The position numbers and the translations under genes are program-made. 41,368 bases of DNA from a virus. The notes beneath the pieces were generated by a model, which saw only the letters and a program-made list of their open reading frames with translations, did no database searches and was not told the DNA's origin. Shown here one piece after another: positions 1 through 41,368 of the stretch (positions are counted from its first letter, which is position 1; each line of letters begins with the position of its first letter). The stretch is from IMG/VR virus record IMGVR_UViG_3300012012_001148, positions 1 through 41,368 of that record. One strand, given 5' to 3'.

Positions 1-3000
1 GCCATGTAATAGGATACGCAACCCCATTACCAACGGTTATCAATGTTATGTTACCAATGTTGCCATCAAATGGTGGATTACTAAACGTAAAATTAGTTAT
101 TGCAGCATTTATTGTTACTACAAATATATTACCATTATCTAAATTCAAATCTAAATTTCCAGGAGGACTAACAATACCTGCTGTTGTGTATTTTTCTTGA
201 TAATCAACAAAAGTTGGTGTGTATACGAATGAACCACTACTATGATAAACACTGCCGGATATTATTAAGTTTCCTGTATTTGGTCTTATTGTTTGAACAG
301 CAAGAGCTTGATTTACCGTTGTAGCATTTAAGTCCGTTGTTCCTGATACTATTAAACTTCCTGTAACTGTTAAATTTAGATCAAAAGTTGCTTCTTTTTG
401 AACATTCATACTTGATGAAACTACAAATCGTGTAGGACCAGTTTCTAAATATAAATTAGCAGATGCAGTAGCTGCATTTGTTGTTCCGTCTGAAAGTAGT
501 ATTCTTCCTGTTAATGGACTGTTTATTGTAGAAAATCCTGTTCCACTTGTTCCGCTACTACCATTTGCACCAGAAGTTCCCGATGAACCAGAGGCACCTG
601 CAGCACCAGAAGTTCCCGATGAACCAGAGGCACCTGCAGCACCAGAAGTTCCACTTGAACCAGATGCACCAGCGGCACCAGAAGTTCCTGATGAACCAGA
701 AGTTCCTGATGAACCAGATGCACCAGCGGCACCAGAAGTTCCACTTGAACCAGATGCACCAGCGGCACCAGAAGTTCCACTTGAACCAGATGCACCAGCG
801 GCACCAGAAGTTCCACTTGAACCAGATGCACCAGCGGCACCAGAAGTTCCACTTGAACCAGATGCACCAGCGGCACCAGAAGTTCCACTTGAACCAGATG
901 CACCAGCGGCACCAGAAGTTCCACTTGAACCAGAAGTTCCTGATGATCCGTTAGCTCCAGATGTTCCTGATGAACCATTTTGGCCACTTGTACCCGAACT
1001 ACCAGAAGTTCCACTACTTCCACTTGAACCATTTGCTCCAGATGTTCCAGAAGAACCAGATGTGCCTGATGAACCAGATGTTCCCGAACTTCCAGAAGTT
1101 CCAGATGAACCAGCTGCACCCGATGTTCCTGATGAACCTGAATTACCAGATGTTCCAGAACTTCCAGCAACAGAAGCAGTTGTTAATATGTTACCGATTG
1201 AATCGAATGCCAAATAACCAGTAATTGTTCCGGTAAATTTACCAGATGAATTATAGTTTGGAAGTTGTAATTGACCTGTTGCATGATTTATTTGTAAATC
1301 AACTGCATTACTTGATAAATCATTACCTTTCAAAATTCTAAATGCATCTTGATAATTGTCTATCATGGATGCAGTATTGTGATTCGTTGCCTTTTGTAGG
1401 AATAATTGGCCACCCTCTGTTGTGCTTCTTGCACCTAAAAATAAATTTCCTTCATTAGATATATTGGTTGTTCCAATACCAACTGTAATTCCATTTTGAT
1501 TATTAGATTGTGATACTATCAAAAATGTTGATGCAGTTGCTGCAGTTGTTGTTCCATCACTAAATAAAACTCTTAAATTGCCAGCATTATTTATCGTAGT
1601 AAATCCAGTTCCACTTGTTCCAGATGAACCAGATGTGCCTGATGAACCTGCGGCACCAGAAGTTCCTGATGAACCTGCGGCACCAGATGATCCTGATGAA
1701 CCAGATGTGCCGGATGAACCAGATGCACCCGCAGCACCAGATGATCCAGATGAACCGGATGTTCCCGATGAACCCGAACTACCATTTGCTCCAGATGTCC
1801 CACTACTACCACTTGTTCCAGATGAACCAGATGTTCCGGATGAACCTGCGGCGCCAGAAGTTCCACTTGTTCCAGATGTTGCTGCCGTATAACTTGTTCC
1901 GTTTATTATTAACGAACCAGTTATTGCCATTGAACCGGTTACTTGATGTAAGTCATCGTATGAATTACCAAATTTTGTTGAACCACTTTGGAAAATTATT
2001 GATGATGAAACAAATTCTGTATGATATTCTTCAGCGGTCAATCTGCCTGTAATAACTGCATTACCTGTTACAGTAAGAGTTGAACCGTCAAATGTTAAAT
2101 TTGTTTCAGCTACCGCTGCATTTACGGTTCCATCCGAAGTAAGTATTCTATTATCCGATGCATTTGAAATTGTTGTAAAACCAGTTCCACTTGTTCCGGA
2201 TGAACCAGATGTCCCACTACTACCGTTAGCACCAGATGTTCCAGAACTTCCACTTGTTCCACTACTACCAGAAGTTCCCGATGATCCTGATGTTCCAGAA
2301 CTACCAGACGTTCCCGATGAACCTGAAGTTCCGGATGAACCGTTAGCACCAGAAGTTCCACTACTACCAGAAGTTCCTGACGAACCAGCTGTTCCAGAGG
2401 AACCCGAGCTACCATTTGCACCGGATGTTCCTGATGATCCAGACGTTCCACTACTACCAGAAGTTCCTGATGATCCTGATGTGCCCGATGAACCGTTGGC
2501 ACCAGAAGTTCCACTACTTCCTGCAGTTCCTGATGTTCCACTTGTTCCAGAAGAAGCTGCGGTATAACTTGTTCCGTTTATTATCAGGTTACCAGATATA
2601 TCTAATGAACCAGTTACACCGTAAGAACCACTTAATTGTTTTGTATGTGTCCACAAACTTGCACTATAAATTAGTAAATCGCCGTTACTAACGCCAGTTG
2701 TGGAAACATTATGCAATTCATCTAATTCATAACCGTTATCTATCTTTACATAGATAGAACCAACGGTTGCATGCACTCTTTCAACATACCCCAATGTTAC
2801 GGTGTGTTGTGGTGCAATAGGTTTAGTTTCGGAATACTGTCCAGATGAACTTAAATATAATAGGGCACCTTCGGTTAAACCAACGGTATTTAATTTTTCT
2901 AATACACCGTTTGTAATAACAAAACCTTCAGCACCACTTGCAATACTTTCAGCAACAAATCCTATTGTGGTCGATGAACCTTGTTCACCAGAATAATCTG

Positions 3001-3349
3001 CAAGTTTTGCTGCAACACGATTGCCTTGTGATCCTGAAATATAAACAACTTGCCCTTTATTTAGTGTTGTTGCTTCTGCATTATAGACACGAGCGTATGT
3101 CTGTTGTCCTAATAGTAAATTTACATTTCCACCCTTTAATCCTAAATCTATTGATCCGTTTCCATCATCCCATACCATTCTACCTGCAGCATTAGCAGCA
3201 GGTGATGCCATGTTAAAATCAACATTATCAACATTGGTAATTGATCCACTCATGGTAAGTGAACCGGATATGATGGATCCATTTGATGCAGTTACAGATG
3301 AAAGATGTGCCTGACTTCCACTAACTATTATTTTTTTCCAAGTAGACAA
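1..3349 (-). CDS. Collagen-like tail fibre protein, 3'-truncated by window
   Basis: The frame is open from a TTG codon at 3349 to the window edge, at least 1116 residues, with no stop seen. The start is chosen because an in-frame stop lies just upstream, no ATG fits, and GGAG sits 7 nt before the TTG. It also gives an N-terminus (STWKKIIVSGS) like that of the fibre starting at 10455 (ATWKKLIVSGS). An N-terminal beta-rich region is followed by three Gly-X-Y blocks (about 2557-2190, 1884-1612 and 1167-541) made of GTS/GSS/GAN/GAA triplets with almost no proline. These are separated by non-repetitive modules, one with an FGNSYDDLHQVTGS motif shared with the 513-aa fibre. The last visible residues (TVGNGVAYPITW) resemble the end of many phage fibres, so little is probably missing. 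Likely role: a long trimeric receptor-binding or side fibre. The downstream position after two glycosyltransferases suggests it is their substrate. Confidence 0.8.
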   Translation of the reverse strand, partial: MSTWKKIIVSGSQAHLSSVTASNGSIISGSLTMSGSITNVDNVDFNMASPAANAAGRMVWDDGNGSIDLGLKGGNVNLLLGQQTYARVYNAEATTLNKGQVVYISGSQGNRVAAKLADYSGEQGSSTTIGFVAESIASGAEGFVITNGVLEKLNTVGLTEGALLYLSSSGQYSETKPIAPQHTVTLGYVERVHATVGSIYVKIDNGYELDELHNVSTTGVSNGDLLIYSASLWTHTKQLSGSYGVTGSLDISGNLIINGTSYTAASSGTSGTSGTAGSSGTSGANGSSGTSGSSGTSGSSGTSGSSGTSGANGSSGSSGTAGSSGTSGSSGTSGANGSSGTSGSSGTSGSSGTSGSSGTSGSSGTSGSSGTSGANGSSGTSGSSGTSGTGFTTISNASDNRILTSDGTVNAAVAETNLTFDGSTLTVTGNAVITGRLTAEEYHTEFVSSSIIFQSGSTKFGNSYDDLHQVTGSMAITGSLIINGTSYTAATSGTSGTSGAAGSSGTSGSSGTSGSSGTSGANGSSGSSGTSGSSGSSGAAGASGSSGTSGSSGSSGAAGSSGTSGAAGSSGTSGSSGTSGTGFTTINNAGNLRVLFSDGTTTAATASTFLIVSQSNNQNGITVGIGTTNISNEGNLFLGARSTTEGGQLFLQKATNHNTASMIDNYQDAFRILKGNDLSSNAVDLQINHATGQLQLPNYNSSGKFTGTITGYLAFDSIGNILTTASVAGSSGTSGNSGSSGTSGAAGSSGTSGSSGTSGSSGTSGSSGTSGANGSSGSSGTSGSSGTSGQNGSSGTSGANGSSGTSGSSGTSGAAGASGSSGTSGAAGASGSSGTSGAAGASGSSGTSGAAGASGSSGTSGAAGASGSSGTSGAAGASGSSGTSGSSGTSGAAGASGSSGTSGAAGASGSSGTSGAAGASGSSGTSGANGSSGTSGTGFSTINSPLTGRILLSDGTTNAATASANLYLETGPTRFVVSSSMNVQKEATFDLNLTVTGSLIVSGTTDLNATTVNQALAVQTIRPNTGNLIISGSVYHSSGSFVYTPTFVDYQEKYTTAGIVSPPGNLDLNLDNGNIFVVTINAAITNFTFSNPPFDGNIGNITLITVGNGVAYPITW
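541..1167 (-). repeat. Collagen-like Gly-X-Y block C of the terminal fibre
   Basis: About 209 residues of uninterrupted triplets dominated by GSS, GTS and GAA/GAS. Ser or Thr fills most X and Y positions, so if these sites are O-glycosylated this is the densest acceptor region of the fibre. Proline is essentially absent, so stability would not come from the proline-rich chemistry of animal collagen. Confidence 0.85.
741..932 (-). repeat. Five perfect 36-bp tandem repeats inside the fibre gene
   Basis: Copies start at 741, 777, 813, 849 and 885, are identical over 36 bp, and a partial sixth begins at 921. A further isolated copy begins at about 651. Each unit encodes 12 residues (four Gly triplets of the GSS-GTS-GAA-GAS type). 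A related 36-bp unit is duplicated at about 569-640. Base-level identity, rather than only amino-acid similarity, points to recent duplication by slippage or recombination. Copy-number change keeps the reading frame and would alter fibre length in 12-residue steps. Confidence 0.93.
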
Positions 3350-3356
3350 AAAGTAG

Positions 3357-3360
3357 CTCC
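3357..3360 (-). promoter_or_regulatory. Ribosome binding site deciding a TTG start
   Basis: GGAG lies 7 nt upstream of the TTG at 3349. No in-frame ATG or GTG exists between this site and the conserved fibre N-terminus, and an in-frame TAG lies a few codons upstream, so the TTG is the only sensible start. Confidence 0.75.
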
Positions 3361-3382
3361 ACGATTTATATGAATACTGCTA

Positions 3383-3390
3383 TAAATATG
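3383..3390 (-). promoter_or_regulatory. Putative promoter box CATATTTA before the collagen fibre gene
   Basis: On the sense strand the gap reads CATATTTATAG, 34 nt before the TTG start. The same eleven bases occur before the fibre gene starting at 12020, and near-copies precede 10455 and 30814. A TTG lies 14 nt upstream, a poor spacing for a -33 element. The call rests on recurrence of the motif, not on a match to a known consensus. Confidence 0.4.
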
Positions 3391-3395
3391 TAGTT

Positions 3396-5486
3396 TTATG
3401 ATTTCAATAACTTTTCTACATGGGGTTTTACCATGTCAAATGTTATTGTTTTAGTGCATTCAAATTGTCTATCCGTTCCCTTATGTTCAGGACACCAATT
3501 CCAGTCTCCCCTATCAAAATGATGTTTAGCAAAACACCCGTTACACACATTGCGATTTATTACACGGATAATATCGGTGGTCATTTCCTGCCATGGTTCT
3601 GAAAATCCACTTATTAGAATTGTTGGCACATTTAATGCCCAAGAATACCAAGTCAATCCACTTCCTAATCCAACAAAAAATTTGGCACCTTTAATTATTG
3701 AACCCAATTCTTCTAATGATTTTCCACTAACTTTAATAACACCCTTTGGTTGTCTATTACCCATAAACCCATCTTCTTCTTTGGAAACCAAGTAAACATC
3801 ATAACCATTTGATTTTACATAATCAACTAATTCTTGCCATCCAGTTGGATTATTCCAATACTTTGCTTGAGCGGTTGAGTGAGTTGCAATACAAATATAC
3901 GGCGTTTTTGATTGATAAACTGGTAAATCCTTTACTTTTGGTTTTATTTCTTTATAGTCTAAACCAATAATGTCCGTAATAGTTTGTTGTAATGGGATTT
4001 CATTTGCTGGATTTATATGTAAATTTTCATCAAATTTCTTATCAGCAGTATAATACCATCCAATTTTGTAAGCAACATCAAAATCAAAAAAGTTTTCAAT
4101 CTTGTCCACAAAATTAACTTCTGGATAAACATCCCTAAAAAGATTATTATGGAACGTAAATGCATAAGTTTTACAATTATACTTTTTCCTAAATTCATCA
4201 ACATACGGAATCCAAGCCAGTGTATCACCAATAGAAGATGAATCAAAATACAGTAAAACTTTTTTATCTTTTAAGTCTAAATTATTTTCTATTACGTTAT
4301 TTTTTGAATCAGTTATTACTATTTTCCATTTAACAAAATGCCTTTTGTTTGCCCTTGCCCAAGAATTTGTTGATACATTTGTATCATATACTACGTTATT
4401 ATGTAATGTATCAATAAATTTAATGTTGTAATTTTCATTGACTTGTCCTGTTATCTTAACATTTGGACCATCTATGAAATGAAATTCTATTATATTATCA
4501 TATTTTATTCTTTTTACTTTATCGTATATTCTTAATGCAGTAGTTTTCATATCGGTTTTTGATATTCTTTCATACATAGTGTTTAATTTAGCTACAACAT
4601 TTTTCCAATCAAAACTCTTGACACTATCTATTGTTTTGTTTCTTTCTTCGGTGTAATTGTCAATAACGTATTTTATTTTATTAACAACATCATCTACATC
4701 TCTATCTACCATTGTTGTATGTAAATTACCAGAACAATCAGTTGTTATTACTGGCAATCCAGATGCAGCCGCTTCTAATATAGTTAATGGTGGATGACCA
4801 GCTTCTATGCTTGTTGCATGAACTAATATACTATGTGTTCTGTATATTTCTTTTAATTCATCAGGTGTTGCATCATATTTGATTTCAACATTTGGTCTTA
4901 ACAAATTTTTATATTTTTCAAAAAAGTTTTTATTATTGTCACTTGGACCAACAATAGTAATTGGTAAATTTAATTTTGTTGCAGCTTCTATTGCATACTT
5001 AAATCCCTTTCTATCAAAAAATATATTACCGCTTATTCCATTGTTACCAACACATAACAATTTATGTTTGTTTGTTAGTTCATTCTTTTCATAATAATCT
5101 AACGATACACCATGTTCCAAGTAGATAGGAAACCCATCAAAGTATTCAACCATATATTCTGCCGGAACTATTGACAATTCTGCAAGTTTCATTGCAAGTA
5201 AATTATCTTGATATATCTTATTGTCTTTACCATTTACATATAGATTGTGGTCATGGCAAGTAAATATGTATGGTATACCCTTTTCATATAACTCGATAGC
5301 ATGATTCCACATATGAACGTGAACAATATCATACTCACCCTTATTTATTTCATTTACATATTTGATGTCTACATTGTGACCTAATTGCACAAGTTCCAAA
5401 TAATAATGCCACATTATTTTCTCAACAGCACCCCAATTTTTTGGTGGAATTTCCATGTGACCGGGATTTATTTGAGCAATTTTCAT
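3396..5486 (-). CDS. Fused glycosyltransferase: GT4 domain plus TibC/Aah-type O-heptosyltransferase
   Basis: A 696-residue two-enzyme protein. Residues 1 to about 310 are a GT-B fold of the GT4 type, starting KIAQINPGHMEIPP and carrying an EAGHPPLTILEAAASG-type nucleotide-sugar motif. Residues about 335-430 form a beta-rich segment (FIDGPNVKITG). The rest matches the bacterial autotransporter O-heptosyltransferase family (Aah, TibC), with SIGDTLAWIPYVDEFRKKY near residue 430 and an iron-finger cysteine set at C648, C651, C665 and C677 inside the WCPEHKGTDRQFEC block. In that family the enzyme transfers heptose from ADP-heptose to serines of repetitive beta-solenoid proteins. The gene overlaps its upstream partner by 4 bp (ATGA), so the two are probably translationally coupled, and it ends 47 bp before the start of a Ser/Thr-rich fibre. 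Sugar and acceptor are inferred. Confidence 0.85.
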   Translation of the reverse strand: MKIAQINPGHMEIPPKNWGAVEKIMWHYYLELVQLGHNVDIKYVNEINKGEYDIVHVHMWNHAIELYEKGIPYIFTCHDHNLYVNGKDNKIYQDNLLAMKLAELSIVPAEYMVEYFDGFPIYLEHGVSLDYYEKNELTNKHKLLCVGNNGISGNIFFDRKGFKYAIEAATKLNLPITIVGPSDNNKNFFEKYKNLLRPNVEIKYDATPDELKEIYRTHSILVHATSIEAGHPPLTILEAAASGLPVITTDCSGNLHTTMVDRDVDDVVNKIKYVIDNYTEERNKTIDSVKSFDWKNVVAKLNTMYERISKTDMKTTALRIYDKVKRIKYDNIIEFHFIDGPNVKITGQVNENYNIKFIDTLHNNVVYDTNVSTNSWARANKRHFVKWKIVITDSKNNVIENNLDLKDKKVLLYFDSSSIGDTLAWIPYVDEFRKKYNCKTYAFTFHNNLFRDVYPEVNFVDKIENFFDFDVAYKIGWYYTADKKFDENLHINPANEIPLQQTITDIIGLDYKEIKPKVKDLPVYQSKTPYICIATHSTAQAKYWNNPTGWQELVDYVKSNGYDVYLVSKEEDGFMGNRQPKGVIKVSGKSLEELGSIIKGAKFFVGLGSGLTWYSWALNVPTILISGFSEPWQEMTTDIIRVINRNVCNGCFAKHHFDRGDWNWCPEHKGTDRQFECTKTITFDMVKPHVEKLLKS

Positions 5487-8155
5487 ATTTCAAATTCCTT
5501 AAATTTCTTATCATAACCATCTATATCAGACTTACCTTCAAATTGAGTTACTATTGTTTTATTTGATACACATAAATTAAAATTATTACTTTGTGATATA
5601 TTGCTCAAATAACAATCAAGAGCATCCCATTTTTCTTTTAATAAAGCATTTTTTATTCTTTTACGAAAATGTTTTGGAATAATAATACATTGACAACCTA
5701 TTATTTTATCACAAATAAAAAAATCATCGGACAATTTTTTGATGTCATTGGATTGTAAATATCCGGATTCTAAATCATATATTCCACCAAATGAAATTAA
5801 ATCTACCAATTCTTTATTACATAATTCCAAAACTTCTTGTAATTTTTTAATAAACAAATCCATGTTTGATATTTTTGCATCGCCTTCAAAAACAATAAGT
5901 GCATCCAAATTTGAATCAAATTCTGACAGAACTGCATTTTTGAATGATTCATAACAACCATAGTGACCCGGTGTTAATGCGTTTTGTTTTAATTCTTTAC
6001 TAACATCATGTGGTCTATTACATTTTGAAATTGGTGGCAAATCAATATATTTGTCATTGTAATGTTGTACATACACTATACCATAAGATTGAATTGGCGA
6101 TATGTTATTTATTGATTTATTCTGTTTATCTATGTTATCATTTAGCAAAAATTGCACTGCCTTTATGTTATTAAACTTTTTTTTTTCGTCTCGAACAAGA
6201 TATACTGTACCAACATCACTGGATTCATAAGTTTGTGTTATATCTGTATTTTCACTTGTACTTTGATCCCTTATTTGGTTTAGTACAAAACCATGTGATA
6301 GTATTTTCTCTATCATTCTTTTTGTTTTACCATTGATATTACTATGAAATTCTATTAAAAAAGAATCAGTCATATCGAAAATCCAATCATCCAAATTTTC
6401 AATAATATCATATTCAGCACCTTCAATATCCATTTTTATCAAACCAATTCTCTTTATATCTTTATTTTGAATAAATGTTTTCAATGATATTGCAGGAACA
6501 GTTATTTCCTTTGGTATTGCATGAGGACTTACGTGATCTTTTGATATTGAACCTATTGTTGAATTATTTTCACTTATGTAGAATGTTAAATCTTCATCTT
6601 TTGTGTAGACTGCCTTTTCAACTATTTCATAGTCACTATGTTTATGTAGTATTGAATGTATATTTTGTATAGCATTAACATTTGGTTCAAATGCATAAAC
6701 ATTTTTACAACCACTATTCAATAGATATAGTGAAAATAATCCATTATTTGCTCCTATATCAAAAACAGTATCTATATCTTTTATACCGTAACAATCATAT
6801 TGACCATTGACAAACATTTCATTGTAATTGAAAAATATACAATCAAATGGATTTGATAAATTTAATTTTACATTTCGTCTACCATTTGAATTTTTAATTA
6901 CAAGTTCTTTTGAAAATAATAATTTATCATCTGGAGAATAAAACTCAAATAAAAATCCTCTAAAACTATCGTCTTTCATAAAATCATAAACTCTTTTTGG
7001 GGTTGGTATAGTCCAATATGAATTTTTATTTTGAAATACCGCATCAAACCAATAAATAGGAACATTAGAGTCAATATCTTTTATTGATATTTTTGTTTCC
7101 AATCTACTTGAATCAAGATATTGAATTTCTATTTTATTTTCATTATCAATAAATTTTAGATTAAATGCAGTTGCCATGTCAAAGTTAATACTATGTTGTA
7201 TGCCCAATTTGTTACAAATACTTCTCATATTTTTATACAAATCATCAAAGTCCAAATAATCTATATTATCATATTTGTCATACATATTCAAATAAACGGG
7301 CAAATTGTAAATCAACGAAGGCATACCATATCCTATTGCCTCTCGGATTACTAATGGACTAGTTTCTTTATCCCCATTTGTTCCTCTTGATGTAAATAAA
7401 AATAAATCCATACAAGAATAAAAATTATCAACATCGCCTCTTTCACCCCAAATTTTTACATTAGGAGGACAATCATTTAATAGTGGTTGCCAGTATGATC
7501 TAAAATTGTCTGCCTGATTACCTATAAAATGAAATTGTATAGGATAATCTATAAGTTTTTTGGCATAATCAAAAATTTCAGCTTGATTTTTTCTTGATGT
7601 GAATAAACCAACATTCAAAACGTGTTTTAGATTAGGATCCAACCCTAATTTTTTTAGACCTTCTTCTCGGTTTTGTTTTTCTTTATACTCAATATCAGCT
7701 TCAAGTATTGTTATCGGTATATTTAATTTTGAAAAATTTTGTCTTTGATATTCGGATATAAGAGCAAAATAATCTGGAAAATATAATTTTTTTGTATAGT
7801 CAAAAGAAGAATCGTGAGAAGTTTCTATGATTTTATATTCTCTTTCAATTGAATACAATTTATTTGCAACAAATCTATCCATAAAAAATTCCGGCATTTC
7901 TTGAAGGTGAACTATATCCGGATTTATTTCCTTGATTATTTTATTCAATTCAGTTTTTTCATTTTTTAATGAATAAAATTTATTACCAAGAAGATTCACT
8001 ATTTGTTTTCTTTGAACAACAAATATATCCGCTATCATTGAATACTCAATACAATAGACATCCACCTCAGCTTTTATTTTTTTAATGAGGGATAATGTAT
8101 ATTGTGGTAGACCACCCGTGGAAAGATGTGGCACAATAAACAAAACTTTTTTCAC
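5483..8155 (-). CDS. Trifunctional sugar enzyme: GT4 + FkbM methyltransferase + GT25-like domain
   Basis: An 890-residue fusion. Residues 1 to about 310 are GT4-like (KKVLFIVPHLSTGGLPQYT; NVGLFTSRKNQ; ETSPLVIREAIGYGMPSL). Residues about 325-420 are a beta-rich linker reminiscent of the one in the next gene. Residues about 445-655 are an FkbM-family SAM methyltransferase, with VFDIGANNGLF at 464-474 and MDIEGAEYD at 575-583. Residues about 690-890 look like a GT25-type (LPS/collagen glycosyltransferase) domain with VFEGDA at 755-760 in place of the usual acidic EDD-type motif. The GTG start at 8155 is supported by AAGG 7 nt upstream, and its stop overlaps the start of the heptosyltransferase gene. 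Likely role: building, extending and O-methylating a glycan, cytoplasmic because no signal peptide or membrane segment is visible. Domains 1 and 2 are secure; the GT25 assignment is less so. Confidence 0.8.
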   Translation of the reverse strand: MKKVLFIVPHLSTGGLPQYTLSLIKKIKAEVDVYCIEYSMIADIFVVQRKQIVNLLGNKFYSLKNEKTELNKIIKEINPDIVHLQEMPEFFMDRFVANKLYSIEREYKIIETSHDSSFDYTKKLYFPDYFALISEYQRQNFSKLNIPITILEADIEYKEKQNREEGLKKLGLDPNLKHVLNVGLFTSRKNQAEIFDYAKKLIDYPIQFHFIGNQADNFRSYWQPLLNDCPPNVKIWGERGDVDNFYSCMDLFLFTSRGTNGDKETSPLVIREAIGYGMPSLIYNLPVYLNMYDKYDNIDYLDFDDLYKNMRSICNKLGIQHSINFDMATAFNLKFIDNENKIEIQYLDSSRLETKISIKDIDSNVPIYWFDAVFQNKNSYWTIPTPKRVYDFMKDDSFRGFLFEFYSPDDKLLFSKELVIKNSNGRRNVKLNLSNPFDCIFFNYNEMFVNGQYDCYGIKDIDTVFDIGANNGLFSLYLLNSGCKNVYAFEPNVNAIQNIHSILHKHSDYEIVEKAVYTKDEDLTFYISENNSTIGSISKDHVSPHAIPKEITVPAISLKTFIQNKDIKRIGLIKMDIEGAEYDIIENLDDWIFDMTDSFLIEFHSNINGKTKRMIEKILSHGFVLNQIRDQSTSENTDITQTYESSDVGTVYLVRDEKKKFNNIKAVQFLLNDNIDKQNKSINNISPIQSYGIVYVQHYNDKYIDLPPISKCNRPHDVSKELKQNALTPGHYGCYESFKNAVLSEFDSNLDALIVFEGDAKISNMDLFIKKLQEVLELCNKELVDLISFGGIYDLESGYLQSNDIKKLSDDFFICDKIIGCQCIIIPKHFRKRIKNALLKEKWDALDCYLSNISQSNNFNLCVSNKTIVTQFEGKSDIDGYDKKFKEFEI

Positions 8156-8162
8156 GAAACCA

Positions 8163-8166
8163 CCTT
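8163..8166 (-). promoter_or_regulatory. Ribosome binding site supporting a GTG start
   Basis: AAGG (within AAAGGTGG) lies 7 nt before the GTG at 8155. The GTG-initiated N-terminus KKVLFIVPHLSTGG is a typical first beta strand of a GT4 enzyme, so nothing is missing upstream. Confidence 0.65.
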
Positions 8167-8182
8167 TATATTTTAGATAATA

Positions 8183-8914
8183 CTATAACCCAAATTCCGA
8201 TTTATCGAAATTGTAATTTTGTAGGACTTCTGCCGAAGTTAAACTTCGATTGTAACAATATACTTTAGCAATTCTACCGTTAAGAAGATTTCCAACACCA
8301 AATGATGCAATGTTTGTAGAATTATTACCGGTATGGGCAGTTTTTTGTGCAGTATATGTGCTGTCTTGTGCACCATTGATATACAAAACCATACCATCAG
8401 TAGTATTAAATGTAAGCGTTACATTATACCAAGTGCTCAAACTAATAGTTGCAGTTGATGGGTATGCTTGATAATTTCCCCAATTGGAATGACCCGAATA
8501 TATTTTAGTGCCACCGGCCATATACATAAAATGCCCACCTGTATCACTACTGACAAGGTTATTATCGGCATAACCATTCAAATAAAACCAAACTGATTTT
8601 GTGTATGTTGTTGTTGTTAAAACAGCACCACTACCAGTTCCTCTTTGTGTTGAACCATTAAATGTAAAATATGACGGTGTTCCTGAAGTATATGTTGGTG
8701 AATTTACAAGAGTTATATTTTGTTGTGTCCCTGCAATATCTGTCCAAGTTGTTCCACTTCCACCGTAAGATGTAGCATTTCCAGCATCCAATCTTAAAGT
8801 AAGACCGTCAGTAACAAGTGAAACCGATTGTATGATTGTAAGTCCACCCAAACCACCAGTGTTAGTTAAAGTCAAACTACCGTTTCCACCATTATTTGAA
8901 AGTGTCAAACTCAT
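8183..8914 (-). CDS. LamG / concanavalin-fold tail protein
   Basis: 243 residues. The first 30 are a low-complexity beta segment (SLTLSNNGGNGSLTLTN). Residues about 35-235 are a LamG/ConA-like jelly roll, with GLTLRLDAGN opening the domain, FTFNGSTQRG, WYNVTLTFN, GMVLYINGAQ and the closing GRIAKVYCYNRSLTSAEVLQNY helix. Such domains bind carbohydrate or build virion decoration and fibre tips in phages. It has no signal peptide. The ATG overlaps the stop of the small upstream gene by ATGA and lacks its own clear Shine-Dalgarno site, so it is probably translated by coupling. Its position between fibres and the glycosylation genes fits a virion adhesin. Confidence 0.75.
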   Translation of the reverse strand: MSLTLSNNGGNGSLTLTNTGGLGGLTIIQSVSLVTDGLTLRLDAGNATSYGGSGTTWTDIAGTQQNITLVNSPTYTSGTPSYFTFNGSTQRGTGSGAVLTTTTYTKSVWFYLNGYADNNLVSSDTGGHFMYMAGGTKIYSGHSNWGNYQAYPSTATISLSTWYNVTLTFNTTDGMVLYINGAQDSTYTAQKTAHTGNNSTNIASFGVGNLLNGRIAKVYCYNRSLTSAEVLQNYNFDKSEFGL

Positions 8915-9090
8915 TGAATGTATAACTGTTGAAGTTTGTAAACAAGGTCATATACAACTTGAACTTCTTTGCCCTTGAATGTGCATTCAGAAACTAATTT
9001 TAATAAAAATTCCAGCTCCTCCTTTGAAAAGGGAGGAGCTGGATTATTTTCTCTTTGTTTTAATGAATTTTCTTTATTTACTAAACCCAT
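8911..9090 (-). CDS. Small conserved-looking phage protein of unknown function
   Basis: 59 residues from the ATG at 9090. An upstream in-frame ATG at 9114 (67 residues) is less likely, because it has no Shine-Dalgarno site and lies only 2 nt past a promoter-like box, whereas AGG sits 7 nt before 9090. The protein is charged and helical, with a core of KEELEFLLKLVSECTFKGKEV followed by VYDLVYKLQQ; I have the impression of similar short proteins in other tailed phages but cannot name a family or function. The PAPPF...EELE codons double as an 11-bp GC-rich hairpin (separate entry). It overlaps the LamG gene by 4 bp. Confidence 0.6.
   Translation of the reverse strand: MGLVNKENSLKQRENNPAPPFSKEELEFLLKLVSECTFKGKEVQVVYDLVYKLQQLYIQ
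9011..9043 (-). terminator. Intrinsic-terminator-like hairpin inside a coding region
   Basis: CCAGCTCCTCC and GGAGGAGCTGG form a perfect 11-bp stem (12 with the flanking T-A pair) around a 9-nt loop. Read on the coding strand it is followed by AATTTTTATT. It is by far the most GC-rich inverted repeat I noticed in the window and lies in the middle of the 59-aa gene. The 3' arm contains AAAGGAGGAG, a near-perfect Shine-Dalgarno sequence that the fold would hide. It may attenuate transcription into the LamG and glycosyltransferase genes, or it may be a translation or RNA-processing signal. Confidence 0.5.
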
Positions 9091-9116
9091 AATATAACCT
9101 ATAATTTTTCGCATAA

Positions 9117-9147
9117 CAAATATAATGATTTTTACTAATATATCAAA
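9117..9147 (-). promoter_or_regulatory. Putative promoter TTTG-N19-TATATTTG
   Basis: The sense strand carries TTTG (9147-9144), 19 bases, then TATATTTG (9124-9117). This equals the Bacteroidota vegetative consensus TTTG-N19-TAnnTTTG. A start site a few bases downstream would exclude the ATG at 9114 and give a leader of roughly 15-20 nt to the ATG at 9090. In an AT-rich genome chance matches are possible, but both spacing and sequence fit. Confidence 0.5.
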
Positions 9148-9153
9148 GCAAAA

Positions 9154-10455
9154 TTATGAATAAATCCAAATTTCACCGTTGTTTGAATTTACAAAAATAG
9201 TTCCAAATCCATTGGCACCACCGTAAACAGGATTTGAAGCAGGACTTACACTTCCTTCTTGTATAACACCCATGAATGCATCAGGAGCAACAGAAGTTAT
9301 AGTTGCAATATCTGCATTATTTTGAAGTGCCCAACGGTCTGCACTTGCATCAACAGCGAGAGCATATGCAGAAGTTGCACCTTGTTGAACCAATATACCG
9401 CCATCGGTTGAAGCATCTGAACCTGATGCAAATAGAGCAAATTTGTCTTCAACTAAAAGATTTGTTGTATCAAGTGTTGTTGTTGTTCCATTGACCGTCA
9501 AATCACCAGCAACTGTAACATTTGCACCATTAAGAGTAATAGCAGTTGTATTATCACTTGCTTTAATTTGATTACCGGTAACTTTTAGATTACCAGCAAC
9601 AGCAACATCACCTGTTCCACTAAATGTTAGGGCGGTTGTTCCACCATTCATCTTAATATCATTACCACCAACAGTAATATCACCTGTTAAAGTTACATCA
9701 ACAAATTGTGGACTGTCTCCTGTTTGTAGACCTGTATCAACATCCGTATTTACACCGTTAATAGTTGCACGAACTGTGCCTTGTGAAGGTGAAGTGAATG
9801 ATGAACCACTAACTGTTCCGGTTGGAAGAGCGGATACAACACCGGTTGTAAATGTTGTTGATGCCGTGTCAAGTGTAATGTTTGGTGTACTTCCTTCGCC
9901 CGTTGTTGCAGATGATACAAGAGCACCAGATGCAGATACAGTAGCAACATAATTACCAGTTGTGTCTGTTCCAAGAGCAACAGAATTAGCTTGTATTGTT
10001 GCAACTCCAGTTGATGCATCTATAAGAATGTCACCACTAACACCGGCATAAGATGATGAATTAAAGAATGTTTGTAATGATCCAGAATTAACAGAAAGAC
10101 TATCAGTTGCTTCTACGGATAAACCACTACCAGCAAGGTCTGTTAATAAATTTTGCCATGTAATTTGTTTATTACCGGTGGTGTTGTTTGATGCATCATC
10201 GTTGATAAAGAATTTTGTGTTTGTGCTATTAACTATATCAGTTAATGCAGTAGTAGGAAATGTTGGTGTTGCTGTTACACCTGTTAAACCAGTTCCATCT
10301 CCTACAAAAGAACCTGTGAAAGAACCAGTCAATCGGGTATTTGCTTGCGTTGTTTGGATTTGTTGATTAGCACCGACTAATACGCCAACTGAAGCACTAA
10401 CCGATGCTAATTCGGCTACACTACCCGATACTATAAGTTTTTTCCACGTTGCCAT
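9154..10455 (-). CDS. Beta-rich tail fibre protein
   Basis: 433 residues. The ATG has GGAG 7 nt upstream. The N-terminus ATWKKLIVSGSVAEL matches that of the collagen fibre starting at 3349, suggesting both attach to the same virion partner. The middle consists of short beta-strand repeats rich in G, T, N and V (LTGDITVGGNDIKMNGG, VAGNLKVTGNQIKASD, VAGDLTVNGTTTTLD), the pattern of a trimeric beta-helical fibre shaft. The C-terminus (NNGEIWIYS) is short and aromatic. Comparable proteins occur as tail fibres in T4-like phages, but I cannot assign a specific name. The following gene starts 40 bp downstream behind its own promoter-like box. Confidence 0.65.
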   Translation of the reverse strand: MATWKKLIVSGSVAELASVSASVGVLVGANQQIQTTQANTRLTGSFTGSFVGDGTGLTGVTATPTFPTTALTDIVNSTNTKFFINDDASNNTTGNKQITWQNLLTDLAGSGLSVEATDSLSVNSGSLQTFFNSSSYAGVSGDILIDASTGVATIQANSVALGTDTTGNYVATVSASGALVSSATTGEGSTPNITLDTASTTFTTGVVSALPTGTVSGSSFTSPSQGTVRATINGVNTDVDTGLQTGDSPQFVDVTLTGDITVGGNDIKMNGGTTALTFSGTGDVAVAGNLKVTGNQIKASDNTTAITLNGANVTVAGDLTVNGTTTTLDTTNLLVEDKFALFASGSDASTDGGILVQQGATSAYALAVDASADRWALQNNADIATITSVAPDAFMGVIQEGSVSPASNPVYGGANGFGTIFVNSNNGEIWIYS

Positions 10456-10478
10456 TTAATTCTCCAAATTTGAGTTGT

Positions 10479-12020
10479 TTATATGAATAAATATAGATTA
10501 CTTCCTGAAATCACTAAACTACCTGTTGTATCTAACACAGGTAATTGATTTGTTGTTGGTAATACAAACTTACCTTCAACATTTAGACTACCACTAATAT
10601 AAGCAGATCCAGTAAATGCCATTGTATCTGCATTAAAAAATGAACTACCAGTTACCGATATTGAACCCGTAAATTGATGTGTGTCATCCAAAGTATCACC
10701 AAATTTTGATGAACCAGATGCATAAAGAGTTTGTATATTTACAACCGAAGATGAAACTACATAAGTTCTTGCAGTTATAGTTCCACCTACTAAAAGATTT
10801 CCGTCAAAATTTGCATTAGTTGCATAAAGAGTATTAAATCTAGGTGAGTCACTTTCAGCTAAACCCAATACTCCTCTTTGACCAGAACCAGAAATTATGT
10901 TTGTTCCAAATAAATGAGAAAGAGTTTGGGTTGAACTCGATACTATACCACTTGGTTTGTTTAATATATTATCCCAATAAACACTACCACTCAATTCTCC
11001 GTCAGTAACAAATCCTAAATCTTGAATTTGCTGTGATGAAGATATAACACCAGAAAATATACCACTAAAAAGTGGAGCAGTAATTGTTCCTTGTGATGTT
11101 AATGAACCACTTAAAAATAATGAACCAGTAAATTGGTGTGTATCATCTATTGTATCACCAAATTGTGTTGAACCGGACGCCTTTATAGATTGTATATCAA
11201 CTATGGATGATGATACTACATAAGTTCTTGCAGTGAGAGTTCCATCAATAAATGCATTACCATCTATTGTTAAGTTGCTACCAGATATGTTACCGAATAC
11301 AACATTATCGGATGTTCCTAATCCAATAGAACTTCTTTGATTAGAAGAAGAAACTATACCTGTTCCACCCAATACTTGAACTGAACTTGATACAATACCA
11401 CTTGGTTTATTTACAATTTCATCCCAAACACTTGAAGTGATAAACCCAAAATTTTGTATTTGTTGTGATGATGATATTGTTCCAGCAGCAACAAGATTAG
11501 TCAATCCACTACCATCACCAACGAATGTTCCATATACTGATCCAGTAATATAAACTGAACCAGTAAATTGGTGTGTATCTAACACATCATTTCCAAATAT
11601 GTTTGAACCACTACTGAATGATTGAGTTACGTTGATTACCGATGATGAAATAATTAACTGTCTGGCAGTTAAATCACCAGTTAGAGTAAGATTATTGAAT
11701 GTTGGCGAGTCAGTTGTAGCAAGTCCAAGAACGCCTCTTTGAGCAGAACTTGATACAATACTTGTTCCAACAAGATATGTTAGTGTTTGAGTAGAAGATG
11801 ATACTATGCCACTTGGTAGAGCAGCTGCACCAATGTTTGTTAGTTGTGAACCGTCACCCTTAAAATAATAGGCATCTACGGTTCCAGATACAGCAAGTAA
11901 CGTAACAAGAGATCCAGTTCCGTCAAGAAGTGTTGAGTCATCAACAGGATCCGTTTGAAGTAATCTATAATAAGATTCGGAAACAAATAGATTGGTTAGG
12001 TCTCTTTGTGAACTTGGCAA
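10479..12020 (-). CDS. Modular beta-helical tail fibre protein with three internal repeats
   Basis: 513 residues from a TTG start at 12020. The overlapping upstream ATG is out of frame, and a GAGAG stretch precedes the TTG. After the N-terminus (PSSQRDLTNLFVSESYYRLL) the protein holds three modules of about 145-154 residues. Each contains PSGIVSSS (69-76, 206-213, 356-363) and a DTHQFTGS motif (about 148-155, 293-300, 447-454). The related motif DDLHQVTGS appears in the collagen fibre starting at 3349, so fibre modules have been exchanged or duplicated. High Ser/Thr content and no cysteine-rich or catalytic motif suggest a structural shaft. Confidence 0.65.
   Translation of the reverse strand: MPSSQRDLTNLFVSESYYRLLQTDPVDDSTLLDGTGSLVTLLAVSGTVDAYYFKGDGSQLTNIGAAALPSGIVSSSTQTLTYLVGTSIVSSSAQRGVLGLATTDSPTFNNLTLTGDLTARQLIISSSVINVTQSFSSGSNIFGNDVLDTHQFTGSVYITGSVYGTFVGDGSGLTNLVAAGTISSSQQIQNFGFITSSVWDEIVNKPSGIVSSSVQVLGGTGIVSSSNQRSSIGLGTSDNVVFGNISGSNLTIDGNAFIDGTLTARTYVVSSSIVDIQSIKASGSTQFGDTIDDTHQFTGSLFLSGSLTSQGTITAPLFSGIFSGVISSSQQIQDLGFVTDGELSGSVYWDNILNKPSGIVSSSTQTLSHLFGTNIISGSGQRGVLGLAESDSPRFNTLYATNANFDGNLLVGGTITARTYVVSSSVVNIQTLYASGSSKFGDTLDDTHQFTGSISVTGSSFFNADTMAFTGSAYISGSLNVEGKFVLPTTNQLPVLDTTGSLVISGSNLYLFI
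10488..10495 (-). promoter_or_regulatory. Putative promoter box TATATTTA
   Basis: TATATTTAT on the sense strand ends 33 nt before the ATG at 10455 and overlaps the last codons of the upstream fibre gene. No convincing -33 element is visible. It belongs to the six-member ATATTTRT set. Confidence 0.35.
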
Positions 12021-12032
12021 TTATTCTCTCTC

Positions 12033-12068
12033 ATAGTGTGTATGTCTTGATAAATACATTCTCACTAT
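12033..12068 (-). other. Imperfect inverted repeat in the leader of the 513-aa fibre gene
   Basis: ATAGTG (12033-12038) pairs with CACTAT (12063-12068). A further G-C and ATGT/ACAT continue the stem past two T/T mismatches, around a 10-nt loop. It has no following T-run, so it is not a terminator. It partly overlaps the promoter-like box and could be an operator or a leader hairpin; the evidence is the base pairing only. Confidence 0.3.
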
Positions 12069-12075
12069 AAATATG
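12068..12075 (-). promoter_or_regulatory. Putative promoter box CATATTTA before the 513-aa fibre gene
   Basis: The sense strand reads CATATTTATAG, identical over eleven bases to the element before the fibre gene at 3349, and lies 48 nt before the TTG at 12020 in the 66-bp gap. A TTG lies 22 nt upstream. Confidence 0.4.
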
Positions 12076-12086
12076 TAAAAGATTTT

Positions 12087-15000
12087 TTATCCCATTACAA
12101 TTACAGTAAACTCCAAAACAGTGGGTATATTAGCAAATACTAATTCTATATTATTGTTATCGGTATGTGTTGCTGTATAAGGTTCAGTTGCATTTCCAGG
12201 ATAAAAAATTTCTTCATTTCCACCATTTTCACGAATACATACCATTACATTTTTATTACCAAATGCATGATTTATTGCAAACGTATCATTTATACCATTG
12301 CCAATTGAAACGGTATATTTTGAAAATGATACACCACTTGTTCCACTCGTTCCACTATTACCAGCAGTTCCGGATGTTCCGTATGTTTGTCCAGATGTTC
12401 CAGCAGTTCCGCTATTTCCAGATGATCCACTACTTCCAGATGAGCCAGCAAGTCCTTGTATACCCTGAACACCAGAAGTTCCAGATGTTCCATTATTACC
12501 AGCAGTTCCAGATGTTCCACTACTACCAGATGTACCCGAACTTCCTGCATCTCCCGTTATTCCACTTGTTCCACTACTTCCTGATGTTCCTGAACTACCA
12601 GATGTTCCAGATGATCCTGATGTTCCAGATGAACCAGAACTTCCATTTTGTCCTGCAGTTCCTGAAGATCCTGATGTTCCTGATGTTCCATTGAGAGCTG
12701 CAAGACTAATTTTCCAAATGTTATATGTGCCAGAGCCAACAGTTTCAGAAACTTCAATTACAATTTGTCCTGTACCGGAGTTATATGAAGTTACCGAACC
12801 ATACATTTTATTACCAGCATCGTATACAGCAACAACATCTTGTCCTGTAATATAAGCAAGTCCTGTTTCAACGGTAAATGTTTTAGATCCTGTTCCAATT
12901 GAAATTGATGTAGTTGATGATGTTGAGTATCTATCGCCTGATTGACCAGATGTTCCACTTGTTCCAGATGATCCGCTTGATCCGGATGTTCCACTTGAAC
13001 CAGATGTTCCATTTGAACCAGACGTTCCACTTGAACCATTTGCTCCAGAAGTTCCTGATGTTCCATTTTGACCAGCAGTTCCAGATGTTCCATTTTGACC
13101 AGCAGTTCCAGAAGAACCCGATGAACCAGATGTTCCGCTACTTCCTGCAGTTCCAGATGAACCAGATGTTCCACTACTTCCTGATGTTCCAGATGAACCT
13201 GAACTTCCACTACTTCCCGATGTTCCAGATGAACCAGGTAATCCAGTTTCACCTTTTTCACCAGATGTTCCACTTGTTCCAGATGAACCTGAACTTCCAC
13301 TACTTCCAGAAGATCCAGTTATACCACTTGAACCAGAAGTTCCAGATGTTCCATTTTGACCAGCAGTTCCAGATGTTCCGTTTTGACCAGCAGTTCCACT
13401 ACTACCACTCGAACCGGATGTTCCACTACTTCCTGATGTTCCAGAGGAACCAGATGTTCCGCCACTACCTTGTGGACCAGGAGCACCTGACAGTGATATA
13501 TTCCACGATGTATATGTTCCACTTCCGGTTGCAGTTGTCACATTGATAACAAGTTGACCAGTTCCACTATTATATGATGTAACGGTGCCTTCCATTTTAT
13601 TACTACCATCATAAGCAGCAATAACATTTTGTCCAATACTTAATTGTAGACCAGTATCAACAGTGAATGTTTTAGATCCTGTCCCAATTGAATTTGATGT
13701 AGTAGATGTTGTGGTATATCTATCACCGGAAAGACCAGATGTTCCATTATTACCAGCCGTTCCACTACTACCGGATGATCCTGAAGATCCTGATGAACCT
13801 GGATTACCCTGTATACCACTTACACCAGATGAACCAGATGAACCACTGGATCCATTAACACCCGAAGTTCCACTACCACCGTCTGTTCCAGCTGTTCCAG
13901 ATGAACCCGCAACTCCATTAAATCCAGAAGATCCAGATGATCCACTTGAACCAGAACTTCCACTTGTTCCAGAGTTTCCACTTGTTCCATTTGTTCCAGA
14001 AGTTCCAGAGTTTCCACTTGTTCCAGAGTTTCCACTTGTTCCAGTTGTTCCAGAAGTTCCGGATGTTCCGGATGTTCCATTTGATCCACCACTACCACCA
14101 CCACTTGTAGAACCGTTTATTATGGCATTTTGTATTATTACACTACACCCATCCCATTTGATATATGATTCACCGCAAGTTCCGTTATTACAACTACCAC
14201 CGCCACCAGCAGTAGCACTACCAAAAATTGGATTGTATGAACCACTCCATCCCAAAAGAAATTCTGAACTTGAACCCAATATAAACAAATCAAAACTAGA
14301 TGGTGTTGATCCAAAATTAAACGTTGAACCACATTCGTTTATCATGTTTACAGAATTTTGTGAGAATGCTCCATCAGGTTGATTATATGGATTACCATTA
14401 GTTAAACCCCAACCAAAATTTGATGAAACATTTGGATTATTTATAGCATTTTGAACACCTTGATATTGATACGGATTTATTGCAGATCCAGATGTAACAG
14501 CAGAAGAATTGTTTGCAAATAATTGAACACCGCTCGAAGTATTCTGTGAAAGAAACATTGAGCCGGTCATCACATTGTTATCGCCTTGAATATAATGATT
14601 TCCACCTTCAAAGAATACATCATTAACAGTTGTTTCAGCGTTTGATTCTCTCAATGTATCATTGAAGTATTGTAATTTTATATCCATATATTCCAATTTA
14701 TGATTTTGATCAACAGGAACATAAAGTGTGGTTCTTTTTGGAGTAAATCCAAATTCTACTGTTTCTTTTACTTCAATATCTTGTAAAACTACACCGGTAT
14801 TTGTTAAAAATCTTAATTGGCCGTATCCATCATTATCTGGAATTACACTTAATTTATTATTGAGAAGAAACTGATTATCAAGATTTTGTATTGGTATTGA
14901 TCCTATAAATTTACCAAATTCAGAATCGGTTTTGAAAGCATCTCCAACTGCATATATTTCAAGAATTGGTGCCCTTTTGTCATTGCCAGGTCTATATCTA

Positions 15001-16307
15001 TATGCATTAAATTGTAATTCATATAATGTATCTTTGTAGTATTTTGTTTCAACATCTGATGATTGTTCTATTACTATAGCAGCATCGTTAATTAGTGCAC
15101 CATCGGTAGATACTTGTATTCCAGAAAATATGTTTGTAGTGTAAAATGATGTTGTTGCTGCGGGTGCTCCATTAAATGAAATAGCATTCCAATAATTTGT
15201 TGCACTCAATGATATTGTGCTTGAAATACCAGCAACAGTTGCATTTATTGTAGAGGTAAATTTTCCAATAGGATAATCTACTATTTGGGAATTACTGTCA
15301 ACCAAAATGTTTTTTGCTTCAATTTTTGCATCATATAATTCTTTGTAATCTGCACTTGGATCATTTTTACTTTTACCAAATACTTTAACACGTGAAACAG
15401 AACCTACGGTTGGATCTATATCATTTACATCTATTCTTGCATAATTTTTTATATTTTGTGTTATGTTTTTACCAGTAGAAGATTGATTGTATCTTAAAAA
15501 ATATGGTTGGATTTCTGATGATATTATCTCTGTGCTTTCTCCGTTAATACCATTTACAACTAATCTTTCATCAAGTTCTATTGTATAATTGCTATCTACT
15601 GATACAATACTTGCAGTATAATTAAAACTTGCAGTTTCATATGTTATTAGTGGATTTGTATTATCTGAAAGATATGGAAATGATATTGTGGCATTTGTGT
15701 AATTTTCTGAAAATGTCTCTCCCAAAGAAAATAATTTTGGTTTACCGTTTTCAATGGAATACCTTACTGTTCCGGTTTTGGTTGTTTCTTTTGAATTTCC
15801 AACAAATCTTTCTTCTACAACAGAATACTTTTTTTCTGTTACGGAAATTTTTGGATTGTTTTCAAATATAATGTCATTATCATTTATCTTGAATTTATCA
15901 AGACCGATAGTGTATGCAAATTTTATGTTGTTTTGTTTTACTTGTTCTGGATTTATTCTATTTAATTTAGTATCAAAATTACTTGTTCCTATAAAAGTTA
16001 TAGTTCCAGATCCAAGTGATGTTGTTCTATAAACATAAACTGCAACTATTCTTGTTCCATCTGCTTCTTCTGCAGTTGTAACGTGGTGAAAAACATTATT
16101 TCCATTTGAATCCAATACTTCAATGTATATTGGATAATTTTGAGATAGATAATTAAAATTTGGTTTTATCTTAAACGAATTTTTACCAGCAGAAAAGTAT
16201 TCTGGTATAGATGTTATATTGAAAAAGTTTGCAGATAGTTCGGAAGTATCTACAAATTGTGTATTGGTATTTATTAAATTACGTTTAAGTTGTTTGTATT
16301 CTACCAT
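12087..16307 (-). CDS. Large tail protein with collagen-like C-terminal half
   Basis: 1406 residues; ATG with AGAG 7 nt upstream. Residues 1 to about 735 are non-repetitive and beta-rich, probably the virion-attached part. From about 738 the protein is Gly-X-Y collagen-like (GTS, GSS, GNS, with a few classic triplets such as GAPGPQG and GEKGETGLPG). This is interrupted by two copies of an ~82-residue insert at about 861-943 and 1124-1203 (DRYTTTSTTSNSIGTGSKTF and DRYSTSSTTSISIGTGSKTF). A final globular domain of about 80 residues (SKYTVSIGNGINDTFAINHA) may be the trimerisation or receptor tip. It begins 1 bp after the stop of the Mre11-Rad50 gene and so is probably co-transcribed with it. A collagen-stemmed fibre or baseplate protein is the most likely role. 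Confidence 0.7.
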   Translation of the reverse strand: MVEYKQLKRNLINTNTQFVDTSELSANFFNITSIPEYFSAGKNSFKIKPNFNYLSQNYPIYIEVLDSNGNNVFHHVTTAEEADGTRIVAVYVYRTTSLGSGTITFIGTSNFDTKLNRINPEQVKQNNIKFAYTIGLDKFKINDNDIIFENNPKISVTEKKYSVVEERFVGNSKETTKTGTVRYSIENGKPKLFSLGETFSENYTNATISFPYLSDNTNPLITYETASFNYTASIVSVDSNYTIELDERLVVNGINGESTEIISSEIQPYFLRYNQSSTGKNITQNIKNYARIDVNDIDPTVGSVSRVKVFGKSKNDPSADYKELYDAKIEAKNILVDSNSQIVDYPIGKFTSTINATVAGISSTISLSATNYWNAISFNGAPAATTSFYTTNIFSGIQVSTDGALINDAAIVIEQSSDVETKYYKDTLYELQFNAYRYRPGNDKRAPILEIYAVGDAFKTDSEFGKFIGSIPIQNLDNQFLLNNKLSVIPDNDGYGQLRFLTNTGVVLQDIEVKETVEFGFTPKRTTLYVPVDQNHKLEYMDIKLQYFNDTLRESNAETTVNDVFFEGGNHYIQGDNNVMTGSMFLSQNTSSGVQLFANNSSAVTSGSAINPYQYQGVQNAINNPNVSSNFGWGLTNGNPYNQPDGAFSQNSVNMINECGSTFNFGSTPSSFDLFILGSSSEFLLGWSGSYNPIFGSATAGGGGSCNNGTCGESYIKWDGCSVIIQNAIINGSTSGGGSGGSNGTSGTSGTSGTTGTSGNSGTSGNSGTSGTNGTSGNSGTSGSSGSSGSSGSSGFNGVAGSSGTAGTDGGSGTSGVNGSSGSSGSSGVSGIQGNPGSSGSSGSSGSSGTAGNNGTSGLSGDRYTTTSTTSNSIGTGSKTFTVDTGLQLSIGQNVIAAYDGSNKMEGTVTSYNSGTGQLVINVTTATGSGTYTSWNISLSGAPGPQGSGGTSGSSGTSGSSGTSGSSGSSGTAGQNGTSGTAGQNGTSGTSGSSGITGSSGSSGSSGSSGTSGTSGEKGETGLPGSSGTSGSSGSSGSSGTSGSSGTSGSSGTAGSSGTSGSSGSSGTAGQNGTSGTAGQNGTSGTSGANGSSGTSGSNGTSGSSGTSGSSGSSGTSGTSGQSGDRYSTSSTTSISIGTGSKTFTVETGLAYITGQDVVAVYDAGNKMYGSVTSYNSGTGQIVIEVSETVGSGTYNIWKISLAALNGTSGTSGSSGTAGQNGSSGSSGTSGSSGTSGSSGTSGSSGTSGITGDAGSSGTSGSSGTSGTAGNNGTSGTSGVQGIQGLAGSSGSSGSSGNSGTAGTSGQTYGTSGTAGNSGTSGTSGVSFSKYTVSIGNGINDTFAINHAFGNKNVMVCIRENGGNEEIFYPGNATEPYTATHTDNNNIELVFANIPTVLEFTVIVMG
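12330..14095 (-). repeat. Collagen-like region with two inserted beta domains
   Basis: Three Gly-X-Y stretches (about 14095-13731, 13485-12945 and 12695-12330) encode GTSG/SSG/NSG/TAG triplets. They are separated by two homologous ~82-residue inserts (about 13728-13480 and 12938-12700). As in the other fibre, proline and charged residues are rare, and Ser or Thr dominates X and Y. Confidence 0.85.
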
Positions 16308-16308
16308 C

Positions 16309-19300
16309 CTATGTCTCTATTTTGGAAAATCCATTTTCTTTTTTAATCTCAATATGATTGTCCACCATGTCACGAACACTATCTATATGTGATATAAGTA
16401 TTACAAACTCAAATTGTGTTTTCAAATACTCCATGAACAGCGAGAAGTTTGCCATAACTGTTGGATCAAGAACACCCAATCCTTCGTCTATCGCAATAAA
16501 GTTTGGTCTCGGTAAAGACGAAACTTGTATCAATGCTGTTCTTATGGCAAGTGATGAAATAAATTTTTCCATACCACTTGATAATTCCAAATTCCAAAAA
16601 CGGTCATTGTCATATACTATGTATGTATTGATACTCTTTCCGTCTGTATCAAACAGAACTTGGAAATCAACAACATTTGCCAATATGTTATTTGTTTCCT
16701 CTTGAATACTTGGCAAAGCATTACTTATCAATTCATACGGAACACCGTTTCTATTTACCGCCTTCAAATAATAATCGTATGCTTCATATTCTTTTTCAAG
16801 GTCTTTCAACTTTTGTATAGATACTTCGCATTCGTCTATTACTTTTTCACTAACCTTTACATTACCACTATACTCTAAAATGTTTTCATCAATTTTTTTC
16901 AATTCAAATTTTGATAGAGTATTCTTTTCATTTTGTAATTCATCAATTTCTGATTGAATTTTATTATTTTGATTGATAGCATCTTCATTTTCTTTATACT
17001 TCTCAATCTGAATATCAATGTTTCCTATTTCATCTTCTATCTTTTTTTGTTCTTCTTTTGCAGAAAATATCTGTTTTTCTACCGAATATATTTGTTTCTC
17101 ATATTTGAAAGCACTATTTTCAAGAGAATGTAATTTTTCTAATTCAGAGTAAACGAATGAATTTTTTGTAAATTCATCATTCAAATTATTTAATTCAAAA
17201 TTTAATTCATCTCTGTCTTGTTGAAATCCCCAAATCTGTGATTTTGATCTTTCTGCATCCTTAACAAAAACATTATTTACACAAAACTCACAGTTTGGAT
17301 CATATTCATGGTCTTTCAAATTATCAATTTTATCCTGACAATGTTGGACTTTTAACTTTACACTACGCAAATCAGCTTCGAGTTCTGTTATTCTGTTCCT
17401 AACAATATCAATTCTTTCTTTTCTTTCCATAAGAGTTTCTTTATCAAACTCTTTTGTCAGTCCAATATACTTTGTGTGTGATGTCTTAGCATCATCTAAC
17501 TCGTTTTCTAATGACTTTATTTCATTCAATAAATCATTACCTTTTCTATCTAATAAATATCTCTTATCCAATAATGATTGGACAGATTTTGAAGAAAAAT
17601 TGTCTGCAATCGGTATTAGTTTTTTATTTAATTCCGAAATGGAAACTGTTAATTTTTCAATTTTTTTCTCAATATACCCCTTCTGGTCAGTTGTTTCTTC
17701 CAAAAGTATCGTATTTGTTTTATGACTAGCCATAGCATCAGACAACTTGGTTGAGTAATCATGTTTCTTAAATTCTTTTACCAATGCCTGTAATCCCTTT
17801 ACTTCATCAGTAGCGATACTATTTAGTTCCTCGAATAGATTTAAGTCAAAGAATTGTGCCAATAAATCCTTTCTATCCTTTTGTGCCTTATCAACAAAGT
17901 TTGTATTATTACCCTGCAGTGACATTGCAGTTAGAACAAAATCATCATAGGTTCCAATATACTTCCGTATGGCGTAATTAGTTCCATCACGGTCTTCACC
18001 GTTGAGTGATACCAAGTCACCGTTTTCTTCATACCAAAAATCTACATTAACTTTTACATTTCCTTTCTTTTCTTTTGTAGCAACTCTCTTTATGTAAAAG
18101 TTTTTATCACCAATCATAAAATGTAGTTTACATTGGAAATTTTCTTTTTTATTATTTAGAACTTGTGCCGCCTTAAATGTCCTTGAACACTTATCGAAAA
18201 GACAGAACATAATTGCATCAAGAACAGAAGACTTACCACTAGCATTCGGCGCAAACAATCCGTATATCCCATTCATTCCATCAAATTGTATTTTATTACC
18301 CTTTCCGTATGAAAACATATTTTCAAATTCAAATGAAATTGGTTTCCACACAAGGTTACGAACAACATCACTTTCGGATAATTTTGTATTTACATTTCTA
18401 TTGATACCTCTAATCTTTTCAAGTATATCATCTGTTACCCCAAACTTATCATTTACATAATCGGTAATCAATTTGTTTTGATATTCTATATCACGAATTT
18501 TACCAATAGGATTTACTTTCGTTTGAACATTACCATTGCTTGAACCAACGAGATGTTGTGTTCTAATGTCTATCACATTTGTCAATGACTTTAATTCAGT
18601 CATTATTTGATTAACTTCTGAATGTGGTGTGTTTGTTATACGCAAACGAATTGAATTATACTTTGTCCACTTTGTTGGCAACTTTTTAATTTTACCATTT
18701 TCAACATCAATCGTATGATATGACCAATCATTTTCAATTTCAATAAATTTTGATTTCTTATTTTTAATATCCCATTCAATTATACCATGAACCAACCCTT
18801 CGCCGTAATTTTGTTGTATGAGTGAACCTGCATAAGCAAACTTTCCATCAACATCGAGATATTGAAACTTATGAATATCACCAAACATTCCATAGTCAAA
18901 CCCATCGAACATTTCAATCTTTACATCATTGTGTTTCATAAGAACACCGGCATCAGTTGATGCCCTATCAACAGGTCCGTGATACAATACTATTTTTGTT
19001 CTATCACCTTGAACATCATTTGCTAAAATAAAGTCTTTTGGATTTTCATAAACAGAATTAAGAATAAAATCAACATTCTCCAATGAGTATACACCACTTT
19101 GTTTCAAATAAAATAATTCATTAAAATCACTATCAATCATGGAAACAATTGGTGAAAGCGCATCCATTCTACTCATATTATTTAGGTTACAATCGTGATT
19201 ACCAGCAATCAAAATTGTTGGTGCAATCTTGGAAAGAGTATCAAGCAATTCCGTTACCATATCAACAAGTTCTGGTGTCATATCTGTTTTAGCATGAACA

Positions 19301-19488
19301 ATATCACCAGCAAGATATATGATAGTATTTTTATTTTGTTCTACTTTATTTTTACAAATTACATAGAGTTTTTCAAATACACTACGATATTCTTCGTGTC
19401 TTTTCAGATTACGAATATGAACATCAGCAATGTGTAATATGGTATCAACACGGGAAAGTCCGCCTGCCCATAGTGTTTCTTTAAGCAT
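16309..19488 (-). CDS. Single-chain Mre11-Rad50 (SbcD-SbcC; T4 gp47-gp46) recombination nuclease
   Basis: 1059 residues joining two normally separate subunits. Residues about 16-300 are a calcineurin-like phosphoesterase with D22-x-H24, G61-D62..H65, G96-N-H98-D99, H170 and G203-D-x-H206, the metal ligands of Mre11/SbcD. Residues from about 381 are Rad50/SbcC: a P-loop ending S417-G-K-S-S (APNASGKSS, with Ala where the first glycine is usual), long coiled coils, a CEFC zinc hook in the middle, then an LSSGMEK signature and NFIAIDEGLGVLD Walker B. The complex resects DNA ends for recombination-dependent replication in T4. The ATG has GAGG 7 nt upstream and overlaps the primase stop by 8 bp. 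All key motifs are intact, so the fusion is probably functional and not an assembly error. Confidence 0.92.
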   Translation of the reverse strand: MLKETLWAGGLSRVDTILHIADVHIRNLKRHEEYRSVFEKLYVICKNKVEQNKNTIIYLAGDIVHAKTDMTPELVDMVTELLDTLSKIAPTILIAGNHDCNLNNMSRMDALSPIVSMIDSDFNELFYLKQSGVYSLENVDFILNSVYENPKDFILANDVQGDRTKIVLYHGPVDRASTDAGVLMKHNDVKIEMFDGFDYGMFGDIHKFQYLDVDGKFAYAGSLIQQNYGEGLVHGIIEWDIKNKKSKFIEIENDWSYHTIDVENGKIKKLPTKWTKYNSIRLRITNTPHSEVNQIMTELKSLTNVIDIRTQHLVGSSNGNVQTKVNPIGKIRDIEYQNKLITDYVNDKFGVTDDILEKIRGINRNVNTKLSESDVVRNLVWKPISFEFENMFSYGKGNKIQFDGMNGIYGLFAPNASGKSSVLDAIMFCLFDKCSRTFKAAQVLNNKKENFQCKLHFMIGDKNFYIKRVATKEKKGNVKVNVDFWYEENGDLVSLNGEDRDGTNYAIRKYIGTYDDFVLTAMSLQGNNTNFVDKAQKDRKDLLAQFFDLNLFEELNSIATDEVKGLQALVKEFKKHDYSTKLSDAMASHKTNTILLEETTDQKGYIEKKIEKLTVSISELNKKLIPIADNFSSKSVQSLLDKRYLLDRKGNDLLNEIKSLENELDDAKTSHTKYIGLTKEFDKETLMERKERIDIVRNRITELEADLRSVKLKVQHCQDKIDNLKDHEYDPNCEFCVNNVFVKDAERSKSQIWGFQQDRDELNFELNNLNDEFTKNSFVYSELEKLHSLENSAFKYEKQIYSVEKQIFSAKEEQKKIEDEIGNIDIQIEKYKENEDAINQNNKIQSEIDELQNEKNTLSKFELKKIDENILEYSGNVKVSEKVIDECEVSIQKLKDLEKEYEAYDYYLKAVNRNGVPYELISNALPSIQEETNNILANVVDFQVLFDTDGKSINTYIVYDNDRFWNLELSSGMEKFISSLAIRTALIQVSSLPRPNFIAIDEGLGVLDPTVMANFSLFMEYLKTQFEFVILISHIDSVRDMVDNHIEIKKENGFSKIET

Positions 19489-20434
19489 ACAATATCCTCT
19501 GTTTAATTATGTCATAACTGTCTGTTGGTGGTGTTACCGATTTCAAATTTGAAAAATCTTTGAAACCCATTTCATTTATATCTTTGCTTTTCATTTGAAC
19601 AATAGATACATTTATACCTTCTGAAATTAGAGAAGAAGATATTTTTATGGCATCCGAATACGCATCACTATCAAGTGCAACAATTACTTTTGGTGGTTTA
19701 CGCAACAAAATCTTTTCTCGAAGTTTTGGTTGGATAATTTTGCCGAAGAGTGGAACTGCATTATATCTTGCCGTGATTGCATCAAATACACCTTCAACAA
19801 GTGTAACAGGTTCATCCCAATCGATAAAACATTCAAAACCAATAACATCCTTACTCCATTTTGGATTTTTATATTTTAGGACATCTTCTTCAAAGATAGA
19901 ACGAGAAACAAAAAAGTTTAGGTTGAAGTTTTCATCATGGGATGGGACAATTATTCTACCAGAATAACTACCGTTAGGACAATAGCCAATTCCATAACGA
20001 AGTATATCAGTTCTACCAATTCCTCTTGATTTCAAGTAACCCAACGCTTGTTTCATTTGCATCTTTACTTGAATGTCTTTTATCTTTGGAAATTCATATA
20101 ATTTGATGTATTCTCTCGGTAAAACTAATTCTTCTTTTATTTCTGTTTTGTTCTTGATGTATAGGTTTTTTGTTTTAAGAATTTTATTGAGGTCATCGAT
20201 ATATTGTTTACCGGCTTTTACTTTTTTGAAAAGGGAAACTATACTTCTACCCTTAGCATTACTAACCCAACAATGCCATGGATTTTCACCGTTGTTATTT
20301 ACGGTCAAATCTATTTCGAGTTTTGGTTTGTAATGACTGATGAACGGTGAGAAGAACGAATAGTTATTGCCAGATGTTCTTCTACCTTTACCGAGAACTT
20401 TCTCAACGAGAGATAATAAATCGTAGTTTATCAT
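19481..20434 (-). CDS. DnaG/T4 gp61-type DNA primase lacking zinc ligands
   Basis: 317 residues from the ATG at 20434; an in-frame GTG at 20440 is an alternative, and neither has a strong Shine-Dalgarno site. Numbering here counts from the GTG. The N-terminus has the layout of the primase zinc-binding domain, but the usual CPFC...CWVC is SPFI (31-34) and CWVS (57-60), leaving a single cysteine. The catalytic core is intact: IGYCPNGSYSGRIIVP, a TOPRIM glutamate motif EGVFD (216-220) and ALDSDA with D257/D259. It should make RNA primers for lagging-strand synthesis. It sits between the resolvase and the recombination nuclease in a three-gene DNA-metabolism island with its own promoter-like element. 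Confidence 0.85.
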   Translation of the reverse strand: MINYDLLSLVEKVLGKGRRTSGNNYSFFSPFISHYKPKLEIDLTVNNNGENPWHCWVSNAKGRSIVSLFKKVKAGKQYIDDLNKILKTKNLYIKNKTEIKEELVLPREYIKLYEFPKIKDIQVKMQMKQALGYLKSRGIGRTDILRYGIGYCPNGSYSGRIIVPSHDENFNLNFFVSRSIFEEDVLKYKNPKWSKDVIGFECFIDWDEPVTLVEGVFDAITARYNAVPLFGKIIQPKLREKILLRKPPKVIVALDSDAYSDAIKISSSLISEGINVSIVQMKSKDINEMGFKDFSNLKSVTPPTDSYDIIKQRILYA

Positions 20435-20465
20435 AACCACACTTCATGTAAAATAATACTTGTAA

Positions 20466-20496
20466 CAAATATAAGAAAAATTTGCTACAATTACAA
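20466..20496 (-). promoter_or_regulatory. Putative promoter TTG-N20-TATATTTG before the primase gene
   Basis: The sense strand has TTG (20496-20494, overlapping the last codon of the endonuclease gene), 20 bases, then TATATTTG (20473-20466). The box is 26-32 nt before the primase start, in one of the few gaps of this region. It resembles the Bacteroidota TTTG-N19-TAnnTTTG promoter and shares ATATTTGT with the box at 9117. Confidence 0.45.
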
Positions 20497-20898
20497 GCAC
20501 TCTTTTAACCATTCCTCTGGTATGTCTTTCTTTGCCCAACGCCACCCTTTCTTATCACAGTATTGAGCATAGGTTGTTTTACTACCCTTGTATAATTTGG
20601 CATTAGGATTTTGGAATACAAAACGAATGTCTATATCGGGATATTGTTCAAATATCAAATCAAATTTTAATCGGTCTGTCTTTACCCATCTACCCTTTGT
20701 TTCAACATACATTTTACCGCCAACTATTTTGTTTAGGACAAAATCTGGAGTATAATTGTGTTTGGTTTCCGGTTGTATGTAAGATATTTTTTCACTTTCG
20801 TAGGAGAATGATTTGTTGTTTTCTTTCAACATATCATTTACAGTATCTTCTAAACCACTACGAAACCCATGTTTTATTGCAACTTGATTTCTACGCAT
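20491..20898 (-). CDS. T7 endonuclease I-like Holliday-junction resolvase
   Basis: 135 residues, close to the size of T7 gp3. The catalytic PD-(D/E)XK layout of that enzyme is visible: E17 in RSGLED, D52 in YTPDFVL, E66 and K68 in YVETKGRW, followed by the family's IRFVFQN and KLYKGSKTTYAQYCDKKGW stretches. It cleaves four-way and branched DNA, so it would clear recombination intermediates before packaging, a job done by the unrelated gp49 in T4. The ATG overlaps the upstream stop (TAATG), indicating coupled translation with a tail gene. Confidence 0.9.
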   Translation of the reverse strand: MRRNQVAIKHGFRSGLEDTVNDMLKENNKSFSYESEKISYIQPETKHNYTPDFVLNKIVGGKMYVETKGRWVKTDRLKFDLIFEQYPDIDIRFVFQNPNAKLYKGSKTTYAQYCDKKGWRWAKKDIPEEWLKECL

Positions 20899-22625
20899 TA
20901 CATATCAAACCTTATGATAACATTCATATCTACATCATCTCTTTTTTCAAGAGGATTTGCTAATTTAGCAACAGCAAGAAGATTACTGTCATCATCATAC
21001 AAACCAACCGTTGTTATGTATGGATTGAAATACGATGATGTTACATAGTTTTCCAAATCATTTGAAAATGCAGCTCTATCAATTCGTATTGATGGATTTT
21101 GTGTAAAATTAAATTCACCCCTTCGTATTTTACAAATTATTTCATACTCATAAAAAGTAACAGTAGATCTAAATTGACCTCTAAATCCATTTGTTATGCC
21201 ATTGTAATCAAAACTTCCCGATTGTCCTAAAAATGCATTGGCATATTTAGGTCTTGGATCAGATATTACAAAAAACCCAGTTCCATAAAAAACATTACCA
21301 ACTCTTGATGTTTGATATGCATAACCAGCATCAAGTGTGTTTTGATAAAGATATGGTATTTTATCAGAAGAAATTGCCGTATTGTATATCCGTATTTCAT
21401 CGAGTGTTCCATGAAATAAACTGGCTGTATTTGGACTACCACCTATAAAAAATATGTTATCATTACCAACATCCATATCCATAGAGTTTGTTATCTCTGC
21501 ATTTAGACTACCATTTAACCATATCTGATATACACTACCTGTCTTTTGACACACTACGTGGTGCCATGTATTACTTGATAATGCAGATGATAAAACTTCT
21601 ACTGTCTGAAAAGTAGAACTTTGTCTAAAAGAAAGTTTACCAGGATTATCAGAATACGAATTATTATACGATATATCAAATGGATATTGTTTTGATTCTT
21701 TTTCAGTTTCTTCAAAATTATGAACAAGAGTTGTATCGTTTACTGTGTAAACTTTTTTTATTAAATTTTTATTGAATAAATAGTTTTTACCATTTATACC
21801 ATTTGGTTGATTTGATTTTGGATTTATCCAAAAACTAAATGCAAAATCTTGTATTTTATTAAAATTAAAATTTACATTTGAATCTACTCTTAAATGAGAA
21901 CCACTAAAATAAGCAGCAACACCAGTATTTTCTAATGTATCGGATGTTGGTATTCCGGGAACATAATTCATTTTTTTTGTATTGTATAAACTTACGGTAT
22001 TTCTACGTGATGACATATCCAACACATAATCTAATTTGTTATTTTTTATATTGTATTCACGATATTTTTCGTTAAAACCAATATAAAGTAAACAGTTACC
22101 AACATTTACAAATTTATTTTCATCAAATATGGCATCTCTTAAATTACCAACATTATCATCTATCAAGTTATATTCATATGGTGATCCATAATTTGACAAA
22201 CTCACTGAACCTTTTTTTATACCTTCACCAAATACACCAACCGGAATCATAAATATAGATGCAGATTCTGCTAAATATGTTATCTGATCATCAGTTGTAA
22301 TAAATGATGGTTGTTTTTCACTCTTATATTCAGTATAATAGTTGTGATCTAAATAATACCAAAGTATTTTTGGATCTAAACTTTGTGTTGTAAAAATTCT
22401 TTCATATAACGATGATGATATATTTGCAACATTTCCAAAATACTTATGATTTTCTGGATAAAAAGCACGATACACTTTTATACCATAGTTATCCAAATAC
22501 TCAACTTCTGGCATATAAGATGAAAATTTCCAAACTTTATTAACTTCAAATGGACGAATTGTAAAATCGCCAGCTTTTAGTCGTTTGTGTGTAAAACTTA
22601 AATTATTTCCTTTTTGAAATGACAT
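20898..22625 (-). CDS. LamG-containing virion structural protein, array member 1
   Basis: 575 residues. Residues 1 to about 230 are unique to this protein. About 235-420 form a LamG/ConA domain (GVAAYFSGSHLRVDS, FAFSFWINPK, NTWHHVVCQKTGS, LDEIRIYNTAISSDK). The last 45 residues (PYITTVGLYDDDSNLLAVAK then a charged strand) match the C-termini of the four related proteins upstream. The shared C-terminus suggests a common docking partner on the tail or baseplate. ATG at 22625 is 1 bp from the previous stop, with AAGG about 10 nt upstream. Confidence 0.65.
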   Translation of the reverse strand: MSFQKGNNLSFTHKRLKAGDFTIRPFEVNKVWKFSSYMPEVEYLDNYGIKVYRAFYPENHKYFGNVANISSSLYERIFTTQSLDPKILWYYLDHNYYTEYKSEKQPSFITTDDQITYLAESASIFMIPVGVFGEGIKKGSVSLSNYGSPYEYNLIDDNVGNLRDAIFDENKFVNVGNCLLYIGFNEKYREYNIKNNKLDYVLDMSSRRNTVSLYNTKKMNYVPGIPTSDTLENTGVAAYFSGSHLRVDSNVNFNFNKIQDFAFSFWINPKSNQPNGINGKNYLFNKNLIKKVYTVNDTTLVHNFEETEKESKQYPFDISYNNSYSDNPGKLSFRQSSTFQTVEVLSSALSSNTWHHVVCQKTGSVYQIWLNGSLNAEITNSMDMDVGNDNIFFIGGSPNTASLFHGTLDEIRIYNTAISSDKIPYLYQNTLDAGYAYQTSRVGNVFYGTGFFVISDPRPKYANAFLGQSGSFDYNGITNGFRGQFRSTVTFYEYEIICKIRRGEFNFTQNPSIRIDRAAFSNDLENYVTSSYFNPYITTVGLYDDDSNLLAVAKLANPLEKRDDVDMNVIIRFDM

Positions 22626-22626
22626 A

Positions 22627-23907
22627 TCAATTTAACCTTAATCTAACTTGAATTACGTGTTCTTCGTTTGGTTTTTTTCTTATTGGTCTTGGTAATTTAC
22701 CAACAGCAACAAGTTCAAAATTATCATTATACAATCCAACACTTGTTATGTATGTTATTGGAAAATCTACAAATGATTCATATTTGAAATGGCCATAACT
22801 ACCAGATAAATAGGTATAATTGTTACTGTAATTAAATTCGTATTCCCGCAATCTACAAAAATAAGTTTGTGTTTTAACTTCTTCGGATGCTCTAGCAAAC
22901 CAAGAACCAGTTATAGTTCTATTTGTTGTTGTATTACAAGAAGCACTTATAGACGTAAAAAATTTTTGTATATTATCACCTACCATAGATGCAGTTACGG
23001 TATTCAATGAACAAGATTGATCTAAAATAACTCCATCCAAAACTATTATGCCTTTTTTTGGAAAAATTATACCCCATGCATCATCGGTATCTTCTCCATA
23101 TTTACCGTCATTGAGAGAACCCGATACTAAATAATAATACTCTCTTAATTCTTTTCTTAATGTATTTACATCTGCCAAATCTTCAGAATCGTCAATTAGT
23201 GTATAAATTTTATTAGATGTTGGGTGTGGGTAAAAATTACTACCTGTATTGTATAATTGATTTGCACTGGAAGAAATTGGTGCAAGAGTTATTTGTATAT
23301 TTCCTGGATCAATTAACTCCGGATAAAGATTTCTATTAAAATTTATAGCATAAAAATAATCACCATTTTTTCCATTCTTAAAAGGTATTTTTCCAGTAGT
23401 TGAATGAAAATGCTCCATCAGATAATTTTTATGAATAATTTTTGATGGATGTATTTGCGTATGTTGATCTAAATTTTGTAATGAACCAGATCCGTTTATA
23501 TGACCATATGTAATATCAAACATAAAAGTATCATCTTGTTCACCTTCTTTGTTAGATAATACTCTTAAAAAATAATTAGAATCACCAAAAGTAGAAGATG
23601 TGTGGAATGTGTTTAATTTTTCTCCTTCACACGGGAATAATCCTTTTTTTCTATATTTTGTTTGAACAATAGAAAAATCTCTTGGTGCCTTAAATTTTTT
23701 GAATGTTCTTGATTTTAATGTAGTTAAAGGAACAGGTGGTGGTGCGGGTGCAGATTCTGGTCGTTGTATTAAAAATGTAACAACTTCATTATTAACAACT
23801 GCACGGTATCTATCTTTTGAGGGAAATCCATTTGCTATTTGAAAGTCAATATACCCTTTTAACATTTCAAGTAGATATTTGTTTATTTCAAAACTTAATA
23901 CTTTCAT
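22627..23907 (-). CDS. Virion structural protein, array member 2
   Basis: 426 residues. After about 125 residues with a proline run (APAPPPVPL), it contains the array's common domain. Landmarks are FHTSST, DITYGHINGSGS, DYFYAINFNRN, TLIDDSED, YYLVSGSLNDG, GIIFPKKGIIVLDG, a KFFTSISAS stretch and YITSVGLYNDNFELVAVGKL near the end. It is the most divergent of the four full-domain members. I see no enzyme motif. Flanked by 1-bp gaps, it is certainly co-transcribed with its neighbours. Confidence 0.6.
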   Translation of the reverse strand: MKVLSFEINKYLLEMLKGYIDFQIANGFPSKDRYRAVVNNEVVTFLIQRPESAPAPPPVPLTTLKSRTFKKFKAPRDFSIVQTKYRKKGLFPCEGEKLNTFHTSSTFGDSNYFLRVLSNKEGEQDDTFMFDITYGHINGSGSLQNLDQHTQIHPSKIIHKNYLMEHFHSTTGKIPFKNGKNGDYFYAINFNRNLYPELIDPGNIQITLAPISSSANQLYNTGSNFYPHPTSNKIYTLIDDSEDLADVNTLRKELREYYYLVSGSLNDGKYGEDTDDAWGIIFPKKGIIVLDGVILDQSCSLNTVTASMVGDNIQKFFTSISASCNTTTNRTITGSWFARASEEVKTQTYFCRLREYEFNYSNNYTYLSGSYGHFKYESFVDFPITYITSVGLYNDNFELVAVGKLPRPIRKKPNEEHVIQVRLRLN

Positions 23908-23908
23908 A

Positions 23909-24352
23909 TCATTCTATTAAAGTAGTTGTTAAAATAGTTGGTATGTTTGCAGTAAGTTTGAATAACTCTGCCAATCTTGACCTTTCTTGTATTAAAACTG
24001 TTCTTAATTCTGGAGTAACGGCTATACCGGTTGGTGTTGTTTCTAGTGTTTCCGCCTCTAAAATAAACGGAAGTTTTTTTACTTGTTCTGGCAACAAAAC
24101 ATCTACCAAATTATTAAGATTTGCCAGTGCTTGTTCTATTTTTGTTCTTTGTGTTAATGCAAGTGCACTTGGATTTGCATTTATCATTTCATAAAATAAA
24201 ATAGAATTTACACTTCCATTTACATCTATATCCAAAATTTTTTTGAATATGTCAAGTGCATGTAAACGAGCAGTTGATTCATCAAGAACAGCAGGATAGT
24301 CTCCAAGCATTGATCCAGATAGAGCAGTTATTATTTCTGATTCTGTTATCAT
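23909..24352 (-). CDS. Small helical protein of unknown function within the tail array
   Basis: 147 residues, mostly helical (ARLHALDIFKKILDIDVNG, TKIEQALANLNNLVDVLLPEQV, LIQERSRLAELFKLTANIPT). No domain recognised, no signal peptide, no membrane segment. It separates array members 2 and 3 with 1-bp gaps on each side. It could be a chaperone or minor tail component for these proteins, but the sequence does not show that. Confidence 0.5.
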   Translation of the reverse strand: MITESEIITALSGSMLGDYPAVLDESTARLHALDIFKKILDIDVNGSVNSILFYEMINANPSALALTQRTKIEQALANLNNLVDVLLPEQVKKLPFILEAETLETTPTGIAVTPELRTVLIQERSRLAELFKLTANIPTILTTTLIE

Positions 24353-24353
24353 A

Positions 24354-27300
24354 TCACCAATTCAAACGGATTTTTATTAAAACGTCATTTTCTCTTGTTT
24401 TTTTGATTGGTTTACTTAACTTTGCAACAGCAATCAATTCTCGTTTTGTATTGTATAATCCAACTGTTGTAATGTATGTCATTGGATTATCTACAAAACA
24501 AGCATTTTTTATCTTACCCTTTTCTACACCAGTATCTACTGTGTATGTTGGGTTATTACTGTAATTTGCTTCTCCAGATGGTATTCTAACAAAATAATGA
24601 TTTGTTGTTTTGAACTTAACATTACGAGCACGCATTGGTTTACCAACAACAGCAGCACCACTTATTGCAGTAAATAGTTTCCAAGAGTTATCACCTGTGG
24701 TATTACTACCACTAACTGAATTAAATGAAGCAGATACGTTTAACTTACTTCCATCCAAAACAATTACGCCTAAATTTGGATATACTTTACCGTATGTTGT
24801 CAATACAGGATTTTGTTGTAAACTTCCAGTTCCACTACTATGTATACCATTTGTAAGTGAACCACTAACTATATCATAATAATAATTAGGATCTTCATTG
24901 GCACAAACGTTTTCGTCATCAAAGATTGCAGAATTATCTATCAACGATAGTATCTTTGGATTTGATCCAGAAACTTTAACATTACTTCCAGTGTGAACAT
25001 TATTTGCAATTCCACTTCCACTTAATTCTGCAATGTTTATTTCAAAGTTACCAATATCAAGTTTGTCACTTAATCCATTTCTATAATAATTGATAACATA
25101 TATGTCATCTGGAGTTTTTAATGATCCAGAATCATAGAATGTAAAATACTTTTCACTTGGATCAAGTGTTAATAATCTATATTGTGAATAAATGGCACGA
25201 CTTGGACTGTCATTTGATTCATAACCACTTGATAGTGATCCAGAACCTTTCCAATTACCATAAGCAAGTGCAAAGTATGCATTTTCAGAACAATTATCAC
25301 AATCAGTTACTTCATAATAATAATCTTTTGAAGCAGCATTTTGATTTGATGATGTATGAACACAATCTAATGATTGGGATAAATTGAATAAACCTTTTAT
25401 AGATTTTTTACGCAATCCTGGTAAAATATCAGTTCCATATAAAAATGGATGATGTAATCTTCCAATTCCCGTTCCTTCAAAACAATCTACTTTTTGTCTA
25501 CGATTATCTGTTAATTGTTGTCCAATTGTTAATCCATAAGCAGCCCCACGTGATTCTGGTTCTGGTGCTGGAAAAGTATTGTCTAATTCTTCTTGTTCAC
25601 GAAATTCTGATATTTGACCACTTAATGGATCGGTATATGTTATTGCAGGATATACTAAATAATGAGTTAAAACTTCAACTTCATCACAACCACAAGGATT
25701 ATCTACATCAACTCTCCAGGTAGAAATAACTTTTTTCTCAGCAGAACAATTAGGACCTTTTTTTCTTTGAACAGATGAATAACTTGAAAAATATACACCA
25801 GGTTCACCAGAAAATCTTGGAATTATTGGCACAACTTCATCAAGTGGTTGATAATAATAACCATCGGTTGTTGTTAAAAGTTTTCCATTTAGATCAGTTG
25901 CAGCACCAGATCCCGGTCTTGCCAAATAACTTGTTATGTATTTGTATATTTCTGTGCCAGGATTTCTATAATTTATTTCAGTTGTTCCACAATACATTTT
26001 AATAGGAATTTTCTTTGTTCTCTTGATTCCCCATTGGTAATCTGTTTTAATACCTTCCAAACACGGTTGACCTGGTATTTCTGTAACAAGATTTGTTGTG
26101 GAATTTTTCATTGGCACTAAACCATTTTGCAATAGTCTAGTAAACTGTGCAGAATTTCTATCACCACGCAAAATATCAATTATAGCGCCTGTTATTTCAC
26201 CACCGGTAGTTTCTGTTATTAAACCACGAATTGCATCGGGATATAAAGAATCTTTTGGATTTTGAAAATCTGGTCCAAATTGCCAATTAAATCCTGTTTC
26301 GGCTTTTGCAGAAGAACAATCATTTGAAATCTTAAACTTCCAAGAAATAGATCCATAGTAAGGATTTTGGGTGTTTATTGTTTCACCATATTCATCGCCA
26401 CCTATTATTGTGGGTCCACCATCAGGACCACCTGTTGGTGTTTGAGTTGGTTGGTTTCCTTCGGCACCTACTACTGAACCTTTGTTTTCTACGGTCTCCT
26501 TTATTCTTGAAGTTATTATAGAAGTTATTCCAGTAATTGCAGGATGTGATGTTGGTAATTCAGATTGAACATTTGTATTTAATTTTACATCATTATATGT
26601 TATAGAACCGTAATTAGTTGAACCCATAAAAAAGAAGTTTTCTATTACGTTCATTTCTGTGTTATTTATAGTATCATTATACCATGATATTCTTGGTGCA
26701 TTAGGAGTTTGACCAAGTGGATATGTATAATTTTTTACTGGAAGAGGTAATCCTTCAATAAAACCAGTTGGCGGTGTTTTTCCATCATAGAATGATGTAT
26801 TTCTCAACATTCCTGGAGTAAGTCCCATAGTTGGACCAAAGTTATCAACAAAACAAGGTTTTGAATTTACAGATTCAAGTTGATTTTTTATATTTTCATA
26901 TATTGTTTCTTGTCTATCATTTATTTGAATTACAGATATTTCATCAAATATCTTCTTCATTATATTCTGCATTTCATAGTAATACTCATAGGTTATTTTA
27001 CCAATAGATTTTCTTAAAGAATCCATTGGTTGTATTACTAAATTTCCTTCTGAATCTGGAGTTATATTGTAATAGATATTTGAATCTATTGTTGTTGTAA
27101 ATAATGGAGTAGGTGAACCATTAGGACAAGCAGCAAACATTGTTATATCTAATCTTGGATTGTTTTTTATTACAAATCCAAAAAAAGATTTTGTAGTTGG
27201 TTTTAAGGGATCATACGACTGTGTTATTCTAAATGTATATTTTGGATCACAATTACCAACATTTACTCTACGACCAGTTGTAGTTGGAGTGGCAGTTATT

Positions 27301-27836
27301 CCTCCAGATCCGGATTGAACATTACTAGCACCTTGAACTAAACCTCTTGCTGCTCTATAAAGCAATGCGTCTGGTGTTGGTGAATTACTCCAGTTTAATG
27401 GTTGTCCAGATGGTGTGTATTCTGGAACAATTTCTTCTGGAACACCATCATTATCTTGGTCTCTAGCAACATACCAAATTGGTTGCAATGAGTTCAAATA
27501 AGCAGATGGTGTTCTGCCGTTAAAAGGTGCATTTGAATTAACTTTATTAAACCAAGGTCCATAAGGTTGTATTCCACTTGTTTCTGTTAGATATGATTCA
27601 TAAATTTTGAATACATATAAAAAATTTGAAATAAGATCTCTTGTTCTACTGTTATCCAATAAAATTTCATCATTCATTGAAAATTGAGGATCTTCAAGAA
27701 CTGCATTTAATCTTGCAATGTCTGTATCAATTACATCTATTGTTGATATTATTTTATTTAGATCTTTTTCTCGTATTCCATTCATTCCTTCTTGTATTGA
27801 TCCAAAAAGAAATGAACTTAAAATTGGTAGATTCAT
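24354..27836 (-). CDS. Large virion structural protein, array member 3
   Basis: 1160 residues; ATG with AAGG upstream. The first ~790 residues are unique and include helices (EKDLNKIISTIDVIDTDIAR), DQDNDGVPEE (resembling a thrombospondin type 3 calcium loop), and Gly/Pro/Thr-rich linkers. The last ~330 residues are the array's common domain: VHTSSNQNAASKDYYYEV, DSPSRAIYSQYRLLTLD, FEINIAELSGSGIANNVHTG, YGKVYPNLGVIVLDG, WKLFTAISGAAV and YITTVGLYNTKRELIAVAKL. This domain is closest to that of the gene at 28957. Probably a baseplate or tail-tube-proximal protein; the unique part is unassigned. Confidence 0.6.
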   Translation of the reverse strand: MNLPILSSFLFGSIQEGMNGIREKDLNKIISTIDVIDTDIARLNAVLEDPQFSMNDEILLDNSRTRDLISNFLYVFKIYESYLTETSGIQPYGPWFNKVNSNAPFNGRTPSAYLNSLQPIWYVARDQDNDGVPEEIVPEYTPSGQPLNWSNSPTPDALLYRAARGLVQGASNVQSGSGGITATPTTTGRRVNVGNCDPKYTFRITQSYDPLKPTTKSFFGFVIKNNPRLDITMFAACPNGSPTPLFTTTIDSNIYYNITPDSEGNLVIQPMDSLRKSIGKITYEYYYEMQNIMKKIFDEISVIQINDRQETIYENIKNQLESVNSKPCFVDNFGPTMGLTPGMLRNTSFYDGKTPPTGFIEGLPLPVKNYTYPLGQTPNAPRISWYNDTINNTEMNVIENFFFMGSTNYGSITYNDVKLNTNVQSELPTSHPAITGITSIITSRIKETVENKGSVVGAEGNQPTQTPTGGPDGGPTIIGGDEYGETINTQNPYYGSISWKFKISNDCSSAKAETGFNWQFGPDFQNPKDSLYPDAIRGLITETTGGEITGAIIDILRGDRNSAQFTRLLQNGLVPMKNSTTNLVTEIPGQPCLEGIKTDYQWGIKRTKKIPIKMYCGTTEINYRNPGTEIYKYITSYLARPGSGAATDLNGKLLTTTDGYYYQPLDEVVPIIPRFSGEPGVYFSSYSSVQRKKGPNCSAEKKVISTWRVDVDNPCGCDEVEVLTHYLVYPAITYTDPLSGQISEFREQEELDNTFPAPEPESRGAAYGLTIGQQLTDNRRQKVDCFEGTGIGRLHHPFLYGTDILPGLRKKSIKGLFNLSQSLDCVHTSSNQNAASKDYYYEVTDCDNCSENAYFALAYGNWKGSGSLSSGYESNDSPSRAIYSQYRLLTLDPSEKYFTFYDSGSLKTPDDIYVINYYRNGLSDKLDIGNFEINIAELSGSGIANNVHTGSNVKVSGSNPKILSLIDNSAIFDDENVCANEDPNYYYDIVSGSLTNGIHSSGTGSLQQNPVLTTYGKVYPNLGVIVLDGSKLNVSASFNSVSGSNTTGDNSWKLFTAISGAAVVGKPMRARNVKFKTTNHYFVRIPSGEANYSNNPTYTVDTGVEKGKIKNACFVDNPMTYITTVGLYNTKRELIAVAKLSKPIKKTRENDVLIKIRLNW

Positions 27837-27847
27837 GTGAATTTTCC

Positions 27848-28951
27848 TTAATAGTCAAGTTTTACTTTAACAACAACTTCTCTGTCAAAAGACTTTTGTA
27901 TTGGTTTACTTAATTTTGCAACCGCAACAAGATTGTTTGAATCGTCATACAAACCAATACTTGTAATATACACTTTAGGATCCATAATCATACTTTCGTA
28001 TTTTAATACATTGTTTTGATTAAAGAAACTTGGATTATTGGTATAATTGTATTCGTCTGAATATACCCTTACAAAATAATATGTAGATGCAACAACTTCA
28101 CTTGTTCTACCTTGAAATGAATATGAAGCGGTGTTATACGCCATTGCACCACTTATTGATGTAAATAACCTATAAGCATTATTATCGCCAAAAAGACTAC
28201 CTGTATAGTTCTCTGTTGCGGATGTAACTCTACTTCTTGTAGTATAGAACGATGCAGATGCATCTAATGCCTTACCATTTAATACAATAATGCCGTGGTC
28301 AGGATAATAAAGTCCCCAAGGAGTTGAAGCGTAAGAACCAGTATGTTTTCCATTTGCCAGTGTGCCACTAACAACATTGTAAACTCTACCACCTTGAACT
28401 GTTAATTCTGTTGTTGTTGTTCCGGAATCATCAATAAGTGTTATGACATCAGCTGCAGTTGATATACTACTGGTTCCAGTTGAATTTAATTTTGATAAAG
28501 ATAGTTGCCATGTGCTTGTGTCCATTCTATCTTTATATCTTGAACGATTTACATTGACAACATATATGTGTTCTGATGTTTCTGACACAGTTCCGTTAGT
28601 AAATTCAAATGCATTTATTCCTGTTGATAATAACATTTGTTTATATTGAGAATAAATTGCTTTAGTTGGATAATCATAATCTTGTGCACCATAAGATCCA
28701 GTTGATGAACCACTACCTTTTGAATCACCATATGCTACGCTAAATTGAACTTCAGCATTTGGAAAACTAGATTGACTATTGTATACTTCATAAAAATATC
28801 TTTTTGTTCCATCAGATTGATCAGAAGAAGTAAAAGCGGTAAATAGAGCAACATTATTTCCTGACCATAATGGAGCTGTAACCAATTCTCTACGATTTCT
28901 TCCTATTGCATCGTTAGAAAATCTTTTTAATACAAAGGGTGTAGTAGCCAT
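27848..28951 (-). CDS. Virion structural protein, array member 4
   Basis: 367 residues from the ATG at 28951; GGAG lies 11 nt upstream. The frame is also open from a TTG at 28960, but there GGAG would be only 2 nt away. Apart from a ~35-residue N-terminus the whole protein is the common domain: YFYEVYNSQS, FSVAYGDSKGSGSS, PTKAIYSQYKQMLLS, VITLIDDSGT, YNVVSGTLANGKHTG, HGIIVLNGKALDASASF, YRLFTSISGAMAYN and YITSIGLYDDSNNLVAVAKL. It overlaps the end of array member 5. Confidence 0.6.
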   Translation of the reverse strand: MATTPFVLKRFSNDAIGRNRRELVTAPLWSGNNVALFTAFTSSDQSDGTKRYFYEVYNSQSSFPNAEVQFSVAYGDSKGSGSSTGSYGAQDYDYPTKAIYSQYKQMLLSTGINAFEFTNGTVSETSEHIYVVNVNRSRYKDRMDTSTWQLSLSKLNSTGTSSISTAADVITLIDDSGTTTTELTVQGGRVYNVVSGTLANGKHTGSYASTPWGLYYPDHGIIVLNGKALDASASFYTTRSRVTSATENYTGSLFGDNNAYRLFTSISGAMAYNTASYSFQGRTSEVVASTYYFVRVYSDEYNYTNNPSFFNQNNVLKYESMIMDPKVYITSIGLYDDSNNLVAVAKLSKPIQKSFDREVVVKVKLDY

Positions 28952-28956
28952 AACAA

Positions 28957-30087
28957 TCAATACTCCAATTTTATAGTAACTGATAATTCACTTGTAAATG
29001 ATTTTTTAATTGGTTTACTTAATTTTGCAATAGCAAGTAAACTTTGATTTCCGTTTACATCAGGACCATAAAGACCAATAGATGTAATGTAAGTTGTTGG
29101 ATTATCTATAAATTTACTATTTTTAATCAAACCTTTTTCAGTTCCATCAGAATAAGTCCATGTTGGATTACTTGAATAGTTACATGAGAAATTATTTATT
29201 CTACAATAGTAATATGAACAATGTTTAACGTCAATAGCTCTTGCAGTAAATCCATTTCCACTAACAGAAGCAGCACCACTTATTGCCGTAAATAATTTAT
29301 AGGAATTATCGCCATCTATATTACTTCCCGTAACTGTATTAAATGATGATGAATGATTTAACGCCTTAGCAGATACTAAAATAATGCCTTGACTTGGATA
29401 TACTTTTCCATAATAATGTCTGTTTGCATTTGAGTAAATACCATTTTGTAAACTTCCACTAACTAAATTTCTAACATAAGAAGTTTGAGCTGCATTTTCT
29501 ATTAAATCTGATGCATCACCTGAATCATCAACCAGAGTAATAATTGACGGACTTGATTTTACAGAAACATTACTTCCGGTATGAACATTATTTGCCTTAC
29601 CACTACCACTTAATTCTGCAATGTTTATTTCAAAATTTCCTGGATCCATTTTATCACCAAACTTATCTCGATTTATGTTTATTACATAAAAATCTTCAAG
29701 AGGTTCTGTTGATCCTGATAGATAAAATCCGTGTTCATCGCCGTCTAAACACATCAATCGGTATTGAGAATAAACTGCACGTGATGGGGTATCATTTGCA
29801 TCACCACCTTCGTTCATGGAACCTGAACCACTGACATGACCATATGTAACTGAAAACATACGTTCTTCTTCACAAGAAAGTGATGCAGATCCCCAAACTT
29901 CATAATAATAATCTTGTGAAGCAGTTGTTTGGGTAGAACTTGTAAAGAATGTAAGTAATTCTCCAGTTCCAGCTGCCCACAAACCTCTTGCAGTTCCAGT
30001 TGTTGTTGGAGCTGGTTGTATAGGTGGGAATTGAATAAAATAACTTGGAAATCCCGATCCGTCAAAATATCCTGGTCTTTCTGCCAT
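28957..30087 (-). CDS. Virion structural protein, array member 5
   Basis: 376 residues; AGAGG precedes the ATG by 6 nt. The N-terminus has a Pro-rich stretch (FPPIQPAPTTTG). The rest is the common domain, with DYYYEVWGSASLSCEEERMF, DTPSRAVYSQYRLMCLDGDE, NFEINIAELSGSGKANNVHT, YGKVYPSQGIILVSAKAL, SYKLFTAISGAASV and TTYITSIGLYGPDVNG, very close in wording to array member 3. The first of the array to be transcribed, and its stop overlaps the next gene. Confidence 0.6.
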   Translation of the reverse strand: MAERPGYFDGSGFPSYFIQFPPIQPAPTTTGTARGLWAAGTGELLTFFTSSTQTTASQDYYYEVWGSASLSCEEERMFSVTYGHVSGSGSMNEGGDANDTPSRAVYSQYRLMCLDGDEHGFYLSGSTEPLEDFYVININRDKFGDKMDPGNFEINIAELSGSGKANNVHTGSNVSVKSSPSIITLVDDSGDASDLIENAAQTSYVRNLVSGSLQNGIYSNANRHYYGKVYPSQGIILVSAKALNHSSSFNTVTGSNIDGDNSYKLFTAISGAASVSGNGFTARAIDVKHCSYYYCRINNFSCNYSSNPTWTYSDGTEKGLIKNSKFIDNPTTYITSIGLYGPDVNGNQSLLAIAKLSKPIKKSFTSELSVTIKLEY

Positions 30088-30124
30088 GTCTAACCTCTAT
30101 AACTAAATTGTTTGATAATATAAA

Positions 30125-30814
30125 TTAAGTGTTACTGAAAGAAACTGGAACAACAAAACGTGAACCATATCTTGTATTCGTAATAATCAATTTTGTTGAT
30201 TTTCCATCAAGAGCAGTTGGCAGCCAAGATCCATTTATACCAATTACAAAATCAAGTCTTGGAACAATGTCACTTGTTGTATTCCATGTTTTTGATTTGC
30301 CGGACATTGGAAGTTCTGTAACGCCAACACCACCTGTGCTCAATACTGTAAAATATGTTGTATCTAAAAGAGTAAATGTATACCCGCCTGGATTTTCTAC
30401 AATTACAGTTGGACCGTTACCAGTGCTTGACCATTGTTTTAATTCAAAAGTTAAGTTTGGTTTAGATTGTCCTGTAAGATTTCTTGCTCCACCTGTTTCT
30501 GTCAATACAAGTGAACTTGGTGTAGCTTCAATATAAGGTATTGATTTTGTTCCTTCGGATAATGTAATCAATTTATACTTCATTGATTGTGTTTCATCTG
30601 GAACTGCCTCTGTTATAGGCAAGTTTTCTATAACAATACCCATTTTGTCATCACCGAGAGGATGACTTTGATTCCATAAATCATAATCGATTTCATCATC
30701 GGCAAGAGCAAATTGTGTAATGTTAAAAGATGATGCTCCTTTTGCCAAAAGTTCTCTACCTTTTTTTGTGAGGATTGCGTCTACTGTAACTGTTGCGTTA
30801 TTTAAGTAACCCAT
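30125..30814 (-). CDS. Virion structural protein of T4-like phages (unnamed)
   Basis: 229 residues; ATG with a textbook AAGGAG 8 nt upstream. Residues about 8-48 carry a segment I associate with structural proteins of large tailed phages (TVDAILTKKGRELLAKGASS; FNITQFALADDEIDYDLWNQ). The remainder is beta-rich (NPGGYTFTLLDTTYFTVLST; KLIITNTRYGSRFVVPVSFS), resembling an Ig-like C-terminal domain. It heads a transcription unit, preceded by a 77-bp gap with a promoter-like element, and leads into the five-member array. Confidence 0.55.
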   Translation of the reverse strand: MGYLNNATVTVDAILTKKGRELLAKGASSFNITQFALADDEIDYDLWNQSHPLGDDKMGIVIENLPITEAVPDETQSMKYKLITLSEGTKSIPYIEATPSSLVLTETGGARNLTGQSKPNLTFELKQWSSTGNGPTVIVENPGGYTFTLLDTTYFTVLSTGGVGVTELPMSGKSKTWNTTSDIVPRLDFVIGINGSWLPTALDGKSTKLIITNTRYGSRFVVPVSFSNT

Positions 30815-30853
30815 GTTAAAACTCCTTGTTAGAAAATTAGTTGTATACTACTA

Positions 30854-30882
30854 TAAATATAATCATTATTCAAAAATACAAA
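30854..30882 (-). promoter_or_regulatory. Putative promoter TTTG-N17-TATATTTA
   Basis: The sense strand has TTTG (30882-30879), 17 bases and TATATTTATAG (30861-30851), lying 40 nt before the ATG at 30814 in the 77-bp gap after the 1344-aa gene. Best placed of the boxes to drive the structural array. Confidence 0.45.
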
Positions 30883-30891
30883 ATTATTTTA

Positions 30892-33800
30892 TTATTGTCT
30901 ATTTTTACGAACTTGTTGTAACCATTCTGGCAATACTTCAAATGGTAAAATTAAAAGTATTACTGCACTTGGATCAGTATTTATATCCAAATATGTATAA
31001 TTTGGTGTATAGTTTGGATATGATATTTTATTTATTACATCTCCACCTGGCAATTTACAACCCTCAAATCTTATGCTTCTAACAGACTTTGTATAATTGT
31101 TCATATTCATTTGACTTGAAGTTACATATTGATATGATGAATAGTTTGAACTTTCAGAATTTAATGATGCTGAATAGTAAAAATAATATGATTTATAGAA
31201 ATTGTCATGTCTATTATTACCAATCATTGTATAAACTGCAGTTTTTTTATCATAATGATTTGATGCAGTATACCAAGTTTTAATAGCACCAACAGAACTA
31301 CCGTGTATGTAATTATCACGGTCAAACGTATTTGTAAACCCTAAATCTAAACTTCCAAATACATCAAGTATTGTATTATTCTTACCAACTATTTTTCTTA
31401 AATTTTTTATGTTTAGAGGAATAAGATAATTGTTGTTAATAATTCCTGATAAATCATTTATACTTGAATTTATTATACCCATTTTATCAACTACTTGACC
31501 AATTATCTCTCTTGGTCTAGAATAGATACTTGATGTAGTTGCCGATGCAACTGATATAAATGTTGTATTTATATCAATATCATCTTCATAATTTTGTGTA
31601 TCTGATTCTATAACAGTCTCAATATCAAATTCACCGCTAACATTTGTAAATTCACTTTTTATGTCTTCATCAAATCCAATAAAAATTGTTGTCTTTTTTG
31701 CAGAGTTTACATCACCAGAGATAACTGCAGATGCAGATATTTCAGTTGTATCTCTTACAAATTTGTCAGAAGGCAATCCACCAAAATCTCTTGAAGTTTT
31801 TACTCTTGAACGTTCAAGTATATTTGGTTCAATAACAACACCAAGTATTTCATTTGTTCGTAATGGTAATGTTTGACGAATTTGATCAAATACACTAAAA
31901 TCAAAAAGTGAAACTAATCTTAAATAAGCAGTAAAATCATTTCGTGTTGTATATTTTTTCCAATACTCTCTTGCAAATTTTTTCAATGATGGATATTCGT
32001 CTTTTTTTGTATTTGAGTATTCACCCAAATAATCATCAATTTGAGTATTACCTATTGCCTCATATATGTCTTCATTTATTATATGTTGTGGTGAAAATGC
32101 AACCATCAACTTATTCGAGTCTATTGAAAATCTATCAAATGCCGTTATGACGGATGATTCGTCTTTTAATAATGCACCTTGAAGCGAGGCAGAATCTATC
32201 CTAATTTTTTCTGTAAATGGTGTATTGTTACCAACCGTTGCAACTTCCATATTGTAAACTTCAACAGTAGACTCAAATGAATCTCTTGTAAGTTGGTAAA
32301 AATATGCATCTTTTGGGGAAGTATAAAAATTAGACTTTATTTGATCAGGATGCATACTCTTTATGCTAGAAGTTGATTCAGCATTAAAAGGTTGCCAAAA
32401 TTTCCATTGTGCCTGTAAATCATAGAACGATGATGTTGGTGTATTACCGTTGTAAGCACGTGGAGATAATACATGATTATCAAAAGAAGATGTAATTAAC
32501 TGTTTTGTCCAATATCTCAATTCAAAAATAGATCCAGATAATGCAAAGTTGGTTTGCACATTTGATCCTGAACCTATAAATAATTGTCCATCGGATGACC
32601 AACCTCTATTGTAATTGGGTTCGGTTGAACCGGTTACACTTATACTTGCACTTCTTTCAACTACAATTTTTCCGTATTTTGCAGTCTTTAATATAAATTC
32701 ATAAGTTTGATTAGTTGATAGTGTGTCTAACGATGAACTTCTGCGAAGCATTATATTCAAAGGAATATCATCATACAGATATTCATTTTTAATTGATGCG
32801 GATTTGTAATTAGTTCCATCACCCAAATAAAAAGTTAAATCACCTTTTTCATTTGATCCCGTTCTATTAACTGTAACAAACCAATCGACTCTGCTACCAG
32901 TTGTTTGTTTTTGTAAAACGGTTTGTATTTTATTATCAGCATAATCATAGTATTCTGTTGGATTCATTTTCCAACGAAATGTTAGAGTATCTGGATATTG
33001 CCAATTATTATTTTCATTATTTATTTTTTCCCAAGGAACACGAACATAACTTGAAGTAACTGGTTGTTGTAAACTACCAGGAAAATTCAAATAATATGTA
33101 TGTTTTTCCCATTCTGCTCTCGGTATAATACCCAAATCAGCATTGTCAGGACCACCAAATTCTCGTATTGATAAAAGTGTTTGAGGTATACCATACGCCG
33201 CTAACAATGCCTTTACACCCCTAGCAGTTCCCTTTGATTTGTAAATATATGGGAGATTATTTAATACCCTTCTCCAAACTTCTTTTGTTCTTTCTTCTTC
33301 ACTCTTTGAATACTCTTTACCAACCGTTGTTCTACCGGTCCAAAGTGGTTCACCGCTTCCACTTAATCCAAGAGCATATTCCCACAAATCTTTTGTTTTT
33401 GTTCCACTTGATAAAGTCCAACCCAAATTTCTTGTTGCCTCATATATCAAATCTTGGGACAACCCGTCTTTTGGATGTTCTTCTCTTAAATTCTTTTTAA
33501 GTATGTGGTCTGTATAGAAATACAAAATATCAAAATGCTGACCAATCATATTAACAAATGTGAGTATTTGTTCATTGTCAGTATTTTCATAGATATGAGT
33601 TGGCAAAGATTTTACAAGTGCAGAATCATTTACCATATCATAATCAGTTGCTAAATCAAGTATATTGTTATACCAATTTTGAACTTCATCGCTTCCAGTT
33701 GTATACAAATTGAACTTACCTTGTTTGGTAATTAAATTGTAAGAACTTCCAGTAACTTCATATTTTGGAAAAGGTTGGATTGATGCAGTTAATTCAGAAG

Positions 33801-34926
33801 TATATCTTAAACTAGCAGAAGTTTCATAGTATAACCATTTTTCAAAATTATCAAATCCAGAAACAACTTTATCCCGCAACATTTTAACTCTTGTTTTATT
33901 ACTTTCAAGAGAGCCAGTGTATATTTCTAAATTTGATAACTCTTGATTATACGTTTGTATAAGTCTTACTTTGTAATAAAAATTTTCTATTCTTTCTTCA
34001 GCAGATGAATAAAAAACAAAATTTTCAAATGATGTATAATCAAAATTTAACTCTACACTTGAACCAGAAACATTTACATACTTGTCTAAAATTTGTTGAG
34101 AAGTTTGTAAATTACTTGATAGTAAATCATTCCAATTTTTATATTCAGTTGTTCCAGTAATAAACCTATCATATTCTACTTCAAAATTTGGACCTTTAAT
34201 AAATTTTGGTTGTAATTTTTCAAATTCTTTTTCTACTTGAATGTTATCCAAGTATGGTTTCATTATTTGACTTGCAATCCAACATTGATAATACAAATCA
34301 ACATCAAACGGTAAAGGTTCTGCCAAACGAACATAAAAATATGAAGGATTACCGTCAGATGTTACATTAACTACATCTACTAAATTATTTTCACCAAAAT
34401 TTATTACAATTGGTAGTTTGAAACGAGAACCTTTCATATATTCAATTACAAAATCTTGCAATTGTATAACTGACTCTACATGACTTGGGTTTGTTAATGT
34501 CAATCGAAGTTCTTTTCTATCACTTGATATATCAGAAACAAATAATCTATTTTCGGTATTATTACCACCAATTAAATTTCTTAAAAAATTGTAAACAATT
34601 CTATACGGTCCTGGAACTAAATTTAATTGAGAAATGTGGTCATGTATTGGTAAAATTACATATCTTACTGGTTCACCAAGTTCATTTAATCTTGGATCTA
34701 TATTATAGTTAGCAGAATATAATGTATTTACATATGCAGCATTTGGTAAAAATATATGAAGTTCTACATTTGTTCCAGGAGATGAAGGATCTTCTGGATT
34801 ATTTAATTTTGAAAATTTTGGAACAATAAGTCTACCATTCAAATTTGAATAAGTAAATCTATTGCCTCTAATAGGATTATTAGTTGCAAGAATATCAGAA
34901 AGATTTTTGTATAAGAAATTTGGCAT
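30892..34926 (-). CDS. Large baseplate protein, P2 gpI / T4 gp7-like (tentative)
   Basis: 1344 residues. Near residue 550 is LNNLPYIYKSKGTARGVKAL followed by LAAYGIP, which resembles the hallmark segment of tail protein I (P2 gpI-type) wedge proteins. Residues about 640-830 look like a LamG/ConA-type insertion (TLTFRWKMNPTEYYDYAD; GSIFELRYWTKQLITSS). The C-terminal ~150 residues end in a basic tail. Size and position after the gp25/gp6 pair match the large wedge protein gp7 of T4, but I base the call on the short motif and context. No Shine-Dalgarno site is evident at this ATG. Confidence 0.5.
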   Translation of the reverse strand: MPNFLYKNLSDILATNNPIRGNRFTYSNLNGRLIVPKFSKLNNPEDPSSPGTNVELHIFLPNAAYVNTLYSANYNIDPRLNELGEPVRYVILPIHDHISQLNLVPGPYRIVYNFLRNLIGGNNTENRLFVSDISSDRKELRLTLTNPSHVESVIQLQDFVIEYMKGSRFKLPIVINFGENNLVDVVNVTSDGNPSYFYVRLAEPLPFDVDLYYQCWIASQIMKPYLDNIQVEKEFEKLQPKFIKGPNFEVEYDRFITGTTEYKNWNDLLSSNLQTSQQILDKYVNVSGSSVELNFDYTSFENFVFYSSAEERIENFYYKVRLIQTYNQELSNLEIYTGSLESNKTRVKMLRDKVVSGFDNFEKWLYYETSASLRYTSELTASIQPFPKYEVTGSSYNLITKQGKFNLYTTGSDEVQNWYNNILDLATDYDMVNDSALVKSLPTHIYENTDNEQILTFVNMIGQHFDILYFYTDHILKKNLREEHPKDGLSQDLIYEATRNLGWTLSSGTKTKDLWEYALGLSGSGEPLWTGRTTVGKEYSKSEEERTKEVWRRVLNNLPYIYKSKGTARGVKALLAAYGIPQTLLSIREFGGPDNADLGIIPRAEWEKHTYYLNFPGSLQQPVTSSYVRVPWEKINNENNNWQYPDTLTFRWKMNPTEYYDYADNKIQTVLQKQTTGSRVDWFVTVNRTGSNEKGDLTFYLGDGTNYKSASIKNEYLYDDIPLNIMLRRSSSLDTLSTNQTYEFILKTAKYGKIVVERSASISVTGSTEPNYNRGWSSDGQLFIGSGSNVQTNFALSGSIFELRYWTKQLITSSFDNHVLSPRAYNGNTPTSSFYDLQAQWKFWQPFNAESTSSIKSMHPDQIKSNFYTSPKDAYFYQLTRDSFESTVEVYNMEVATVGNNTPFTEKIRIDSASLQGALLKDESSVITAFDRFSIDSNKLMVAFSPQHIINEDIYEAIGNTQIDDYLGEYSNTKKDEYPSLKKFAREYWKKYTTRNDFTAYLRLVSLFDFSVFDQIRQTLPLRTNEILGVVIEPNILERSRVKTSRDFGGLPSDKFVRDTTEISASAVISGDVNSAKKTTIFIGFDEDIKSEFTNVSGEFDIETVIESDTQNYEDDIDINTTFISVASATTSSIYSRPREIIGQVVDKMGIINSSINDLSGIINNNYLIPLNIKNLRKIVGKNNTILDVFGSLDLGFTNTFDRDNYIHGSSVGAIKTWYTASNHYDKKTAVYTMIGNNRHDNFYKSYYFYYSASLNSESSNYSSYQYVTSSQMNMNNYTKSVRSIRFEGCKLPGGDVINKISYPNYTPNYTYLDINTDPSAVILLILPFEVLPEWLQQVRKNRQ

Positions 34927-34953
34927 ATAAAAACATCACATATTTAATTAGTA

Positions 34954-35748
34954 TTAACCACCAGTTCCGGCAGTTCCAGCAGTTCCGGCAGTTCCGGCAG
35001 TTCCAAAGTAATCATTTTTTATTAGGTCTGACATTCTACTTAAACCTGAAATTGGGTTTTCTTTGATAAAATCACTCTTGAAATTCTTTAACGAATCTAC
35101 ATCTTTTGCCAATGTAGTCAATGTTTCATTTGTTCTTTCAGACATTGCTGTTAATATATTTTCTGTTCGTATTTTATCAGTTTCAATTCTAGTTGACAAA
35201 TCTGTAAGTATTTGTTCTTGTTGAGCAGACAACTCTGTATTCATTCTTTCCATAGCATCAGCACGAATTGCTTGATTTTGATATTGATTTGCCCAAATAT
35301 CAACTCTATCTTGCCATCTTAATTCATTTGTAGCCCAATCTGCTAATTCATTATTTTGTCTTTCAATTGTATCTTGCAATTCTTGTATTTTTTTATTCAA
35401 ACTTTCTATTGAATTTGGATTATTTTCCGCAATGTTTTGTAAATTTTGCAATAATTCATTTTTTGCAATGCTTTGTATATTTTGTATATCATTTGGACTC
35501 AAATCTCCAATTGGAACTCCTCTCAATAAGCCAGTTTGTATTGTTTCTATTTGATTAAATACACTTTTTTCTGCATCCATTGCATCTTTTAATGATGAAA
35601 ATTTTGTTTTAACTATAAAATCAAAATCACTTGACAAAAATCGTTCATCAACAACCGGAACTTCAATTTGTCCTTTATTTTCAGAAGATCTTTCATCTAA
35701 ATAACTTATTATTCTATTTGAAACACTATCTCTTACAATTTCACTCAT
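34954..35748 (-). CDS. Coiled-coil baseplate-region protein with GTA-repeat tail
   Basis: 264 residues. Residues about 95-235 are strongly helical and heptad-like (SIESLNKKIQELQDTIERQN; RADAMERMNTELSAQQEQIL), suggesting an elongated coiled-coil oligomer. The last 16 residues are four GTA triplets plus GTGG, a miniature collagen-like tail, encoded by near-identical 9-bp units. Start ATG overlaps the upstream stop (ATGA). No enzyme motif. Probably a structural spacer or whisker-like component; a tape-measure role is unlikely given the small size. Confidence 0.5.
   Translation of the reverse strand: MSEIVRDSVSNRIISYLDERSSENKGQIEVPVVDERFLSSDFDFIVKTKFSSLKDAMDAEKSVFNQIETIQTGLLRGVPIGDLSPNDIQNIQSIAKNELLQNLQNIAENNPNSIESLNKKIQELQDTIERQNNELADWATNELRWQDRVDIWANQYQNQAIRADAMERMNTELSAQQEQILTDLSTRIETDKIRTENILTAMSERTNETLTTLAKDVDSLKNFKSDFIKENPISGLSRMSDLIKNDYFGTAGTAGTAGTAGTGG
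34961..35003 (-). repeat. Short tandem 9-bp repeats encoding GTA triplets
   Basis: GTTCCGGCA (one copy with an A instead of the second G) is repeated four times on the + strand at the 3' end of the coiled-coil gene, giving Gly-Thr-Ala triplets at the extreme C-terminus. Length change by slippage would stay in frame. Confidence 0.8.
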
Positions 35749-36923
35749 CTAGTAACCTTAAAGTAATGATTATTGTCAAAAATTTGAACATGGTCGCCAC
35801 CATCTCTTTCAACTTTAACTACAATTCTATAAAATCTTTCTGGTTGAAAAGAATCCATCCAAAGATTAAAATAACTACTTGTTCCATCACAACTAATTTT
35901 TGATCCAGTATAGTCAAAAGGAAGTATTATTTCATCACTATGTGCATCGCGAATTTCATAATAAGATGATGATGGTAAATAATGATTTACAGTTTGATAT
36001 GCAGTTGTTGTATAATTTTTTTGTGGATAACGAGAATATGCATATATTCTAATTTTTGCCTTTTCTTTTTCTGCATAAAACTTTTTTAATTTTACATTTA
36101 AGTTAAGGTTATCTTCCGAAGCAGCCGATAGACTTCCTGTAATAAATTCTGAATCATCCCATACAATGTTTAGTCTTGGAACATATATTGTATTACTATC
36201 TGTTCCAAAAAATTTCAAACTATTTATTAAATTATCAGGTGAACTTTCCATTTCATTGCTAAATTTAAGAATCATCCCATCATTATCAAATCTTCCAGAA
36301 CCAGTTATCCATTTTTTAACAATGTTTGTTACATCCATATAAATGTCTGTTGATTGAAATGAAAACGATTGTGTGCATTCTAAATTAGCATAATCCCACC
36401 AAGTTCCGCCACCCTCATGTGTAAAATACGATGATGTAACTGTTGCAGATAAGTAATTAGTTCCAAATAATATATTAGAGTCTACCCATGTCTGGGATAT
36501 ATTATCCCATTCAAATGAAGAAGTTCCAGGAGGTATATCCCATTCTGTTCCGGTTATTTTTGATGTTCTATATCGCCAAGAAACACCATCAGTTGTATAA
36601 GGTAAATTTGTAAATCTTCCAGTTCCATTTACCCAAGAAGAACTTAAAGGATACGCATAAACAGTATATTCTTGTGGTATTTCTCTAATATCAGCAGTTA
36701 CTAATGATAAATAGTATTTTGCATTTTGTGAAATTTTACCAGTATTTACTCTATTTTCAATATCGGATGTGTCAAATTTTAGAAGTATTCTACTGTTGTA
36801 AATAGATGAACCAGATCCAGGAGTTTCATGTGATAACTCTAACAAAGGATCTATGCCAGTATTCATAGTATACTGTCTTTCATAAATTGTTGCATCTCTG
36901 TTGGCAAAAATAGAATATATCAT
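35745..36923 (-). CDS. DNRLRE-like beta-sandwich virion protein
   Basis: 392 residues. The N-terminus FANRDATIYERQYTMNTGID, SRILLKFDTSDIE, TVYAYPLSSSWVNGTGRF and IYMDVTNIVKKWITGSG follow the DNRLRE/CBM96-type pattern (repetitive Asp-Ala-Thr-Ile start, LLKFD strand, W-xx-GxG, D-V-T-xx-V-xx-W). Such domains are carbohydrate-binding or structural beta-sandwiches. A second beta region (about 270-392) follows. It overlaps the gp6-like gene by ATGA and the coiled-coil gene by ATGA, so it belongs to the baseplate operon. Could occupy the place of T4 gp8; that is context only. Confidence 0.55.
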   Translation of the reverse strand: MIYSIFANRDATIYERQYTMNTGIDPLLELSHETPGSGSSIYNSRILLKFDTSDIENRVNTGKISQNAKYYLSLVTADIREIPQEYTVYAYPLSSSWVNGTGRFTNLPYTTDGVSWRYRTSKITGTEWDIPPGTSSFEWDNISQTWVDSNILFGTNYLSATVTSSYFTHEGGGTWWDYANLECTQSFSFQSTDIYMDVTNIVKKWITGSGRFDNDGMILKFSNEMESSPDNLINSLKFFGTDSNTIYVPRLNIVWDDSEFITGSLSAASEDNLNLNVKLKKFYAEKEKAKIRIYAYSRYPQKNYTTTAYQTVNHYLPSSSYYEIRDAHSDEIILPFDYTGSKISCDGTSSYFNLWMDSFQPERFYRIVVKVERDGGDHVQIFDNNHYFKVTR

Positions 36924-38809
36924 CCGAATGACCTCGCTCTTCCAACAATATCATTGTTTGGATATTTTATTTCAAAAATAGAAGGATCTAAAGAAGGAAA
37001 TAAAACACCATCTTTTATAGATTGGTCTATATTGTAAGCATGGGGAGAATATCCCAATGTTGGATCAAATAAATTTTTTAATTTTACATTTATTACGGTT
37101 TGAACACCAGGCACTCTATCTAATTCTGTATAGATATTACTGATAATTATTGGTTGATTTATTTGCCATTTTTTTATATCAAAATAATTTTTCAATCTGT
37201 CTATACAACGAAGAACAACTTGATTTGAATTTTCATCCGGTAAAGTAATAATATCAAATTCAACGCCTATATTGATAACATATGCATCTCTTATGTTTAT
37301 TGCATCGGTTAGCATTCTATACCAATTTAAGTATGTTTTAAGATTTTCTTTTGTTGCATCATTAACCGAAGTTAATTTACCATTTATATCATACCCTAAA
37401 ACATAAAAATTTAATGCAAGGTCATTTTGAACCCTATCACTATTGAAAATGGAATCTTTTGTTAATTGTGTATCTTTTGTTATGTATGCCTTTGCTATTG
37501 AACCGTATCTTGGCGGTAAACTATAAGCACGAATTATGTAATCTTCTTTTGTTACTGCTCTGTTTTGAGCAGCAAAAGAAGCAACTGCATTAAATCTTAT
37601 TTCGTTTATATCTTCTTCAAATTTACCACCAGTAGCAGGTTCTGGATTGGTTACTGCTAAACTTGATATTGCCTGTGCATACATAACAGGATCCAGTCCT
37701 TCTTGATCCAATACAGCATTTCTTCTTAATATATTTGTGAGAACTTCACTTGGAACATTATCAGAGCTGCCTTTACCAATTGTATAGTAAAATGTCAATG
37801 TTGTATTATTTGGAGCAAGTCCATATGTTTTTGTATAAAGAAAATTTGATGGATCAATATCTATTGAAAGATTTGGATTTGTCATAGGTAAAGAACCACC
37901 TACTAAATCTGGATTTGGTATCAATAATTCATCATCAACATCAGAAATACCTGCACCAAATTGTATTTCAAAAGTTCCATTTGAAAATTGTCTACTTGTA
38001 AATCGTCTTGGAACTTTTTTTAATTTTAACAAATAAGGTGTTTCTAATCTATATTTACTTAACTTACTATCGTTTCTTGGGATATTTAGGACTGGCTCAA
38101 AAACAGTATCTTGTGAAAGATACGGAACATGAGTCCACACATTACCTTCTGTATCAACTGCATATAAAATTTCTATTATATTAGCATCATCTATCGTAAT
38201 TTTATCATAAGGTTTTGGTTCGTCAAAACTAAAAGTTACTGTTCTTATATCACCCGATGTTGCTTTTGTTGATTTTTTTAATAACCAATATGTTACTTCA
38301 CCGGTTGTATCGTCTATCTCATAAGGAGTTATTTCTGTTGGATCAAAACTACTACTTGTTTTGAAATCAATATAATCAACTGTTCTAAAACTAATTTCAC
38401 CATCAGTAGTAGGTGATACAACCATTCCAGGTTCTATAGCAAATGCATAATCAAAATCAGGAACTATATTTCCACTTATAGATTTTGCAGGAACAACTTG
38501 AAAAATATCAAGAACAACATTTGCAGAAATTCTATTTTTAGGTTTATATCCCATAGATTGAGCCAAGTTAAGTATGTTTTGACGTTCATTAGCAAATAAT
38601 ATCATCGACTCTTGTAGAGTAACATCAGTGTAAAAAGACAAAACATCACCAACATAAGCAGACATTTCCAAAAACATCATACCAGGAGATGCTTCATTAA
38701 AATCTTGGTAAGTATCAGGAAAATAGTTTTTACTGAAATCTATCAATGCCTTTTTTAATGAATTAAAATCTCTGTTTACATAACGAATATCTTTGTTTAT
38801 CAAAGCCAT
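36920..38809 (-). CDS. Baseplate wedge protein, gp6 / baseplate J-like
   Basis: 629 residues from the ATG at 38809, chosen because AGGTGA lies 8 nt upstream. The frame is also open from a GTG at 38821 overlapping the gp25 stop, but that codon has no Shine-Dalgarno site. N-terminal DFSKNYFPDTYQDFNEASPG, MFLEMSAYVGDVLSFYTD and LQESMILFANERQNILNLAQ are typical of the T4 gp6 family of large phages. The middle (AVASFAAQNRAVTKEDYIIR) and the C-terminal wing (ELDRVPGVQTVINVKLKNLF) match baseplate J. In T4, gp6 dimers form the inner baseplate ring that contacts gp25 and gp53. Directly downstream of gp25, as in many myoviruses. Confidence 0.85.
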   Translation of the reverse strand: MALINKDIRYVNRDFNSLKKALIDFSKNYFPDTYQDFNEASPGMMFLEMSAYVGDVLSFYTDVTLQESMILFANERQNILNLAQSMGYKPKNRISANVVLDIFQVVPAKSISGNIVPDFDYAFAIEPGMVVSPTTDGEISFRTVDYIDFKTSSSFDPTEITPYEIDDTTGEVTYWLLKKSTKATSGDIRTVTFSFDEPKPYDKITIDDANIIEILYAVDTEGNVWTHVPYLSQDTVFEPVLNIPRNDSKLSKYRLETPYLLKLKKVPRRFTSRQFSNGTFEIQFGAGISDVDDELLIPNPDLVGGSLPMTNPNLSIDIDPSNFLYTKTYGLAPNNTTLTFYYTIGKGSSDNVPSEVLTNILRRNAVLDQEGLDPVMYAQAISSLAVTNPEPATGGKFEEDINEIRFNAVASFAAQNRAVTKEDYIIRAYSLPPRYGSIAKAYITKDTQLTKDSIFNSDRVQNDLALNFYVLGYDINGKLTSVNDATKENLKTYLNWYRMLTDAINIRDAYVINIGVEFDIITLPDENSNQVVLRCIDRLKNYFDIKKWQINQPIIISNIYTELDRVPGVQTVINVKLKNLFDPTLGYSPHAYNIDQSIKDGVLFPSLDPSIFEIKYPNNDIVGRARSFG

Positions 38810-38817
38810 TTTATATC

Positions 38818-39333
38818 TCACCTATAATTGTTTGGTTGTATTGCGGCAATTTCTATTCCACCGGTAACAGATATAAATATCCGAATGGGTAAATATATCG
38901 TTGTTTCTCGGACTTTAACTGTAAAATCTATCTTAATGGCATGATCATTTTCTGCTAAATCAGAAGCATTTGGGTTTATATCAACTGTTAATTTTTCCAA
39001 AGTTAAGAATGGCATCCACTCATTAAATGCATCTGCAATATCACTTTTTATTGCTTCTACAAAAGTTTCTTCACTTGTAATGTTTTCAAATAAAATATAT
39101 CTCAAATTTGTCCCAAAATCAGGAAGCATATATCTCTCACCCTTTGAAGTCAATAAAAGATTTCTAATGTTTGAATATATTTGTTTTTTGTTTGTAGAAC
39201 TTTGATTAAATACACCGCGAGGATTATTAAAAGGTAAAGTTACACCAACAAATTTGTTACTATTAACTACATTGCCTTCATTCACAGGTTGTGTATAATA
39301 CTGCCATCTATTTCTACCAAGTCTTTTTTCCAA
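38818..39333 (-). CDS. Baseplate wedge protein, gp25-like
   Basis: 171 residues from a TTG start at 39333 with GGGAG 7 nt upstream and no ATG option. Residues 57-83 hold the family core (NLLLTSKGERYMLPDFGTNL then RYILFE), and the C-terminus (IRIFISVTGGIEIAAIQPNN) has the expected edge strands. gp25 (GPW/gp25 family) forms the core of each wedge with gp6 and links to the sheath. The T4 protein carries a lysozyme-fold resemblance, but enzyme activity is not assumed here. An N-terminal extension of about 40 residues precedes the core. Confidence 0.85.
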   Translation of the reverse strand: MEKRLGRNRWQYYTQPVNEGNVVNSNKFVGVTLPFNNPRGVFNQSSTNKKQIYSNIRNLLLTSKGERYMLPDFGTNLRYILFENITSEETFVEAIKSDIADAFNEWMPFLTLEKLTVDINPNASDLAENDHAIKIDFTVKVRETTIYLPIRIFISVTGGIEIAAIQPNNYR

Positions 39334-39336
39334 TTA

Positions 39337-39765
39337 TTATCTCCCTTTCTTTTCATCAATTTTTTTCATAAGAGCAGAATAATCTCTTGTTAGAGCAGAC
39401 ATTACTTCTGTTGGTATTTCTTGTTGTGAAAATCCTTGTGGAATTGCTGCACCGGCACGTTCATACCCAAATCCTTCTGCCATATCTGCAGTAAAACGAA
39501 ATTCGTCTTCCATTTCAGAACTTTCTTGAAGACTACGTTTTGTTTCTGCAAGTAATTCTTGTATAGAACCAAATTCAGTTTTTTGTGTTTTTGGTTTGAC
39601 AACTTTTTTTGGTGTTTGCGTTTCATTATACATAGAAAGACCATGTTTAAGCGTAGAAATATCGTCTTTTTTTGGTTGTGATTGTGTCACTTTCTTTTTA
39701 AGAGCATATTCTATTTCTTCCCTTATTATTGAACGTATTTCTTGTAAAAATTTCTTTGTGTCCAT
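39337..39765 (-). CDS. Small charged protein upstream of gp25, function unknown
   Basis: 142 residues; AAGGAG lies 8 nt before the ATG. It has an N-terminal amphipathic helix (TKKFLQEIRSIIREEIEYAL), a basic, Gln/Pro/Lys-rich unstructured middle and a C-terminal helix (IPTEVMSALTRDYSALMKKI). No catalytic motif, no membrane segment. The IRxIIREE-type helix recurs at the start of small proteins in many large phages, in my recollection, without a known role. A short adaptor or assembly factor would fit. Confidence 0.5.
   Translation of the reverse strand: MDTKKFLQEIRSIIREEIEYALKKKVTQSQPKKDDISTLKHGLSMYNETQTPKKVVKPKTQKTEFGSIQELLAETKRSLQESSEMEDEFRFTADMAEGFGYERAGAAIPQGFSQQEIPTEVMSALTRDYSALMKKIDEKKGR
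39341..39344 (-). promoter_or_regulatory. Ribosome binding site supporting the TTG start of gp25
   Basis: GGAG (within GGGAG) lies 7 nt before the TTG at 39333, in the short gap after the stop at 39337. This is the second window case of a strong Shine-Dalgarno site paired with TTG. Confidence 0.7.
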
Positions 39766-39777
39766 AAAAATAACTCC

Positions 39778-41368
39778 TTATCCAGGTTCTATAATTTGAT
39801 CATATAATGTATTTTTCAAAGTTCCTAAAATTCCTTTTTGTCTATTAACAACGGCTTTCATATAATTATCAACTAATTCAGTTCTTCGGAATATACCGTT
39901 CATTGTTGGTTCTATTTTTTGTGAATCTGGTGAACTTTTACTATTTATTAACTTATGAAATGCAATATGATCACCTACGCCATCATCTGCAAAATCCCAT
40001 ATTTTTCCTGGTTGGGAACAAAATCTCCAACCGGCACCCGAAACTTTACCCACAGCTGCATTTCCAGAAATTGCATTACTAGTAGTATTTCCACCAATTC
40101 TCCACATTGATCCATCTGGATTTAAGTAAGGACATACTTCAACATGACTTCCTCTTGTTATTATTGATGTTTCCCATCCTCTTTGACTTAAAAAATGTTC
40201 CATTAACTTTTTACCCATATCAGTCATTCCGCCTTTTGTAAAATGAACTCCACGTATAAAATAAACAGAAATAGGATTTGCCAACATTTGTTCATATACT
40301 TTAATTTCTATGTCTTTTTTTGTTACAATTTCTTTATTAACAACTTGTGGCTTACCTTTTACTATTTTTGTAGTAGTTTCTATTTTTGTTTCCTTTTTAG
40401 TATATTTTGTTTGTTTGTAAAATTTGTAAAAATGACAATGTGTTCTGGCATCATCACCACCCTTTACGGGACAACCTAAATTTTGTAAATCAGGATCAAC
40501 TTCCATTTTACCCGTATCTGGATTTACAAACATTGGTAAACTTGCATAAGTTCCTTCTGATTCTGGTGTTAAAGGTTTTGGTGTTTGTTCAGCATATACT
40601 ATACTTGCATTATGTGCACCCGCAGGATTTGTTAGATCATATTTTGTTGTATATCCACTATGGTTGAAACAAAACGCTGTAGAATAACCGCACCAATGTG
40701 AACGCTCACCCCATGATGAAAATGTCTCCATTGTCCCAATACCCCAACCACCTTTATTGTGAAATCCTCCAGTTACCATCATATGTTGTTCTGTTTGATT
40801 TTCTGCAACATAAGGAATCGCCTTATTCGGAATACCAACTTCTGGAAAATTCATTATTATTGGATAATTTGTTATTTTTAGATTCTTTCCAGAATCTATT
40901 TTTACGCCTAAAATTGCACTTTTTGTGAGTCCTGCCCATGTTCCTCTTGCTGCACCATACTTGACTGCTCCAGTAATAGAACTTTCTTTTATCTTAAATT
41001 CATTTGCAACAATACCTTGCCCTATTGTTTTATTTACATTTGATCTAAATGCCCAATATCCCTTTGATGTTGCACCAGCATAAATTCCACCAGGAATATG
41101 TGCATCACCTGGACCAAAAACAGGTTTAATAAAAGATTCAATTCTCATAGAAACAGGAACACCCTCTGTTTTTTCATTTAATGCACGTAATTTTGATTCT
41201 GTTAATGCCTTACTATTTTCTACCTGTGCAGGTGCTCCTTCCGGAGAAGCATTTGATTTTTCTTTTGGTTCAAATTTTTGTTCAGGATCCTGTGGATTAG
41301 TTGCTGGGTTTTCATCCTTTGGTGTATCTGTTTGTTCGGGTTCAACTAATCCCAATGCAGTGTTAAAC
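39778..41368 (-). CDS. CHAP/DUF2272-like cysteine-peptidase-fold protein, 5'-truncated by window
   Basis: The frame is open to the window edge, so the true start may lie outside; 526 full codons plus upstream residues are visible. The apparent TTG start at 41355 is not credible by itself. Numbering from that TTG, an acidic Pro/Glu-rich linker covers 1-65. The core has SHWCGYSTAFCF (C222), resembling the catalytic Cys helix of CHAP/papain-fold amidases, and later RGSHVEVCPYLNPDGSMWRI then GGNTTSN (H404), matching the His strand of DUF2272-like proteins. About 140 residues, including a Lys/Thr-rich segment, separate the two. A peptidoglycan-degrading baseplate protein, analogous in role to the gp5 lysozyme, is the best guess. 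Confidence 0.45.
   Translation of the reverse strand, partial: FNTALGLVEPEQTDTPKDENPATNPQDPEQKFEPKEKSNASPEGAPAQVENSKALTESKLRALNEKTEGVPVSMRIESFIKPVFGPGDAHIPGGIYAGATSKGYWAFRSNVNKTIGQGIVANEFKIKESSITGAVKYGAARGTWAGLTKSAILGVKIDSGKNLKITNYPIIMNFPEVGIPNKAIPYVAENQTEQHMMVTGGFHNKGGWGIGTMETFSSWGERSHWCGYSTAFCFNHSGYTTKYDLTNPAGAHNASIVYAEQTPKPLTPESEGTYASLPMFVNPDTGKMEVDPDLQNLGCPVKGGDDARTHCHFYKFYKQTKYTKKETKIETTTKIVKGKPQVVNKEIVTKKDIEIKVYEQMLANPISVYFIRGVHFTKGGMTDMGKKLMEHFLSQRGWETSIITRGSHVEVCPYLNPDGSMWRIGGNTTSNAISGNAAVGKVSGAGWRFCSQPGKIWDFADDGVGDHIAFHKLINSKSSPDSQKIEPTMNGIFRRTELVDNYMKAVVNRQKGILGTLKNTLYDQIIEPG

Follow-up and report, generated by a model that had tools for sequence, protein, structure and literature searches.

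An array of base-identical 36-base repeats in the gene for a collagen-like fibre of an uncultured phage raises the question of whether the stalk of the fibre changes in length, by which process and over what evolutionary distance. The whole stretch of DNA analysed here (the window, 41,368 bases) is taken from a virus record of 55,989 bases, of which it covers positions 1-41368. The gene in question, here called fibre A, encodes an N-terminal anchor peptide and a folded domain, followed by three stalks and a middle domain before the C-terminal tip. The following parts were delimited:

2..3349, minus strand: fibre A gene, with a TTG start and with its 3′ end cut by the contig edge (base 1).
2723..3124, minus strand: domain with a capsid-decoration fold (model residues 76-209), from an AlphaFold model and structure comparison.
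2180..2548, minus strand: stalk 1, 41 collagen triplets.
1604..1873, minus strand: stalk 2, 30 collagen triplets.
536..1165, minus strand: stalk 3, 70 collagen triplets, containing the repeat arrays.
2..535, minus strand: C-terminal tip, incomplete, with a DNA identity of 95-97% to the related contigs L106, L107 and L108.

Fibre A was matched by the Pfam family Collagen PF01391 (1.7e-54; 181.8 bits against a cut-off of 27.2), and Gly-X-Y periodicity was found over the three stalks at the lengths listed. Several relatives of its N-terminal part in phage records carry a tail fibre annotation, and the complete, non-collagen tip of the relative L106 matched the tail fibre PHROGs 9017, 7760 and 22179 as well as one PHROG labelled virion structural under head and packaging. 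Fibre A is a collagen-like fibre of a tailed phage and probably forms a trimer. Open frames are also present on the plus strand opposite the collagen repeats, e.g. at window positions 547-954; these are probably due to the composition of the repeats and could be mistaken for genes.

In the first-pass annotation, identical 36-base repeats had been placed at 741-932, with a second duplicated 36-base unit nearby. Both were recovered, the former inside a longer exact run, and the repeat structure of stalk 3 was resolved as follows:

710..934, minus strand: exact tandem array of period 36, 225 bases, 6.25 copies, 189 matching positions; the unit encodes GAAGASGSSGTS.
734..913, minus strand: five base-identical units in codon register.
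698..733, minus strand: 36-base unit, 3 bases off the identical units.
680..697, minus strand: 18-base half-unit insertion with the same bases as the adjoining (second) half of the unit at 698-733.
644..679, minus strand: sixth identical 36-base unit, apart from the array.
567..652, minus strand: second exact duplication of period 36, 86 bases, 50 matches, 2.4 copies.

The count of five base-identical units given earlier thus holds in codon register, while counting free of register gives slightly over six copies. Duplications of several sizes are present in stalk 3, with exact runs at shifts of 36, 54, 90 and 126 bases besides the half-unit of 18 bases. No stop interrupts the reading frame within the array, whose flanks grade into diverged units. 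An exact match to the 36-base unit was not found in the viral contigs searched, nor did the searches return a strain very close to the window.

The longest run at shift 36 was compared with 20,000 synonymous-codon resamplings, in which the stalk peptide was kept and codon usage was taken from the other collagen tracts of both fibre genes of the window. The resampled versions gave a median of 14 and a maximum of 41 matching bases against the 189 observed; since none exceeded 41, the array is beyond chance, and its identity is held in the DNA and not in the protein alone. Identity at synonymous sites points to recent expansion or homogenisation, which bears out the recent in-frame expansion in a fibre gene that had been proposed. 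The 36-base unit also preserves the frame, so that each gain or loss would amount to four collagen triplets without a frameshift, as had been supposed, and frame-switching phase variation is not what is found here. With the collagen rise of 0.286 nm per residue, a straight stalk would gain about 3.4 nm per unit.

For a wider comparison, 358 collagen tracts were collected from 91 related contigs and the window; the related contigs represent 98 of 171 viral-contig loci, the other 73 having been omitted as loci without a visible collagen tract. The longest exact array per tract reached at least two copies in 202 of the 358 tracts, at least three in 23 and at least five in 3. The array of the window is the second-longest exact run in this set and the longest of those built from units shorter than 171 bases; it is an extreme member of a common class. 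None of the other five collagen tracts in the two fibre genes of the window has an exact run longer than 36.

The tip DNA of the window is 96.6% identical to that of L106, 95.1% to L107 and 96.6% to L108, and the stalk adjoining the tip in these three contigs consists of GSSGATGTS units (27 bases, the main unit length) and GNP-bearing variants, not of GAAGASGSSGTS. In L196, a GAAGASGSSGTS block is part of a 99-base higher-order unit, and this contig stops short of any tip. Three lineages thus each have a different unit spread through apparently the same stalk. A difference in length was found in stalk 1, which between the same bordering sequences measures 363 bases in the window and 534 bases in L195, i.e. 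171 bases (19 triplets) more in the latter, with 93.1% identity in the aligned part and 87% in the flanks. L195 carries the upstream part of such a fibre gene and overlaps L106 by 262 identical bases; when the two are joined, stalk 3 comprises about 82 triplets against 70 in the window, a length that is provisional because the overlap falls within repeats. L106 and L108 are 99.985% identical and L195 is identical to L106 across the overlap, and the three contigs probably belong to one phage population. L195 and L108 (contigs of 48.8 and 49.9 kb, both from sample 3300021962) are probably one phage genome broken inside the stalk; L106 comes from sample 3300021961.

Differences on the scale of whole domains were found as well. 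Stalk 2 and the middle domain are extra in the window relative to L195 and L196, in which a short linker occupies their place, and the only relative found for the middle domain is L144, at 70% identity. In L007-L009 the N-terminus has a protein identity of 87-89% to fibre A, followed by other C-termini without collagen. Five distant relatives were located in genome contigs of metagenome bins (Sediminibacterium, Flavobacterium, Aestuariivirga, Acidobacteriaceae and Chitinophagaceae); these may be contigs of phages that were binned there. Turnover of the stalk, and not rapid change within a population, is what the relatives support.

In order to compare tract lengths directly, unique shared 25-mers around each collagen tract were used, with the window included. 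This gave 58 tract comparisons in 27 contig pairs, 11 of which showed a length difference. With near-identical flanks the tract length was equal in 32 of 33 comparisons and the length of control segments in 197 of 198, so that collagen tracts were not more variable than other DNA among near-identical phages (1/33 against 1/198 differing). With diverged flanks, 10 of 25 tracts differed in length, no clear excess over the control segments, of which 27 of 88 differed. The sole near-identical difference, between L193 and L194, amounts to 151 bases, is out of frame and is located in a neighbouring collagen gene (L193 7960-9239 against L194 14889-16319, in phages 99.85% identical over 8.4 kb); it is likely a misjoin.

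The pair 3300032293_001351 and 3300042154_001728 showed clean differences in two tracts, one of 234 bases (26 triplets) and one of 243 bases (27 triplets), the remainder of these tracts being 99.4-100% identical. Three further of the 10 differences with diverged flanks equal -63 bases, involve one partner contig and are doubtful, as the one that was re-aligned had an equal tract, and a difference of 108 bases in one pair re-aligned into scattered gaps only. The others (-6, -36, 90 and -144 bases) are given as listed before re-alignment; -6 is, like the 151 bases of L193 and L194, an exception to whole triplets. An earlier comparison based on BLAST of the flanks (14 of 99 ordered pairs differing) had been replaced by the 25-mers after its -63 differences proved unsafe on re-alignment; the 25-mer comparison still lists these cases. 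Stalks can thus change in triplet steps between phages some percent apart, but the compared pairs gave no sign that stalks might change with unusual speed at short range. Few of the compared tracts have an array as exact as that of the window, and stalks with long arrays are probably under-represented because assembly fails in repeats. The proposed variation in fibre length therefore stands in part: related phages do differ, mostly by whole triplets and beside a tip kept at 95-97%, whereas near-identical phages were equal in 32 of 33 comparisons.

The extent to which the assembled copy number can be trusted was assessed from the positions of contig ends. Stalk 3 of the fibre A gene is present in six other contigs, of which L106-L109 were recognised by a tip identity of at least 63% and L195 and L196 by their upstream genes. 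Each of the six breaks off within stalk 3; since L106, L108 and L195 probably are one population, they represent about four independent lineages. A search with the tip returned 38 loci, 35 of them with a collagen tract beside the tip match, and the tract reached the contig end in 11 of the 35. This applied to all four loci with a tip identity of at least 63%. Among the 31 more distant tip matches with an adjoining tract, 24 spanned the tract and 7 ended in it, so that the pattern is not general. Of 79 contig ends, 30 lay in a collagen tract, compared with 9.1 expected from base content and 15.3 expected from positions 100-2000 bases inward (p = 9e-5); as the loci were chosen near collagen, the latter control removes that bias only in part. 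We read these ends as assembly failure in repeats. Because the contigs of the closest relatives end inside the stalk, the assembled copy number of the window is uncertain in either direction; the existence of the array is likely, while its exact number of units is not safe. Since such stalks are a frequent breaking point of contigs, databases may often contain truncated fibre genes of uncultured phages, and genuine variation in stalk length may be hidden there.

The position of fibre A on the virion was approached through its N-terminal domain and its tip. The model of residues 76-209 had block means of pLDDT of 82-94 over residues 81 to 200 (AlphaFold). Its matches included the capsid decoration protein 8qsy of the Haloferax virus HFTV1 (Z 11.6, 112 aligned, rmsd 3.4) and the decoration protein 8hdt of cyanophage Pam3 (Z 10.8); it also matched the base of the phi29 head fibre, 6qyy (Z 6.6, where a Z under 8 is weak by itself), and phi29 gp12, 3gqh (Z 8.0), which we take to be a tail appendage. 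In sequence, a weak match to the head decoration family phrog_122 was obtained (E 0.0082), and nothing useful was obtained when PDB sequences were searched with a profile of the N-terminal domain. Among the 50 matches listed from BFVD, most come from uncultured phages and six are labelled collagen triple helix repeat. The tip was modelled poorly over its first 119 residues (mean pLDDT 54.1; best Foldseek match E 2.4e-3), and its structural matches included a capsid spike (9ny6, Z 7.8) and a tailspike (7.5).

The anchor motif is retained in L193-L196, whereas the decoration-fold domain has been replaced in L193-L195 and is missing from L196, which makes the anchor peptide the better candidate for attachment. 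Fibre A (2-3349, minus strand) and a 433-residue protein (9154-10455, minus strand) have a common start motif, WKK[IL]IVSGSxAxLxxVxAS, and a looser form of it occurs twice in each of L007, L008, L009, L194, L195 and L196. The motif is likely a shared virion anchor.

The genes upstream of fibre A bear on the chemistry of the stalk. Two glycosyltransferase genes adjoin it, and a second fibre gene follows at some distance:

3396..5486, minus strand: glycosyltransferase 2 (groups 1 and 9), from Pfam.
5483..8155, minus strand: glycosyltransferase 1 fused to an FkbM methyltransferase, from Pfam.
12087..16307, minus strand: fibre B, likewise a collagen-like fibre but lacking a long exact array.

Beyond the glycosyltransferases there are genes for a lectin-like protein, the 433-residue protein with the anchor motif, a 513-residue protein and fibre B, as well as SbcC-like, primase and baseplate genes. 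The order from fibre B to fibre A is largely kept in L194-L196 and partly in L193 and in the Microcystis phage Mel-JY01. Of 67 loci with 20 or more collagen triplets, 14 had homologues of the two enzymes, compared with 0 of the 99 loci below that number (Fisher p = 1.2e-6); the 166 loci of this count exclude L144 and the loci of the glycosyltransferase search, and they are non-independent, with related loci uncollapsed and several from the same contig or near-identical. L193 and L194 carry the enzymes beside a fibre without collagen, which is followed by a collagen gene. The stalks contain no proline in 138 triplets; the X position is occupied by Ser (53), Thr (51), Ala (32), Asn (1) and Gln (1), and the Y position by Ser (113), Ala (16) and Asn (9). 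Without proline, the stability of the triple helix in the unmodified state is uncertain. The co-occurrence hints at a glycosylated stalk, and any statement on the number of glycans would be deduced from the two neighbouring genes and from this count. A more far-reaching idea is that the genes form a cassette for stalk decoration, in which the two glycosyltransferases would glycosylate the Ser/Thr-rich, proline-free stalk, sugars would replace hydroxyproline in stabilising the helix, and the number of repeats would set both reach and sugar load; we regard this as unlikely. If the enzymes do act on the stalk, this would explain how a collagen free of proline could hold together.

We consider it likely that the stalk turns over by gain and loss of collagen repeats in frame, through slippage or unequal recombination, and that the array is its newest part. 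The stalk would link the virion anchor at the N-terminus to the tip at the C-terminus, and replication slippage or unequal recombination between DNA repeats coding for Gly-X-Y would lengthen or shorten it. Unit lengths are multiples of 9 bases, so that any gain or loss would comprise whole collagen triplets and keep the frame, four triplets being gained with a 36-base unit. During the divergence of related phages, different units would spread in the same stalk while the adjoining tip is kept. Slippage or recombination as the cause, the trimeric triple helix, and stalk length as the reach or spacing of the tip are the parts of this scheme that we infer.

A swap of a whole stalk by recombination would likewise leave a conserved tip beside a different stalk, and the main competing explanation is that whole stalks or blocks of stalk and domain are exchanged at low-complexity collagen DNA, the array being a by-product within a swapped block. 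The extra stalk 2 and middle domain of the window, the single relative of that domain in L144, the N-termini of L007-L009 with other C-termini, and a domain after the anchor that differs among the window, L193-L195 and L196 all speak for such exchange. Acting alone, however, it accounts neither for six identical 36-base units, of which five are adjacent, nor for a difference of 19 triplets within an otherwise alignable stalk 1, and as the full explanation we hold it to be possible but somewhat less than evenly balanced. Both exchange and repeat turnover probably act. The possibility that short-read assembly generated or collapsed the copy number, or even the whole array, is suggested by the six other contigs ending inside stalk 3, by the excess of contig ends in collagen tracts and by the misjoin-like difference between L193 and L194; the distant tip matches that mostly span the tract, the frame that is open through an array grading into diverged units, and similar arrays of other units in other contigs argue against it, and we think an artefact improbable.

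Repeat turnover could also be much faster than proposed here, with the array as a hypermutable contingency locus that would keep fibres of mixed length in one phage stock and tune reach or glycan load. Exact tandem DNA repeats in frame are what such a locus would show, and mixed genotypes are reported for a collagen-like virophage gene (PMC7242381). The equality of tract length in 32 of 33 near-identical comparisons makes this rather unlikely, though few of those tracts are as exact and tracts that did not assemble are unseen. With regard to location, the matches of the N-terminal domain to decoration proteins and to phrog_122, together with the capsid spike matched by the tip beside a tailspike, would fit a fibre held on the capsid by the decoration-fold domain, with its collagen stalk standing off the head. 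The same fold is present in phi29 gp12, though, and the domain is replaced or absent in L193-L196 and so is probably not the conserved attachment part; the tip matches tail fibre families, even if one virion structural family of head and packaging is among them, and baseplate genes lie in the same window. A head fibre is therefore improbable and a tail fibre the more likely identity of fibre A.

The collagen-like stalk and its repeats have counterparts in several known systems. In some cases, antireceptors of Streptococcus thermophilus phages have domains separated by collagen-like repeats (PMC5601072), and collagen-like repeats are cited as phage recombination hotspots (PMC7242381, citing Desiere 1998 and Bruttin and Brussow 1996). 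As described in these excerpts, the antireceptors resemble fibre A in their repeats, which there lie between domains of a host-recognition protein and are proposed hotspots; those phages are cultured and were studied by experiment, whereas fibre A, with its exact 36-base array, is from an uncultured phage and known from sequence alone. ORF8 of the Guarani virophage is collagen-like with 27-nucleotide repeats, and an 81-nucleotide deletion is reported there, with two genotypes in one stock confirmed by PCR (PMC7242381); mixed genotypes were thus seen in a virophage, while the window belongs to a tailed phage known from assembled sequence. For BclA of the Bacillus anthracis group, polymorphism of the collagen-like region changes filament length, as stated in the title of Sylvestre 2003 (cited in PMC5434927 and PMC13188886); like fibre A it has a collagen-like region, but it is a bacterial spore protein and not a phage fibre.

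Among aquatic phages, those of the freshwater Ca. Nanopelagicales have an island that is variable in metagenome recruitment, encodes two collagen-like proteins besides a portion of a tail fibre gene, and is related by the authors to host recognition; in the excerpt concerned, variation is drawn from read recruitment and not described at the level of repeat number (PMC10202952). In pelagimyophages, which are aquatic myoviruses, triple collagen repeats are reported for putative receptor-binding proteins whose structural operon also contains baseplate genes, and the corresponding excerpt describes the repeats without arrays or length variation (PMC7029224). The Microcystis phage Mel-JY01 (PP395634) has a baseplate protein 69.7% identical to that of the window and, like the window, a similar gene order with a collagen gene and an FkbM/glycosyltransferase gene; unlike in the window, its longest exact array within record positions 1-20000 and 182000-190001 is 2.04 copies of 54 bases. 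In the same record, PP395634.1 (L097), collagen matches at 1-2298 and 9361-9898 are on the plus strand while hypothetical genes are annotated on the minus strand; one plus-strand frame is open through 1-2298, and the collagen stretch at 9361-9898 is split over two frames.

Collagen-like repeats were already known as spots of variation in viral genes, and fibre A is a striking example. The rebuilding of a stalk beside a tip that is kept fits a known way in which viruses reshape their fibres, and the locus provides a clear case, from uncultured phages, of a fibre tip that is kept while the adjoining stalk is rebuilt from different DNA repeats.
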